Source: Aureimonas altamirensis
GTDB taxonomy: Bacteria; Pseudomonadota; Alphaproteobacteria; Rhizobiales; Rhizobiaceae
Length of the DNA stretch: 64,000 nt
Direction of reading: 5' to 3'
NCBI RefSeq assembly: GCF_023702225.1
Contig: NZ_JAMQCO010000002.1
Location: forward strand, 248,001-312,000
Position 1 is the stretch's first letter. Every line of letters starts with the position of its first letter. The position numbers and the translations under genes are program-made. Positions 1 through 64,000 of the stretch are shown here, piece after piece. Below the pieces are notes generated by a model. The model saw nothing but the letters and a program-made list of their open reading frames with translations. It was not told the origin of the DNA and ran no database searches.

Positions 1-96
1 AACGCCGCGTCCAGGAGCCTGAAGGGCTGGGTCGACGACATCGGCAACGACATCTCCAACGGGCGGATCGCCAGCCGCGTCTGGCTGGAAGCGTGA
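1..96 (+). CDS. C-terminal end of a probable peptide ABC transporter substrate-binding protein (partial)
   Basis: Only the last 31 residues are inside the window, ending in ASRVWLEA and a TGA stop. The call rests mainly on position: the stop overlaps the start of a DppB-like permease by one base (TGATG), and in peptide/nickel ABC importers the periplasmic binding protein normally precedes the two permeases. The visible residues are too few to prove the family. The gene starts upstream of the window. Confidence 0.55.
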   Translation, partial: NAASRSLKGWVDDIGNDISNGRIASRVWLEA

Positions 97-1043
97 TGGC
101 AGGCATGATCCTGAGGAGGCTGGCGCTCGGCCTCCTGCTTCTGGTCGCCGTTTCGCTGCTGATCTTCTGGGGCGTCGAGGCGCTGCCGGGGGATTTCGCA
201 ACGACCTATCTGGGGCAAGCCGCGACACCCCAGGCCGTGGAGAATATCCGCCGCGACCTGGGCCTGGACCAGCCGGCGGTGCAGAGATACCTGCAATGGC
301 TGGCGGGCGCGGCGCAGGGCGATTTTGGCAATTCCTGGGCCAGCGGCCAGCCTGTCGGCACACAGATCGCCGACAGGCTGGGCAACTCGCTGTTTCTGGC
401 CGGCATCGCGGCGCTTGTCGCCGTACCGCTGTCTGTCGGGCTCGGTCTTCTGGCCGTCCTGTTCCGCGACCGGTTCGCCGACAAGGCCATCAACGTCGTT
501 TCGCTGGCGGCCATCTCCCTGCCGGAGTTCTTCGTCGGCTATCTGCTGATCCTGTTCTTCGCCGTCAACCTCGGCATCGCGACCTTTCCCTCCACCGTCT
601 ATGCGGGCATGCCGCTGGCCGACAGGCTCGGCGCGATCGCCCTGCCGGCGGCGACGCTGGTGATCGTGGTGCTGGCGCACATGATGCGAATGACGCGGGC
701 CGCGATCCTGAACGTGATGTCGTCTCCCTATATCGAGACCGCCGAACTGAAGGGGCTTGCCCCATTCCGGATCATCCTGCGGCATGCCGCGCCCAACGCC
801 CTGTCGCCCATCATCAATGTCGTCGCGCTCAACCTGGCCTATCTGGTGGTGGGCGTGGTCGTCGTGGAAGTGGTGTTCGTCTATCCCGGCATGGGCCAGT
901 ACATGGTGGACGCCGTCACCGTGCGCGACCTGCCGGTGGTGCAGGCCTGCGGCCTCATCTTCGCGGCCATCTACATCGCCATCAACATGATGGCGGACAT
1001 ACTGGCCATGATCGCCAATCCCCGTCTGAGGCATAAGCGATGA
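96..1043 (+). CDS. ABC transporter permease, DppB/OppB type
   Basis: 315-residue inner-membrane permease of a peptide/nickel-type ABC importer. One membrane segment lies near the N terminus (about residues 8-28), then a periplasmic stretch with the family sequence LGLDQPAVQRYLQWL, then five more hydrophobic segments. The cytoplasmic coupling loop for the ATPase is seen as ETAELKGLAPFRIILRHAAP (the EAA-type loop, about residues 210-230). ATG at 96 overlaps the upstream stop by one base; a GTG at 93 and an ATG at 105 are possible alternatives. The 3' end overlaps the next permease by four bases (ATGA). The transported compound cannot be read from the sequence; the hydrolase downstream hints at a peptide, ester or amide. 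Confidence 0.9.
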   Translation: MAGMILRRLALGLLLLVAVSLLIFWGVEALPGDFATTYLGQAATPQAVENIRRDLGLDQPAVQRYLQWLAGAAQGDFGNSWASGQPVGTQIADRLGNSLFLAGIAALVAVPLSVGLGLLAVLFRDRFADKAINVVSLAAISLPEFFVGYLLILFFAVNLGIATFPSTVYAGMPLADRLGAIALPAATLVIVVLAHMMRMTRAAILNVMSSPYIETAELKGLAPFRIILRHAAPNALSPIINVVALNLAYLVVGVVVVEVVFVYPGMGQYMVDAVTVRDLPVVQACGLIFAAIYIAINMMADILAMIANPRLRHKR

Positions 1044-1864
1044 AAGCGCGCGACATCCCCTTCAGCGCCTGGGTCGGCCTCGCCGGCATCGCGGTGGCAC
1101 TGGCCTGCGCCCTCTTCGCGCCGCTTGTCGCGCCCTACGGAGAAACGGAAATCGTCGGCGGCGTCTGGGAGCCGATGGGCGGGGCGTTCCCGCTCGGCAC
1201 GGACAACCTGGGACGCGACCTCCTGTCCCGGCTCGTCTATGGTGCACGCACCACCATATCGGTGGCGCTTGCGGCGACGCTCCTGTCCTTCGCGCTCGGC
1301 ATCGTGCTGAGTTTCACGGCCGCCGTGCGCGGCGGCGTGACGGACCAGGCCCTGTCGCGCCTCAACGACCTTATGATGGCGATCCCCACCCTGATCTTCG
1401 CGCTGGTCGTCCTGGCCGTATTGCCGCAGAAGATCTGGATCCTGGTCCTGGTGATGGCCGTCCTGGATTCCACCCGCGTCTTCCGCCTCGGGAGAGCCGT
1501 GGCCATGGATATCGCCGTGATGGATTTCGTCGAGGCCGCACGGTTGCGGGGCGAAAGCACCCGGTGGATCGTGTTCCGCGAGATCCTGCCCAACAGCCTG
1601 TCGCCGCTTCTGGCCGAGTTCGGGCTGCGCTTCGCCTTCGCTGTCCTGTTCCTGTCCACGCTGTCCTTCCTCGGCCTCGGCATCCAGCCACCGGCCGCGG
1701 ACTGGGGCGGCATGGTGCGCGAAAACAAGGACGGAATCATCTTCGGCGTCTCGGCCGCCCTCGTGCCCGGTGCGGCACTGGCTACCCTGGCCGTGTGCGT
1801 CAACCTGGTGGTGGACTGGCTCCTGCGCCGCACCGCCTCGCTGAAAGGGGGCCGCGATGGCTGA
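1040..1864 (+). CDS. ABC transporter permease, DppC/OppC type
   Basis: 274-residue second permease of the same importer. It has an N-terminal membrane segment, the family sequence PLGTDNLGRDLLSRLVYGARTT at about residues 52-73, and five further hydrophobic segments. The EAA coupling loop reads VEAARLRGESTRWIVFREI (about residues 163-181), and FLGLGIQPPAADWGGM is a hallmark of DppC-type subunits. It overlaps the upstream permease by four bases and the downstream ATPase by eight, so the proteins are probably translationally coupled. It should form the membrane channel as a heterodimer with the upstream permease. Confidence 0.92.
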   Translation: MKARDIPFSAWVGLAGIAVALACALFAPLVAPYGETEIVGGVWEPMGGAFPLGTDNLGRDLLSRLVYGARTTISVALAATLLSFALGIVLSFTAAVRGGVTDQALSRLNDLMMAIPTLIFALVVLAVLPQKIWILVLVMAVLDSTRVFRLGRAVAMDIAVMDFVEAARLRGESTRWIVFREILPNSLSPLLAEFGLRFAFAVLFLSTLSFLGLGIQPPAADWGGMVRENKDGIIFGVSAALVPGAALATLAVCVNLVVDWLLRRTASLKGGRDG

Positions 1865-3476
1865 CCTTCTCGATGTCCGCAACCTGCGGATCGTGGCAGA
1901 CGGGCGCGGTGCCGACGGAAAGCCGCAGGAAACCGTCATCGTGGACGACATCTCCTTCACCTTGCAGAAGGGGCGCGTCCTCGGCCTGATCGGCGAATCC
2001 GGCGCCGGCAAATCCACCATCGGGCTTGCGCCGCTTGCCTATGGGCGCGGCGGGCTTCGGCTGGCCGGCGGACAGGTCCTGCTGGACGGCGAGGATATCC
2101 TTGCCCTCGGCTCCGGAGCCGTGCGCAGAATCCGCGGAGCGCGGGTCGCCTACGTCGCCCAGTCCGCGGCCGCCGCCTTCAACCCGGCTCATCGCATCGG
2201 CGGGCAGGTGGTGGAGGCCGCGGTGCGGCATGGCAGGATGACGAGGGAACAAGCCTTCCGGAGGGCCGAGGAACTCTTCTCCCTTCTGGGCCTGCCCGAC
2301 CCGCGCGGTTTCGGCCGACGCTTCCCGCACCAGGTGTCGGGCGGCCAGTTGCAGCGCGCCATGACGGCCATGGCGCTATGCGCCGAACCCGAACTGGTCA
2401 TCTTCGACGAGCCGACGACCGCGCTGGACGTGACAACACAGATCGACGTGCTTGCGGCCATTCGCGCCGCGATCCGCGAAACCGGGACGGCGGCGCTCTA
2501 CATCACGCACGATCTGGCCGTGGTGGCGCAGATCGCCGACGACATCATGGTCCTGCGAAACGGCCGATTGGTGGAGACGGGCCCCACCCGGCACATCGTC
2601 GACACCCCACAACGGGACTATACGAAAGCGCTTCTGTCCGTCCGGCACGATCGGCACCAGGAAAAGCCGGATCGGGGCGACCGCCTCCTGACGGTGGAAG
2701 GGGTGGATGCCCGGTACGGAAGCGGCGGCAAGGTCCTGGACGGCGTCAGCCTGCATGTCCCGCGTGGGCAGACGGTGGCCGTGGTGGGGGAAAGCGGTTC
2801 CGGAAAGTCCACGCTGGCACGGGTGATCACCGGTCTTCTTCCGCCATCGGCTGGCAGTATCGGCTTTGACGGGGCAACCCTGTCCCCGGCCCTCGCCGGC
2901 CGCTCCACGTCCGACCGGCGGCGGATCCAGATGATCTACCAGATGGCGGATACGGCGTTGAACCCGCGCCATACGGTGGCGGAGGCGATAGGCCGCCCGC
3001 TGACCTTCTATCATGGGTTGCGGGGGCAGGCGCGGCGCGCTCGCGTTGCATCGCTTCTCGACGAGATCGAGCTGCCGCACGCGCTTGCGGCGCGTTACCC
3101 CGCCGAGCTTTCCGGCGGCCAGAAGCAAAGGGTGGCCATCGCACGCGCCCTTGCCGCCGAGCCGGATCTCATCGTCTGCGACGAGCCGACCTCGGCGCTG
3201 GACCCGTTGGTCGCGGCCGGCATCCTGCGGCTCCTGGACCGCGTCCAGAAGGAGCGGCAAACCTCGTATCTCTTCATCACGCACGACATCGCCACGGTGC
3301 GCGCCATCGCCGATGCCGTGGCGGTGATGCATCGCGGAAGGCTGGTGCGCTTCGGGCCCCGCTCGCAGGCGCTGGAGCCGCCCTTCGACGCCTATACCGA
3401 ACTGCTCATGAAATCCGTGCCCGAAACGCGCGCCGGCTGGCTCGACGAAGCCATCGCCGCACGCAAGGCCGGCTGA
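1857..3476 (+). CDS. Dipeptide ABC transporter ATP-binding protein, fused DppD-DppF type
   Basis: 539 residues containing two complete nucleotide-binding domains in one chain. Domain 1 has Walker A GESGAGKST (about residues 46-54), signature VSGGQLQRA and Walker B LVIFDEPTTALD. Domain 2 has Walker A GESGSGKST (about residue 311), signature LSGGQKQRVAIARAL and Walker B LIVCDEPTSALD. Each half ends in the peptide-transporter type tail (for example TPQRDYTKALL in the first). In Dpp/Opp systems the two ATPases are often separate genes, but fused forms are common in Hyphomicrobiales. It powers the importer formed by the two permeases upstream, which it overlaps. Confidence 0.92.
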   Translation: MADLLDVRNLRIVADGRGADGKPQETVIVDDISFTLQKGRVLGLIGESGAGKSTIGLAPLAYGRGGLRLAGGQVLLDGEDILALGSGAVRRIRGARVAYVAQSAAAAFNPAHRIGGQVVEAAVRHGRMTREQAFRRAEELFSLLGLPDPRGFGRRFPHQVSGGQLQRAMTAMALCAEPELVIFDEPTTALDVTTQIDVLAAIRAAIRETGTAALYITHDLAVVAQIADDIMVLRNGRLVETGPTRHIVDTPQRDYTKALLSVRHDRHQEKPDRGDRLLTVEGVDARYGSGGKVLDGVSLHVPRGQTVAVVGESGSGKSTLARVITGLLPPSAGSIGFDGATLSPALAGRSTSDRRRIQMIYQMADTALNPRHTVAEAIGRPLTFYHGLRGQARRARVASLLDEIELPHALAARYPAELSGGQKQRVAIARALAAEPDLIVCDEPTSALDPLVAAGILRLLDRVQKERQTSYLFITHDIATVRAIADAVAVMHRGRLVRFGPRSQALEPPFDAYTELLMKSVPETRAGWLDEAIAARKAG

Positions 3477-3506
3477 ACCCGATCGACAGAAGTGCAGGCA
3501 TACGAC

Positions 3507-5498
3507 ATGAAAGACATGAACCATACCGTCATCGAGAACGAGTGGATCACGCTGAAGGACGGCACGCGACTGGCGGCCCGTATCTTCATGCCCGACGAAA
3601 CATCCCGCGGCGGCGTGCCGGCCGTTCTCGAGTTTCTGCCCTACCGCAAGCGCAACGGCACCGCCCCGCGCGACGAATCCACCTACCCCGTCTTCGCCGC
3701 CGCCGGCATTGCCGGCGTGCGCGTGGATATTCGCGGATCGGGCGAGTCCGATGGGGTGATCGACGGCGAATATACGGAACGCGAGTTGTCGGACGCCTGC
3801 GAGGTGATCGCCTGGATCGCCGCGCAACCATGGTCCAACGGCAGCGTCGGCATGATGGGCATTTCCTGGGGCGGCTTCAACTGCCTGCAGGTCGCCGCCC
3901 TCAAGCCGCCGGCGCTGAAGGCGGTGATCTCCATCGCATCGACCGTCGATCGCTACAATGACGACATCCACTACAAGAACGGCACGCACCTGTCGGCCCA
4001 ATTGTCCTGGGCCGCGACCATGCTGGCCTATCAGTCGCGCTCGCCCGACCGCGCGATCGTCGGCGATGCATGGCGCGCCATGTGGCTGGAGCGCCTGGAA
4101 GGCGAGCCGTTCTTCATGGAAGAGTGGCTGGCGCACCAGCGCCGCGACGATTTCTGGAAGCACGGCTCCATCGGAGAGGATTTCGCCAACTTCCGCGTGC
4201 CGGCCCTCGTCATCGCCGGCTGGGCGGACGGCTACCGCAACACCCCGATGAAGGCCTTGGCGGGCATGCCCGACAAGGCCTGGGCGCTGATCGGCCCGTG
4301 GGTGCACAAATATCCGCATTTCGCGTGGCCGCGGCCGCGCGCCGATTTCCATGCCGAGGCGATCGCATGGTGGAACCGCTGGCTGCGGGACGAGCCGAAC
4401 GCAGCGGAAACGACGCCGCGCCTGCGCGCGTTCATACAGGACGGACCCCGCCCGGCGCTGCGCCGCGAGGTGGAGCCCGGCTACTGGGTCGCAGTCGTGG
4501 ACGGCGCCCCGAATGTCCTGCCCAGCTTCGCGCTCGACGCCGCCGGCAGGCTGCATGACGGGCCGTCCTCGGCGTCCGGCTGCACCCGGCTGCGCTCGCC
4601 GTTGGCCACCGGCACGGCCGCCGGCGAATGGTTTACCCTCAAGCCCGACGCGGAGATGGCCGGCGACCAGCGCATCGACGATGCAGGCTCCCTCACCTTC
4701 GAGACCGACCCCTTGTCCGACGAGATGGTGTTGCTGGGCATGCCGGCGCTGTCGCTGACCCTGTCCAGCGACGCGCCGCAGGCCAATCTGTGCGCCCGGC
4801 TGGTGGATGTGCACCCCGACGGCACCGCGACCCGTATCACCTACGGTGTCCTCAACCTGGCCCATCGCAACGGCAACGAAGCTCCGGAGGCGATGACCCC
4901 CGGCGCGCCCACCGCCATCGACATGATGCTCGACGCCTGCGGCTACCGCCTGGCGCCCGGCCACAGGTTGCGCCTGTCGCTGTCCAGCGCCTACTGGCCG
5001 CTGATCCTTCCGCCGCCATACGACGCCACGCTGACCATCGACTTGTCTTCGCTCGTCCTCCGGTTGCCGCAACTCGGCGCGCATGAGCGGATATCCGTTC
5101 CGGAACCCGCAAATCCCGACCCGCTGCCGACCTACGATGCGCTGGAGGGCGGAGCCACGCGCCGCAGCGTCGAGCGCGACCTGATGAGCGGTACGACGCG
5201 CTACCGGATCTTCGAGGATACCGGCCTCTCGCGCCATCCCGGCAACGGGCTCGCCTCGCGCGATATCCGCGACGAAGTCTGGTCCGTCGTCGATGGCGAT
5301 CCGCTTTCGGCCAGGGGTACGTCCGACTGGACATGCGTGATCGGCAGGGAGGGTTGGGAAACCCGCACCCGGTGTACCGCCACCCTCTCGTGCACGCCGA
5401 CGGAATGGGTCGTGGAAGCGCGGGTGCGCGCCTATGAAGACGGCGAACCGATCTTCGAGAAGGCCTTTTCGCGCCGCATCGCCCGCGATCTGATGTAG
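3507..5498 (+). CDS. CocE/NonD family serine hydrolase
   Basis: 663-residue alpha/beta hydrolase of the CocE/X-Pro dipeptidyl-peptidase S15 class. The nucleophile elbow is GISWGG with Ser near residue 120. The family sequences LPYRKRNGT and VRVDIRGSGESDG come before it and a C-terminal jelly-roll-like region follows (about residues 320-560). Family members cleave esters, amides or acyl-peptides; the substrate here is unknown. It starts 30 bases after the ABC ATPase, on the same strand, suggesting it acts on what the importer brings in. I chose ATG at 3507, preceded by GCAGG; a GTG at 3492 would add five residues. No signal peptide is visible, so it is probably cytoplasmic. Confidence 0.88.
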   Translation: MKDMNHTVIENEWITLKDGTRLAARIFMPDETSRGGVPAVLEFLPYRKRNGTAPRDESTYPVFAAAGIAGVRVDIRGSGESDGVIDGEYTERELSDACEVIAWIAAQPWSNGSVGMMGISWGGFNCLQVAALKPPALKAVISIASTVDRYNDDIHYKNGTHLSAQLSWAATMLAYQSRSPDRAIVGDAWRAMWLERLEGEPFFMEEWLAHQRRDDFWKHGSIGEDFANFRVPALVIAGWADGYRNTPMKALAGMPDKAWALIGPWVHKYPHFAWPRPRADFHAEAIAWWNRWLRDEPNAAETTPRLRAFIQDGPRPALRREVEPGYWVAVVDGAPNVLPSFALDAAGRLHDGPSSASGCTRLRSPLATGTAAGEWFTLKPDAEMAGDQRIDDAGSLTFETDPLSDEMVLLGMPALSLTLSSDAPQANLCARLVDVHPDGTATRITYGVLNLAHRNGNEAPEAMTPGAPTAIDMMLDACGYRLAPGHRLRLSLSSAYWPLILPPPYDATLTIDLSSLVLRLPQLGAHERISVPEPANPDPLPTYDALEGGATRRSVERDLMSGTTRYRIFEDTGLSRHPGNGLASRDIRDEVWSVVDGDPLSARGTSDWTCVIGREGWETRTRCTATLSCTPTEWVVEARVRAYEDGEPIFEKAFSRRIARDLM

Positions 5499-5505
5499 CG
5501 GGCGC

Positions 5506-7200
5506 TCAGCCTTCGATCATGTCGCGGATCCGCATGGACAGCGCCGCGATGTCGAATGGCTTGGTGATGACCTGCATCCCCGGCGGCAGGCGGTCGCCGT
5601 CTCCCTGTACGGCGGTTTCGGCATATCCCGTGACGAACAGGATCTTCAGACCGGGCCTCAGGGCCCGGGCCGCATCGGCCAACTGCCGCCCGTTCATGCC
5701 GCCGGGCAGGCCGACATCCGTAACCAGAAGGTCGATGGACGCATCGGAAGACAGGATTTCCAGCGCCTGCGCGCCGTCGCCGGCTTCCAATCCGGAAAAC
5801 CCGATCTCGGTGACGGCATCCACCAGAAGCATGCGCACGAGCGTCTCGTCGTCGACGACGAGGACGGTGCGCCCTGCCCCTGAAACGGCGGCGACCTCGC
5901 CTTGCGCGGGGGTGGCCTGAACGGCAGGCGTATCGCTGCGCGGCAGATGCAGGCATACGGCCGTCCCGCGGCCCGGCTCGGATGTGATACGCACCTGCCC
6001 GCCCGACTGGCGCGCGAAGCCATAGATCATCGACAGGCCGAGGCCGGTGCCGACGCCGAGCGGCTTGGTTGTGAAGAACGGCTCGAACGCCTTGGCGATA
6101 ACCTCCGGCGTCATGCCCGTGCCGGTATCGGTGACGCACATGGTTACATAGTCGCCCACCGGCAGGGACAGCTCGCGCGCCGCCGCTTCGTCCACGCTCT
6201 GGTTGCGCGTCTCGATGGTGATGAGCCCGCCATCGGGCATCGCGTCGCGCGCGTTGATGCAAAGGTTCAACAAGGCGTTTTCGAGCTGGTTCGCGTCCAC
6301 CAGCGTCGCCCAGAGAGCGTCGTGCTGGCGCGTTTCCAGGCCGATCGCCGGGCCGACGGTGCGCTGGATCAGATCCTGCATGTCGGCGACCAGCCGGTTC
6401 ACGTCGGTTGGCTGCGGGTCCAGCGTCTGCCGGCGGGAAAAGGCCAGCAGGCGATGCGTCAGCGCTGCGGCGCGGCGGGCCGCGGACTGCGCGCCCGACA
6501 TGTAGCGGGCGATGTCGTCCGTGCGGCCCTGCCGGATGCGGGTTTGCATCATGTCGAGGGAACCGGATATCGCCGCCAGGAGATTGTTGAAATCATGCGC
6601 GATGCCGCCGGTCAGTTGTCCCACTGCCTCCATCTTCTGCGACTGGCGCAACGCCTCTTCCGTCGTCATCAGATGGGCGGTCTGCTGCGCCACGCGCTGC
6701 TCCAGCGTCTCGGCCAGATCCCGGGCCAGTTCCTCGCTGGCCAGAAGGGCGGCCTCGGCCTTCTTGCGGTCGGTGATATCCCGGAAAAGGACGGATACCT
6801 GGTTGAGGCTCGCCGGTTCCACGCGTGAAGCGGAGACCTCGATGTGGCGCCCCACTTCCGCAAAGCGACGCTCGAAGCGGATCGGCTGGCCGGTCCGCAG
6901 CACGCCGCCGTAAAGGGCCACCCATTCGGCCCCCTCGTCCGGGGCCACGTCATACACCGACTTTCCCACGATGTCGGGAATGCCGGTATGGCGGCCATAG
7001 CCGGAATTGGCCTCGACATGGATATAGTCGCTGAGCGGTCCGTGGGGCCCATCGACGAACTCGATGATGCAGAAACCATCGTCGATGGCTTCGAACAGGG
7101 CGCGATATCGCGCCTGGGCCTGAGCCAGCGCGTCGATCAGCGCCAGTTCGGCGTCCGGTTCGATCGCCCCGTCGCGGGGCTGGAAGTCTGTCTCGCTCAC
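5506..7200 (-). CDS. PAS-domain hybrid sensor histidine kinase with receiver domain
   Basis: 564-residue soluble hybrid kinase. From the N terminus: a PAS sensor (about residues 20-145), a short coiled coil, a HisKA domain with GGIAHDFNNLLAA (phospho-acceptor His near 202), an HATPase domain with the glycine-rich sequence GTGLGLSMIYGFARQ, and a C-terminal receiver with VLVVDDE and the phospho-acceptor Asp in LLVTDVGLPGG. No membrane segment is seen, so the signal is probably cytoplasmic. I chose GTG at 7200 because AAGGCGA lies six bases upstream; a TTG at 7260 is the only longer start. It is convergent with the CocE hydrolase, eight bases apart. No partner regulator lies nearby. Confidence 0.87.
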   Translation of the reverse strand: MSETDFQPRDGAIEPDAELALIDALAQAQARYRALFEAIDDGFCIIEFVDGPHGPLSDYIHVEANSGYGRHTGIPDIVGKSVYDVAPDEGAEWVALYGGVLRTGQPIRFERRFAEVGRHIEVSASRVEPASLNQVSVLFRDITDRKKAEAALLASEELARDLAETLEQRVAQQTAHLMTTEEALRQSQKMEAVGQLTGGIAHDFNNLLAAISGSLDMMQTRIRQGRTDDIARYMSGAQSAARRAAALTHRLLAFSRRQTLDPQPTDVNRLVADMQDLIQRTVGPAIGLETRQHDALWATLVDANQLENALLNLCINARDAMPDGGLITIETRNQSVDEAAARELSLPVGDYVTMCVTDTGTGMTPEVIAKAFEPFFTTKPLGVGTGLGLSMIYGFARQSGGQVRITSEPGRGTAVCLHLPRSDTPAVQATPAQGEVAAVSGAGRTVLVVDDETLVRMLLVDAVTEIGFSGLEAGDGAQALEILSSDASIDLLVTDVGLPGGMNGRQLADAARALRPGLKILFVTGYAETAVQGDGDRLPPGMQVITKPFDIAALSMRIRDMIEG

Positions 7201-7294
7201 GCGGTCGCCTTGTGTCGCGGCATGGATCGGCCAAGAACTACTTGCACGAACCGCGTTCAACCGAAAGGTGCAACCACGTGAGCGTCGAACTTCG

Positions 7295-8056
7295 TCAAGC
7301 GAGAAGCCACGGCTTGAACAGCATCCACAACGCCATCGCCACCATCATGACATTCTCGGTCAGCGACACGAAGCCGAGCGGCACGTTGCTGTCGCCGCCG
7401 ACACAGGCGCATTTCAACTCGCGCTTGTCGATATAGACGGCCTTGTAGACGGACACCGCGCCGATCGTGCCGATAAACAGGGCCACGGGAATGGACAGCC
7501 ACATCAGGGCCCCGGCGATCATCAGGACGCCGGCGAGACCCTCCGCGAACGGATAGACATAAGCGTAGGGAACGTACCGCCGCGCCAGAAGGTCGTAGCC
7601 CAGAAACATGTTGGAGAAGCCCTCGACATCCCGCAACTTCTGCACGGCCAGAAGACACATGGAGATCGCGATGAACCATTCGCCGGCCGCGATGGTGGCG
7701 AGAGAGCCGAATGCCGCCCAGCTCGTCGCCAGCGCCATCAGCGCGGCCATGGCGAAGATGGCGATGACCGGCTTGTAGGTCAGGGCTTTCTTGTCCACGA
7801 CGGCAAGGCCGAAATGCCGCCGCAGGTCATCGTAACCACCCACGCGCCGACCATCGATGAAGGTCTGCGGAGTGGTCTTCACGTCGTGCTGCTCTTTGAA
7901 CGCATCCGTTTCGGCCCGGTTGACCAGCTTGTGGTCCTCTACCTCGAAACCTTTTCGCTGCAGGAGGTCCAGCGCCTTGAGGCCGAACGGACAGACATGG
8001 TCCGGCGTGACCATGCGATACAGAACCGCTTTGCTTGCGCTTGTGGCCGTCGTCAT
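7295..8056 (-). CDS. Glutaredoxin domain fused to MauE-type membrane protein
   Basis: 253 residues. The N terminus (about 10-85) is a glutaredoxin-like fold with a single-cysteine VCPFG site and the family sequences VKTTPQTFIDG and VGGYDDL. Four to five hydrophobic segments follow, with the MauE/DoxX-like sequence CACVGGDSNVPLGFVSLTEN near the C terminus. MauE proteins are linked to disulfide or electron handling for periplasmic redox proteins; a specific partner is not visible here. The ATG at 8056 has TGGAG upstream. It is divergent from the SDR gene at 8225. Sure of the two domains, unsure of the role. Confidence 0.82.
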   Translation of the reverse strand: MTTATSASKAVLYRMVTPDHVCPFGLKALDLLQRKGFEVEDHKLVNRAETDAFKEQHDVKTTPQTFIDGRRVGGYDDLRRHFGLAVVDKKALTYKPVIAIFAMAALMALATSWAAFGSLATIAAGEWFIAISMCLLAVQKLRDVEGFSNMFLGYDLLARRYVPYAYVYPFAEGLAGVLMIAGALMWLSIPVALFIGTIGAVSVYKAVYIDKRELKCACVGGDSNVPLGFVSLTENVMMVAMALWMLFKPWLLA

Positions 8057-8224
8057 ATCCGCAACTCCAGATGCCTTGCGGGCGCAGTGCCCGATCTCTG
8101 CCCCGTCAGATGGAGCTTCCCATGGTTGGAAGGTCAAGTCCGCCGTCGCCAGTTTATTTGCGCTTGAGCCGGAGCGTGCGCGACCCTAAAAACCCAAGGA
8201 CAGTTTACGGGAAGGCCTGTCCGC

Positions 8225-8929
8225 ATGACACATCATCGCGTCGCCATCGTCACCGCAGCCGGCAGCGGCATGGGGGAAGCGGCCGCCCGCCGCCTCGCCG
8301 AGGACGGATTCAAGCTTGCCATACTGTCGTCTTCCGGTCGTGGCGCGGCCCTGGCGGAAGAGTTGGGCGGCTTCGGCGTCACCGGCTCCAACCAGTCGAA
8401 CGACGATCTCAAGAGGCTCGTCGATGGTACGATGGAGCGTTGGGGCCGCATCGACGCGCTGGTAAACAGCGCCGGACACGGGCCGCGCGCGCCGATCCTG
8501 GACCTGAGCGACGAGGACTGGCACCGGGGCCTCGACGTCTACCTCATGAATGTCGTGCGCTCCGCCCGGCTCGTCGCCCCGATCATGGTGCGTCAGAAAG
8601 GCGGCGCCATCGTCAACATCTCCACCTTCGCGGCCTTCGAGCCCGACCCCGTCTTCCCGACATCCGGCGTCTTCCGCGCCGGGCTCGCCTCCTACGCGAA
8701 GCTGTTCGCAGACCGGTATGCCGCGGACAATGTGCGGATGAACAACGTGCTTCCCGGCTTCATCGACAGCCTGGCCGAGAAGGCGGAATTCCGCGAGCGC
8801 ATTCCCATGGGCCGGTATGGCCGGGCCGAAGAGGTTGCCGCCACCATCTCGTTCCTCGTGTCGCCGGGCGGCGGCTACATAACCGGGCAGAACATCCGGG
8901 TCGACGGCGGCATCACCCGCGCCGTCTGA
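8225..8929 (+). CDS. SDR-family protein with altered catalytic residues
   Basis: 234 residues with the short-chain dehydrogenase fold: the nucleotide-binding glycine motif TAAGSGMG (about 10-17), NSAGHG (81-86) in place of NNAG, and the C-terminal family sequences NNVLPGFI and YITGQNIRVDGG. Aligned without gaps on FabG-type enzymes, the catalytic Ser is Thr134, the Tyr is Ser147 and the Lys is Arg151 (within TSGVFRAGL). The usual YxxxK pair is therefore absent although the rest of the fold is intact. It may have lost dehydrogenase activity or use another mechanism. It reads into mazG 27 bases downstream. SD-like GGGAAGG lies at 8209-8215. Confidence 0.85.
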   Translation: MTHHRVAIVTAAGSGMGEAAARRLAEDGFKLAILSSSGRGAALAEELGGFGVTGSNQSNDDLKRLVDGTMERWGRIDALVNSAGHGPRAPILDLSDEDWHRGLDVYLMNVVRSARLVAPIMVRQKGGAIVNISTFAAFEPDPVFPTSGVFRAGLASYAKLFADRYAADNVRMNNVLPGFIDSLAEKAEFRERIPMGRYGRAEEVAATISFLVSPGGGYITGQNIRVDGGITRAV

Positions 8930-8956
8930 TCGCCTTTTCCAGGATCGGCACCTTCC

Positions 8957-9814
8957 ATGCAGGCTTCACGCGATATCGACAGGCTCGTGGACATCATGCG
9001 CGCATTGCGCACGCCCGAAACGGGCTGTCCATGGGACCTGGAGCAGAGCTTCGATTCCATCGTTCCATACACGGTGGAAGAAACCTTCGAGGTCGTCGAC
9101 GCCATAGAGCGGCGCGACGCCGAGGATTTGTGCGAAGAGCTCGGCGACCTGCTCCTGCAGGTCGTCTATTACTGCCAACTGGCGGAGGAAGAGGGCCTGT
9201 TCGCCTTCGGCGACGTGGTCGAAGGCATCACAGCCAAGATGATCCGGCGCCACCCGCACGTCTTCGGAGATGCCGAAGCGCGTTCGGCGGGCAGCGCAAA
9301 GGGCCAATGGAACCGCATCAAGGCCGAGGAGAAGGCGCTGCGCGCCGCGCGCCGGGCCGCACGCAACGATACGCTGTCCGGTGGAGAATGGGCGCCGAGG
9401 CCCGTTCCGGAGGTCGCCGGCCTTCTCGATGGCGTACCGGGCGCTCTGCCCGCCCTAGCCCTTGCCCTGAAAGTTCAGCAAAAGGCCGCAACCGTCGGTT
9501 TCGATTGGAAAGAGCCGGAGCCCATAATCGACAAGATCCGGGAAGAGATCGCCGAATTCGAGGAGGCGGCGGCAGTCGCCGATCCGGCGGCGCAGGAAGA
9601 CGAGCTCGGCGACATCCTGTTCAGCGTCGTCAACCTGGCCCGCGCCACCGGCATCGATCCGGATGCCGCGCTGCGCCGGACGACCGCCAAGTTCAAAAAA
9701 CGGTTCTCTTATGTGGAACAGGGTGTTGGTGGTTTTCCCTCAAAGGAAGGACAAGCGGCGACCCTGGAAGAGATGGAGGCGCTTTGGCAGGAGGCGAAGA
9801 CCAAAGGGCCCTAG
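8957..9814 (+). CDS. mazG: Nucleoside triphosphate pyrophosphohydrolase MazG
   Basis: 285-residue house-cleaning enzyme that hydrolyses NTPs to NMP and pyrophosphate. It has two MazG domains. The first carries the family start LRTPETGCPWDLEQSF, the metal-binding EELGDLLLQVVYY and KMIRRHPHVFGD. The second has EEIAEFEEA and EDELGDILFSVVNLAR, then the C-terminal RTTAKFKKRFSYVE. Length is usual for the E. coli type. It follows the SDR gene on the same strand, and its end overlaps the end of the convergent racemase gene by four bases. Confidence 0.95.
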   Translation: MQASRDIDRLVDIMRALRTPETGCPWDLEQSFDSIVPYTVEETFEVVDAIERRDAEDLCEELGDLLLQVVYYCQLAEEEGLFAFGDVVEGITAKMIRRHPHVFGDAEARSAGSAKGQWNRIKAEEKALRAARRAARNDTLSGGEWAPRPVPEVAGLLDGVPGALPALALALKVQQKAATVGFDWKEPEPIIDKIREEIAEFEEAAAVADPAAQEDELGDILFSVVNLARATGIDPDAALRRTTAKFKKRFSYVEQGVGGFPSKEGQAATLEEMEALWQEAKTKGP

Positions 9815-10509
9815 TCTGGCTTCAACGCCGCATCGACAAGAGCTTCGACGTGGATTGCGGTCGTATCGAACACCGGTACGGAGCTGTCGCCCGGCCCCAC
9901 AAGCAACATGATTTCCGTGCAGCCCAGTATGATCGCCTGCGCGCCAGCATCCACGAGGCGCGCGATGACTGCGCGATAGGCCGAGCGGGATTCATCGTCG
10001 ACGATGCCGGCCACCAGTTCCTCATAGATGATGCGATGCACCGTGGCCCGGTCCTGCGCATCGGGGACGACGACATCCAGCCCGTATTTGTCGGCGAGCC
10101 TGCCTTTGTAGAATTCCTGCTCCATGGTGAAGGCGGTTCCGAGGAGGCCGACCCTGGTATATCCGGCGTCTGCAATACGTTGCCCCGTAGGGTCCGCGAT
10201 GTGGATGAGCTTGCCCGGCACGGCCGCCTCCACCTGCGGGGCAAGCCGGTGCATCGTGTTGGTGCAGATGGCGATCACATCCGCGCCGGCCCGGTCGAGC
10301 CGCCCTGCGGCATCGACCAAAAGATCGGCGAGCCCCTCCCAGTCCCCGGCATGCTGGCGCCTCTCGATCTCCGCGAAGTCGAACGACCAAAGGATGCAGC
10401 GGGCCGACGCGGTCGGGCCTCGGCTGGCGCGAACGCCTCGGTTGAGCAGGCGATAATATTCAGCCGAGCTTTCCCAGCTCATGCCCCCGATAAGACCGAT
10501 CATCTTCAT
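9811..10509 (-). CDS. Aspartate/glutamate racemase family protein
   Basis: 232-residue cofactor-independent racemase of the RacX/YgeA type. It begins MKMIGLIGGMSWESSAEYY, the family N terminus, and keeps both catalytic cysteines, in AICTNTMH and ILGCTEI. Enzymes of this group interconvert D and L forms of aspartate, glutamate or broader amino acids; specificity cannot be assigned. ATG at 10509 was chosen; a GTG nine bases upstream is less likely. It is divergent from the aminotransferase at 10659, so the two may share control in the 149-base intergenic region. Confidence 0.88.
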   Translation of the reverse strand: MKMIGLIGGMSWESSAEYYRLLNRGVRASRGPTASARCILWSFDFAEIERRQHAGDWEGLADLLVDAAGRLDRAGADVIAICTNTMHRLAPQVEAAVPGKLIHIADPTGQRIADAGYTRVGLLGTAFTMEQEFYKGRLADKYGLDVVVPDAQDRATVHRIIYEELVAGIVDDESRSAYRAVIARLVDAGAQAIILGCTEIMLLVGPGDSSVPVFDTTAIHVEALVDAALKPD

Positions 10510-10577
10510 GGCCCACACAATAGCTGCGATTTCGCTGCCTGCAACGCCCCATCACATTCTTAAAAGAGATTTTCAAC

Positions 10578-10613
10578 AATCGCAATTAATCGCTTTTTTT
10601 GGCTAATCGCCAA
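10578..10613. promoter_or_regulatory. Probable LysR-type operator between racemase and aminotransferase genes
   Basis: A perfect interrupted palindrome TTGGC-N5-GCCAA lies at 10599-10613, matching the T-N11-A form typical of LysR-type sites. Three copies of AATCGC lie at 10578, 10588 and 10605, the last inside the palindrome. The site is 46 bases before the aminotransferase start in a divergent spacer, and a LysR-family gene ends this module at 12591. The link to that regulator is inference. Confidence 0.5.
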
Positions 10614-10658
10614 TTTTACGATCCTTCGCACATTTGGATAAGCGCCAGGATTCCATCA

Positions 10659-11885
10659 ATGGTACTCACAATCGCAGATCGTGCTGCCCGTCTGAAACCT
10701 TCGGCGAGCATCGCAGCGAAAGCGATGGTTGCTAAACTGCAGGCCGATGGTCACGCCATCATCGACCTGACCATCGGCGAGCCCGACCTGCCCACTCCCG
10801 ATCACATCATCGATGCGGCCCTTGCCGCCATGAAGGCCGGCGACACCCATTACACGGCCTCGGCAGGCACGCCGGCGCTTCGTCGCGCCGTGGCCAATCT
10901 CTACGCCACGCAGCGCGGCATCCCCTGCAGCGCATCCAACGTCGCGGTCGGCTGCGGCGCGAAGCAGCTGATCTTCGAGGCGTTCGCTGCAACCCTGAAC
11001 GCCGGGGACGAGATCATCGTGCCTGCACCCTACTGGGTTTCCTACCCGGACCTCGCGCGGCTCCACGATGGGGTGCCGGTCGTCGTCGGGTGCGATGCTG
11101 ACGTTTCCTTCAAGCTGACGCCCCAGGCGCTGGAAGCGGCGATCACGCCGCGCACCCGCTGGCTCGTCCTGAACTCGCCCAACAACCCCTCGGGCGCGGT
11201 CTATACGCAGGGCGAGCTTTCCGCCATCGCCGAGATATTGCGCCGGAACGAGCATGTGTGGGTGATGACCGACGAGATCTACGAGCATCTCTGTTACGAT
11301 GCCGCCCGGGCGCCGGGCCTGATCGAGGTGGCGCCCGACCTGTTCGCCCGCAGCCTCATCATCAACGGCGTTTCCAAGGCGTATGCCATGACGGGTTGGC
11401 GTGTCGGCTATGCAGTCGGCCCGCAGGCTCTGGTGGACGTGATGGTCAAGATGCTGAGCCAAAGCACCACCTGCGCAAGTTCCGTCAGCCAGGCTGCCGC
11501 CGTGGCGGCACTCGAGGGGGACCAGGCCTGCGTCGGCGAAGCATGCAACGTGTACCGCCTCCGGCGGGACCGCATGACGCAAATTCTTTCGGATGCGCCG
11601 GGCCTTCGCTTTTCCATCCCGCGCGGGGCCTTCTATCTTTATGTGTCCGTCGCCGACCTGATTGGCAGGACGACGCCGGCCGGAAAGACGCTCGAAAGCG
11701 ATGTCGACGTGTCGCTGTACCTGCTGGAACACGCCAAGGTTGCGGTCCTGGACGGATCGGCCTACGGCCTTTCCCCGTATCTGCGCCTGTCCTTCGCGGC
11801 CTCCATGGAGGCAGTGGAAGCCGGGTCGCACGCCATCGTCGCCGCCTGCCATGCCCTTGCGCCGCGCACGGCGGTTCATTCCTAG
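10659..11885 (+). CDS. Pyridoxal-phosphate aminotransferase, class I (AspC/AATase type)
   Basis: 408-residue class I/II aminotransferase. Family landmarks are LTIGEPDLPTPDHI near residue 35, HYTASAGTPALRRAV, NSPNNPSGAVY, and the PLP-lysine region INGVSKAYAMTGWRVGY. It resembles the aspartate/aromatic aminotransferases of rhizobia, but the amino donor cannot be fixed. ATG at 10659 with AGGA upstream fits the conserved start MVLTIADRAARLKPSA. It is followed 13 bases later by an RraA-like aldolase gene with a strong Shine-Dalgarno sequence, and then by a LysR regulator. The likely role is converting an amino acid to a 2-oxo acid that the aldolase cleaves. Confidence 0.9.
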   Translation: MVLTIADRAARLKPSASIAAKAMVAKLQADGHAIIDLTIGEPDLPTPDHIIDAALAAMKAGDTHYTASAGTPALRRAVANLYATQRGIPCSASNVAVGCGAKQLIFEAFAATLNAGDEIIVPAPYWVSYPDLARLHDGVPVVVGCDADVSFKLTPQALEAAITPRTRWLVLNSPNNPSGAVYTQGELSAIAEILRRNEHVWVMTDEIYEHLCYDAARAPGLIEVAPDLFARSLIINGVSKAYAMTGWRVGYAVGPQALVDVMVKMLSQSTTCASSVSQAAAVAALEGDQACVGEACNVYRLRRDRMTQILSDAPGLRFSIPRGAFYLYVSVADLIGRTTPAGKTLESDVDVSLYLLEHAKVAVLDGSAYGLSPYLRLSFAASMEAVEAGSHAIVAACHALAPRTAVHS

Positions 11886-11898
11886 GAGGAAGCCCAAT

Positions 11899-12537
11899 AT
11901 GTTGGAACCCAGAATTCTGGACGGTGCCGCCCAGGCCGATGCGGACATCATCGACCGCTTCCGCAAGACATCCACCTCGATCATCAGCGACAACCTCTCG
12001 CGCCTTCCGGGGGCGAATGGGCTTCGCCCCTTCCACAGGGTGGACGGCGCCATGGCCGGAACGGCGTTCACGGTGCGTGTCGCGGCCGGCGACAATTACA
12101 CCATCCACAAGGCGCTCGATCTGCTGCGCCCGGGCGACGTGCTGGTGGTGGACGGCGGCGGCGATACGGAGCGCGCGCTGGTGGGAGAGATCATGGCGAC
12201 GCTGGCCCGCACGCGCGGGGCGGCAGGCCTGGTGATCGACGGGGCCGTCCGGGATACGGGCGCGCTGGCCCGTATGGACTTTCCATGTTTTGCCAGGGCG
12301 GCCAACCATCGCGGGCCCTACAAGAACGGACCGGGAGAAATCAACGTACCCGTCAGCATCGGCGGGCTGGTGATCCAGCCGGGTGATATCGTCGTGGGCG
12401 ACGAGGACGGCGTCGTGGCCTTTCCGCAAGCTATCGCGGAGGAGCTGCTCGTTGCGGTGGACCTTCAGGAAAAGAAAGAAGCGGACATCATCAAGAGCAT
12501 TCTGGCGGGGACATATACGGGCGCATATGCCAAATAG
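11899..12537 (+). CDS. RraA/HMG-aldolase-like protein (first copy)
   Basis: 212-residue member of the RraA/4-hydroxy-4-methyl-2-oxoglutarate aldolase superfamily. It has the superfamily sequences AFTVRVAAGDN, VLVVDGGGD and the metal/substrate site GLVIDGAVRD, whose Arg-Asp pair is the active-site signature of the aldolases. GPGEINVPVSIGG and DEDGVV follow. RraA itself is an RNase E regulator, but presence in a catabolic operon and the intact RD pair favour aldolase or decarboxylase activity giving pyruvate. AGGAGGA lies eight bases before the ATG. It shares most landmarks with the protein at 19698, so the two are paralogues. Confidence 0.87.
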   Translation: MLEPRILDGAAQADADIIDRFRKTSTSIISDNLSRLPGANGLRPFHRVDGAMAGTAFTVRVAAGDNYTIHKALDLLRPGDVLVVDGGGDTERALVGEIMATLARTRGAAGLVIDGAVRDTGALARMDFPCFARAANHRGPYKNGPGEINVPVSIGGLVIQPGDIVVGDEDGVVAFPQAIAEELLVAVDLQEKKEADIIKSILAGTYTGAYAK

Positions 12538-12590
12538 TCGGGTGACGGCGGCACGGCCCTCGCCGTCCGACGCAGGAGCCCCGACCTGAA

Positions 12591-13493
12591 TTGGTGACGT
12601 TCAAGCAGCTCGAAGCCATCTACTGGATCGCCGATCTCGGCAGCTTCGCAGCGGCGGCCGCGAAGCTGAACACGACGCAATCGGCGATCTCGAAGCGCGT
12701 GCAGGAGCTGGAGCAGCACTTCAGTGTCGAGATCTTCGATCGGTCCAAGCGGACGGCACGCCTGACGGACAAGGGCGTCGAGATCCTCCATTACGCCAAA
12801 TCGCTGCTCGAGGAGCGAGACCATTTCGTCGAGCGGGTCAGCTCCAGCCAGGTGCTGATCCGGCATTTTCGCGTGGGCGTCACCGAACTGACCGCGATGA
12901 CCTGGCTGCCCAGCCTCGTCGGTCGGATCCGCGGCGAGTTTCCGCGCGTCGCCATCGAGCCGGAGGTGGAGCTGAGCGCGGTCCTGTTCGACCGTCTGAT
13001 GAACGACACGATCGACCTCATCATCATTCCCGACGTCTTCAACGACTCGCGCTGCGTGACGGTCCCTCTGAAAGCCGTCGAGAACGCATGGATGGCGGCG
13101 CCGGAGATGATCCAGGGCGATACGCCCCTTACCCTGTCGGACCTGTCACGCTTTACCATGCTGGTGCAGGGAAACCGCTCCGGCACGGGTTTGATCTATG
13201 GACGTTGGCTGTCCGGGCACGATATCGCACCGGCCAAGACCATCCATTGTGAAAGCCTGGTCGCGCAGATCGGCTTTACCGTATCCGGCCTCGGCGTCAG
13301 CTATCTCCCGGTGCCGGTGACACGACGTCTGGTGGAAGAAGGGCGGCTTGCGCGCGTGCCGATGACGAACCGCCTTCCCCATGTGCGCTACGCGGTCCTC
13401 TACAGGCACGACCGCAGCACGGACTTCAAGAAACGCATCGCCGAACTGGCAGAAGCCTGCTGCAGCTTCGATACGTTCTTTCTGCCAACCTAG
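12591..13493 (+). CDS. LysR family transcriptional regulator
   Basis: 300-residue LysR-type regulator. The N-terminal winged helix is seen as FKQLEAIYWIADLGSFAAAAAKLNTTQSAISKRVQELE in the first 45 residues, followed by the inducer-binding domain (about 90-295). It begins with TTG at 12591 or GTG at 12594; a CAGGAG lies at 12573-12578, which slightly favours TTG. It stands 53 bases after the aldolase on the same strand and probably controls this aminotransferase-aldolase unit through the palindrome at 10599-10613. Its stop overlaps the stop of the convergent FMN dehydrogenase gene by four bases. Confidence 0.9.
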   Translation: MVTFKQLEAIYWIADLGSFAAAAAKLNTTQSAISKRVQELEQHFSVEIFDRSKRTARLTDKGVEILHYAKSLLEERDHFVERVSSSQVLIRHFRVGVTELTAMTWLPSLVGRIRGEFPRVAIEPEVELSAVLFDRLMNDTIDLIIIPDVFNDSRCVTVPLKAVENAWMAAPEMIQGDTPLTLSDLSRFTMLVQGNRSGTGLIYGRWLSGHDIAPAKTIHCESLVAQIGFTVSGLGVSYLPVPVTRRLVEEGRLARVPMTNRLPHVRYAVLYRHDRSTDFKKRIAELAEACCSFDTFFLPT

Positions 13494-14725
13494 GCCATGG
13501 AGAAGCGCGAACGAGGCACGACGCGGTCGGAAAAATCTTCCTGGAGGGAGTTGACGCCCATCATCCCCATGTTCCGGGCAATCTCGGCCTTCAGAAGGCC
13601 GATGGCATAAGAAACCCCCTCTTCTCCGCCTACGGCGCACGCATACAGAAGCGGTCGACCGACAAATACGAAGGTTGCACCTAAGGCCAAGGCCTTCAGG
13701 ACGTCCGTCCCGCGACGAACGCCGCCGTCCAGCATGACCGGCATCGAACCACCGACAGCGGCAACGATGGTGGGCAGGACACGCAAGGGGGAAAGAGTTC
13801 CATCCAGTTGCCGTCCGCCATGGTTCGACACGATGACGGCGTCGACGCCGCGCTCCCGTGCGATGACCGCGTCCTCTGCCGACATAAGGCCCTTTATCAC
13901 GAGATGCCCCTTCCAGCGCTTCCGGATGATGTCGAGGTGCGCCCAGTTCAAATGATCCTTGGCTCTGAAATCCCGCTCGACGCTTTGCGAAAGGATCGGG
14001 GCGCCGCGATGTGCGAAGGAGTTCTCGAAATACGGCATGCCGTGCCGCGCGAATGTCCGCAGGAACGTCCCGCAGGTCCAGCGCGGGCGCAGCATACCAT
14101 CCAGGAGAAGACGCAGGCTGGGGCGCAGCGGCGTGGAGAAGCCGTTACGTACGTTGTTCTCGCGGTTTGCCCTCACAGGTGTATCGACAGTAATCACGAG
14201 AGTGCCGAACCCGGCGCGTTCGACCCGGTCGACCAGTCCAATGATCCGCTCGGCATCCCCCGGCAGATAAGCCTGGAACCAGGCGTCCGGGTTGGCGCTT
14301 CGAACCTCCTCGAGCGGAATGAGCGACGAACCGCTCATGATCATCGGAATTCGTTCGGCCGCCGCGCTTCGCGCCAGCACGAGATCGCCGCGATAGGCGA
14401 CCAGGGCGCTGATGCCCATGGGCGCGATGCCGAACGGAGCGGCATACTCCCGCCCCAGCAGGCGGGCCGTCATCGTCCGTTTCGAGACATCGATCAACGA
14501 GCGTGGGACGAAGCCGAGCTCAGCGAAGGCGGCCCGATTGTCGGCGAGCGAGCTATTGGTTTCGGCCGCACCCGAGACGTAGCCGAAGATCGGACGAGGC
14601 AGGTGCCGTCGACCCAGTTGCTCGAAATCGTCGAGGCACAGCGCATGTCGAAACCTGCCCTGCTTGCGCCGGGGCATTCGACCGGATCTTTCCCCCACGG
14701 ACGCGTCGGCGTTTGCACTGTTCAT
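13490..14725 (-). CDS. FMN-dependent alpha-hydroxy-acid dehydrogenase, LldD-like
   Basis: 411-residue flavoenzyme of the L-lactate dehydrogenase/glycolate oxidase family, which oxidises L-2-hydroxy acids to 2-oxo acids. It shows YVSGAAETNSSLADN near the N terminus, APMGISALVAYRGDL, VITVDTPVRANREN, the catalytic histidine in VIVSNHGGRQLDGT, and the FMN-phosphate sequence VMLDGGVRRGTDVLKALALGA. ATG at 14725 is 11 bases after the IclR stop; the reading frame stays open upstream but inside iclR. Its place downstream of tctCBA and iclR suggests it oxidises the imported hydroxy acid. The exact substrate is unknown. Confidence 0.88.
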   Translation of the reverse strand: MNSANADASVGERSGRMPRRKQGRFRHALCLDDFEQLGRRHLPRPIFGYVSGAAETNSSLADNRAAFAELGFVPRSLIDVSKRTMTARLLGREYAAPFGIAPMGISALVAYRGDLVLARSAAAERIPMIMSGSSLIPLEEVRSANPDAWFQAYLPGDAERIIGLVDRVERAGFGTLVITVDTPVRANRENNVRNGFSTPLRPSLRLLLDGMLRPRWTCGTFLRTFARHGMPYFENSFAHRGAPILSQSVERDFRAKDHLNWAHLDIIRKRWKGHLVIKGLMSAEDAVIARERGVDAVIVSNHGGRQLDGTLSPLRVLPTIVAAVGGSMPVMLDGGVRRGTDVLKALALGATFVFVGRPLLYACAVGGEEGVSYAIGLLKAEIARNMGMMGVNSLQEDFSDRVVPRSRFSMA

Positions 14726-14736
14726 CGCTGGCTTTC

Positions 14737-15474
14737 TTAATCGAAGGTCGCAGGTCCGCGGGCGCCGCTGAGGCGTTCGTTCAGTTCCGATGCCGCCCGC
14801 CGCAAGGGTTCGAGGTAGGATGCGATTATCTCGTCGGTGAAGCGGTTTGTCGGCCCCGAGATCGCCAGCGTGCCGATCAGCTTGTTCTCGACGTTGAAGA
14901 TGGGGCAGGCCATGCTCGCGACCTGCGGATCTCGTTCGCCGCGCGTTACATGATAATGCCGCTGACGGATCGTTTCGTAGGGCTCGCCCGGCTGACCGGC
15001 AAAGGCAAGCATGACGCGCCCGGGCGCCCCCTGATCGAGGGGAAACGAACTTCCGGGACGCGTGACATGGGAGATCGACTGAGAGGACTGGGCTCGAAAA
15101 AGACAGACGCGACGATCCCCCTCGCGCACATAGAAGGTCGCACTCTCCCCGGTGACCCGGCGCAATTCCTGTAATGTCGGGAGGATGTATTCCTCCAGCT
15201 TGAAACCCGACGTGTAGATGCCCCCGAGCTTCCCTATCTTCGAGCCGAGACGCCAGGTGGAATCGGCGTTGCGCACGAGGAAGCCGGACTGCGCCATGGT
15301 TTTTGCCAGACGAAGCGTCGTCGGCTTCGACAGGCCCACGCGACGGGACAGCTCGGTCAGCGAAATGGATTGGTCTCCCGTCGAGAAGGCGTCGAGGATC
15401 GACAGCGCCCTCTCGACGGCGGCGACCGTTCCGCTCTTTGCGGAAGTTTCGTTTTGGGTCCGGTCCATCGGCAT
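14737..15474 (-). CDS. IclR family transcriptional regulator
   Basis: 245 residues with an N-terminal winged helix (VERALSILDAFSTGDQSISLTELSRRVGLSKPTTLRLAKTM, about 18-58) and a C-terminal IclR effector domain (about 80-240), including the family sequence FNVENKLIGTLAISGP. Regulators of this family usually bind palindromes built on GAAA/TTTC; such sites lie between tctC and the divergent dehydrogenase gene at 18571-18596. It sits in line with tctCBA upstream and the LldD-like gene downstream, so it is likely the local regulator. Confidence 0.9.
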   Translation of the reverse strand: MPMDRTQNETSAKSGTVAAVERALSILDAFSTGDQSISLTELSRRVGLSKPTTLRLAKTMAQSGFLVRNADSTWRLGSKIGKLGGIYTSGFKLEEYILPTLQELRRVTGESATFYVREGDRRVCLFRAQSSQSISHVTRPGSSFPLDQGAPGRVMLAFAGQPGEPYETIRQRHYHVTRGERDPQVASMACPIFNVENKLIGTLAISGPTNRFTDEIIASYLEPLRRAASELNERLSGARGPATFD

Positions 15475-15570
15475 CCAGGCGTTCGCTCCACTGCGTCTGA
15501 TTTCGCACCGCTCCTAGTATCAACGCGGCGATGCTATTGGGAGAGATATCCGAAAGCGCAGGGTGAGGCC

Positions 15571-17082
15571 TCACTCCTCCTGCGCGCCTTCGAACGCACG
15601 CTCGCGCTTGCGCCGGAACGACGGTACGACCATCAGGGCAAGCAGGAGCGCGGTCGCAAGCAGAAGCGCGGCACTGATGGGGCGTTGCACGAAGATCGAG
15701 AAGTCGCCCTGGGTGATCATCAACGTCCGCCGCAGATTGGTTTCGAGCAGCGGTCCGAGGACGAATCCCAGCAACAAGGGGCCACATTCGCATTTGGCCT
15801 TGCGAAAGAGATATCCGAGCAGGCCGAAGAGAACGGCTAGCGCCACGTCGAAGGGACGATTGTTCACGCTGTAGATTCCGATACAGCAAAACAGGAGGAT
15901 TGCCGGGAACATCAGGCGATACGGGGTGCGCAGCAGGCGAACCCAGATGCCGATCAGCGGAAGGTTGATGACGACCAGCATGAGATTGCCGATCCACATG
16001 CTGGCGACCAGCCCCCAGAATATCACCGGCTGCGTCTGGAAGACCGTCGGTCCGGGCGTGATGCCATGGATGACGAACGCGCCGAGCATCATCGCCATCA
16101 TGTTGTTGGAGGGAATGCCCAGCGTCAGAAGCGGGATGAACGAGGACTGGGAGGCGGCGTTGTTTGCGGCTTCCGGAGCTGCAACCCCTTCGACAGCCCC
16201 TTTACCGAACGCCTCCGGGCGTGACGAGACCCGCTTTTCGAAGGAGTAGGCGGCAAAGGAAGACAGCGTCGCCCCGCCGCCGGGAAGGATCCCCAGGAAC
16301 GTCCCGAGCCCGGTGCCACGCAACGTGGCGCCCCAACTGCGCCTGAAATCGTCGCGGCTCGGCCAGAGGCGGCTTACCTTCTGGGACAGGAGGCTGCGAT
16401 CCTCCGGCTTCTCCAGGTTCTCGGCAATCTCCGCAATGCCGAAAAGGCCGATGGCGATCACGACGAACTCGATGCCGTCAAACAGGCTGACGGCGCCGAA
16501 GGTCAAACGCTGTGCGCCGCTGCTGACGTCGGTTCCGACCATACCGAGCACGAGCCCGATGCCGATGACGCCGACGGCCTTGAGCGGAGATCCCTGCGCC
16601 AGGATCGCGGCCGCGAGCAAGCCGAAAAGCATCAGGGACACATATTCGGCAGGGCCGAAGGACAGAGCGAACTCCGACAGGGTCGGTCCCGCTATCGCAA
16701 TGAAGGCGGTGGCGACCGTACCGGCGAAGAAGGACGCCAGGGCCGCCACGGCCAGAGCGGCTCCGGCGCGCCCCTGGCGCGCCATGACGTAACCGTCCAG
16801 GGCCGTGACGACCGACGAGGCCTCGCCGGGCAGGTTCACCAGGATGGCAGTCGTCGATCCGCCGTACTGCGCGCCGTAATAGATGCCGGCGAGCATGATC
16901 AAGGCTGCCAGCGGCGGCAGGTAGAAGGTGATTGGCAGCAGGATCGCGATGGTCGTGGTTGGCCCAAGGCCCGGCAGGACCCCGATCAACGTGCCGAGGA
17001 GAACCCCGATCAGGCAGAAGGCCAGGTTGGTGGGAGACAGGGCTGCGCCGAAGCCCATCATGAGAGGGTCGAAGATTTCCAT
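15571..17082 (-). CDS. tctA: Tripartite tricarboxylate transporter, large membrane subunit TctA
   Basis: 503-residue protein with about a dozen hydrophobic segments. Typical TctA sequences are GVLPGLGPTTTIAILLP (about 38-54), the paired sequence GILPGGGATLSSFAAY in the second half, and AANNAASQSSFIPLLTLGIPSNN. It forms the cation-coupled channel of a TTT importer. It follows tctB by 12 bases. A 12-bp palindrome GTGAGGCCTCAC covers its stop codon. Substrates of TTT systems include citrate and other di- and tricarboxylates as well as aromatic acids. Confidence 0.95.
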   Translation of the reverse strand: MEIFDPLMMGFGAALSPTNLAFCLIGVLLGTLIGVLPGLGPTTTIAILLPITFYLPPLAALIMLAGIYYGAQYGGSTTAILVNLPGEASSVVTALDGYVMARQGRAGAALAVAALASFFAGTVATAFIAIAGPTLSEFALSFGPAEYVSLMLFGLLAAAILAQGSPLKAVGVIGIGLVLGMVGTDVSSGAQRLTFGAVSLFDGIEFVVIAIGLFGIAEIAENLEKPEDRSLLSQKVSRLWPSRDDFRRSWGATLRGTGLGTFLGILPGGGATLSSFAAYSFEKRVSSRPEAFGKGAVEGVAAPEAANNAASQSSFIPLLTLGIPSNNMMAMMLGAFVIHGITPGPTVFQTQPVIFWGLVASMWIGNLMLVVINLPLIGIWVRLLRTPYRLMFPAILLFCCIGIYSVNNRPFDVALAVLFGLLGYLFRKAKCECGPLLLGFVLGPLLETNLRRTLMITQGDFSIFVQRPISAALLLATALLLALMVVPSFRRKRERAFEGAQEE

Positions 17083-17094
17083 TTGCGCGATACC

Positions 17095-17556
17095 CTATTG
17101 TGGCCACAGGGGCATCTGGACACCCAGGCCGAAGACGAAGACCACCGTGGTGAAGATCGTCAGCCCTATTGCGAGGCATGCCATCTCCAGCGGCCGCCAA
17201 CTTCGGTCCGCAAGGCTTCCGATCACGACGACCCACAAGGCCCCGATCACGAAGCCCAGATACTGTGCGGCGATAGCGTAGCCGCCGATCGCGACGAGAA
17301 GGATGACGATCGGCCGCAAGGCGATCGTGCCGATGTCCGCAGGTTCTCCGCGAACCGAGAGCGCCAGGACGAACAGGCCGACCAGGACCACGAAGCCGGA
17401 GATCATGTTCGGCAGGAAGCCGGAGCCCATCGCGGCCAGGGTGCCCATTTCCAGGTCGCGGCCCGCCAGAAGGCCGATCGCGCCGAGGACGATGAACAGG
17501 AGACCGGCGAGAAGGTCGGGGGCGTTGGCGCCCCGCTGCCTGGCCCCTCCCCGCAT
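17095..17556 (-). CDS. tctB: Tripartite tricarboxylate transporter, small membrane subunit TctB
   Basis: 153 residues with four hydrophobic segments, the usual layout of the small TctB subunit. Overall sequence conservation in this family is low, so the call rests on topology, length and its place between tctC and tctA. The ATG at 17556 overlaps the tctC stop by one base (TGATG), implying coupled translation. Confidence 0.87.
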   Translation of the reverse strand: MRGGARQRGANAPDLLAGLLFIVLGAIGLLAGRDLEMGTLAAMGSGFLPNMISGFVVLVGLFVLALSVRGEPADIGTIALRPIVILLVAIGGYAIAAQYLGFVIGALWVVVIGSLADRSWRPLEMACLAIGLTIFTTVVFVFGLGVQMPLWPQ

Positions 17557-18518
17557 CAGTTTCCGGCCTCGGTGAGAGCCCAGATAGCCTTCAGGCGTTC
17601 CGTCTTCTCCGGCAGTTGCGCTTTCCATTCGTCGCCCGGCAAGTAGCTGATCGGCAGTGAAAGTGCCTGAGCGGTCTTCTGGAACTCCGGATCGTCGAGC
17701 GCCTTGCGGACGGCTTCGGCGAAGTGTTCGCGGATATCTGCCGGGGTGCCGTGGGTGATCGCAAAGCCGCGTTCGGAGCCGCCTTGCAGGGCATAGCCGA
17801 GTTCGGCGGCCGTCGGCACATCCGGAAGCGAGGCGGCACGCTCGTCGGCAAGCTGGACCAGAGGACGGATCCGCTCGTTTTCGCCGGAAAGATACTCGCC
17901 CATGTTCAGGCCCATCGACTGGATATGGCCGCCGAGGAGCGCCGTCTTCGCCTCACTCGCCCCGTTGAAGGGAATGTTGGTCATGTCGACATCGGCTTCT
18001 CGTTCGATCTGCAGCATCGCGAGATGCTCGTCTCCGCCGACGCCCGTCCCGCCCAAGGTCAGCGCTCCGGGATTTTCCTTCGCGTAGGCGATGAGATCTT
18101 CGAATGTCTCGAATGGAGAATCCCGGCTGACGACGATCAACGTCGGATCGGCGACGATGCGCGTGACAGGCTCGACGTTCGCCGGATCGAAACCGATCTT
18201 CCGGCTGAGCTGCATGGTGATGAACCCAGGCAGGTTGAAGGACGAGACGGTGTATCCGTCCGGCTGGGCCTGCGCGAGCGCAGTGTAGGTGATTTCGCCG
18301 CTGGCGCCGGGCCTGTTCTGAATGACGATGCGGGAGCCCGGCAGGTTCTTCTCGATGTACGGCGCGAGGGTGCGGATCATGACGTCGGTCCCGCCGCCTG
18401 GCGCAAAACCGACGATGACTTCGATCGGCTTGTCGTTCGGCCATTCGGCCCATGCGGCCTGAGACAAAACCGCGACCGTCGAAACGGTGGCGGCGAAAAA
18501 TGCTGCAGCTTTCGTCAT
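17556..18518 (-). CDS. tctC: Tripartite tricarboxylate transporter, periplasmic binding protein TctC
   Basis: 320 residues. A cleavable signal peptide ends near residue 24 (LSQAAWA then EW). The mature protein starts with the Bug/TctC sequence PIEVIVGFAPGGGTDVMIRTLAPY, followed by VIQNRPGASGEI and GTGVGGDEHLAMLQIE. It should capture a carboxylate in the periplasm and deliver it to TctAB. GGAGGA lies seven bases upstream of the ATG. It is divergent from a 2-hydroxyacid dehydrogenase gene across a 149-base spacer with IclR-like palindromes. Confidence 0.95.
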   Translation of the reverse strand: MTKAAAFFAATVSTVAVLSQAAWAEWPNDKPIEVIVGFAPGGGTDVMIRTLAPYIEKNLPGSRIVIQNRPGASGEITYTALAQAQPDGYTVSSFNLPGFITMQLSRKIGFDPANVEPVTRIVADPTLIVVSRDSPFETFEDLIAYAKENPGALTLGGTGVGGDEHLAMLQIEREADVDMTNIPFNGASEAKTALLGGHIQSMGLNMGEYLSGENERIRPLVQLADERAASLPDVPTAAELGYALQGGSERGFAITHGTPADIREHFAEAVRKALDDPEFQKTAQALSLPISYLPGDEWKAQLPEKTERLKAIWALTEAGN

Positions 18519-18553
18519 GGCCAAATCCTCCCTAGCCCTTCGCGATATCCATT

Positions 18554-18596
18554 CTGGCGACCCTCCACTTGTTTCGCCAGATGAAACTATATTTCA
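18554..18596. promoter_or_regulatory. Overlapping palindromes between tctC and the dehydrogenase gene, probable IclR-type operator
   Basis: Three inverted repeats are nested here: CTGGCGA-N13-TCGCCAG at 18554-18580, GTTTC-N7-GAAAC at 18571-18587, and TGAAA-N5-TTTCA at 18582-18596. The last two resemble sites of IclR-family regulators of the KdgR type, which recognise GAAAC/GTTTC half-sites. An IclR gene is in the same locus. The sites are between two divergent genes, as expected for shared control. The regulator assignment is inference. Confidence 0.5.
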
Positions 18597-18667
18597 CTGT
18601 ACAATACATGCTGACTGTGGTGATGTCAAAGGGTGCGCTGGGGGGATTCCGGCGCGATGGGAGAACG

Positions 18668-19696
18668 ATGATGACGATGCAGCATGAATTGTCGGTGCTG
18701 ATCACCGGCGGCGCGATCGCGCCGGAAGCGACGGCATTGCTGGAGGAGCGACGATGCAAGACGCATTACGTCGACTTTTACGCGTCTTCGGAGGAATTGG
18801 CGGATGTCGCTTCCCGCTATCGCGTGGATGCCATCCTCGTGCGCAGCGGCACCGTATCCAGCAAGGTGATCGACGCCTCCGACAGGCTGAGGGTCATCGC
18901 CAAGCACGGATCGGGGGTCGACAACATCGACCTTGCCGCCGCATCACGTCGTGGCGTGCCCGTCCTGCGGGCGGTGGCCGCAAACGCGCGCGCCGTCGCG
19001 GAGCATGCGTTCGCGTTGATGGGATGCCTGTTGAAGGATATTCCAACCCTCGATCGGCAGGTTCGCGGCGGGGTCTGGCCGAAGGCGACTTTTCGGGGGA
19101 ACGACATCGCCGGTTCGGTTCTGGGCATCATCGGGTACGGGCAGATCGGCCGCCATATGGAACAGATGGCGACTTCATTCGGCATGCAGGTCCTGGTGTA
19201 CGATCCGCTGGCGCCGCGGGAGTTCGAGCGAGCAGGCGTCCGGCGTGTTGACGATCTCGACGAGCTGTTGCAGGCCAGCGACGCCGTCAGCCTCCATTGT
19301 CCGCTCACCGATACGACACGGCACCTCATCAACCGGGATCGGCTCGCCCGGATGAAATCCTCGGCGATCCTTATCAATACGGCCCGCGGCGGCCTCGTCG
19401 ACGAAGTAGCCCTATGCCAGGCCTTACTCGGTGGCGTGATCGCCGGTGCCGGCCTGGACAGTTTCGAGCAGGAGCCTCCGAGGCCGGACAATCCCCTGTG
19501 GGCGCTGCCCAACGTCGTGGTGACACCGCATGTCGGCGGCGTCACCCGCGGCGCGCTGCGTCAAATGGGGCTCCAGGCGGTCCGCCATATCCTGCATGTT
19601 TCGGATGGCCATGCGCCGGATCCTGAATGCGTCGCCAACCCGCGATATGCCGATGCCGCAATGGCGGCCACTGCTAACGAACCCAGGGATGCCTGA
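18668..19696 (+). CDS. D-2-hydroxyacid dehydrogenase, SerA-like
   Basis: 342-residue NAD-dependent enzyme of the D-isomer 2-hydroxyacid dehydrogenase family. The Rossmann motif is GIIGYGQIGRHM. The catalytic Arg is in NTARGGLVDE, the Glu in LDSFEQEPP, and the His in VVTPHVGGVT. It has no C-terminal ACT domain, so it is a catabolic or broad-specificity member rather than a regulated serine-pathway enzyme. ATG at 18668 or 18671 follows GGGAGA. It runs directly into an RraA-like aldolase gene and is divergent from tctCBA, so it probably oxidises an imported hydroxy acid before cleavage. Confidence 0.87.
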   Translation: MMTMQHELSVLITGGAIAPEATALLEERRCKTHYVDFYASSEELADVASRYRVDAILVRSGTVSSKVIDASDRLRVIAKHGSGVDNIDLAAASRRGVPVLRAVAANARAVAEHAFALMGCLLKDIPTLDRQVRGGVWPKATFRGNDIAGSVLGIIGYGQIGRHMEQMATSFGMQVLVYDPLAPREFERAGVRRVDDLDELLQASDAVSLHCPLTDTTRHLINRDRLARMKSSAILINTARGGLVDEVALCQALLGGVIAGAGLDSFEQEPPRPDNPLWALPNVVVTPHVGGVTRGALRQMGLQAVRHILHVSDGHAPDPECVANPRYADAAMAATANEPRDA

Positions 19697-19697
19697 C

Positions 19698-20369
19698 ATG
19701 ACCGAGCTTGGATTTCGTATCGAACCCAATGCGCCGCTGATCGATCCGGAGCTGATCGCTGCCTTCGAAAGCGTCGTCACACCGCACATAAGCGACAGCA
19801 TCAATCGGCTGGCGGGCGGCTATAATCTACGTCCCGTCAACATGCGTGGAAAGCTGGTCGGAACGGCGCTGACCGTACGCGCGCGTGCCGGCGACAATCT
19901 GATGATGCATAAGGCGATAGAGATGGCGGAGGCCGGACACGTCATCGTCGTGGACGGAGGCGGCGACCTCTCGCGTGCGCTGACAGGCGAACTGATGGCA
20001 CGCTCATCCATTCGCAAGGGAATCCGCGGCTTCGTTCTGGACGGTGCCGTACGGGACGTGGGTTTCTTCCGCGATGGGGACTTCCCCTGTTACGCCCGCG
20101 GCGTCACGCATCGCGGCCCGTTCAAGGAGGGTCCGGGCGAGATCAACGTTCCCGTGTCGATCGACGGCATGGTTGTCAGTCCGGGAGATCTCATCGTCGG
20201 CGACGAGGATGGCATCGTCGCCATTCCTGCATGCGAAGCGCAAGCCGTTCTTGAACTCAGCCGGGCGAAGGCAGCCGCCGAGGCTGCAATCATCAAGGCG
20301 ATAGAAAGCGGGTCGATGAAGCGCGGCTGGATCGACGAGACAATTGCCAGAAAGAAGGCGGTGGCCTGA
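19698..20369 (+). CDS. RraA/HMG-aldolase-like protein (second copy)
   Basis: 223 residues, clearly paralogous to the protein at 11899. Shared landmarks are RARAGDNLMMHKA, VIVVDGGGDLSRALTGE, FVLDGAVRD with the aldolase Arg-Asp pair, HRGPFKEGPGEINVPVSI and VGDEDGIVAIP. ATG at 19698 has AGGG nine bases upstream; an ATG at 19689 would overlap the dehydrogenase stop. It pairs with the SerA-like dehydrogenase instead of an aminotransferase, so the two copies may serve two entry routes to similar 4-hydroxy-2-oxo acids. It is convergent with pxpA. Confidence 0.87.
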   Translation: MTELGFRIEPNAPLIDPELIAAFESVVTPHISDSINRLAGGYNLRPVNMRGKLVGTALTVRARAGDNLMMHKAIEMAEAGHVIVVDGGGDLSRALTGELMARSSIRKGIRGFVLDGAVRDVGFFRDGDFPCYARGVTHRGPFKEGPGEINVPVSIDGMVVSPGDLIVGDEDGIVAIPACEAQAVLELSRAKAAAEAAIIKAIESGSMKRGWIDETIARKKAVA

Positions 20370-20385
20370 ACGTCGGCCTGCCAGG

Positions 20386-21159
20386 CTAACACCCGGACTC
20401 AAGTTGCGACATCGGGGTAATGTCCGCGCCGGCCTCCATCACGGCGGCGCGGATCGTGTTGCCGAGTTCGACCGCTCCCGGCGTGTCGCTATGCAGAAGA
20501 ATGGATTGAGCCTGCATGGGGATCGTGCCGCCCTCTATGGTCTCCACGACGCCTTCACGCAGAAGCCTGACGATCCGCGCACGGATCGACGCCGGATCCT
20601 TCACCATGGCCCCCGCCTTCCCGCGCGAAACGAGCAGCCCCCGCTCGTCATAGGCGCGGTCCGCCAGGAAAGACCGTACGACGCGCAGACCGAGCGACTG
20701 CGCGATCGTCTCCGCCTTCGTGCCGGGCAGCGCCACATAGGTCAGGTCGCGGTCGAAGGCATGAAGCGCCCTCAGCAACACCTCCGCCACATCCGCATCC
20801 ACGAAGGACAGGTTGCCGAGTGCGCCGTGAAAATTCGCATGGGAAAGCCTGGTCCCCGCCGCCTCGGTAATCGCTCGCATGGCGCCGAGTTGATACAGCA
20901 CCATGGTGCGCAGTTCGTCGCTGTCCATCGCGAACGGCTTGCGGCCGAATCCCTGCCGGTCCGGATAGCCGACATGGGCGCCGACATCGACGCCATGGCG
21001 TGCCGCAAGGCGCACGGTGCGGTCCATGATGACGGGGTCGCCAGCGTGGAACCCGCACGCGATATTGGCGGAGGAAACGAGCGGTATGATCGCGGCATCG
21101 TCGGCCGCGGCATAGATACCGAAGCCTTCGCCAAGGTCGGAATTGATATCGATCTTCAT
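20386..21159 (-). CDS. pxpA: LamB/YcsF family protein, 5-oxoprolinase subunit A (PxpA)
   Basis: 257 residues starting MKIDINSDLGEGFG, the hallmark of the LamB/YcsF family, with ANIACGFHAGDP, GAHVGYPDRQGFGR and the C-terminal sequence ILLHSDTPGAVELG. With PxpB and PxpC this protein forms the bacterial ATP-dependent 5-oxoprolinase that opens pyroglutamate to glutamate. It is the last gene of a seven-gene overlapping operon that also encodes biotin carboxylase and carrier proteins, so a related lactam or amide may be the true substrate. The ATG overlaps the upstream stop by one base. Confidence 0.88.
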   Translation of the reverse strand: MKIDINSDLGEGFGIYAAADDAAIIPLVSSANIACGFHAGDPVIMDRTVRLAARHGVDVGAHVGYPDRQGFGRKPFAMDSDELRTMVLYQLGAMRAITEAAGTRLSHANFHGALGNLSFVDADVAEVLLRALHAFDRDLTYVALPGTKAETIAQSLGLRVVRSFLADRAYDERGLLVSRGKAGAMVKDPASIRARIVRLLREGVVETIEGGTIPMQAQSILLHSDTPGAVELGNTIRAAVMEAGADITPMSQLESGC

Positions 21160-21611
21160 CACATCGCCTTCTTGCCTGGACGAAAGCCGAGGACAGGATC
21201 GCCGAAACCGATGATCCGCCCGGCCTCCACCATTCTGGAGGTCACCGTTCCGTCGCCGGGCGCGCGGATGGCGCGCAAGGCAGGGCCGATTTTCACGAAG
21301 GCCAGGACATCGCCCGCCGCCACCGGACGGCCGGCCTCGCAGGCCCCGTCCGGCGCGTCGACGACGACGCCGAAGCACGGCGCCGTCAGGGTCGTCTCGG
21401 TCACCGGGTCCGCTTCGACCGGCTCTTTCCCGGCGCGGCCGGAGCCCAGGAGCTTTGGCCTGGACTTCAACTTGAGTCGCAGCCGGCTCTGCCCATTCTC
21501 CCATTCGAGGCGCGTCACACCATGGGCAAGCGCGAAGCGCGCGAGATCGCAGATTTGCGCCGCGTCCAGAAGTGCGGGACCATCGTCTTGCGTATCGGAC
21601 AGGTCGGTCAT
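21159..21611 (-). CDS. Biotin-carrier-like protein lacking the biotinylation motif
   Basis: 150 residues. The C-terminal half (about 70-145) aligns with the biotinyl domain of the AccB encoded at 24605 without gaps from GDVLAF to GDGTV. At the biotin site the canonical EAMKM of AccB is replaced by KIGPA, so the modified lysine falls on a proline. A glycine-rich turn and the second hydrophobic repeat are retained. It cannot carry biotin by the usual route and may be structural, or a carrier subunit of the PxpB/PxpC complex. It lies between pxpC and pxpA with four- and one-base overlaps. Confidence 0.8.
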   Translation of the reverse strand: MTDLSDTQDDGPALLDAAQICDLARFALAHGVTRLEWENGQSRLRLKLKSRPKLLGSGRAGKEPVEADPVTETTLTAPCFGVVVDAPDGACEAGRPVAAGDVLAFVKIGPALRAIRAPGDGTVTSRMVEAGRIIGFGDPVLGFRPGKKAM

Positions 21612-22594
21612 GACGCGAGAGCCCCCAGAACATCATCCAGCCGCTCGAACAGCGATCCCATCGCGCTCTCCCTTGCCCGAAGCCGGTCCACGGCATGCGC
21701 GGCCGTAATACGCCGAAACCTGACCCGGTCCCCCAGCCGCGCCTGGCCGAGGCGCCAAAGGTCGGCCGTGGCCACGACGCCGATCTTGGGATAGCCGCCG
21801 CACGTATTGGCATCGCTGAGTTGCACGACAGGCTGGCCGGACGGCGGAACCTGGATCGTGCCCGGCAAGATCCCATGCGAGCGTAGTTCCAGCCGGTGCT
21901 TCAGCGCCAGTTGCGGGCCGGTCAGGCGGTAGCCGATCCGGTTGCTGTCCGGATGGATCTTCCATTCGGTGCCAGCAAAGGTTTCGATGGCCTCGTCCGT
22001 GAATGCGTCGTATTCCGCCGCCGGAACGTAATCCACCACGATCGCTTCACCTGCGCCCGCAGCGCCCTCGTGGAGCAAGCCGAGTTCGCCCGGGTCCAGG
22101 CCATAGTCGGCAGGCATGCCGGAGGACGGCGCACCGACGAGGTCCAACCGGTCGCCGCTGCGCAAGGCCCGCCCGTCCAGCCCCCCGAAACCGCCCTTCA
22201 GGTCGGTGCTGGCAGAGCCGAGAACGGACGCTACCGAAAGGCCGCCCTCGACGGTCAGGTAGGCGCGCATTCCATGCGCCGCTGCGCCGGCTTTCAGACG
22301 TTGGCCGGCGCGCGCCGCCATGCACCAGAACGGCGGCATCGGCACGCCATCCAGCCGGGCGGCGCAATCGGCCCCCGTCAGCGCAAACCGCGTATCCCGA
22401 TGGAACAGGATTTCGAAGGCGCCGATGGTGAACTCGATGCCGGCTGCATCCTCTGCGTTGCCGAGCATGCGATTGCCGATCCGCAGAGCAATCGAGTCCA
22501 TCGCGCCGCACGGCCCGACACCCACGGCGGAGAACCCCGTGCGACCTGCGTCCTGAATGGTGGCCAGAGGCCCGGGGGCGACGATCTCGATCAC
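21608..22594 (-). CDS. pxpC: Biotin-dependent carboxyltransferase-family protein, 5-oxoprolinase subunit C (PxpC/KipA)
   Basis: 328 residues of the CT_A_B (AHS2) family. It begins [19 protein letters not shown] and has VGPCGAMDSIALRIGNRMLGN, ALTGADCAARLDG and the C-terminal sequence SDANTCGGYPKIGVV. The family is homologous to one part of the carboxyltransferase domain of urea carboxylase. GTG at 22594 overlaps the pxpB stop by four bases. The open frame extends farther upstream but only inside pxpB. It should pair with PxpB. Confidence 0.9.
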   Translation of the reverse strand: MIEIVAPGPLATIQDAGRTGFSAVGVGPCGAMDSIALRIGNRMLGNAEDAAGIEFTIGAFEILFHRDTRFALTGADCAARLDGVPMPPFWCMAARAGQRLKAGAAAHGMRAYLTVEGGLSVASVLGSASTDLKGGFGGLDGRALRSGDRLDLVGAPSSGMPADYGLDPGELGLLHEGAAGAGEAIVVDYVPAAEYDAFTDEAIETFAGTEWKIHPDSNRIGYRLTGPQLALKHRLELRSHGILPGTIQVPPSGQPVVQLSDANTCGGYPKIGVVATADLWRLGQARLGDRVRFRRITAAHAVDRLRARESAMGSLFERLDDVLGALAS

Positions 22595-23256
22595 AGGTTC
22601 AGGCTTTCGATCTGGAAGCGGATTGTGTCTCCGGGCGCCAGAAGCGCGGGTCGTTCGGCGACAGGGTCGAAGAACGAGACGTCTGTCCGGCCGATGATGT
22701 GCCATCCGGACGGCGAGCGGCGCGAGATGACGCCCGCCTGGGCCCCGCCGATCACCACGCAGCCGGCATCCACGCTGACACGCGGCACGGCGCGCCGTGG
22801 CACGGCAAGAGCCGGGTCCAGTCCCGCGAGATAGCCGAATCCGGGCTGGCTGCCGATCGCGAAGACCGTGTACCTGCCCCCGGCATGGCGCTCGACATAG
22901 TCGCGCGGCGACAGGCCGGCCACTGCCGCGACTTCGGAAAGATCCTCGCCATCCGCGCCGCCATAGCGGACCGGGATGTCGATCAGCCTTCCGCTGCCCT
23001 GCCGCCGTTCCGCACGCTGCCACATCATGCCGATCTCGGCCATGGCAGCCTCGCCCGCGATGACCAGCGGATCGAAACGCACGAGAAGGTTGTTCATTCC
23101 CGGAACGATGTCCAGGTAGTTCGTCGTCCCGGCCAGACGATCCGCGAGCGCCCAGAATCGTTCCTGGCGCGCAAGATCCAGCCCATCGGCATCCGTATCG
23201 CACAGGATGGCGCCCTCGCCCATCCAGCTCATTCGCAAGGGCAGATCATCCGCCAT
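22591..23256 (-). CDS. pxpB: 5-oxoprolinase subunit B (PxpB/KipI), CT_C_D family
   Basis: 221 residues. The family signature is seen in [51 protein letters not shown] and [12 protein letters not shown]. This AHS1 family is homologous to the other part of the urea carboxylase carboxyltransferase domain, and with PxpC and PxpA forms 5-oxoprolinase. ATG at 23256 has AAGGCGG upstream and lies 11 bases inside the accC gene, so translation is likely coupled to the biotin carboxylase. Confidence 0.9.
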
Positions 23257-24598
23257 GACGCCGCCTTTCCAGCCAATGCTCCAGATAATGGATGCCGACG
23301 CCGCCCTCGGCAAACCCGTCATCGGCCATGATCTCGCGGTGCAGTGGCAGGTTGACCGCAATGCCGTCGACGACGGCCTCGTCCAATGCCGCGCGCATCC
23401 GGGCGATGGCTTCCTGGCGGCTGCTGCCGCTGGCGATGATCTTGCCGATCATCGAATCGTAGTTCGGCGGCACCACATAGCCGCTTTCCACATGGGTATC
23501 GACACGGATGCCGGGCCCACCGGGAACATGCCATCTTTCGATCCGGCCAGGGCCGGGCACGAAGGTGAAGCCGTCCTCCGCGTTGATCCTGCACTCGATG
23601 GCATGGCCGACGGGCCGGACATCCCCCTGCGCGAACGAAAGCCGCTCCCCGCCGGCGATCCGCAGCTGCCACGCCACGATATCGATGCCCGTGACGCATT
23701 CCGTTACCGGATGCTCGACCTGCACCCGCGTGTTCATTTCGATGAAGTAGAAACGCCCGTCCTCGTACAGGAATTCGAAGGTGCCGGCGCCGCGATAGGC
23801 CATGGCGCGGCAGGCAGCGGCACATCGCTCGCCGATATCGGCAACCAGCGCGCGGTCGATGCCCGGCGCCGGGGCTTCCTCGACCACTTTCTGGTGCCGC
23901 CGCTGCAAGGAGCAGTCGCGGTCGCCCAGCCACACGGCATTGCCATGCTCGTCGGCCAGAACCTGGATTTCGACGTGACGCGGCGCCTGCAGGAACTTCT
24001 CCAGATACACGGCGGGGTTGCCGAAGGCGCGGGCGGCTTCCTCTCGCGTCGTCGCCAGCGCCTCGGACATGTCCGCCGGCGCGCGCACCACCCGCATACC
24101 GCGGCCGCCGCCCCCGCCCGCAGCCTTCAGGATGACCGGGTAGCCGACGGCCTCGGCCAGCCGCAGCGCTTGCGCCTCGTCGTCGATCGCACCCTCGCCG
24201 CCGGGTACGCACGGCACCCCCGCGGCCTTCATCGCCGCCTTCGCGGCGATCTTGTCGCCCATCGTCCGTATGGCGTCGCCGGACGGGCCGACGAAGACCA
24301 GGCCGGCCTCTTCCACCGCGTCGGCGAAAGACGCGTTCTCCGACAAAAAGCCATAGCCCGGATGGATGGCGTCGGCCTCCATCAGCCGCGCCGCCTCGAC
24401 GATACGGCGGGCGTGAAGGTAGCTTTCCGACGCCTGCGCCGGGCCGATGCACAGGGCGTGATCGGCGGTCCGGACATAGGGGGCCGCACGGTCGGCCTGC
24501 GAATGGATCTGCACGCTTTCGATGCCGAGCAAGCGGCAGGCCCGCTGTATGCGAAGGGCGATTTCGCCGCGATTTGCGATCAGTACCCGCTTCAGCAT
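23246..24598 (-). CDS. accC: Biotin carboxylase (AccC type)
   Basis: 450-residue ATP-grasp enzyme that carboxylates biotin on a carrier protein. It has the N-terminal [37 protein letters not shown], the ATP-lid [12 protein letters not shown], the active-site region [16 protein letters not shown], and a C-terminal AccC domain. ATG at 24598 is chosen because AGGGCG lies nine bases upstream; an ATG at 24604 follows the accB stop directly. In this operon it is likely to work with the AccB encoded next to it and with PxpB/PxpC, and to be separate from the housekeeping acetyl-CoA carboxylase. Confidence 0.92.
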
Positions 24599-24604
24599 GG
24601 CCAT

Positions 24605-25030
24605 CTACGCCCTGTCGGGCGCCAGGGTGAACAGGACGTCGCCGGCCTCGACCCCCGCACCATTGTCCGCCAAGCGGGCGGCAACGATGCCCGCGACAGT
24701 CGCCTTGACCGGCGTCAGCATCTTCATCGCCTCGACCAGTCCGACCGTATCGCCGACCGCGACCGTGCCGCCGACATCGACGAAAGGCGCCTTGCCCGGA
24801 CTTTCCGCGCTGTAGAAGGTACCCGACAGCGGCGCCTCGATCGTCGTTTCGCCGGCGGCGGGCGGCGCGGCCACGGGCCCGTCCGCCTTGCTGCCTCCTG
24901 CATCCGGAAGCGGCGTCGCCGCCGCTCCCCGGACAATCCGCAAACGCATCGCGCCTTCACGAAAATCGACGGCCTCCACCCCCGACTCCGCCATCGAGCG
25001 GATGAGAGCCTTGATCTCCGCGAGCGTCAT
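24605..25030 (-). CDS. accB: Biotin carboxyl carrier protein (AccB type)
   Basis: 141 residues: an N-terminal helix region (MTLAEIKALIRSMAESGVEAV), an Ala/Pro-rich linker (about 35-60) and a biotinyl domain with the canonical VEAMKM site, lysine near residue 107. It carries the carboxyl group from the adjacent AccC. It overlaps the MFS transporter gene by four bases (ATGA) and ends directly before accC. Belonging to a lactam or amide-carboxylase-like operon is more likely than a role in fatty-acid synthesis, given the neighbours. Confidence 0.9.
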   Translation of the reverse strand: MTLAEIKALIRSMAESGVEAVDFREGAMRLRIVRGAAATPLPDAGGSKADGPVAAPPAAGETTIEAPLSGTFYSAESPGKAPFVDVGGTVAVGDTVGLVEAMKMLTPVKATVAGIVAARLADNGAGVEAGDVLFTLAPDRA

Positions 25031-26364
25031 GCCGCCTCTTCCACGATTTCGGCTTCGATGGCTTCGAGGCTGCGACGGCTCGTCTCGACGGCCAGGAGGG
25101 CGATGGTGATGGCCTGCACGATCAGCAGGACAGAGACGGCGCCGACGACGGCGATGATACCGCCCCCATGCATCAGATAGACCGATACGAAGGGGATGCC
25201 GATGGATGCGAGGCGACCCGTCGTGACGGCCCAGCTCGTAAGCCGCATGCGCACCTCGGTGGGGAACAGTTCGGGCAGGTAGCCCGCCTGGATGACCGAT
25301 ACGAGGAAGTAGATCAGGCTGAACATCACGAAGCCGAGGCCGGTAGCCACCGCCTGGCTTTCCACCAGCGCGAAGCACGGACCCACGATCGCCGCGAGGA
25401 TCGACCCGCCGATGATCGCCGGCTTGCGGCCGATCCTGTCGGTCAGCAGGAAGGCGACGATGGCGCCGGCCGGGCCGCCAAGGGTCATCAGCACCGCCTG
25501 CCCGAGCGACTGGTTGATGGGGATGCCCTGTTGGGCAAGGAAGGTCGGCAAAAGGGCGATGAAGCCGTAGATCGCGGCGCTCTGCACGATCTGCGTAACC
25601 GCGCCGATACCGAGCGACTTGCGGAACCGCGGATCGAGGGCGCGGACGTTGGGAACGGTGACCACGGGCGCCGCCTTCGGAGCCGGCAGCTCGGACGTGG
25701 CTTCCGCCTCGATGAAGGTGACGATCGTATCCGCCTCCCGGCCGCGACCGTTCTTTTCGAGCCACCGCGGCGATTCGGGGATGTTCTTGCGGGCGATGAA
25801 GACCAGAAGCCCGCCAAGGCCCGCGATGACGAACATTGCGCGCCAGCCGAGGATGGGGATGACGAACCAGCTCATCAGCGTTGCGGCGAACAGGCCGAAC
25901 TGCGCGATGCAGGACAGGAGCGCGGCCCACCGCCCCCGATGGCTCGGCGGAACGAACTCGCTGAGCAGGCCGTACCCGATCACGAGTTCCGCCCCAAGTC
26001 CGATGCCGGTCACGAAGCGGGCGACGATCAGCCACTCCATGTTGGGCATCACGGCGCAGGCCAGCGACGACAGGCCGAAGACGAGGAGGTTGAACTGATA
26101 GGTGAACTTGCGGCCGTATCGATCGCCGAGGAAGCCGGCGAGGATGGAGCCGATGAGCATGCCGAAGGCGGTCGCCGACAGGAAGGCGGCGTTCTTTTCG
26201 ACCGTCGACCAGTTCTCCTGCACCATGGCCGCAAGAACCGAATTCGCGAGGTAGATGTCGAACGCGTCGAAGAAAAGCCCGGCGCCGACCAGCACCAGGA
26301 TCTTCTTGTGGAACGGCAGGATCGGCAGCCTGTCGAGGCGGTCGGAAACGGAGGCTGTCGACAT
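25027..26364 (-). CDS. MFS transporter
   Basis: 445-residue major facilitator with twelve hydrophobic segments. The MFS loop motif is seen as GFLGDRYGRKFTYQF after segment 2 and LTDRIGRKPAI after segment 8, and ESPRWL occurs after segment 6. It resembles the metabolite:proton symporter and sugar-type branch. As the first gene of the overlapping accB-accC-pxpBC-pxpA operon it probably imports the compound that the enzymes process. The substrate is unknown. Confidence 0.9.
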   Translation of the reverse strand: MSTASVSDRLDRLPILPFHKKILVLVGAGLFFDAFDIYLANSVLAAMVQENWSTVEKNAAFLSATAFGMLIGSILAGFLGDRYGRKFTYQFNLLVFGLSSLACAVMPNMEWLIVARFVTGIGLGAELVIGYGLLSEFVPPSHRGRWAALLSCIAQFGLFAATLMSWFVIPILGWRAMFVIAGLGGLLVFIARKNIPESPRWLEKNGRGREADTIVTFIEAEATSELPAPKAAPVVTVPNVRALDPRFRKSLGIGAVTQIVQSAAIYGFIALLPTFLAQQGIPINQSLGQAVLMTLGGPAGAIVAFLLTDRIGRKPAIIGGSILAAIVGPCFALVESQAVATGLGFVMFSLIYFLVSVIQAGYLPELFPTEVRMRLTSWAVTTGRLASIGIPFVSVYLMHGGGIIAVVGAVSVLLIVQAITIALLAVETSRRSLEAIEAEIVEEAA

Positions 26365-26466
26365 GAGTTCGCCCGTCGATAAATTGGAGACGGCAAAATC
26401 TTGCAGAACTGAAACTTATTTAAAAACGATATTAATGCATCGCATTCGATCGCCTGAGGGAATGAT

Positions 26467-26493
26467 ATCGGCCGCACCACAATCGCGGCCGAT
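26467..26493 (-). terminator. Terminator-like hairpin after hflX
   Basis: A perfect nine-base stem ATCGGCCGC/GCGGCCGAT with a nine-base loop begins five bases after the hflX stop. It has no strong U-tract, so it may need Rho or act as a 3' stabiliser. It separates the core ntr-hflX operon from the accessory pxp operon. Confidence 0.6.
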
Positions 26494-26498
26494 GCCCG

Positions 26499-27881
26499 TC
26501 ACGCTTGTCGCTCGATCACCATGCCGGGGTGCCGTCCGGCAAGACGGCGCAAATCCGCCCTGGCCTGATCTGTCATGGCCAGGGTCAGGGAAACGCCCCC
26601 ATCCTCGCGGTCCTCCCGCTGCTTGACGGTGGCGTTGTCGTAGACCCATGGCAGCAGCGTCAGGCTGGATGCCGGCAACTCCAGATGCAGAGGCCGGGCG
26701 GCGCCCGCTATGCGCTCCTCGATATCAGTCAGGAGCGCGGCAACGCCTTCGCCCGTCAGCGCGGACACCAGATGCGCCGCATGACCGGGCGCCGAATCGG
26801 CGGCGGCGGCAAGACGTTCGCGCGCAACCTCGTCCATCAGGTCGGCCTTGTTCCACACCTCGATCACATGGTCCGTATCGTCCGGATCGATGTCCAGGCT
26901 GGACAGGATCTTGCGCACGTCCGATGCCTGTGCCGCCGCTTCGGGATGCGCCATATCCCGAACGTGAAGCACGAGGTCCGCCTCGATCACCTCTTCCAGC
27001 GTTGCGCGGAAAGCCGCCACCAGATGGGTAGGCAGGTCGGAGATGAAGCCGACCGTATCGGAGAAGATCACCGGCGTGCCGTGCGGAAGGGTGATGCGCC
27101 GCAGCGTCGGGTCGAGCGTGGCGAACAGGAGATCCTTGGCAAGGATGTCCGCGCCGGTGATCGTATTGAACAGGGTGGATTTGCCGGCATTGGTATAGCC
27201 CACCAGCGCCACTGTGGGATGCGGCGCCTTCTTGCGCTTGGCCCGATGCAGCGTACGCGTGCGACGGACGGCTTCGAGCTCCTTTTCGAGGCGCTTGATC
27301 TTTTCCTGAAGCTGCCGCCTGTCGGCCTCGATCTGCGTTTCGCCGGGCCCACCCAGGAAGCCGGCGCCGCCGCGCTGGCGTTCGAGGTGCGTCCACGAAC
27401 GCACGAGCCGGCCGCGCTGGTAGTTGAGATGCGCGAGATCGACCTGCAGCCGCCCCTCACGCGTGCGGGCGCGCCGCCCGAAGATCTCGAGGATCAGGCC
27501 GGTGCGATCGAGAACCTTGGAGTTCAGCTCTTTCTCGAGGTTGCGCTGCTGCACCGGGGTCAGCGGATGATCGACGATGACGAGGCCGATCTCCTCTGCG
27601 GCGACAAGCCCCTTCAACTCGTCGACCTTGCCGGCGCCGATCAAGGTGGCGGGCCGCGCCTTGGCCACCTGAACCAGCTCGGCGGCCACGATGTCCAGAT
27701 CGATGGCTGCGGCAAGGCCGACCGCCTCGGCGAGCTTTTCCTCACCGCCCCGGCGGGCAGCCTCGCTGGGGTCGTCGACGGGGGCCGGCTGGCGGACGAT
27801 CGGCACGATCACCGCCGCGCGCGTTGGTATGCGCTTGTGTTCGATGGGCCCCTTGGCCCGTTCGGTGGAAAGTTCCGTCAA
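26499..27881 (-). CDS. hflX: GTPase HflX
   Basis: 460-residue ribosome-associated GTPase. It has the N-terminal nucleotide-binding region of HflX (VQVAKARPATLIGAGKVDEL, about 72-91), a basic helical linker with GAGFLGGPGETQIEADRR, and the G domain: G1 GYTNAGKST, G3 DTVGFISDLP, G4 NKADL. The start is TTG at 27881, 12 bases after the hfq stop; no ATG fits. It is the last gene of the ntr-trkA-hfq-hflX run, the usual place in Hyphomicrobiales. Confidence 0.93.
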   Translation of the reverse strand: MTELSTERAKGPIEHKRIPTRAAVIVPIVRQPAPVDDPSEAARRGGEEKLAEAVGLAAAIDLDIVAAELVQVAKARPATLIGAGKVDELKGLVAAEEIGLVIVDHPLTPVQQRNLEKELNSKVLDRTGLILEIFGRRARTREGRLQVDLAHLNYQRGRLVRSWTHLERQRGGAGFLGGPGETQIEADRRQLQEKIKRLEKELEAVRRTRTLHRAKRKKAPHPTVALVGYTNAGKSTLFNTITGADILAKDLLFATLDPTLRRITLPHGTPVIFSDTVGFISDLPTHLVAAFRATLEEVIEADLVLHVRDMAHPEAAAQASDVRKILSSLDIDPDDTDHVIEVWNKADLMDEVARERLAAAADSAPGHAAHLVSALTGEGVAALLTDIEERIAGAARPLHLELPASSLTLLPWVYDNATVKQREDREDGGVSLTLAMTDQARADLRRLAGRHPGMVIERQA

Positions 27882-27893
27882 TCGGTGTTCCCG

Positions 27894-28127
27894 TTATTCC
27901 TCACCATCGTACATCTGCACAGGCTGAGACGGCATGATGGTTGAGATTGCGTGCTTGTAGACCAGTTGCGAGTGCCCATCGCGGCGAAGGAGGACACAGA
28001 AATTGTCGAAGGAAGTGACGATCCCCGTCAGCTTCACGCCGTTGACCAAAAAGATCGTCAACGAAATCTTCTGCTTTCGAACTGCGTTTAGGAATACATC
28101 CTGAAGGTTCTGCGAGCGCTCGGCCAT
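27894..28127 (-). CDS. hfq: RNA chaperone Hfq
   Basis: 77-residue Sm-like protein that pairs small RNAs with mRNAs. It begins [20 protein letters not shown]; Sm1 includes [15 protein letters not shown] and Sm2 has [11 protein letters not shown]. The alphaproteobacterial form is short, with almost no C-terminal tail, as here. The ATG at 28127 has AGGACA upstream; an in-frame start at 28145 would add six residues. It lies between trkA and hflX. Confidence 0.97.
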
Positions 28128-28316
28128 CGCGTGTCCTGTCGTCATTGTTTCTTTTTTCTTGGCTGGCAGCCCGCATTCCTGCGGCGCCAGCGGCTCGATT
28201 CATCGTCGCATCCGACCATATAGGCGCTCCCGAACGCGGTTGCGAGAGGCCGGACCGGTTGAGTCTCCGACTTGAGGAAGCTACCAGCCGGCCTGCCGAC
28301 GGCAAAGGTGGGCATA

Positions 28317-29693
28317 TCAAAAATACTCGAGGCTGACGCGGAAGAATTGCTCCACCTTCTTCACTGCGTGGCCGGCCGCAAACAGCACGACGCGATCACC
28401 CGGCTTGATGCGGACCTGCCCATCGGGCCGGATGAACCCCTTGCCGCGCCAGATGGCGCCGATACGCAGGCCCTCGGGCAGATCAAGCTCGCGCAGGGGC
28501 GTTCCGACGAGCGGCGATGTCTCCAGCGCCTCGGCCTCGATGATTTCGGCGCGCCCGTCCAAGATGGAATGCACCGCTCGGATCCGACCGCGCCGGACAT
28601 GCTGCAGGATGCGCGATACGGTCACGGAGCGCGGGTCCACATAGGCATCGATGCCCAACGGCCGGGTAAAGGTCTGGAAGGCCGGATCGTTGATCAGCGT
28701 CATGTTGGAGCGGCAACCGAGGCGCTTGGCCAAGACGCTGGTCAGGATATTGGCCTGGTCGTCGTTGGTCAGCGCCACCGTCAGGTCGGCACGGTCCACA
28801 TCCGCCTCGAGCAATACCGACCGCTTCAGCGAGCTGCCGTTCAGGACCACGGTGCGGTTCAGCTTTTCCGCAACGAAGCGGGCGCGGTCGGCATTGGCCT
28901 CGACAAGGCTCAGCCGTGCCGCCAACCGCCGACGCTCCATCTCCTGCGCGACGTAGAGGCCGATATTGCCGCCGCCTGCGATGATGATGCGCCCCGCCTC
29001 CGGCTCTTCGTGGCCGAACAGCAGCAGCGTACGCCTGATCTGCTTTTCGTCGGCGACCACATAGGCAAGATCGCCCGCCAGAAGCTCGTCGCTGGTGGAC
29101 GGTACGATCAACTCGTCGTTGCGGACGACGCCGACGACGGTGGCTCCCAGATCGGGGAACAGCTCGGTCAACTGACCGAGCGGCTTGTTGATGACGGGGC
29201 AATCCTCCCGGCAGTCGATGGCAACCGTGACGACCGCCCCGTCCAGGAACGGGATGACGTCCATCGCGCCCGGCAGGGCGATGCGCCGCAGCACCATCTC
29301 CCCGACCTCCCGCTCGGGCGAGATGATGACGTCGATGGGCATGTGATCGGTGGAGAACAGGTCCTGCAGGTCGGAGCGCAGATACGACTGCGAGCGGATG
29401 CGCGCGATCTTCGTCGGCACCTCGAAAACCGAATGCGCAACCTGGCACGCCACCATGTTGACTTCGTCGTACAGGGTGACGGCGATCAGCAGGTCGGCCT
29501 GCGCCGCGCCCGCCTCTTCCAGCACTTCGGGATAGGCGCCATGGCCGACGATGCCGCGCGCGTCGATGGTTTCGCGGATCGCCTGCACCAGTTCCGGAGA
29601 GGTATCGATGACGGATACGTCGTGCCGTTCCGCGGCAAGGCGTTCCGCGATGCCGTAACCGACCTGCCCCGCACCGCAGACGACGACCCGCAT
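28317..29693 (-). CDS. trkA: Trk potassium uptake regulatory protein TrkA
   Basis: 458 residues with two RCK (KTN) halves. Each half begins with a Rossmann nucleotide site: VVVCGAGQVGYGIAERL near residue 3 and IIIAGGGNIGLYVAQEM near 234. Each is followed by a TrkA-C domain. It binds NAD(H) and gates the TrkH/TrkG potassium channel, which is not in the window. It starts 12 bases after ntrX; a 189-base spacer separates it from hfq. Confidence 0.95.
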   Translation of the reverse strand: MRVVVCGAGQVGYGIAERLAAERHDVSVIDTSPELVQAIRETIDARGIVGHGAYPEVLEEAGAAQADLLIAVTLYDEVNMVACQVAHSVFEVPTKIARIRSQSYLRSDLQDLFSTDHMPIDVIISPEREVGEMVLRRIALPGAMDVIPFLDGAVVTVAIDCREDCPVINKPLGQLTELFPDLGATVVGVVRNDELIVPSTSDELLAGDLAYVVADEKQIRRTLLLFGHEEPEAGRIIIAGGGNIGLYVAQEMERRRLAARLSLVEANADRARFVAEKLNRTVVLNGSSLKRSVLLEADVDRADLTVALTNDDQANILTSVLAKRLGCRSNMTLINDPAFQTFTRPLGIDAYVDPRSVTVSRILQHVRRGRIRAVHSILDGRAEIIEAEALETSPLVGTPLRELDLPEGLRIGAIWRGKGFIRPDGQVRIKPGDRVVLFAAGHAVKKVEQFFRVSLEYF

Positions 29694-29705
29694 GGCCAGT
29701 TGCCC

Positions 29706-31067
29706 TCAGATGCCGAGCGATTTGAGCTTGCGGTGCAGCGCCGAGCGTTCCATCCCGACGAATTCGGCGGTGCGCGAGATATTGCCGCCGAAGCGGTTGA
29801 TCTGCGCCACCAGATACTCCTTCTCGAAGACTTCGCGGGCGTCGCGGAGCGGCAGCGCCAGGATGCGCCCATCCGACTGGCTCGGGGTGCGCGGCAGCAT
29901 CTCGCTCACCTCGTGCGGCAGCATGTCCGCCGAAATGACTTCGTTGTCGTCCTGCCGCGACAGGATCATCAGCCGCTCGATGTTGTTGCGTAGCTGGCGG
30001 ATATTGCCGGGCCAGTCGCTGGATTGCAGCACGGCCAGCGCCTCCGGGCTCAGCTCCTTCGGCCTGATGCCCGTCTGGTCGCTGATCTGCCGCATGAAGG
30101 CGTCGATGAGCAGGGGTATGTCCGCCCGGCGCTCGGCCAGGGGCGGCACCGAGATCGGCACCACCGCGAGCCGGTGATAGAGGTCTTCCCGGAAGGCCCC
30201 TTCCGACATCAGGCTTTCGAGGTTCTGGGCGGTGGACGAGATGATGCGCACATCCACCTTCACCTTCTTGGCGCCGCCGACGCGCTCGAAGGTCTGCTCG
30301 GTCAGCACGCGCAGGATCTTGTTCTGCGTCTCGCGCGGCATGTCGCCTACCTCGTCGAGATACAGCACGCCGCCGTGCGCCTCCTCGAAGGCGCCGACCT
30401 TGCGTTCCACCCCCGGAGGCGTCTCCGTGCCGAACAACTCTACCTCCATCCGCTCCGGCGTGATGGTGGCTGCGTTGAGCGCAACGAAGGGGCCGCCGGA
30501 GCGGGCCGACGCGGCGTGGATGGCGCGCGCCACCATCTCCTTGCCGGAGCCTGACGGGCCCAGGATCATGACGCGGCTGTTGGTGGGCGCCACCCGCTCG
30601 ATGGTGGTGCGCAGCTGGTTCATCACATGCGACTTGCCGATGAGTTCGGGCGAGTCGTAGGTGCGGCGGCGCAGCTCCAGCACCTCGCGCTTCAGCTTCG
30701 ACGTCTCGAGGGCGCGTTCGGCGATCAGCACCAGGCGGTCGGCCTTGAAGGGCTTCTCGATATAGTCGTACGCGCCGCGCTTGATGGCGGAAACCGCCGT
30801 CTCGATATTGCCGTGCCCGGAGATCATCACCACCGGGATTTCCGGATGCTGCGTCTTGATGGCCTCGAGAAGGTCCAGCCCGTCGAGGCGGCTTCCCTGC
30901 AACCATATATCCAGGAAGATCAATCGCGGTACGCGATCGGCGATCGAGGCCAGCGCCGCATCCGAATTGCCGGCGATGCGGGTCTCGTGCCCTTCGTCTT
31001 CCAGGATCCCCGCGACCAGATCGCGGATATCGGCTTCGTCATCGACGATCAGGATGTCCGATGCCAT
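29706..31067 (-). CDS. ntrX: Nitrogen-responsive regulator NtrX
   Basis: 453-residue response regulator: receiver (IVDDEADIRDLV, phospho-Asp in LIFLDIWLQGS), AAA+ domain with Walker A GPSGSGKE and the Walker-B-type VLYLDEVGDMP, and a Fis-like C-terminal helix (ISRTAEFVGMERSALHRKLK). After ELFG the sigma-54 contact loop GAFTGA is missing; VGAFEEAHGG follows a short non-matching stretch. Absence of that loop is known for alphaproteobacterial NtrX and suggests it does not drive sigma-54 promoters directly. It starts six bases after ntrY. Confidence 0.95.
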   Translation of the reverse strand: MASDILIVDDEADIRDLVAGILEDEGHETRIAGNSDAALASIADRVPRLIFLDIWLQGSRLDGLDLLEAIKTQHPEIPVVMISGHGNIETAVSAIKRGAYDYIEKPFKADRLVLIAERALETSKLKREVLELRRRTYDSPELIGKSHVMNQLRTTIERVAPTNSRVMILGPSGSGKEMVARAIHAASARSGGPFVALNAATITPERMEVELFGTETPPGVERKVGAFEEAHGGVLYLDEVGDMPRETQNKILRVLTEQTFERVGGAKKVKVDVRIISSTAQNLESLMSEGAFREDLYHRLAVVPISVPPLAERRADIPLLIDAFMRQISDQTGIRPKELSPEALAVLQSSDWPGNIRQLRNNIERLMILSRQDDNEVISADMLPHEVSEMLPRTPSQSDGRILALPLRDAREVFEKEYLVAQINRFGGNISRTAEFVGMERSALHRKLKSLGI

Positions 31068-31073
31068 CAGTTC

Positions 31074-33287
31074 TCACCACTTCGTCGTTTCGTTGTCCGC
31101 AGTATCCGCTGCGGTGTCCTGCCTGAATGCGGGCAGGCGTATGCGCACGAGCGCCCCCTGCCCATCCGGAGCATCGTCCAGCTCTATCGAGCCGCCGTGC
31201 TCCTCCACGATCTTCTTGACGATCGCAAGTCCAAGGCCGGTGCCTTTTTCCCGGGTCGTCATGTAGGGCTCGAGAAGCCGTTCTCGATGCTCTTTCGGAA
31301 ATCCCTTGCCGTTGTCGACGATCTCGACGGTATGCCACTCCGGCCCGGGCGTGGCGCGCACGGTGATGCGCCGACCCTGTTGCCCGGTCTCGTCGAAGGC
31401 CTCGACGGCGTTCTTAACGAGGTTGCCGAAGGCCTGCGAAATCAGCCGTCCGTCGAAATTGCCGATCATCGGCGTGTCGGAAATCTCGTTGGTGAAGTCG
31501 ATGCCATGATCGCCCATCTCGCGCATGAAGACGGCTTCCTTCAGCGCCTCGCGCAGGTCTCGCCGCTCCATCGTGGGCTTGGGCATCCGCGCGAAGGACG
31601 AGAATTCGTCGACCATGCGGCCAATGTCCGATACCTGCCGGATGATCGTATCCACGCAGCGGTCGAAAATCTCGCGGTCGTCCACCACCAGCTTGCCATA
31701 GCGACGGCGGATACGCTCCGCAGATAGCTGGATCGGCGTCAGCGGGTTCTTGATCTCGTGGGCGATGCGGCGCGCCACGTCGGCCCATGCGGACGAGCGC
31801 TGCGCCTCCACCAGGTCGGTGATGTCGTCCAGCGTCACCACGCTGGACTGGTTGCCGTCGCCACCGTCCTCGGAGGTGACGCGAACGTTCAGCACGCGCT
31901 CGCGCTGCTGCACCTGCTCCTGGAATTCGTGCTTGCGCGAATGCGACGCCGCCTCGTGGATGCCGGCGATGATGGGGAACAGGTCCCCCAGCCGACGCCC
32001 GACGGCCTCGTCGGCCCTGATCTGCAGGATGCGCTCGGCGGACGGGTTGAGCATGGAGATATTGCCCTTGGCCGTCACGCCGACGACGCCGGCGGTGACG
32101 CCCGACAACACCGCCTCGGTAAAGCGGCGGCGCTCGTCGATCACGTCCTTGGCGCTTACCAGCTCTTCGCGCTGGCTGCGAAGCTGCCGGATCATGTTGT
32201 TGAATGTATTCGACAATGAGCCGACGTCGCCATCCGAAGCCCGCACCGGCACGGAGACGGTCAACTTGCCCTCGCTGACTTCGTCCGCAGCGCTGATCAA
32301 CAGGCGGATCGGCCGCACGAGCCGGTCGGCGACGCCGATGCCCGTCCAGATGGCGGACAGAAGCACGATCAGCGTGATGCCGAGATACAGCAGCGCGAAG
32401 GCCACCTGCAGGCCGAAGCGATTGGCTTCCAGCGCGGAATACTCGGCCGTCCGCTCTTCCATCATGCGCAGGGCGGCGATCACCTCCGGGTCGACGACGC
32501 GGATCGTATAGAGGTAGACGTTGCCGAAATCGCGCAGTTGCATCACCGCGCCGACAAGGTTGGTGACGCCCGGCGGAATGAAGACCAGATTCCCATCCGC
32601 GGCCTGTTCCAGCGCATCGGTGGGCGGCGCGGGCAGAGGCCGCTCGACCGGCACGTCGGCCCGCAGGAAGGGCGAGCCGTCGCCGCGCAGCAATTGCGCG
32701 CCCAGCAGCGAACGCCCCTTCGCCTGCTCCGTCATCAACTGCGTGAATCCGGTCCTGTCCAGGTCATAGAGGCGGCGCTGCGCCTGCAGATCGTAGGCCA
32801 TCGACAGGGTCGAACCCTGCAGGTTGCGCGCATTCTCGTTCACATAGGCGCGCGCGACGCTGATGGAGGAATCGACGATGGCGCGCGTTCGCATCTCGAA
32901 CCAGCGATCCAGCCCGAGATCCAGCGTGATGCCCGCCACGATGGCGACGAGAAGGGCCGGTGTGGCGGCGACGATGGAGAAAAGCACGACGATGCGCACA
33001 TGCAGGCGCGATGCCGCCTTGCCCTGCCGGCGGGCGCGCACCATGCGCAGCACCTCACGCCCGATGAGGCCGCAGAGCAGCAGAACGAACAGGCCGTTCA
33101 CGGCGCTGCAGATCTTCACCACCGTGTCGGTGGGCGCGATCGGCGTCAGCCCCATCAGGACCACGAAGGACACCGCGCCGGTAATCAGCGCGCCCAGCAC
33201 CGCCAGGATACCGGGAACCAGCATGAAGCGACGCCGCTCGCGGAGAAGCGACATGCCGTCATCCGATTGGGTTGCCTGAGCACTCAT
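31074..33287 (-). CDS. ntrY: Membrane sensor histidine kinase NtrY
   Basis: 737 residues: several N-terminal membrane segments (about 20-135), a periplasmic region, a further segment near 295-320, HAMP, PAS (about 385-480), HisKA with AHEIKNPLTPIQLSAERI, and an HATPase domain with GTGLGLAIVKKIVEEHGGSI. It is the partner of NtrX and responds to nitrogen, redox or envelope cues depending on species. A 76-base spacer with paired TTGCAACG repeats lies between it and ntrC, suggesting an internal promoter or operator. Confidence 0.96.
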   Translation of the reverse strand: MSAQATQSDDGMSLLRERRRFMLVPGILAVLGALITGAVSFVVLMGLTPIAPTDTVVKICSAVNGLFVLLLCGLIGREVLRMVRARRQGKAASRLHVRIVVLFSIVAATPALLVAIVAGITLDLGLDRWFEMRTRAIVDSSISVARAYVNENARNLQGSTLSMAYDLQAQRRLYDLDRTGFTQLMTEQAKGRSLLGAQLLRGDGSPFLRADVPVERPLPAPPTDALEQAADGNLVFIPPGVTNLVGAVMQLRDFGNVYLYTIRVVDPEVIAALRMMEERTAEYSALEANRFGLQVAFALLYLGITLIVLLSAIWTGIGVADRLVRPIRLLISAADEVSEGKLTVSVPVRASDGDVGSLSNTFNNMIRQLRSQREELVSAKDVIDERRRFTEAVLSGVTAGVVGVTAKGNISMLNPSAERILQIRADEAVGRRLGDLFPIIAGIHEAASHSRKHEFQEQVQQRERVLNVRVTSEDGGDGNQSSVVTLDDITDLVEAQRSSAWADVARRIAHEIKNPLTPIQLSAERIRRRYGKLVVDDREIFDRCVDTIIRQVSDIGRMVDEFSSFARMPKPTMERRDLREALKEAVFMREMGDHGIDFTNEISDTPMIGNFDGRLISQAFGNLVKNAVEAFDETGQQGRRITVRATPGPEWHTVEIVDNGKGFPKEHRERLLEPYMTTREKGTGLGLAIVKKIVEEHGGSIELDDAPDGQGALVRIRLPAFRQDTAADTADNETTKW

Positions 33288-33319
33288 TGAGTCGTCACAC
33301 CTGCCATCTCGTGGCAGTT

Positions 33320-33348
33320 TTGCAACGTAATGTGTTCAGATTGCAACG
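33320..33348. repeat. Two direct TTGCAACG repeats 21 bp apart upstream of ntrY
   Basis: TTGCAACG occurs at 33320-33327 and 33341-33348, a 21-base spacing equal to two helical turns. The core TTGCAA is itself palindromic. The pair sits in the only real gap of the ntrBC-ntrYX run, upstream of ntrY. Tandem binding of a regulator is plausible but no known site was recognised. Confidence 0.45.
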
Positions 33349-33363
33349 AGACCGTCGAAAATT

Positions 33364-34812
33364 TTAGCGGATCGAGCGGACGACCATCACATCCAGATCG
33401 CGGATTTTTTTCCGCAACGTGTTGCGATTGACGCCCAACAGATCGGCTGCCTTTACCTGATTGCCGCGCGTTGCGGCCAACGCGGCGGCGATCAGTGGAT
33501 ACTCGACCTCGCGCAGGATACGCCCATGGAGGCCAGGGGGCGGCAAATCGTCGCCGAACGAGGTGAAATAGTCCGCGAGGTAGCGTTCGACCGAGGCGGA
33601 CAGATCGATGGCCTTGCCGTTTTCCCCGTCGCCATTGCTGGTTTTGGCCATTTCGTTGGCCAGCTCATGCTCCACCAGTTCGGCGGTGATCTCGTCCTGC
33701 GGATAGAGCGCCGACAGCCGGCGCACGAGGTTTTCGAGCTCGCGCACGTTTCCGGGCCAGGCATATCGGCGCATCACGTCCAGCGCGCCCTGGCTCAGCG
33801 TCTTGCGCGGCAGCCCCTCCTTCTGCACTTCGGCGAAGAAGTGGCGGGCAAGATCGCCAAGGTCCTCTATGCGTTCGCGCAGCGGCGGCAGGCGCAGCGG
33901 CACCACGTTGAGGCGGTAGAACAGATCCTCGCGGAACTGACCGCGCTGGATCAACTGGCGCAGATCCTTGTTGGTGGCCGCAACGATGCGCACGTCCGTG
34001 GCGATGGGCGTTCGTCCGCCGACGACCGTATATTCGCCCTGCTGCAGCACGCGCAGCAGCCGCGTCTGGGCTTCCATCGGCATGTCGCCGATCTCGTCCA
34101 GGAACAGCGTGCCGCCCTCGGCCTGCTCGAAGCGGCCGCTGGCTCTGGCCTGTGCGCCCGTGAAGGCACCCTTCTCGTGGCCGAACAGCTCCGACTCGAT
34201 CAGATCGCGCGGGATGGCGGCCATGTTGATGGCGACGAAGGGCCCCTTCCGCCGGCGGCCGTAATCATGCAGGGCGCGGGCCACGAGCTCCTTGCCGGTG
34301 CCGGACTCTCCGGTGATCAGCACCGTCAGATCGGTCTGCATCATGCGCGCCAGCGCGCGATAGATATCCTGCATGGCGGGCGATCGGCCCACCAGCGGCA
34401 TCGTCTCGCCGGCATTCTCGCCGCCGTCGGCCCGCGCGTTGTTTTTCGGCTCGGCCAGGGCACGCCGCACGATGCCCACCAGTTCCGACAGGTCGAAGGG
34501 CTTGGGCACATAGTCGTAGGCGCCGCGCTCCGACGCCTTGATGGCCGTCATGAACGTGTTCTGCGCGCTCATCACGATGACCGGTAGGTCGGGCCGCGTA
34601 TTGCGGATGCGCGGCAGCGTATCGAAAATATCGCCGTCCGGCATCAGAACGTCGGTGATCACGAGGTCGCCGTCGCCAGCCGCCACCCAGCGCCACAGCG
34701 TGGCGATGTTGGAGGTCACGCGTACCTCGTAGCCGGCGCGCAGCAGGGCCTGCGACAATACGGTCCGGATCGCCGCATCGTCGTCGGCAACGAGAATCTG
34801 GGCCGGTGCCAT
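33364..34812 (-). CDS. ntrC: Nitrogen regulation response regulator NtrC
   Basis: 482 residues: receiver ([14 protein letters not shown], phospho-Asp in [12 protein letters not shown]), AAA+ domain with Walker A GESGTGKE, an intact GAFTGA loop in [17 protein letters not shown], Walker [13 protein letters not shown], and a Fis-type helix-turn-helix ([21 protein letters not shown]). It activates sigma-54 promoters for nitrogen assimilation when phosphorylated by NtrB. The ATG at 34812 overlaps the ntrB stop by one base. Confidence 0.97.
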
Positions 34813-35939
34813 CAATCGGTACTCCTCGGGGAGGTCGTTATCTTGTCCATAGCCTCAGTCCAGGCCGGCATGAGAACGCGAAACGCGGTATGGCCGGGCT
34901 GGGAGTCGCATTCGATCACGCCGCCATGGTCGCCCACGATCTTGGCCACCAGCGCAAGGCCGAGGCCGGTTCCGCTGGGCTTGGTCGTCACGAAGGGGTC
35001 GAAGATGTTCTCCCGGATATCCTCGGGAACGCCGGGGCCGTTATCCTCGACGGTGAATTCCAGCGGCAGCGTCACGCGCGCGCGGCTGCCCGGCACGGAA
35101 AGGCGCACGCCCGGCCGGAATGCGGTGGACAGCCGTATCTCCGGATCTTCGACCGAAGATACGGCTTCGCTGGCGTTCTTGACGAGGTTCAGGAACACCT
35201 GGACGAGCTGGTCCCGGTTGGCGAAGACGGGGGGCAAGGACGGATCGTAGACTTCGCTGATATGGACGTTGCGGGCAAAACCGCTGCGCGCCAGCGTTTT
35301 CACATGCTCCAGCACGGAATGGATATTCACGGCGGAACGCTCTACCGGCCGCTGGTCGGAAAACACTTCCATCCTGTCGACCAGCTTGCCGATCCGCTCG
35401 CTTTCCTCCTGGATCAGGCGGGTCAGCACCCGATCCTCGTCCGAGGCGGAGGTTTCCAGAAGCTGCGCCGCCCCGCGGATGCCCGACAGGGGGTTGCGGA
35501 TTTCATGCGCCAGCATGGACGCAAGCCCCGTCACGCTGCGCGCGGCCGATCGATGGGTCAGTTGCCTGTCCATCTTGTCGGCGATGGAGCGCAGCTGGAT
35601 CATGACCACGACGAGGCCCTTGCTGTCCGGGATCGCCGAGACATAAAGGTCTACCAGCCGCTCGCCGCCGAGCCGCGGCGAAGACAGGTCCACCCGATAT
35701 TCGCTGATGCGCGAGCCTTGCGCGCGCACCTGGTCGATCAGCATGAACAGCGGGCTGTCGCCCGGTACGAAATCCGATAGCCGACGCCTGGACAGGTAGC
35801 TAGCCCCGGCCGAGAAGAACTGTTCCGCGTCGGAATTGGCGAAGGAGAAATAGCCTTCGGCATCCACCACGACGACGGGATGCGGAATGGCGTTCAAGAC
35901 CTGGAAGGTATCGATGGGAGGTGTCGTTGCCCGTGTCAC
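34812..35939 (-). CDS. ntrB: Nitrogen regulation sensor kinase NtrB
   Basis: 375-residue soluble kinase with an N-terminal PAS domain (about 10-115), HisKA with [20 protein letters not shown] and an HATPase domain with [20 protein letters not shown]. It phosphorylates NtrC under control of PII proteins. I chose GTG at 35939, six bases after the dusB stop, because the conserved sequence begins right after it and no ATG is suitable; the Shine-Dalgarno sequence is weak, in keeping with translation coupled to dusB. Confidence 0.93.
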
Positions 35940-35944
35940 GTCGC

Positions 35945-37033
35945 TTACGCAGCCCTTTCCAGAAACATGGGTTCGGTCGGCTCGAGGTCGGCCGCGCGGA
36001 CGCCGCCGAAAACGTCCCCGATCAGCCGCATGACCGCCGGCACGTTGCGAGCGCTCATCAGCGCCGTCCGCGCCGACGCCATGTCGCTGCCCCGCCGCCT
36101 GGCCACCCCGTCGAGATACCAGCCGAGATGCTTGCGCGCATGGCGGACACCGGTCGCCGCGCCGTAATGGTCGATCATCGCCTCGTAATGCCCGCCGACC
36201 AGGTCGTCCAGCGCCAGCGCCGCAAGGTCGCGCGGCGTCAGCGCGCCCGTCATCAGGCCGATCAGCCATGGGCGGCCGCACAGGGCGCGCCCCACCATCA
36301 CCGCATCCGCGCCGCTGGCCGAGCGTGCGCGGTCGATATCGGCACCGGTCTCGACATCGCCGTTCACCACAAGCGGAAGGCCGATGGCCGCCCGCACGGG
36401 GGCGACGGCCGCCCAATCGGCGCGGCCTTCATAGAACTGGTCGCGCGTGCGTCCATGCACCGTGACCATGGATAGGCCGACAGACTCCGCCGCCCGGGCG
36501 ATTTCGGCAGCATTCAAGCTGTCGCGGCTCCAGCCGAGGCGCATCTTGACGGAAACGGGCACCGAGCCGGCGCCCTCCAGCGTCGCCGCCATCAGCCGCG
36601 CGGCCAGCTCCGGCTCGCGCATCAGCGCCGAGCCGCATTGGCCGCCCACGACCTTCTTGGCCGGGCAGCCGAAATTGATGTCGATCAGGTCCGCACCCTC
36701 GCCGGCCAGCCTTTCCGCCGCCGCACGCATCATTGCAGGGTCGCGGCCCGCCAGTTGCACGGCGCGCGGGCCCGCGCCATCGGCCATCACCCGAAGAAGG
36801 CTCTCCCGCGTACCGCGCATCAACTCGCCGCTGGCCACCATTTCGGAGAAGACCAGGCCGGCGCCGAGGCGACGCAGCAGCCGGCGAAAGGGAACATCCG
36901 TTATGCCCGACAAGGGCGCGCACAGGACAGGCGCCCCAAAATCACGCCCGTTCAACGACAACCGCGCGTCGTCCCTGAGAGGGACGGCGGGAATCAATGA
37001 TCTGCGTGCATGTTCTAATCGGTTCGCGGCCAT
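35945..37033 (-). CDS. dusB: tRNA-dihydrouridine synthase DusB (NifR3)
   Basis: 362 residues with a flavin TIM-barrel: [20 protein letters not shown] near the start, SEMVASGEL, the catalytic region [20 protein letters not shown] with the active Cys, [12 protein letters not shown] and VNGDV. It reduces uridines in tRNA D-loops. In Hyphomicrobiales it leads the ntrBC operon. ATG at 37033 ([11 protein letters not shown]) has no Shine-Dalgarno sequence; an ATG at 37054 would add seven residues. A promoter-like sequence at 37040-37067 favours 37033. Confidence 0.92.
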
Positions 37034-37039
37034 GGTTGA

Positions 37040-37067
37040 TCTATATATGGACATGCCCAAATCGCAA
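37040..37067 (-). promoter_or_regulatory. Promoter-like sequence for the dusB-ntr operon
   Basis: On the minus strand TTGCGA (37067-37062) is separated by 16 bases from TATAGA (37045-37040). The predicted start of transcription falls at or within a base or two of the dusB ATG at 37033, which would make the mRNA nearly leaderless. The match to a sigma-70 promoter is moderate. Confidence 0.4.
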
Positions 37068-37224
37068 GCATATCCGTTCTGTATGCGTATCTTTTCGCTG
37101 CAGTGCAACCAATTTGTGCGTCTGTGATGGCTGGAATGAGGGGAATGCAGGCAGGCCGCCCAAGCCTTGCGCGCAGCGCCTCTTTATGGTCCCTCCACGA
37201 CAGGATCATGATGGGGACTGGAGA

Positions 37225-38421
37225 ATGAACAAGCCGCGCCGCGCCGCCGCCATCATCGTCGCCGCCGGGCGTGGAGAGCGCGCCGGCGCGGAGGGCGGGC
37301 CCAAGCAGTACCGCAGGCTCGGCGGCCGGGCGCTGATCGCCCACGCGCTGGATTGCTTTCCGGCGGAGCGGTTCGAAAGCGTGATCGTGGTCATCCACGC
37401 CGAGGACGAGGCGCTCTACGCGGCGGCCGTCCCGCCCCTGCCCCACGTCCGCACGGTGACAGGCGGCGCAAGCCGGCAGCAATCCGTCCTCAACGGGCTG
37501 GCCGCGCTGGAAGCCAGCGCACCGGACATCGTGCTGATTCACGATGCGGCGCGCCCCCTGGCCGGCGCCGTCGTGCGCCGCATACAGGATGGGGTCACAC
37601 AAACCATGGGCGCGCTTCCTGTGCTGCCTGTATCCGATACGCTGAAGCACAGCGACGACGGCCTTCATGTGGCCCATACCGTAGCGCGGACGAACCTGTT
37701 TGCGGCCCAGACGCCGCAAGGCTTCCCATTCGGGCCGATACTGGCGGCGCACCGTGCCGCACGGGCCAGCGGGCGCGACGATTTCACCGACGATTCGTCC
37801 ATCGCCGAATGGGCGGGCATCCGCGTCGGCCTCGTGGCCGGCGCCCCCGAGAACCAGAAGATCACCTATGCGGCCGACCTTGCCCGGGCCGCCGCGCATC
37901 TGACGAAGGACGATACCCCCATGCTCGATGTCAGGGTCGGCAACGGCTACGACGTGCATCAACTGGTTGCCGGCGACCATGTCACGCTATGCGGCGTCCG
38001 TATCGCGCACGATCAGGCACTGTCCGGCCACTCCGACGCGGATGTCGGGCTTCATGCGCTGACCGACGCGCTGCTGGCCACATGCGGGGCCGGCGATATC
38101 GGCGATCATTTTCCGCCATCCGATCCGCAATGGAAGGGCGCCGCATCGCGCATCTTCCTGGCGCATGCCGCCGAGATCGTGCGCAGCCATCGCGGCCGCA
38201 TCTGCAATGCGGACATAAGCCTCATCTGCGAGGCGCCGAAGATCGCGCCGCACCGTCTGGCCATGCGCACCGCCATAGCCGATACTCTGGGCATCGACGT
38301 CGGGCGCGTGTCGGTCAAGGCCACCACTAACGAAACCATCGGCTTCGTGGGCCGCAGGGAAGGCATAGCCGCCATCGCGACGGCCAGCGTCGTTTTCGGG
38401 GAGACAGGCGATGCAGGATGA
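37225..38421 (+). CDS. ispDF: Bifunctional IspD-IspF isoprenoid enzyme
   Basis: 398 residues. The first 225 or so are IspD (CDP-ME synthase) with [32 protein letters not shown] and [11 protein letters not shown]. From about residue 234 it is IspF (MECDP synthase) with [30 protein letters not shown] and [11 protein letters not shown], which hold the metal-binding Asp and His residues. It catalyses two non-adjacent steps of the MEP pathway; the fusion is typical of alphaproteobacteria. GGGGA lies about eight bases upstream of ATG 37225. It overlaps the CinA-like gene by 11 bases. Confidence 0.96.
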
Positions 38422-38908
38422 CGAAGGGCTGATCGAGGAGGCGCAAAGGCTGGTCGCGGAGGCGACGGCCGGCGGGCTTCGCATCGTCACGGCGGAATCG
38501 TGCACGGGCGGGCTGGTAGCGGGATACCTGACCGAGGTTCCGGGCTCGTCCGCCGTGGTGGAGCGCGGCTACGTCACCTATTCCAACGCGGCCAAGACAG
38601 AGGTGCTGCACGTCGACGACGCGGCGCTGCAGGCTTTCGGCGCGGTATCGGGCGAAGTTGCGCGCGCCATGGCGCTGGGGGCGCTTGCCGCCTCCCATGC
38701 CGACATCGCCGTTTCAATCACCGGCATTGCCGGGCCCGGTGGCGGAAGCGCCGAGAAGCCGGTCGGGCTGGTTCATTTCGCCGCCGCACGGGGCGATCGG
38801 CTTATTCATCGCAAGGAGATGTTCGGCGATATCGGGCGCCGGCGCGTCCGCCTGATGAGCGTCGCCATCGCCTTCGACCTCATCGACCAGATGATGCGTC
38901 AGGACTGA
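38411..38908 (+). CDS. CinA-family nicotinamide-nucleotide amidohydrolase (PncC)
   Basis: 165 residues matching the CinA C-terminal domain alone: [60 protein letters not shown]. PncC deamidates NMN to NaMN in pyridine-nucleotide recycling. The gene starts inside the end of ispDF and is convergent with the COQ10-like gene, three bases apart. The N-terminal MoCF-like half found in full CinA is absent, as is usual for this family. Confidence 0.9.
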
Positions 38909-38911
38909 AGG

Positions 38912-39367
38912 TCAGGCGGCGGGCGCGCCGTAGACCTTGGCGGCACGCTCCTCGAACGCCACGGCGAAACGCCGGAAGGCGTAGTCGAACATGGAGCCCA
39001 TCACCATGCCGAGCGCCCGGTTCTTGAACTCGTACTCGATGAAGAACGCGACCTTGCATCCCTTGGAGTCATCCTCGAAACGCCACTGGTTGCGCAGGAA
39101 GCGGAAGGGCCCGTCGATGTATTCGACGTCGATCTGCCGCCTGTCGGGGTCCAGCAGAACCTGCGTCGCGAAGCTTTCGCGGATCATCTTGTAGGCCACC
39201 GTCATATCGGCGACGAGAAGCGTCGTCCCCTCGCGCTCGCGGCACGTGCGGATGGTCAGACGCTCGCACAGCGGCACGAATTCGGGATAGCGTTCCACGT
39301 CCGCCACGAGATCGAACATCTGGCGCGGCGTAAAGGAGACGATACGCGTACTTTCGAATTTCGGCAT
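38912..39367 (-). CDS. COQ10/RatA-like START-domain protein
   Basis: 151 residues of the polyketide cyclase/START type. Family sequences are FTPRQMFDLVADVERYPEFVPLCERL and the C-terminal FKNRALGMVMGSMFDYAFRRFAVAFEERA. Mitochondrial COQ10 binds ubiquinone and assists its use in respiration; in E. coli the relative RatA was described as a ribosome-association toxin. The position directly after lipA (six bases), seen in many alphaproteobacteria, suits a housekeeping respiratory role. Confidence 0.88.
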   Translation of the reverse strand: MPKFESTRIVSFTPRQMFDLVADVERYPEFVPLCERLTIRTCREREGTTLLVADMTVAYKMIRESFATQVLLDPDRRQIDVEYIDGPFRFLRNQWRFEDDSKGCKVAFFIEYEFKNRALGMVMGSMFDYAFRRFAVAFEERAAKVYGAPAA

Positions 39368-39373
39368 CGCGCG

Positions 39374-40351
39374 TCAGGCCGCCTCGGACGTCTGACGCGC
39401 CTGGCGCGCCTTGCGCAGCCGCTCGAAATCCTCTCCCGCATGATGCGACGAGCGGGTCAGCGGGCTTGCCGCAACCACCAGGAAGCCCTTGGTGTAGGCC
39501 ACCGTCTCCAGCGACTTGAACTCCTCGGGCGGCACGTAGCGGATGACGGCATGGTGCTTGCGTGTCGGCTGGAGGTACTGGCCGATGGTGATGAAATCGA
39601 CATCGGCGGACCGAAGGTCGTCCATCAGTTGCAGGATCTCGTTCCGCTCTTCGCCCAGCCCAACCATGATGCCGGACTTGGTGAAGATGGTGGGATCCAG
39701 TTCCTTGACGCGCTGCAGAAGCCGCACCGAGTGAAAATAGCGCGCTCCGGGACGCACCGTCAGGTAGTTGGACGGCACCGTTTCGAGGTTGTGGTTGAAA
39801 ACGTCCGGCCGTGCGGCAACGACGACCTCCAATGCGCCGGGCTTGCGCAGGAAGTCGGGTGTCAGGATTTCGATCGTGGTGCCGGGTGCGGCGGCCCGTA
39901 TAGCCCGGATGGTCCGTGCGAAATGCTCGGCGCCGCCATCGGAAAGATCGTCGCGGTCGACGGAGGTGATCACCACGTGGTGAAGCCCCATCTTCGCTAC
40001 GGCGCGCGCGACGCTTTCAGGCTCGCCGTCGTCGAGCGCGTGCGGCTTGCCCGTGGCGACGTTGCAGAAACTGCATGCGCGCGTGCAGATGCCGCCCATT
40101 ATCATGAAGGTGGCGTGCTTCTTTTCCCAGCAGCCGCCGATGTTTGGGCAGCCTGCCTCTTCGCATACAGTGACGAGGTTTTCCGCCTTGACGATTTCGC
40201 GCGTTTCCGCGTAGCCGCGCGACACGGGCGCCTTGACGCGGATCCAGTCGGGCTTGGGCAGCACCGGCGTATCGGGCCGGTGCGCCTTTTCGGGGTGGCG
40301 TGGCCGGGGTTTTTCCCCGGCCCGCGACAAGGTATCGAGAACGGTGACCAT
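39374..40351 (-). CDS. lipA: Lipoyl synthase LipA
   Basis: 325-residue radical-SAM enzyme that inserts sulfur into octanoyl groups to make lipoate. The auxiliary iron-sulfur cluster is formed by cysteines in [14 protein letters not shown], the radical-SAM cluster by CTRACSFC, and the C-terminal RSSHHAGED holds the conserved serine ligand region. It supplies lipoate to the PdhB and PdhC lipoyl domains encoded upstream on the same strand. A Rhizobiales-type repeat lies before it. Confidence 0.97.
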
Positions 40352-40402
40352 GGCTCGTTATTTAACTCCTGCCACGGCCTGCAACAAGGCTTGTAGCATC
40401 GG

Positions 40403-40495
40403 GCCGAAAAGTGGAATCCGGTCTTCGGAAGATCCGATGCTCCACCAGAAAGTCAGAGCGACCTTTGTGCGTCCGTATGGACGCGCAACGCTCTA
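40403..40495. repeat. Intergenic palindromic repeat of Rhizobiales type (RIME-like)
   Basis: The 93-base unit between lipA and glsB has three nested inverted repeats: CCGAA/TTCGG (40404-40408 and 40424-40428), AGAGCG/CGCTCT (40455-40460 and 40489-40494) and GCGTCC/GGACGC (40469-40474 and 40479-40484). The consensus (CCGAAAAGTGG..., then AGAGCG, a GCGTCC/GGACGC hairpin and CGCTCT) is one I recognise from dispersed intergenic elements of rhizobia and relatives. Its right end supplies the glsB stop codon. It may act as a terminator for glsB. Confidence 0.65.
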
Positions 40496-40747
40496 GCCCC
40501 GGCCGCGGATCGCCCGCCAGAGGAAGATCAGCAGGCATGCGCCCACGATCGCGACGATGAACTGCACCAGATAGGTCTCGGCCGTAAAGATGCCGAAAAG
40601 GCTGAGGATAAAGTTGAGCAACAGCGCTCCGACGATCCCCAGGATGATGTTCGTGAGAAGGCCGATATTGGCCCCCATGATCTTTTCCGCGATCCATCCG
40701 GCGAGACCGCCGAGAATGATCGACATGATGATGCCGACGCCGTTCAT
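40493..40747 (-). CDS. GlsB/YeaQ/YmgE family membrane protein
   Basis: 84-residue small inner-membrane protein with three hydrophobic segments and the family sequence GWIAEKIMGANIGLLTNIILGIVGALL. Members are often called transglycosylase-associated and are stress-induced; the molecular role is unknown. ATG at 40747 has AGGAGTG upstream. The stop codon is formed by the end of the intergenic repeat at 40403-40495. A promoter and a 31-bp palindrome lie upstream. Confidence 0.88.
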   Translation of the reverse strand: MNGVGIIMSIILGGLAGWIAEKIMGANIGLLTNIILGIVGALLLNFILSLFGIFTAETYLVQFIVAIVGACLLIFLWRAIRGRG

Positions 40748-40762
40748 GCAACCCACTCCTGT

Positions 40763-40793
40763 CTGACCTGCGGCGGATTGTGCCGCATGTCAG
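40763..40793. promoter_or_regulatory. 31-bp palindrome over the predicted glsB transcription start
   Basis: CTGAC, one base, TGCGGC, a seven-base centre, GCCGCA, one base and GTCAG form a nearly perfect inverted repeat. It begins directly after the -10 box of the glsB promoter and ends 15 bases before the ATG. It could be an operator or a 5'-UTR hairpin. No specific regulator is recognised. Confidence 0.55.
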
Positions 40794-40822
40794 GTTAGAT
40801 GGGCGATGAGGGGGCCGGTCAA
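40794..40822 (-). promoter_or_regulatory. Sigma-70-type promoter of glsB
   Basis: On the minus strand TTGACC (40822-40817) and TCTAAC (40799-40794) are separated by exactly 17 bases. The -35 box matches the alphaproteobacterial CTTGAC well. The predicted start lies near 40787, inside the palindrome at 40763-40793. The -35 box overlaps the lpd terminator hairpin. Confidence 0.55.
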
Positions 40823-40848
40823 GTCCGCACGAGTCGGTACCGGCCCCC
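40810..40848 (-). terminator. Terminator-like hairpin after lpd
   Basis: A perfect ten-base stem GGGGGCCGGT/ACCGGCCCCC with a 19-base loop starts three bases after the lpd stop. The tail is not U-rich. It marks the end of the pdhA-pdhB-pdhC-lpd operon and overlaps the -35 box of the next gene. Confidence 0.6.
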
Positions 40849-40851
40849 CTG

Positions 40852-42303
40852 TCACATATGTATGACGCGGCCATAGGCGTCGAGGACGCTTTCATGCATC
40901 GTCTCGGACAGGGTCGGATGTGGGAACACGGCATGCATGAGTTCCTCTTCCGTGGTCTCGAGGCCCATGGCGATGACGAATCCCTGGATCAGTTCCGTCA
41001 CCTCGGCGCCCACCATATGGGCGCCCAGGAGTTCGCCCGTCTTCGCGTCGAAGATGGTCTTCACCATGCCTTCCGGCTCGCCCAGTGCGATGGCCTTGCC
41101 GTTGCCGATGAACTTGAACCGCCCCACCTTGACCTCGCGCCCGGCCTCCTTGGCCTTCGCCTCGGTCAGGCCGACGCTGGCCACCTGCGGCTGGCAGTAG
41201 GTGCAGCCCGGAATCTGGGTGCGGATCATCGGATGCGCGTCGAGACCCTTGATCTTCTCGACACAGATCGTGCCCTCATGCTCGGCCTTGTGGGCCAGCA
41301 TCGGCGCGCCGGCGACATCGCCGATGGCGTAGACGCCGTCGACATTGGTGCGGCCATAGCCATCCACCTTGATGATGCCGCGCTCGATCTCGACGCCGAT
41401 GCCATCAAGATTCAGGCCCTCGGTATTGCCCTGCACGCCGACGGCGGAAATCAACCGCTCCGCCTTCAGGGTCTGGCTCTTGCCGCCCTGCTCCACCATC
41501 ACCTCGACGCCGTCCGCACCTTTGCTGACCTTCGTCACCTTGGCATCGGACAGGATCTTCATGCCCTGCTTTTCGAACTGCTTGCGAGCGACGGCGGCGA
41601 TTTCCCCGTCCTCCACCGGCAGGATCTGCGGCAGCAGTTCCACGACGGTGACGTCGGCGCCCATCGTGCGATAGAAGGAGGCGAACTCGATGCCGATGGC
41701 GCCCGACCCCATGACGATCAGGGATTTCGGCATCGCCTTCGGCTTCATCGCCTCGAAATAGGTCCAGATGCGGTCGCCGTCCGGCTCGATGCCCGGCAGG
41801 ACGCGCGGACGCGCGCCCGTGGCGACGATCACATGCTTCGCCTTGTAGGTGCCATGGCCCAGTACCGTCTTCGGCACCGGGTTCTGCGGTTCCACGGCCG
41901 GCTTGGTCGCCTCGCCGACCTCGACCTCAACCGGGCCGCCCTTGCCGGCCTTGGCGATGCGGGCCTGCCCCCAGATCACGTCGACCTTGTTCTTCTTGAG
42001 CAGCATGCCGACGCCGCCATTGAGCTGCGCGGAGACCCCGCGCGAGCGCTTGACCACCGCGCCGATGTCGAAACCCGGCTTTTCGATCTTCAGGCCGTAG
42101 TTCTCGGCGTGCTCGGCATAATGGAAGATCTCGGCAGAACGCAGCAGCGCCTTGGTCGGGATACAGCCCCAGTTGAGGCAGATGCCGCCCAGATGCTCGC
42201 GCTCGACGACAGCCGTGCGGAAGCCCAGTTGCGCGGCACGGATGGCGGCCACATAGCCGCCCGGTCCGCCGCCGATGATCAGGATGTCGTAGGTTTCAGC
42301 CAT
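40852..42303 (-). CDS. lpdA: Dihydrolipoyl dehydrogenase (E3)
   Basis: 483-residue flavoenzyme that reoxidises the lipoyl groups of the pyruvate dehydrogenase complex with NAD. It has the FAD site IIGGGPGGYVAAIRAAQLG, the redox disulfide in GGICLNWGCIPTKALLRSAE, a second Rossmann motif VMGSGAIGIEFASFY, and the C-terminal His-Glu pair in HAVFPHPTLSETMHE. It is the last gene of the operon, 33 bases after pdhC. Confidence 0.96.
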   Translation of the reverse strand: MAETYDILIIGGGPGGYVAAIRAAQLGFRTAVVEREHLGGICLNWGCIPTKALLRSAEIFHYAEHAENYGLKIEKPGFDIGAVVKRSRGVSAQLNGGVGMLLKKNKVDVIWGQARIAKAGKGGPVEVEVGEATKPAVEPQNPVPKTVLGHGTYKAKHVIVATGARPRVLPGIEPDGDRIWTYFEAMKPKAMPKSLIVMGSGAIGIEFASFYRTMGADVTVVELLPQILPVEDGEIAAVARKQFEKQGMKILSDAKVTKVSKGADGVEVMVEQGGKSQTLKAERLISAVGVQGNTEGLNLDGIGVEIERGIIKVDGYGRTNVDGVYAIGDVAGAPMLAHKAEHEGTICVEKIKGLDAHPMIRTQIPGCTYCQPQVASVGLTEAKAKEAGREVKVGRFKFIGNGKAIALGEPEGMVKTIFDAKTGELLGAHMVGAEVTELIQGFVIAMGLETTEEELMHAVFPHPTLSETMHESVLDAYGRVIHM

Positions 42304-42336
42304 GTCAGCGTCCTTGCCCTGCCTGTCCGAAGCCGA

Positions 42337-43704
42337 TCAGACCAGCATGCCCATCGGGTTTTCGATGTATTCGCGGAAGGCGGAAAGAAGCTCCGCGCCC
42401 AGCGCGCCGTCCACGGCCCGGTGGTCCGTCGACAAGGTAACCGTCATGACGTTGGCCACCTTGATCTCGCCCTTCCGGACGACCGCCCGCTCCTCGCCCG
42501 CGCCGATGGCCAGGATGGTGGCATGCGGCGGGTTGATGACGGCGGCGAAGTCGCGGATACCGAACATGCCGAGGTTGGATACGGCGGTGGTGCCGCCCTG
42601 GTATTCCTCGGGCTTGAGCTTGCGGGCCCGGGCGCGCTTGGCCAGGTCCTTCATCTCGTTGGAGATGACGGACAGGGTCTTCTCGTCGGCCCGCCGCACG
42701 ATGGGGGTTATGAGCCCGCCTTCGATGGACACCGCCACGCCGACATCGGCGTTGCGATGCTTCAGCATCGCGCTTTCCGTCCACGAGACGTTGGCATCGG
42801 GCACCGCCTTCAGCGCGCAGGCCATGGCCTTGATGATCATGTCGTTGACCGACAGCTTGTAGGCAGGCTTGTCGCCCGCTTCCGTCCTGATCATCGGCGC
42901 GGCCTCGTTGAGCTGCTTGCGCAGCGCCAGCAGCGCGTCGATTTCGCAATCCACGGTCAGATAGAAATGCGGAACCGTCTGCTTGGACTCGACCAGCCGC
43001 TTGGCGATGGTCTTGCGCATGCCGTCATGCGGAATCTCTTCGAACGATCCTGCGGGGAAGAGCTTGCGAACGGTCTCGTCGCTCATGCCACGCGCGGGTG
43101 CGGCGGCGGCGGCGGGCGCCGGCGCGGCCTTCGCATCGTCGGCAGGCTTGTCGGCGGCAGCGGCGGGCTTGGCGGCGCCGCCCTTGGAAGCCGCCTCGAC
43201 ATCCGCCTTGACGATCCGGCCCTGCGGCCCGGAGCCGGATATCGACGAAAGGTCGATGCCGGATTCCTTTGCGATACGCCGCGCCAGCGGCGATGCGAAG
43301 ACGCGGTCGCCCTTGGGCTGGGCATCGCCCTTTGCCGGAGCGGCCACCGGCTGGGCGGCGCCTGCCGGTTCGGCCTTGGCTTCCTCGACGGTGGCCCTGG
43401 CCGGCGCATCGGCCTTCACGTCCGCCGCCTGCGCCCCGCCGGATGCGTCGTCGGCGCTTTCCCCGTCACCGGCCAGGACGGCGATGGTGGCATTCACCTT
43501 GACGCCCTCGGTGCCGGCGGCGACGAGGATCTTGGCGACGGTGCCTTCGTCCACCGCCTCGACTTCCATCGTGGCCTTATCGGTCTCGATCTCGGCGATC
43601 ACGTCGCCCGGCGAAACCTTGTCGCCTTCCTTGACCAGCCATTTGGCCAGCGTGCCTTCTTCCATGGTCGGCGAAAGCGCCGGCATCGTCACATTGATCG
43701 GCAT
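42337..43704 (-). CDS. pdhC: Pyruvate dehydrogenase E2, dihydrolipoamide acetyltransferase
   Basis: 455 residues: one N-terminal lipoyl domain with [15 protein letters not shown] (lipoyl Lys about 43), an Ala/Pro linker, a peripheral subunit-binding domain ([36 protein letters not shown], about 135-170), a second linker and the catalytic domain ending in the His region [17 protein letters not shown]. It transfers the acetyl group to CoA and forms the core of the complex. It starts 13 bases after pdhB. Confidence 0.96.
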
Positions 43705-43717
43705 CCGTCAACACTCC

Positions 43718-45145
43718 TCAAGCGCGATAGGTCACGGCCTTCACGGCCTCGATGACTTCCTTGACGGAAGGCAAAGCCAGCTTTTCCAGGTTGGCGGCGT
43801 AGGGCATCGGAACATCCTTGCCGCAAACCTTCAGCACCGGCGCGTCGAGATGGTCGAAAGCGCGCACCATGAGTTCGGAGGCGATATGCGAGCCGACGGA
43901 CCCTTGCGGCCAGCCTTCCTCCACGGTGACGCAACGGTTGGTCTTGCGAACGGAGCGCACCACCGTATCGATGTCGAGCGGGCGGATCGTGCGCAGGTCG
44001 ATCACTTCGGCGTCGATGCCCTCGGCGGCGAGCTGCTCGGCGGCGGCGACCGCATAGGTCATTCCGATGCCGAACGAGACGATGGTGACGTCCTTGCCCT
44101 TGCGGTGGATGCGCGCCTTGCCGATCGGCACCGTCCAGTCATCCAGCTTCGGCACGTCGAAGCTGTGGCCATAGAGGATTTCGTTTTCCAGGAAGATGAC
44201 GGGGTTGGGATCGCGGATGGCCGACTTCAACAGGCCTTTCGCATCGGCCGCCGTGTAGGGCTGCACCACCTTCAGGCCGGGGATATGCCCATACCAGGCG
44301 GCGTAATCCTGGCTGTGCTGCGCCGCCACGCGCGCCGCGGCGCCGTTGGGCCCGCGGAACACGATGGGGCAGCCCATCTGGCCACCGGCCATGTACAGCG
44401 TCTTGGCAGCCGAATTGACGATCTGGTCGATCGCCTGCATGGCGAAGTTGAAGGTCATGAACTCGACGATCGGGCGCAGTCCCGCAAAGGCGGCGCCGAC
44501 GGCCAGGCCGGCGAAGCCGTGCTCGGTGATCGGGGTATCCACCACGCGGCGCGCGCCGAACTCGTCCAGCAGGCCCTGGCTGATCTTGTAGGCGCCCTGA
44601 TATTCGGCGACTTCCTCGCCCATCAGGAACACGGTCTCGTCCCTGCGCATCTCTTCGGCCATGGCATCGCGAAGCGCCTCGCGGACGGTCGTCTTGACCA
44701 TTTCGGTGCCGGCCGGCACCTCTTCGGCCAGGTCGCCATCGACGTCGTCGGGCTCGGGGTGCGACAGGCCGGACGCGGGAACCGGCTTGCCGGCGTTCTT
44801 TTCGGCCGCATCGGCCGCGCCGTCGTCGGCAGGCTTCGGATCGTTGGTGGAGCGGCCGGTGGGCTGTTCCTGCTTCTTCGGCGTGGCGTCATCCGCACTT
44901 TCGCCTTCGGCGATCAGAATGGCGATGGGCGCGTTCACCTTCACGCCCTCGGTGCCGGCGGGCACCAGGATCTTGCCCAGCTTTCCTTCGTCCACGGCCT
45001 CGACTTCCATCGTGGCCTTGTCGGTCTCGATCTCGGCGATCACGTCACCCGGCGCGACGTCGTCGCCTTCCTGCTTGATCCACTTGGACAGGGTGCCCTC
45101 TTCCATCGTGGGGGAAAGGGCGGGCATCAGAATCTCTGTCGGCAT
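43718..45145 (-). CDS. pdhB: Pyruvate dehydrogenase E1 beta subunit with N-terminal lipoyl domain
   Basis: 475 residues. The first 80 are a lipoyl domain ([15 protein letters not shown] again), then a low-complexity linker to about 145, then the E1-beta transketolase-like domain with [37 protein letters not shown] and [14 protein letters not shown]. The extra lipoyl domain on E1-beta is known for rhizobia and relatives, giving the complex two lipoyl carriers with PdhC. It starts 12 bases after pdhA. Confidence 0.96.
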
Positions 45146-45157
45146 GAGTGCGCCCTC

Positions 45158-46246
45158 TCAGTTCGCGGACTGCGGTACGGATTCGGCGTAGACGTCGGTC
45201 CACAGTTCCGAAGGATCCGGCTCGGGATCGTTCTGGGCGAAATCGGCGGCCTCGGCCACGATGTCGCGCACCTCCCGGTCGATGCCCTTCAGCTCGTCCT
45301 CGTCCACCTTGAACTTGTCCATCAGGCGCTGGCGTACCTGCTCGATCGGATCGGATTCGGAGCGCATCTTCTGCACTTCCTCACGCGTGCGGTACTTCGC
45401 CGGATCGGACATGGAGTGGCCGCGATAACGATAGGTCATCATCTCCAGGATGATGGGGCCGTTGCCGCCACGGCAATGCTCTACCGCAAGGTCTGCGGCC
45501 GCCTTGACCGCGCGCACGTCCATGCCGTCCACCTGGATGCCCGGAATCTTGAACGAGAGCCCGCGATGCGCGAAATTCGTTTCCGCCGAGGCGCGGCTGA
45601 CGGCCGTGCCCATGGCGTAGCGATTGTTTTCGATAACGTAGATCACCGGCAGCTTCCACAGGGAAGCCATGTTGAAGGCCTCGTAGACCTGGCCCTGGTT
45701 GGCCGCGCCGTCGCCGAAATAGGTCACGCAGACAGAATCGTTGCCGCGATAGGAATTGGCGAAGGCGAGGCCGGTGCCGATCGGCACCTGAGCGCCGACG
45801 ATGCCGTGGCCGCCGTAGAAGTTCTTCTCTTTCGAGAACATGTGCATCGAGCCGCCCTTGCCGCGCGAATAGCCGTTGCGGCGGCCTGTCAGCTCGGCCA
45901 TGACGCCCCGCGCTTCCATGCCGGTGGCAAGCATGTGCGCATGGTCGCGGTAGGCGGTGATGATCTGGTCGCCGTCCTTCAGCGCGGCCTGAACGCCCAC
46001 GACGACGGCCTCCTGGCCGATATAGAGGTGGCAGAAGCCGCCGATGACGCCCATGCCGTAGAGTTGGCCGGCCTTCTCCTCGAAGCGGCGCATCAACAGC
46101 ATCTCGCGATAGGCCGCGAGGTCGTCTTCCTTGGTGAAGTCGGCAGGGGCCGGCGTGTCGAAGTGCTCGAGCGTCTTGACGATTTCGGAGCTGGAGGCGG
46201 TCGCCCCCTTGCCCTGGACGCTGCTCTTTTGCTTGCCAGAAGCCAT
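45158..46246 (-). CDS. pdhA: Pyruvate dehydrogenase E1 alpha subunit
   Basis: 362 residues with the thiamine-diphosphate site GDGAANQGQVYEAFNMASLW...ENNRYAMGT and the phosphorylation-loop-like YRYRGHSMSDPAKYR. GGFCHLYIGQEAV precedes it. It decarboxylates pyruvate with PdhB. ATG at 46246 has GGGAAGG upstream; a longer open frame upstream lacks family similarity. The 163-base spacer before it contains a strong inverted repeat and probably the operon promoter. Confidence 0.96.
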   Translation of the reverse strand: MASGKQKSSVQGKGATASSSEIVKTLEHFDTPAPADFTKEDDLAAYREMLLMRRFEEKAGQLYGMGVIGGFCHLYIGQEAVVVGVQAALKDGDQIITAYRDHAHMLATGMEARGVMAELTGRRNGYSRGKGGSMHMFSKEKNFYGGHGIVGAQVPIGTGLAFANSYRGNDSVCVTYFGDGAANQGQVYEAFNMASLWKLPVIYVIENNRYAMGTAVSRASAETNFAHRGLSFKIPGIQVDGMDVRAVKAAADLAVEHCRGGNGPIILEMMTYRYRGHSMSDPAKYRTREEVQKMRSESDPIEQVRQRLMDKFKVDEDELKGIDREVRDIVAEAADFAQNDPEPDPSELWTDVYAESVPQSAN

Positions 46247-46350
46247 AAAGCGCCTTCCCTCTGTTAAGGCCCCGCGGGGCGTGTCGGGAAAACGCACTAC
46301 ACGCAATTCAGATGCAACGGCAAGAAGGCGACACAATCTTGCCCTGATTT

Positions 46351-46384
46351 CGGTTAAATGCCGCAATGCAGCATGATTTAACCG
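46351..46384. promoter_or_regulatory. Inverted repeat between ftsB and pdhA
   Basis: CGGTTAAAT (46351-46359) and ATTTAACCG (46376-46384) form a perfect nine-base inverted repeat with a 16-base spacer. It is 105 bases before pdhA and 25 after the ftsB stop. The stem is AT-rich and no U-tract follows on the minus strand, so an operator is more likely than a terminator. A shorter repeat CAAGA/TCTTG lies at 46321-46341. Confidence 0.5.
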
Positions 46385-46409
46385 CAATCAAGTTAACCTG
46401 CAGCCTTGC

Positions 46410-46718
46410 TCAGCGCAGGATGACGATCTCGTCTTCATTTCCCATATTGAGGGCACGACGGGCCCGCTCGTCAACCATGTCGCGCTGGAGGGAGCCGTCA
46501 CGCAGAGACTGGACGCGGGTTTCCAGCGCGGCCCGTTCCTTGACGAAGCCGGCAAGCTGGGCCTCCCGCTGCTCGAGCAGCGCGGCCATCTCCTTGCGGG
46601 ACTCGACGCCGTAGCGCCCTTCCTGGGATTGGAGCGCGAAGTACGCCAGCACCGTCATGGTGATGACGGGTACGACAAAAGGTCCGAGTTTGGATCTGCG
46701 CTTCTGTTTGGTCCGCAT
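46410..46718 (-). CDS. ftsB: Septum formation initiator FtsB/DivIC-like
   Basis: 102 residues: a basic N terminus, one membrane segment (about 12-28), then a coiled coil (about 35-70) ending in the family-type sequence DMVDERARRALNMGNEDEIVIL. FtsB bridges FtsL and FtsQ in the divisome. ATG at 46718 has GGAGAG upstream. It follows eno by 55 bases on the same strand, the standard arrangement, and precedes pdhA. Confidence 0.9.
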   Translation of the reverse strand: MRTKQKRRSKLGPFVVPVITMTVLAYFALQSQEGRYGVESRKEMAALLEQREAQLAGFVKERAALETRVQSLRDGSLQRDMVDERARRALNMGNEDEIVILR

Positions 46719-46773
46719 GGGGGAACATCTCTCCGCTCGACGGCAGGATGCTCCCCACACGCTTAATTTTGCA

Positions 46774-48192
<1,419 letters not shown>

Positions 48193-48221
48193 ACGATTGT
48201 TTTTAGTTCAGGACTATTTCG

Positions 48222-50966
48222 ATGGCCCAGGCCGCACCCACGACGCCGACCGCCGGCCCGGCAGCGCCGGCAACCTACATACTCAGCGACGGTGTATCCC
48301 AAAGGGTGATCCAGCCCGGCCACCGCGAGACGGTGCAAGCAGTCGCGGGGCGGCGATACAAGCTCCTGCGCATGGAGCCGGCGGGCGCCAGGCCCGTGGC
48401 GGACGTCATCGCAATCGCCGACGGCGGCACGGATGACGGCCACCTTCGCCTCATGACCGGCGACCACACCGAAATCGTCATACGCGACTTCTTCAAGGCG
48501 CCCGATACGAGCATCGACATCCCGCGCCCGGATGGGGATACGCTGACCCTCGACAAGGCCACGTCCCCCCTGTCGCGCGGAGCGGACGGCAGCGACCTTC
48601 TCGGCATGGCCGGAACGCGCAGCGGCCTCGGCGAACTCGCCCGCGATTTCGCCGGGCACTTCGACGTCCTGTCTGCAGACCGGTTCGCGACGGCGCTCGT
48701 CTGGAGCGGGGCGATGGAAAACGCGGCGCCGGTCGCTCCGGCGGGCTTGGGCGGCATTCTGGGATCGGCGGTCGGAGGCGTCGGAACGGCAGCGGCGCTC
48801 GGTTCGTCCAACCTTGCGGTCGGCGCGGGCACGCTCGCGGGGGTCGGCGCCGTCATTGCCGGCGTCGCCAGCGCCTCGGGCTCCAGCAGTTCGGCAAGCA
48901 GTAGTGTCGAGAACGCGACGCAGGACCCGCTAGCTCCGCTCATTTCCATCGCGACGATTTCCGACGACTACCGGATCAACCAAAAAGACTACGACTCGAT
49001 CGTCGGAAAAGATGGAACTCCCGGTACAGGCCTGACCGTCTCTGGAGCGACCCTCCGTGTCGACGACGGAAACATCCTGACCGTGACATGGGCCGGCATC
49101 GAGAAAACGGTAGCCGTTACCGGCGGGAAATGGAGCGTCACATTCGCCCCAAATGAGGTTCCGAAAACGGACGGCGCCTATTCGATATCGGTCCACGTCA
49201 AGAATACCGCAGGAAAGGAAAAGACCGAGACGCATGAGTTGCCGATCGATCGCACGGCGTCTATCGCCATCGATCCGATCACCGGCGATGGCGTCGTGAA
49301 CGCAGCGGAATTGAACAGCGGCATCACGCTGACCGGAAGCACCGACTTCGAGGACGGCCGGTCGATCTCCGTTTCCGTCGGCGATACCAAAAAGACGGTA
49401 ACCGCCCAAAACGGCCATTGGAGCGCGGCATTCTCCAAGGCCGAGCTGCCCACCCAGTCCGGTGGCGCGGTGTTCCTCAGCGGAACGGATGCCGCCGGTA
49501 ACGAAGCGATGCTGTTTGCCAGCCTCTCCTACGACCTGACGGCGTCCATCAGCATCGCCAAAATCAGCGGTGACGACCTCCTCAACGCAGCAGAGATCAG
49601 CTCCGGCACCATCGTGATCAGCGGGACATCCAGCAGTATCGAAGACGGTCGCCAGGTGACGGTCACCTGGGGTGGGGTCAGCCGCGAAGCGACCATTGCT
49701 TCCAACACCTGGTCGGTAAGCTTCACTGCGGCGGATGTTCCAGCCGACGGAGTATCCAGCATCACGGCTGCCGCCACTGACAAGGCAGGCAACTCGGCCT
49801 CGGCAAGCCGCAGCTTGACGATAGACCGTGTCGCACCCGCGATCGCCATAAATGCGATCTCCATGGACGATCGTGTGAATGCGGCGGAAGCCGCCGCCGA
49901 TGTTGCCATCACCGGCACGACGAATGCCGCCAACGGTGCAGAGGTGACCGTCGTCTGGAACGATGTGAGCCGAACCGGAACCGTCACGAACGGCGTCTGG
50001 ACGGTGGCTTTCCCGACGGGACAGATTCCAGGCAATAATTCCTATACCATCACGGCGACCGTCAGCGACGCGGCAGGCAACCACGGCTCCGCAACCCGCA
50101 CGATCGTCGTCGCGAAAGATCCGCTGCTGCAGACCGTCAGCGCTTCTTCCGGCTTCCGGATCGAGGGTGAATCGGCAGCGGACAACGCTGGCTACAGCGT
50201 CGCGCATCTTGGGGACGTCAACGGCGACGGTCTTTCCGACCTTATCGTCGGCGCACCCGCAACGTCGAGCGGGGTCGGCGCCGCCTATATCCTGTTCGGC
50301 TCCACGTCGGGCGGGTTCGGCCAAACCTTCTTCGATCAGGTCGGCGGCACGGGCGCCGACAGCCTCAGCGATGGCGGAACCGCCAAAAGTCTCGCCGGCG
50401 GCGAAGGCAACGATATAATCCAGCTTGCTGCCGCCAGCGTGGCCTACGGCGGTGCCGGAAACGATACGTTCGAGATTGCGGATCAAGCAGTCATCACCGC
50501 ACTGGCCTCGAGCTTCGGAAACGGCGGCAATACCGCACAATTGGCGCGCATCGACGGCGGTAGCGGCATCGATACGCTGAAGCTGACGGGCAGCGGATTG
50601 AATCTCGACCTCGGCAGCATCACCAACCGCAGTGCCGGGACGGCACTGGAGGGCCTGGACAGGCTTTCGTCCATCGAGATCATCGACATCACCGGCAGCG
50701 GCGATAACACGCTGACACTCTCGCTTCACGATGTGCTGGATCTGGCCGGAAGCAACATCTTCACCGACAGCAATGGGTTTGGTTTTGGCGCGTCGGTGCC
50801 CAGGCATCAGATGATCGTGAAATCGGATGCCGCCGATCACGTCATCCTGAGCGACCAGGCCGGCTGGTTTGATGGCGGTACCGTGACAATGGATGGAACG
50901 ACCTACACAGCCTATGTGGCGCAGAACGCCTACGCAGCGATCTACCTGGAGCATCCAATCGTCTAG
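48222..50966 (+). CDS. Large Ig-repeat, RTX-like probable surface adhesin (BapA type)
   Basis: 914 residues without a Sec signal peptide. Residues 1-165 resemble the BapA/Bap prefix domain. A Gly/Ala/Ser-rich stretch (175-230) is followed by four bacterial Ig-like repeats at about 240-344, 345-438, 439-534 and 537-634, each ending in a variant of DAAGN. An FG-GAP unit (GDVNGDGLSDLIVGAP, 664-679), an RTX-like calcium pair (GGEGND and GGAGND, 726-747) and a C-terminal region with SLHDVLDLAGS follow. This layout is that of type I-secreted biofilm adhesins. No secretion genes lie nearby. It interrupts the eno-kdsA interval on the opposite strand, suggesting acquisition. Confidence 0.78.
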   Translation: MAQAAPTTPTAGPAAPATYILSDGVSQRVIQPGHRETVQAVAGRRYKLLRMEPAGARPVADVIAIADGGTDDGHLRLMTGDHTEIVIRDFFKAPDTSIDIPRPDGDTLTLDKATSPLSRGADGSDLLGMAGTRSGLGELARDFAGHFDVLSADRFATALVWSGAMENAAPVAPAGLGGILGSAVGGVGTAAALGSSNLAVGAGTLAGVGAVIAGVASASGSSSSASSSVENATQDPLAPLISIATISDDYRINQKDYDSIVGKDGTPGTGLTVSGATLRVDDGNILTVTWAGIEKTVAVTGGKWSVTFAPNEVPKTDGAYSISVHVKNTAGKEKTETHELPIDRTASIAIDPITGDGVVNAAELNSGITLTGSTDFEDGRSISVSVGDTKKTVTAQNGHWSAAFSKAELPTQSGGAVFLSGTDAAGNEAMLFASLSYDLTASISIAKISGDDLLNAAEISSGTIVISGTSSSIEDGRQVTVTWGGVSREATIASNTWSVSFTAADVPADGVSSITAAATDKAGNSASASRSLTIDRVAPAIAINAISMDDRVNAAEAAADVAITGTTNAANGAEVTVVWNDVSRTGTVTNGVWTVAFPTGQIPGNNSYTITATVSDAAGNHGSATRTIVVAKDPLLQTVSASSGFRIEGESAADNAGYSVAHLGDVNGDGLSDLIVGAPATSSGVGAAYILFGSTSGGFGQTFFDQVGGTGADSLSDGGTAKSLAGGEGNDIIQLAAASVAYGGAGNDTFEIADQAVITALASSFGNGGNTAQLARIDGGSGIDTLKLTGSGLNLDLGSITNRSAGTALEGLDRLSSIEIIDITGSGDNTLTLSLHDVLDLAGSNIFTDSNGFGFGASVPRHQMIVKSDAADHVILSDQAGWFDGGTVTMDGTTYTAYVAQNAYAAIYLEHPIV

Positions 50967-51008
50967 CCACAGGCGGGCGATCGGGCAGGATACTGTCCGG
51001 TCGCTTCC

Positions 51009-51842
51009 TCAGATGGACTTCGTCAGCCTGTCGATGTCGCGAAGGCGCTTCAACATGTCTTCCATCCGATCCAGCGGAACCATGTTCGGCCCGTCTGATG
51101 GCGCGTTGTCGGGGTCTTCGTGGGTCTCGATGAACAGCCCCGCGACGCCCACCGCCACCGCCGCGCGCGCAAGTGTCTCCACGAAGCGGCGCTCGCCGCC
51201 CGATGAGCCGCCCTGCCCGCCCGGCTGCTGCACGGAATGCGTGGCATCGAACACGACCGGCGAGCCGGTCTCCGCCATGATCGGCAGCGCCCGGAAATCC
51301 GACACCAGGGTGTTGTAGCCGAAGGATGCGCCCCGCTCCGTCAACAGGACGTTCGGGTTGCCGCTCTCGGTTACCTTGGCGGCGACGTTGCGCATGTCCC
51401 ACGGGGCAAGGAACTGCCCCTTCTTGATGTTGACGACACGGCCGGTTTTGGCAGCGGCGATCAGAAGGTCTGTCTGGCGGCACAGGAAGGCCGGAATCTG
51501 CAGGATGTCGCAGACGCTGCCCACCTCGGCGCATTGCGCCTCGGTATGGACGTCCGTCAGCACCGGCACGTCGAACTGGCGCGAAATCTCGTCGAACACC
51601 GGCAGCGCGCCGGCCAGGCCGATGCCCCGTCTGCCGGACAGGCTGGTGCGGTTGGCCTTGTCGAAGCTGGCCTTGAAGACATAGCCGATGCCGAGATCCG
51701 ACGTCATTCGCACCATGCGCTCGGCGATCATCATCGCATGATCGCGGCTTTCCATCTGGCACGGCCCGGCGATCAGGGCGAAAGGCAGCTTCTGCGAAAA
51801 GGAAACCTTGCGCAGCGTCACCGTTTCATTGGCGTGCGACAT
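51009..51842 (-). CDS. kdsA: 3-deoxy-8-phosphooctulonate synthase KdsA
   Basis: 277 residues. It condenses arabinose 5-phosphate with phosphoenolpyruvate for the Kdo of lipopolysaccharide. It has FKASFDKANRTSLSGRRG, LTDVH, NIKKGQFLAPWDM and FDATHSVQQPGG. The site is AGPCQMES, with Cys where the metal-independent E. coli enzyme has Asn, so this is the metal-dependent class. It is 24 bases downstream of pyrG on the same strand. Confidence 0.96.
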   Translation of the reverse strand: MSHANETVTLRKVSFSQKLPFALIAGPCQMESRDHAMMIAERMVRMTSDLGIGYVFKASFDKANRTSLSGRRGIGLAGALPVFDEISRQFDVPVLTDVHTEAQCAEVGSVCDILQIPAFLCRQTDLLIAAAKTGRVVNIKKGQFLAPWDMRNVAAKVTESGNPNVLLTERGASFGYNTLVSDFRALPIMAETGSPVVFDATHSVQQPGGQGGSSGGERRFVETLARAAVAVGVAGLFIETHEDPDNAPSDGPNMVPLDRMEDMLKRLRDIDRLTKSI

Positions 51843-51866
51843 GGCAGGATATCTCCAACTGGGGCG

Positions 51867-54153
<2,287 letters not shown>

Positions 54154-54239
54154 GGGCGTGTGTCTGCGGCTTTCATCTTCTGAATTGCGGCGTGTCTTAT
54201 AGGACGGGGCCGAAAATGCCAATCGTTTTAGGGCAACGC

Positions 54240-54998
54240 TCAGGCCAGCGCGCGCACGCCGTCGCATATCGCGACGATATCGGCCGATTTCAAGCTGGCG
54301 CCGCCGACCAGCGCTCCGTCGACATTGTCGACCGCCAGAAGCGTGGCGCAATTGCCGGGCTTTACGGAGCCGCCATAAAGAAGCCGCATGGCGCCGCCCG
54401 CCTCTCCGAACCGCTCCCGAAGGCGGGCGCGCATGAAACCGTGGGCCTCGGCCACGTCCTCGACTGTCGGGGTCTTGCCGGTGCCGATGGCCCAGACCGG
54501 TTCGTAGGCGATGACGACATGCTCCGCCGTCGCCCCGTCCGGCACTGAGCCGGCAAGCTGGCGGCCCAGCACGTCGAGCGTTTGCCCGGTCTCCCGCTCG
54601 CCTTCCGTCTCGCCGATGCAGATGACGGCCGTCAGCCCCGCGTCGCGGGCGGCCTCCGCCTTGGCCCGGACCACGTCGTCCGTCTCGCCATGCAGGGTCC
54701 GGCGCTCCGAATGGCCGACGATGACGTGCGTTGCCCCGGCGTCGGCCAGCATAGCCGCCGAGATGTTTCCGGTGAAGGCGCCTTCCTGGCGCTCGTGGCA
54801 ATCCTGCCCGCCGACGGGAAAGGCGCCGCCCACGGTTTGCGCCGCGGCGGCAAGAAGGGTGGCGGGGGTGCAGATCAAAAGATCGACATGAGAGAGTTGC
54901 CCGCCGGCCACGGCGTCGCGCATGGCGCGCAGCTCTTCCAGGCTGGCCTTCAGCCCGTTCATCTTCCAGTTGCCGGCGATCAGCTTGCGTGCGGTCAT
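54240..54998 (-). CDS. tpiA: Triosephosphate isomerase TpiA
   Basis: 252 residues. Substrate Lys is in AGNWKMNG, the catalytic His in VIVGHSERR and the catalytic Glu in [25 protein letters not shown] and GALVGGASL complete the phosphate site. It interconverts glyceraldehyde 3-phosphate and dihydroxyacetone phosphate. ATG at 54998 has GGGAGAGC upstream. It is divergent from ppiD across 149 bases. Confidence 0.97.
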
Positions 54999-55067
54999 TC
55001 CTGCTCTCCCATCCATGCGTCGACCGACCGGATAGCCGCAGCGTGACGCAAAATCAAACCATGCGGC

Positions 55068-55130
55068 TTGCACGCGCCGGCCACTCCTTCCTATTAGGGG
55101 GCGAACCGGCCTATTAGAGGGCGAATGGAA
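55068..55130 (+). promoter_or_regulatory. ppiD promoter with a tandem 20-bp repeat
   Basis: TTGCAC (55068-55073) and TATTAG (55092-55097) with an 18-base spacer form a sigma-70-like promoter. The -10 box lies in a 20-base unit (55091-55110) repeated directly at 55111-55130, 15 of 20 bases identical, including CTATTAG. A second -10-like box thus follows the first by 20 bases. AGGAGA before the ppiD ATG comes right after. Confidence 0.5.
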
Positions 55131-55147
55131 CAGGAGAACGCCGTCCA

Positions 55148-57040
55148 ATGATGAACCAGATGCGGAAGGGTGTGGGTGGTTTCACCGCCAAGCTTCTGTT
55201 GGGCCTTCTGGTGCTCAGCTTCGTCGTCTGGGGTATCGCGGACGGCTTCAACATGGCGGGCAGCCCCAATACGGTCATCTCGGCCGGCGGCACCGAAGTG
55301 TCCACCCGCGAGTATCAGCAGGCCTACGGACAGGCGATCAACCGCATCAGCACGCAGTTGCAGCGCCGTCCGACGCCGGAAGAACAGGCAGCCCTGAACA
55401 TCGACCAGCAGGTTCTGTCGCAGCTCACCAGCGTCGCCCTTCTGGACGAGGAAGCCCGGCGGCTCGGCCTTTCCCTGTCGGACGAGGGTCTGGCGCGCCG
55501 CATCGCGAACGAACCCGCCTTCCGCGATTCGTCGGGCAATTACTCGGCCAACACGGCAAGGCTCGTCCTGCAGCGCGCCAACCTGACCGAAGAGCAGTAT
55601 GCCGCCGAAGAGCGCAAGATGTCGCGCCGCATCCAGGTCATGGATGCCGTGACCGGCGGCATGGCCCTGCCCGCCGCCTTCTCGGATGCGATGGGCACCT
55701 ACAATGGCGAGCGGCGCACCATTGCGTCGATCATGCTTCCGCCCATCCCCCCTTCCGAAATCCCGGAGCCGGACGACGCGGCCGTGCAGGCGCTCTACGA
55801 CGACACCTCCGAGGATTACGCCATCCCCGAACTGCGCTCCTATTCCTATGTGGCGCTCGTGCCGGAGCAGCTCTTCGACCCGGCCTCCATCACCGAGGCC
55901 GAGATCGAAGCCGAGTACAACGACAATCTTGCGGATTTTACCACGCCCGAGAGGCGGCGCGTGCAGCAGATCGTCTTTCCCGACCGGGCCGCGGCCGACG
56001 CGGCGGCGGCATCCATGGCCGGTGGCCAGAGCTTCGCGGATGCGGCCCGCGCCGCCGGCCGCAGCGATGCGGACGTGGAGCTGGGCCTGCGCAGCGCCGA
56101 CCAGATCCCCGACACGGTCGTACGGGACGCGGCTTTCGGCCTTCAGCCGAACCAGCCGAGCGGCGTCGTGGAAGGTCTGTTCGGCCCCGTCATCGTGCAG
56201 GTGAGCGAGATCCAGCCGGCAGAGGTGCGCAGCCTCGATGCCGTGCGAGAGGAGATTCGCCAGCAACTGGCCGCGGTGCGCGCCAACGCCCGCGCGACGG
56301 AAGCCTACACCACCATCCAGGATTCGCTCGGCTCCGGCGCCACGCTGGCCGAGGCGGCGGAAACCGCCGGCCTCGAGCTCACCTCGGTTCAGGCCATCGA
56401 CCAGAAAGGCCGCAACGCGGACGGACAGGAGATCGAGAACCTCGTCGGCGGCAGCGACCTTCTGACCGCCCTGTTCCTGGCCCAGCCCGGAACTGCCACC
56501 GAGCCGGTCAATTTCGCCACGGGCTCCTATGTCTTCTTCGACCTCACGGACATCCGGGAGGCGCAGGAGCGGCCGCTCGCCGAAGTTCGCGACCGCGTCG
56601 TCGCCGACTGGAAGACCGATGAGGGCGACCGTCTCCAGGAAGAGCGCGCCAAGGCCATGGTGGCGAAGGCCATGGCCGGGACGAGCCTTGCGGACATCGC
56701 CGCCGAGGCGGGCCTTTCCGTAGAGACCACATCCGGCCTGACGCGCGCCAGCGGCCCGTCGCAGATCGGCCAGCCGGCCACCATGGCCGCCTTTGCGGGG
56801 CCGCAGGGCCACGTCGCGGATGCCCCCGCCTCCACCGACGGGAGCTGGATGGTGCTGGAAGTCACCGAGATATCCAAGCCGGCGGACCCGCGTGAAAGCC
56901 TGCAGGCCGGGCTCGTCGACCAGATGAACGACATGGCCGACAACGACCTGCTGCAGGGCTTCGTCGCCCGCCTGCAACGCGACATCCCCGTGGAATATCA
57001 TCAGCAGGCGATGGATCAGGTGCGTGGGGTGCTGCAGTGA
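55148..57040 (+). CDS. ppiD: Membrane-anchored peptidylprolyl isomerase, PpiD/SurA-N type
   Basis: 630 residues. One N-terminal membrane anchor (about 12-30, [19 protein letters not shown]) precedes a SurA-N-like chaperone domain (about 35-170) and a parvulin-like PPIase domain (about 235-370), with further chaperone helices to the C terminus. PpiD proteins help fold exported proteins at the Sec exit. It leads the ppiD-trpD-trpC-moaC-moeA run and overlaps trpD by four bases (GTGA), the usual order in Hyphomicrobiales. Confidence 0.88.
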
Positions 57041-58071
57041 CGGCAGGGCTCAAGCCGCTTCTCGCCAAGGTCGCCGACCGCCAGGTCCTGACGCGTGAAG
57101 AGGCCCGCGCGGCCTTCTCGGTGCTGATGTCGGGGGATGCCACGCCCTCGCAGATCGGCGGCTTCCTGATGGCCTTGCGCGTACGCGGCGAGGCGGTGGA
57201 CGAGATCGCCGGCGCGGTCGATGTGTTGCGGGCGCATATGGCGCGCGTCGACGGCGTGGCCGACGACGCGGTGGATATCGTCGGCACCGGCGGCGACCAT
57301 GCCAGCACGCTGAACATCTCCACCTGCACGGCTTTCGTCGTCGCCGGCTGTGGCGTCACCGTGGCCAAGCACGGCAACCGCGCCCTTTCCTCCAAATCCG
57401 GCGCGGCCGACGTGCTGGCAGCGCTGGGCGTCGATGTCGACCTGCCGCCGGAGGCCATCGGCCCGGTCATCGCCAAGGCCGGCATCGGCTTCATGTTTGC
57501 GCCGACGCATCACTCCGCCATGCGCTTCGTGGGTCCGAGCCGGGTGGAGCTCGGCACCCGCACCATCTTCAACATGCTGGGTCCGCTGGCCAATCCTGCC
57601 GGCGTGCGCCGGATGTTGCTGGGCGTCTACGATCCGCAATGGCTGCTGCCGCTGGCCGAAAGCCTCGCCGCCCTCGGCACGGAGCGGGCTTTCGTGGTGC
57701 ATGGCGACGGGCTGGACGAGATCACCGTCTGCGGGCCGACGGAGATCGCCGTGCTGCGTGATGGCGCGATCGGCAGCATCACGATCACGCCGGAGGAGTT
57801 CGGCCTGAAGCGCCGGGAACTGGACGAAATTCGCGGCGGCGACGGCGCCGCCAACGCCGCGGCGCTGCGGCGGGTGCTGGAGGGCGAGCCCGGGGCCTAC
57901 CGCGATATCGTGCTGCTGAATGCGGCGGCTGCCCTCTGCGTCGCCGGCCGGACCGAGGAGATCGGCGAAGGACTCGTGCAGGCGGCCCGCGCCATCGATG
58001 ACGGCTCCGCGCTGCGCAGCCTGGACACGCTCGTGGCGACCACGCGCGACAGCAGGAAGGCTCTCGCATGA
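57037..58071 (+). CDS. trpD: Anthranilate phosphoribosyltransferase TrpD
   Basis: 344 residues. The phosphoribosyl pyrophosphate site is [18 protein letters not shown] with [29 protein letters not shown] and LGPLANPA follow. It makes phosphoribosyl anthranilate for tryptophan. The GTG start at 57037 overlaps the ppiD stop by four bases, and its own stop overlaps trpC by four. Confidence 0.97.
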
Positions 58072-58880
58072 GCGACATTCTGGCGAAGATCGAAGCCTAC
58101 AAGCTGGAAGAGATCGCGGCGGCCAAGGCGAAGATTTCGCTCGGCGAACTGGAAGCCCGCGCCCGCGCCCAGTCGGCCCCGCGCGGCTTTGCCGATGCCC
58201 TGGCGAGAGCCCAAGCGGAGGGCCGTTACGGCCTGATCGCCGAAATCAAGAAGGCGAGCCCGTCCAAGGGCCTGATCCGGCCGGATTTCGAGCCGCCGCT
58301 TCTGGCGCAGGCCTATCAGGCCGGCGGCGCCGCCTGCCTGAGCGTCCTGACCGACGGGCCGAGTTTCCAGGGTGCGCCGGCCTTCCTGACGGCGGCGCGG
58401 GAGGCGACGCATCTGCCCGCCCTGCGCAAGGATTTCATGTTCGATACCTACCAGGTGGCGGAAGCACGCGCCTGGGGCGCCGACGCGATCCTGATCATCA
58501 TGGCCAGCCTCGACGACGCGAAGGCCGCAGAGATCGAGGATGCGGCGATCCATCACGGCATGGATTGCCTGATCGAGGTGCATGACGAGGCCGAGATGGA
58601 GCGCGCGCTACGGCTCCGATCGGCTCTCGTCGGAATCAACAACCGCAACCTCCGGACCTTCGAGACGGACCTCGCCGTGGCCGAGCGGCTTGCACCGATG
58701 GTGCCTGAAGGGCGCATCCTCGTCGGGGAGAGCGGCATCTTCACCCATGCCGACTGCGAGCGGCTGGCACGATCCGGTATCCGCTCCTTCCTTGTCGGCG
58801 AAAGCCTGATGCGGCAGGACGACGTTGCCGCCGCCACACGCCGCCTTCTGGGTCTGCCGATCCACGGAGAGACCGTTTGA
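58068..58880 (+). CDS. trpC: Indole-3-glycerol phosphate synthase TrpC
   Basis: 270 residues, TIM barrel. Catalytic Lys and phosphate contacts are in [13 protein letters not shown], the second Lys in [11 protein letters not shown], and [14 protein letters not shown] and VGESGIF are family sequences. It closes the indole ring in tryptophan synthesis. ATGA overlap with trpD, TTGA overlap with moaC. Confidence 0.97.
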
Positions 58881-59371
58881 CGGCCGGCTCCCTCACCCAT
58901 CTGGACGCAACCGGCGCCGCCAGCATGGTGGATGTCGGCGACAAGCCGGCCACCCGGCGCGAGGCCACGGCCGAAGGGCTCGTCCTGATGCGTCCGGCGA
59001 CGCTGGCGCTCATAACGGCCAATGCCGTGCGGAAGGGCGACGTCGTCGCCATAGCGCGGATCGCGGGCATCATGGGCGCCAAGAAGACAAGCGAGCTCAT
59101 TCCGCTGTGCCACCCGCTGATGCTCGACAAGGTATCCGTGGACATCGCGCCGGAGCCGGCCCTGCCGGGCCTGCGCATCACGGCGACGGCGCGCGTCTCC
59201 GGCCCCACGGGCGTGGAGATGGAGGCCCTGACGGCGGTTACCGTGGCCTGCCTTACCATTTACGACATGGCCAAGGGCGTCGACAGGGACATGGCGATCT
59301 CCAATATTCGCCTGTTGACGAAGTCCGGGGGCCGCTCGGGCGAGTGGCGGGCCGAGGGAACCTCGTCTTGA
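58877..59371 (+). CDS. moaC: Cyclic pyranopterin monophosphate synthase MoaC
   Basis: 164 residues. Family landmarks are [33 protein letters not shown] with the catalytic His, and [21 protein letters not shown]. It forms cPMP, the first stable molybdopterin precursor. The TTG at 58877 overlaps the trpC stop by four bases and has GGAGAG upstream. It is followed by moeA with another TTGA overlap. Confidence 0.96.
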
Positions 59372-60576
59372 GCCTGATGCCCGTCGAGGATGCATTGTCC
59401 CGTCTTCTGGACGGCGTGGATCCGATCCGGGAAACGGAAACCGTTGCCCTGCGCTCTGCGGCAGGGCGCGTCCTTGCCGCCGATGTGGACGCCCTGCGGA
59501 CACAGCCGCCATTCGACGCATCCGCAATGGACGGCTATGCCGTACGGGCCAGCGATGCCGTGGCGGGCGCGATCCTGCCCGTCATCGGCGTTTCGGCCGC
59601 AGGCGCCGCCTTCCCTGCGCCCGTCGAGCCGGGAACGGCTGTGCGCATCTTCACCGGCGCGCCCATGCCGGCGGGCGCGGATACGGTGCTGATCCAGGAA
59701 AACGCCATGCTCGAAGCGCCGCACACGCTGCGTGTCGACGTTGCGGCAGAACCGTCGCGTCACATCCGCAAGGCCGGCCTCGACTTCCTGCAAGGGGACG
59801 CCCTGCTGCGGTCCGGGCTGCATCTGCGCGCAGGCCACGTCGCGCTGGCGGCCAGCGCCGGCCATCCGCAGCTTCCCGTCCTGCGCCGACCGCGCGTCGC
59901 CATCCTGGCGACAGGCGACGAGCTGGTGCTGCCGGGAGAAAGCACCGGCCCCGACCAGATCGTCGCGTCCAACGGGTTCGGCCTTGCCGCCATGGTGGAG
60001 GCCCATGGCGGCGACGTGCTGGACCTCGGCATCGCCCCCGACGACCAGGCCGTGCTGGAGGCCCGGCTTGCGGAAGCCGAGGATGCCCGCGCGGATATCG
60101 TCGTCACCATCGGCGGCGCGTCCGTCGGCGACCGGGATCTCGTCGCCCCGGCCTTGCGGGCGCGCGGCGTGGAACTGGATTTCTGGAAGGTCGCCATGCG
60201 CCCCGGAAAGCCGGTCATGGCGGGCCGCAAGGGGGCGCTGCGCATTATCGGGCTGCCGGGCAACCCGGCATCCACAATGGTGGCGGCAACCCTGTTCCTG
60301 CGCCCCCTTGTCCGCTGCCTCGCGGGCCTCGGCGCGGACCCTGGATACCGACGTGGCATCCTGTCGGAAGCGCTCCCGGAAGGCGGCGAGCGGGCTGACT
60401 TCGTACGCGCCCGGCTGCACCGGACTGCGGACGGCCTGCCGAGGGTGGAAGCATTGCCGCGACAGGACTCCTCGCTGTTGTCCATATATGCGCTCGCGGA
60501 CGTCCTCCTGTATCGCCCTGTCGCTGCCCCCGCAGCCGATGCGGGCCAGGAATGCCTGTTCATCCCGCTCGATTGA
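59368..60576 (+). CDS. moeA: Molybdopterin molybdenumtransferase MoeA (Gephyrin-like Glp)
   Basis: 402 residues. It has the N-terminal MoeA sequences [16 protein letters not shown] and [19 protein letters not shown], the MoCF domain with [25 protein letters not shown] and LPGNPAS, and the C-terminal beta-barrel. It inserts molybdate into adenylylated molybdopterin. TTG at 59368 with GAGGG nine bases upstream overlaps moaC; an ATG at 59377 is the alternative. It precedes lexA by 82 bases. Confidence 0.95.
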
Positions 60577-60595
60577 CGCGCCATGAACGCTTGCG

Positions 60596-60635
60596 GAACA
60601 CAACTGGAACAGCTAGGTTTGTTCTGGTTTTGTTT
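60596..60635. promoter_or_regulatory. SOS boxes upstream of lexA
   Basis: GAAC-N7-GAAC (60596-60610) matches the alphaproteobacterial LexA site, GTTC-N7-GTTC read on the other strand. A second, weaker site GTTC-N7-GTTT (60621-60635) has the opposite orientation. The first box lies in the spacer of a possible promoter, TTGCGG (60591) and TAGGTT (60614), so LexA binding would block its own transcription. Confidence 0.75.
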
Positions 60636-60658
60636 TTGATCGATTCCGGGGGCGGCAC

Positions 60659-61387
60659 GTGCTAACGCGCAAACAGCATGATCTCTTGATGTTCATTCAC
60701 GAGAGGCTGCAATCCGCCGGCGTCCCGCCCTCCTTCGACGAGATGAAGGATGCTCTCGACTTGCGGTCGAAATCCGGTATCCACCGCCTTATCACTGCCC
60801 TCGAAGAGCGTGGATTCATCCGCCGCCTGCCCAATCGGGCGCGGGCGCTGGAGGTGGTCAAGCTGCCCGAGTCGATGGCGCGGGGCAGCCGGGCTGCGGC
60901 CTCCGCCCCGCCGCCGTCGAACGTCGTTTCCCTGGCCGACCAGTCCGCGGCATCGGGCGTTGCCGCGCGCCGGCGGGTTGCGCCCGCCGCAAACGATGCC
61001 GACGCCGGCATCAGCATTCCCGTCATGGGCCGCATCGCCGCCGGCGTGCCCATATCCGCCATCCAGAACAACACCCACAGCCTGACGCTGCCCCCGGACA
61101 TGATCGGCCCCGGCGAGCATTATGCGCTGGAGGTTTCCGGCGACTCGATGGTCGAAGCCGGGATCCTGGATGGGGATACGGTCGTGATCCGCCGCGTGGA
61201 TACGGCGACGCCCGGCGATATCGTCGTCGCGCTGGTGGACGACGAGGAAGCGACCCTCAAGCGATTCCGCCGCAAGGGAACCGCGATCGCACTGGAAGCG
61301 GCGAACCCGGCCTACGAGACGCGGATCTTCAATGCGGATCGGGTACAGGTGCAGGGGCGGCTGGTGGGCCTGATACGGCGTTACTGA
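60659..61387 (+). CDS. lexA: SOS repressor LexA
   Basis: 242 residues. Winged-helix DNA-binding domain in the first 65 ([29 protein letters not shown]), linker, then the S24 protease domain. The self-cleavage site is Ala-Gly in [10 protein letters not shown], the nucleophile Ser is in [12 protein letters not shown] and the Lys in EATLKRF. GTG start at 60659. It controls DNA-damage response genes and its own promoter through the boxes at 60596-60635. Its last 59 bases are overlapped by the convergent comEC gene. Confidence 0.97.
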
Positions 61388-63518
61388 CGGTTTCGTCCGC
61401 CGCCCGGCGCGTCCGGGTTTCGCCGTCCTTCTTCCAGTATTCCGGCCATGGCGCCAGACGGTGCATGTTCCACTCCGGCGGATCGTCCGGGATGGACGGC
61501 GTCAGCACGAGTTGGCCGCCCTCGCCGCGGGATATCGCAAGAGAGCCGGTCCGACGCAGGCTGCGCAGCGTGACGAGCGTCGCGCCTCCGATCGGGCACC
61601 GGTTGCGGACAAGCGCCCGCGCAACGATTACGAGGTCTGCCTCGGCGCAGAGCCTGTCCGTTTCCTCGATCGAATCCGTCCATGCCAGGCGGATACCGGA
61701 TGCGCTGGCAAGCTGGCAGGCGGGCGGCGCGCAGGGCAGCGGGCTATCGGCGCGGGGCGGGCCGAAGCGCCTTTCCCACTGGTCGGAGATGAAGCGCCCC
61801 GGGCGCTTGCCCAGATAGGCGACGCCCTCCGTATCGATCAGCGCAACCTTTTTGCCATCCTCGTAGATCAGTATGTCCGGCGCTCTTGCCGGGCCGGCGG
61901 CAAGGAGGCCGCCGAGGGCGGCCGCCGGCAGCGCCAGCCAGCGCAGGGCGCTGGCCAGGAAACAGGCCAGGAACAGCGCGAGCGACAGGGCGATGAGCGA
62001 CGACGTGGGCAGCGCCATGCCGCCCTGGTCGGGAAAGGACTGGGCCAGATAGCGCGTCACCGCGAAGACCGCCGAAAGGCCCCACCCCATGAGATGCAGG
62101 AAAGGCGCGTCGAGCCCCAGGGGCATTGCGAGGGCCGCGGCCAGCGCCGCCGGCATGACCCAGAAGCTGAACAGGGGCATGGTCGCCACGTTGGCGAGGA
62201 TGCCGTAGGGCGCCAGCCGCTGGAAATGATAAAGGCCGTAGGGCGCAGTCGCGGCCCCGGCCACCGCGGATGCGATGCAGGCGACCGCCAGCCACGCGAC
62301 CGGGCGCAGGCCCTGCCCTTCTCCGGGCGGCGTCTGCCACCGCCGCGTCAGGGCGGCGGCGAGGCCCACAAGCGCGGCGGTTGCGGCAAAGGACATCTGG
62401 AAACTGGCCGTCAACGCTGCATGCGGCGCGATCGCCAGCACGGCCATGGCCGCAAGGGTGACGTTGCGTAGCGTCAACGCCGGCCTCTCGACGAGGACGG
62501 CCACCAGCATGATGGCGATCATGATGTAGGAGCGTTCCGTCGCGACGTTCGGACCGGCGATCGCCATGTAGGCGGTGGTTGCCATGAGGGCCGCGACGGC
62601 CCCCGCCTTGCGCGTCGAGATCGGCAGAAGGTGCGCCGGCAGCAGAACGAGCAGGCTGCGCACGGCACCCATGACGAAGCCCGCCACAAGCACCATGTGG
62701 AAACCCGAAATGGACAGGACATGCGATAGCCCGGTAACGCGGAAGATCTCGTCGATGTCCTCGGGGATGCCTGTCCGCTCGCCCGATATCAGCGCGGCAG
62801 CCACCGCCCCCTCCGCCCCCGGCAGGACCGCCCTGATCCGGCCGGACATGGCGACGCGCAGGCCGACGAGCCATTCGGCAAAACGCTCGGAGGTCGCCGA
62901 TGGCGTCTCATCCAAAACGGGCTCCGGCGCGCCCAGCGAGAAGCCGTAGGCGCCGACACCATCGAAATAGGCGCCGAAGGCGAAATCGTATCCATCCGGC
63001 CAGGCCGGCCCGCTGGGCGGCCCAAGGCGCACGAGGCCGCTGTAGATGCCGCCGATCGGAATGGGTTCGTGACGGCTGGAGACGGCGATGCGCACTTGCC
63101 GGGGCGGTCGCGACAATACCGGCCTTTCCGTTGCGCTCACCGCCACGACGTAACGCATCTTGCCGTTCTCGTCGGCTTCCCGCATGGCGACCCGCCCCGT
63201 GACATGGACGGTGGCGCTGCCGGACAGGATCGTGGTCTGCGTGCGCGCAAGCTCAACGTGGCAGAGAAGCTGGCCGAAGGCGAGCGTGCAGGCCAGCGCC
63301 AGCAGCGGGCGCAAGACCATGCGTGCCCGAGGCGAAGCCTTGTCGGCGGCATGCAGCGCCGCCAGGGAGGCCATGATCATGGCGATGCAGCCCGGCACCG
63401 CGACCCGCAGGCCGACGGCATAGAAGAGCGCGACGGCGGCGACGACACCGGGTGGAACGAGATGGATGAAGCTGCGTGCCGATGCCTCGCGCTCGAATGC
63501 GGAACGCAGTCGACTCAT
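61329..63518 (-). CDS. comEC: ComEC/Rec2 family competence membrane protein
   Basis: 729 residues. N-terminal membrane segments and the DUF4131 region come first (about 20-200), then the Competence domain with [40 protein letters not shown] and about eight more hydrophobic segments (to about 560). The C-terminal soluble region has lost the metallo-beta-lactamase histidine motif. ComEC proteins form the inner-membrane DNA channel in transformation. ATG at 63518 was chosen; ATGs at 63536 and 63581 are alternatives. The 3' end lies inside lexA on the opposite strand. Confidence 0.87.
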
Positions 63519-63688
63519 TCTCCGTACCGTCCCCATAACAGGCTGCTTGCCTGGCCTCCCTCCTATGATACACAGCGGCATGGACGGCACGGATTGCCGC
63601 AGCCCGATTTTGCCGCCAGGCGTGGCGTTATCCAAAGCTTGCGCCTTTTGAGCGCGCAAACCGGCCGGTAAAGACAACTGGAGTTTTC

Positions 63689-64000
63689 ATGACCGAGACC
63701 GTGGTCACCCGCTTCGCGCCCTCGCCCACCGGATACCTTCATATCGGCGGAGCCCGGACGGCGCTTTTCAACTGGCTCTATGCCCGCCATCACGGTGGCA
63801 AGATGCTGCTGCGCATCGAGGATACGGATCGCGAACGCTCCACCGATGCTGCGGTGACGGCCATCATCGACGGGTTGTCGTGGCTTGGCCTCGACGCGGA
63901 CGAACCGCCGATCTCGCAATTCGAGCGCGTCGCGCGCCATCGCGAGGTGGCGGAAGAAATGGTCCGCCGCGGCAATGCCTATTTCTGCTTTGCCACACCG
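63689..64000 (+). CDS. gltX: Glutamyl-tRNA synthetase GltX (partial, 5' end)
   Basis: The first 104 residues are inside the window. It opens with the class I signature [20 protein letters not shown], including the HIGH-like HIGG motif, then [12 protein letters not shown]. It attaches glutamate to tRNA. TGGAG lies upstream of ATG 63689. It is divergent from comEC. An inverted repeat TTGCGC-N9-GCGCAA (63639-63659) is in its leader. Confidence 0.96.

Follow-up and report, generated by a model that had tools for sequence, protein, structure and literature searches.

The prokaryotic 5-oxoprolinase PxpABC was reportedly described by Niehaus et al. in 2017, and the B. subtilis enzyme is reported to have been reconstituted from its three purified proteins. 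It is characterized in the literature as ATP-dependent (PMC13274462). Two of its subunits, PxpB and PxpC, are homologous to the two halves of the carboxyltransferase (CT) domain of urea carboxylase, itself part of urea amidolyase, in which K1605 of KlUA serves as the general base (PMC5770610). Separate homologs of these CT halves are widespread, and in 2011 the question was raised whether they work with other biotin carboxylases (PMC3199775).

A physical association of this kind is present in PDB entry 9yx5, in which MSMEG_0435-0436 of M. smegmatis, homologs of PxpBC, are bound to the mycobacterial long-chain acyl-CoA carboxylase complex; the entry demonstrates binding, not function, and no paper on it was found in the literature that we searched. 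In P. aeruginosa, PA0492, PA0495, and PA0496 are presumably PxpA, PxpB, and PxpC. The PA0493-PA0496 operon has been described as containing a biotin-requiring enzyme with 40% identity to AccB (PA0493) and a homolog of AccC (PA0494, 55%), its precise function being given as unknown (PMC6249292, PMC5521831). No description of a biotin-dependent PxpABC was found in our literature search, which did not reach most subscription papers.

Here, we analyze a 64,000-nucleotide stretch from the genome of the soil bacterium Aureimonas altamirensis (the window), which carries a seven-gene operon related to all of these systems. As in PxpABC, genes of the PxpA, PxpB, and PxpC families are adjacent, but the operon adds a biotin carboxylase, a biotin carrier, and a carrier paralog that lacks the biotinyl lysine (hereafter BCL), and its PxpC has an Asn where most PxpC proteins without accBC have Gln and scores below the PxpC_5OPro cut-off. 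With urea carboxylase it shares the biotin carboxylase, carrier, and CT modules, including homologous CT halves; unlike that enzyme, it distributes them over separate chains, replaces the general-base Lys by Arg, and includes PxpA. The P. aeruginosa PA0492-PA0496 genes, compared by description only, likewise pair AccB-like and AccC-like genes with this family, and the 9yx5 complex resembles the operon in bringing PxpBC homologs together with a biotin carboxylase complex, although it uses an AccA3-type alpha subunit instead of separate AccB and AccC.

Results and Discussion

Organization of the operon

The seven genes run on the minus strand from 26364 to 20386 (Table 1). In order from MFS to PxpA, their junctions are a 4-bp overlap, an abutting pair, and overlaps of 11, 4, 4, and 4 bp (range 0–11 bp). 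The operon proposed in the initial annotation was recovered in full, with each gene at the expected place and strand and each family matched by profile. Family profiles likewise bear out its proposal that all modules of a urea carboxylase–type enzyme (biotin carboxylase, biotinyl carrier, CT_A_B, and CT_C_D) are present as separate chains, and sequence matches confirm the homology of PxpB and PxpC to the urea carboxylase CT halves.

Table 1. Operon genes and neighboring features in the window, with profile scores in bits and cut-offs in parentheses
Feature	Position	Strand	Profile match
MFS transporter, aromatic-acid/H+ symporter-like, operon gene 1	25027..26364	-	MFS_1 135.1
AccB-type biotin carboxyl carrier, LVEAMKM	24605..25030	-	Biotin_lipoyl 51.7 (22.1)
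AccC-type biotin carboxylase	23246..24604	-	NF006367 705.7 (597); TIGR00514 664 (626.5)
PxpB, carboxyltransferase subdomains C + D	22591..23256	-	TIGR00370 183.1 (145.55); CT_C_D 210.9
PxpC, carboxyltransferase subdomains A + B, GTG start	21608..22594	-	CT_A_B 306.1
BCL, AccB paralog without biotinyl lysine	21159..21611	-	Biotin_lipoyl 20.2 (22.1); HlyD_3 25.5 (22.2)
PxpA (LamB/YcsF), putative lactam-opening subunit	20386..21162	-	LamB_YcsF 294.6; NF003814 321.7 (226)
RraA-family protein, HMG/CHA aldolase relative	19530..20369	+	NF004850 292.4 ("hypothetical protein")
D-2-hydroxyacid dehydrogenase, PGDH/glyoxylate-reductase like	18569..19696	+	2-Hacid_dh_C 221.7
Tripartite tricarboxylate transporter genes	15571..18524	-	TctA (15571-17082) 540.7; TctC (17556-18524) 147.2
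PLP aminotransferase	10599..11885	+	NF004769 545.6 (617)

The transporter scores 180.4 bits against TIGR00895, under the cut-off of 418.55, and its homolog also heads the operon in three other loci (L010, L011, and L012). AccB falls short of the strict BCCP equivalog (86.5 bits; cut-off 115.2), and its biotinyl lysine is conserved in an alignment with E. coli BCCP (4hr7_B). AccC contains ECRINAED and one further 16-residue stretch and matches 2c00 with an E value of 2.4e-187. Structural matches of other subunits include YbgJ for PxpB (5dud_B, E 1.8e-49) and 1v6t for PxpA (E 8e-66), whose start codon is GTG or an ATG one codon later. PxpC, with the motif QLSDANTCGGYP, exceeds the TIGR00724 cut-off (313.3 versus 230.2 bits) and stays under that of the strict NCBIfam equivalog PxpC_5OPro (300.3 versus 500); the top fold match of its AF2 model (pLDDT 93.4) is YbgK (5dud_A, TM 0.86/0.93).

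What the initial annotation called a biotin carrier–like protein proved to be a conserved full-length carrier paralog, BCL, in which EAMKM is replaced by KIGPA. A profile built from 43 homologs aligns with E. coli BCCP over the full length (E 1e-21), and the AF2 model has a pLDDT of 86.3 and a pTM of 0.55. Of the 79 loci in the window's own PxpC clade (clade I), 73 contain BCL; among the 122 other loci, it is present only in L096, a duplicate of L073. Unable to be biotinylated at the usual site, BCL would hold an AccB-AccC-PxpBC assembly together, and we propose by analogy that it is an assembly subunit or scaffold. The analogy is with plant BADC proteins, which are related to BCCP, lack the biotinylation motif, and are described as aiding the assembly of biotin carboxylase with BCCP (PMC11926652). 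BADC proteins serve the plastid acetyl-CoA carboxylase, whereas the role of BCL is one that we infer; if correct, BCL would be their bacterial counterpart.

Recurrent association of biotin carboxylase with PxpBC

Across 206 PxpC-type sequences, a neighboring AccC accompanies PxpBC in four or more of the PxpC clades, and the linked AccC proteins themselves belong to four different lineages, with clade I, clade III, clade IV, and the L086/L145/L197 group lying apart in the AccC tree. The co-occurrence of accBC and pxpBC, for which the initial annotation had proposed a survey, is by these two trees widespread and has arisen several times. It is seen in many gene orders and, in eight loci of clade III, as a fused AccC-BCCP and a fused PxpB-PxpC next to PxpA. 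In the least biased sample, that of the order, AccC is present in 25 of 60 pxpC stretches. From the 2–9 AccC matches per genome in ten genomes, weak ones counted, we estimate a chance occurrence of roughly 1–3% for a 17-kb stretch, so the linkage lies above chance. The corresponding figure of 67 of 72 loci in our named set is biased, as that set was gathered using the window's own PxpC.

Within clade I, nine loci were scored without AccC. Four of these (L015, L035, L040, and L068) lack AccC, BCCP, and BCL alike within the stretch examined, three (L122, L130, and L179) have BCL only, with no AccC or BCCP in that stretch, and L173 does have an AccC about 13 kb away. All four AccC motif patterns are passed by 61 of 68 clade-I AccC proteins; the patterns are over-strict for clade IV and uninformative on AccC activity there. 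L117 has only an AccC fragment, at a contig end.

The first version of the PxpC tree rested on a loose alignment with stop-to-stop frames that carried out-of-gene ends; it was redone on an alignment trimmed to 288 columns, which left the main groups unchanged. Support for clade I was 0.853 in the first tree and 0.137 in the trimmed one, and its enclosing group of 93 has 0.998. Two loci, L096 and L152, repeat parts of L073 and L086 exactly; they are absent from the 206 sequences and still inside the 122 others of the BCL and neighbor counts. The "UC" label of L014, left unchanged in the dataset, is an artifact of AccC and PxpC matches falling in one stop-to-stop frame with PxpB split between frames.

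A marker residue in PxpC and the general-base site in PxpB

A single PxpC column separates the groups that we chose, and no such column was found in PxpB or PxpA. At this position, most clades without accBC have Gln, and most linked clades, as well as urea carboxylase, have Asn, Val, or Pro. Clade I has Asn in 76 of 79 loci. Outside clade I, linked loci have Val in 34, Pro in 3, and Gln in 2 cases (n = 39), all eight fused-linked loci have Pro, and the 71 unlinked loci have Gln (60), Gly (5), Pro (3), Val (2), or Ala (1). The residue is Pro in the PxpC of 9yx5 and Gln in E. coli YbgK. Gln occurs despite linkage in L086, L117, and B. guangxiense, and Pro without linkage in L102, L126, and L207. 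The residue tracks clade rather than strictly linkage: Asn is retained in eight of the nine unlinked clade-I loci, the ninth (L179) having Gln, and among the linked ones L120 has Gln and one further locus Ala. A PxpA motif pattern was dropped, since it gave no match in 58 of 77 clade-I sequences.

At the position equivalent to K1605, counted by hand on the alignment, the window PxpB has an Arg. This residue is common among PxpB sequences other than urea carboxylases, 158 of 201 having Arg and 43 Lys, the latter being present in the clade-IV sequences shown. Because the general-base Lys is replaced, the operon's mechanism is not a plain copy of that of urea carboxylase. In the PxpC tree, urea carboxylases cluster with L145, L169, and L207, and these in turn with clade IV; the window's clade lies outside this group.

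Neighboring genes

The RraA relative next to the operon scores below the equivalog cut-off of CHA aldolase (NF006731, 140.9 versus 179 bits) and keeps the equivalents of R123, D124, and E199 in an alignment to 3noj; a motif script applied to 32 frames placed Glu at the expected distance in 22, gave a different residue in 2, and made no call in the other 8. About 8.5 kb separate the aminotransferase from the operon; it is encoded on the opposite strand, and its best NCBIfam match, PRK06107 (aspartate transaminase), is also the model matched by the neighbor of the L010 operon (557.7 bits). RraA relatives occur near 30 of 79 clade-I loci versus 1 of 122 others (L096), aminotransferases near 27 versus 3, and both together in 25 loci; at a looser limit of E 1e-10, the counts are 31 versus 3 and 28 versus 6. 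These counts come from nonindependent loci, many of them from Mesorhizobium and Gluconobacter, and from queries that were clade-I proteins. Related loci on R. leguminosarum pCC283b_3 and B. guangxiense p53363 have a NAC regulator and an amino-acid ABC transporter. Overall, the neighborhood looks like one of amino-acid catabolism.

Proposed reaction and alternative explanations

We favor, with moderate confidence, the interpretation that the operon specifies a lactam-opening enzyme, split into separate chains and dependent on biotin, that feeds an aminotransferase and an RraA-type aldolase. AccC would carboxylate the biotin of AccB using ATP and bicarbonate, and PxpB-PxpC would then pass the carboxyl group on to a lactam of the 5-oxoproline type, probably on its nitrogen, thereby activating the ring carbonyl. 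PxpA would open the ring, after which the carbamate would lose CO2. In this scheme, CO2 would serve as a catalyst, and the overall outcome would be hydrolysis of the lactam driven by ATP. The freed amino acid, perhaps of the 4-hydroxyglutamate type to judge from the gene content, could pass to the nearby aminotransferase and on to pyruvate aldolase cleavage of the RraA type; these two neighbors favor a lactam of the 4-hydroxy- or 4-hydroxy-4-methylglutamate type over plain 5-oxoproline. Our confidence in this interpretation is slightly lower because, within clade I, the PxpC marker does not tell linked and unlinked loci apart.

Retention of the same PxpC motif in clade-I loci without local accBC is what would be expected of a canonical, biotin-free 5-oxoprolinase, to which AccB, AccC, and BCL would be accessory, for example by sensing bicarbonate or the state of acetyl-CoA carboxylase or by regulating PxpBC through binding. 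The ATP-dependent activity described for PxpABC (PMC13274462), the Arg that the window PxpB shares with most sequences, and the restriction of 9yx5 to binding are in line with this explanation, which we nevertheless regard as unlikely, as the several separate AccC associations, the fused forms, and the PxpC motif changes that track linked clades are a better fit to a catalytic partner. A true carboxylase that retains its product, acting on a substrate of the urea, guanidine, or amide type or as a new CO2-fixing step, and with PxpA acting on that product or separately, seems to us quite improbable. The homology of PxpBC to the urea carboxylase CT domain and the grouping of clade IV, of which the PxpB sequences shown have the general-base Lys, alongside urea carboxylase argue for it; the Arg at this site in the window PxpB and the amino-acid catabolism of the identified neighbors argue against it, and both also weaken the urea or guanidine substrates considered in the initial annotation.

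It is very improbable that accBC is nothing more than a second half of acetyl-CoA carboxylase that lies in the operon by chance or co-regulation. AccC does exceed the accC equivalog cut-off, and public annotation files such accC genes under "fatty acid biosynthetic process," but none of the seven operon genes encodes a CT subunit of acetyl-CoA carboxylase, the linkage frequency in the order sample and the variety of gene orders speak against coincidence, and the genome has a second pair (accB at C12:409195 and accC at C12:409769). This second pair excludes the case that the initial annotation had named as damaging to its proposal, namely that the operon accBC is the only pair of the genome.

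If the lactam-opening interpretation is correct, biotin-dependent carboxylation would also break amide bonds, beyond making C-C or C-N bonds, and many accC copies annotated as fatty-acid synthesis genes would need another reading. The route would unite two enzyme families usually considered separate and would bear on the question of 2011 (PMC3199775). Both the marker residue and the set of genes in the operon offer direct ways to test this proposal. A wider generalization, tentative and in our view doubtful, is that of a class of "CO2-catalyzed" amide-opening enzymes, put together on several occasions by joining PxpABC with a biotin carboxylase, in which biotin-borne CO2 would transiently tag the lactam for opening by a metal hydrolase. 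The PxpC residue would then mark the donor, Asn, Val, or Pro indicating carboxybiotin and Gln, as in the canonical enzyme, a carboxyphosphate or phosphate generated on site. The branch to which the window belongs would combine a dead-carrier scaffold with catabolism of 4-hydroxyglutamate-type lactams via transamination and RraA-type aldol cleavage, and urea carboxylase would be an offshoot.

Related genes elsewhere in the genome

The AccC tree rules out that the window AccC arose by recent copying of the other AccC in the genome. The operon copy of pxpABC is the only one in the genome, which also contains a frame of 1236 aa that carries HyuA and HyuB domains; given these domains, plain 5-oxoproline may have another enzyme. 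Relatives of HyuA/HyuB are neighbors of 21 of the 79 clade-I loci, but 14 of the 122 other loci have them nearby as well.

Gene content of the operon

All seven genes named in the initial annotation lie in the order MFS permease, AccB, AccC, PxpB, PxpC, BCL (a biotin-carrier-like AccB paralogue lacking the biotinyl lysine) and PxpA. They had been described as overlapping throughout, which holds for five junctions (four overlaps of 4 bp and one of 11 bp) and fails at the sixth, where the genes abut; the overlaps fit the coupled translation suggested earlier. AccB contains LVEAMKM and can be aligned with E. coli BCCP. The alignment of AccC with solved AccC spans its full length, and the protein has [16 protein letters not shown] as well as ECRINAED, two stretches that contain catalytic residues. 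The genome of the window (4.33 Mb, 98.66% complete) has a single CT_A_B match and a single LamB_YcsF match. It also carries a second accB-accC pair, probably serving fatty acid synthesis, contrary to the possibility that the operon's accBC is the only fatty-acid pair of the genome.

Locations of the operon and other features (window coordinates unless a contig or surveyed locus is named)
Feature	Location	Strand	Remark
Seven-gene operon	26364 to 20386	minus	MFS to PxpA
RraA relative	19530-20369		
PRK06107-type aminotransferase	10599-11885		
835-aa frame	13490-15997	minus	residues 456-826 match FMN-dependent L-lactate dehydrogenases
IclR-type regulator	14737-15474		frame different from that of the 835-aa frame
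Second accB-accC pair	C12:409195 and C12:409769		C12, contig of the window's genome
accC-pxpB-pxpC stretch	L014:5658-8981		frame-disrupted
Proline-racemase family gene	L039:11211-12263		near operon

Linkage of AccC with PxpBC

The proposed survey of accBC and pxpBC co-occurrence across genomes found AccC in the stretch around PxpC at 67 of 72 loci of a named set, which was retrieved by searching genome_contigs with the window's own PxpC, in 25/66 of stretches L082-L147 and in 25/60 of L156-L215. Stretches were taken from a phylum sample (74, eight of them aimed at urea carboxylases and a few overlapping) and from an order sample (60 of 79 matches). The former comprised 396 genomes, at least 208 with CT_A_B among the matches listed, and leans to high scores; the latter comprised 120 genomes, 62 with a match. 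L096 (source G055) lies fully inside the Mesorhizobium locus L073 (281/281 shared 60-mers) and is a duplicate.

Sorted by neighbourhood, the resulting 206 distinct PxpC-type sequences, window included, comprise 108 unfused with AccC, 80 unfused without it, 8 with fused PxpB-PxpC and fused AccC-BCCP, 2 fused without AccC, and 8 labelled urea carboxylase, a label that is wrong for L014. At the eight fused loci (L135, L136, L141, L185, L192, L194, L200 and L205), the one-chain PxpB-PxpC adjoins the one-chain AccC-BCCP and PxpA; this is a urea-carboxylase-like enzyme divided into two chains.

On the PxpC tree, linked sequences fall into clade I (79 sequences, including the window's), a small group containing L086 and L117, clade III (the eight fused) and clade IV, which groups with urea carboxylases and L145, L169 and L207. 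With urea carboxylases and L173 entered as linked, parsimony requires 12 changes of linkage state versus a mean of 63.4 in 200 shuffles, so linkage is inherited and seldom changes. In a tree of 146 AccC sequences, from which the contig-end fragment of L117 was left out, the AccC proteins of clade I, clade IV, clade III and L086/L145/L197 occupy separate places, those of clade I lying near Vibrio, Marinomonas and genomes of other classes and apart from the other AccC of the window's genome. Together, the two trees suggest that a biotin carboxylase was joined to PxpABC at least four separate times.

A marker residue in PxpC

One column of the trimmed PxpC alignment splits the chosen groups: clade I has N, clade IV has V, clade III and urea carboxylase share P, and three unlinked groups have Q; the same rule yielded no separating column in the PxpB and PxpA alignments. 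In the window, this residue is the third of DA-N-TCGGYP. Outside clade I, linked sequences (n=39) have V (34), P (3) or Q (2), and unlinked ones (n=71) have Q (60), G (5), P (3), V (2) or A (1). Within clade I, the residue fails to tell linked from unlinked, N being present also in 8 of the 9 loci that lack a local AccC. As an independent check, the PxpC in the mycobacterial structure 9yx5 ("Structure of the long chain acyl-CoA carboxylase complex from Mycobacterium smegmatis with MSMEG_0435-MSMEG_0436 bound") has P and E. coli YbgK has Q, both in agreement with the pattern.

Comparison with urea carboxylase and PxpABC

The window operon has the parts of a urea-carboxylase-type enzyme but lies outside its clade and lacks the general-base lysine. 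This is K1605, the likely general base of urea carboxylase according to PMC5770610; all six urea carboxylases that were compared, and also two clade-IV sequences, have Lys at this site. The window has Arg here, which weakens a simple urea-carboxylase reading; these failed features lower the case for its being a urea carboxylase, not for its working like one. The parts of PxpABC are likewise shared, but the window's PxpC falls short of the equivalog cut-off. Whether separate carboxyltransferase halves work with other biotin carboxylases was already asked by Lombard and Moreira in 2011 (PMC3199775).

The lysine-less carrier

BCL matches the N-terminal part and biotinyl domain of E. coli BCCP by profile (E 1e-21), with VGPL opposite AMKM. 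Its predicted model has a pLDDT of 86.3 and a pTM of only 0.55; Foldseek ranks chains of biotin-dependent carboxylases and biotinyl domains highest (best E 1.1e-5, TM by query 0.44). Across 187 carrier-like sequences, the biotinyl-lysine column holds Lys in 111, another residue in 75 and a gap in one. BCL was found in 73/79 clade-I loci and 0/36 clade-IV loci; among 86 others, it was seen only in the duplicate L096. At L122, L130 and L179, BCL stands beside PxpABC, with AccB and AccC not local. Apart from frames of urea-carboxylase size, the genomes that carry L122 and L130 each show a single AccC-sized frame among their strong AccC matches; hence, BCL may there recruit the general enzyme.

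Neighbourhood and candidate substrate

Searches with clade-I proteins located RraA relatives within the stretch at 30/79 clade-I loci versus 1/122 others, and aminotransferases at 27/79 versus 3/122; both occur together at 25 clade-I loci. The window has both, along with D-2-hydroxyacid dehydrogenase and tripartite transporter genes, and its RraA relative retains equivalents of R123, D124 and E199, whose roles in HMG/CHA aldolase are described in PMC5065237. Two annotated plasmids, R. leguminosarum pCC283b_3 and B. guangxiense p53363, carry the gene set together, accompanied by a NAC regulator and an amino-acid ABC transporter, and each has a lysine-less carrier. In the annotation of L257 (NZ_CP121638.1) and L258 (NZ_CP022220.1), the operon's accC is assigned to fatty acid biosynthesis and PxpC is a "biotin-dependent carboxyltransferase family protein".

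Pyruvate aldolases of the RraA type cleave 4-hydroxy-2-oxo acids, and 4-hydroxyglutamate gives such an acid once transaminated. On this ground, the substrate is possibly, if rather less than probably, the lactam of a 4-hydroxyglutamate. AccC would carboxylate biotin, as known for its family, and PxpBC might transfer the carboxyl group to the lactam; PxpA, by analogy with PxpABC, would open the ring, CO2 would be lost, and transamination followed by aldol cleavage, as the neighbouring genes suggest, would complete the route. A bicarbonate effect and carboxyphosphate-mediated lactam activation have been discussed for the unrelated caprolactamase (PMC8453981).

One genome, G308, combines a PxpABC of the E. 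coli type (L088) with one of clade I that is accompanied by BCL, an RraA relative and an aminotransferase (L122), so the two may act on different substrates. HyuA/HyuB (hydantoinase/oxoprolinase) relatives lie near accBC-pxpABC at 21/79 clade-I loci (L017, L019, L021, L022, L024, L025, L028-L034, L036, L037, L051, L061-L063, L079 and L080), many from Acetobacteraceae, and near 14/122 others. The proline-racemase family gene of L039, whose best NCBIfam match, below cut-off, is trans-3-hydroxy-L-proline dehydratase, has relatives in L026, L049, L053, L056 and L077.
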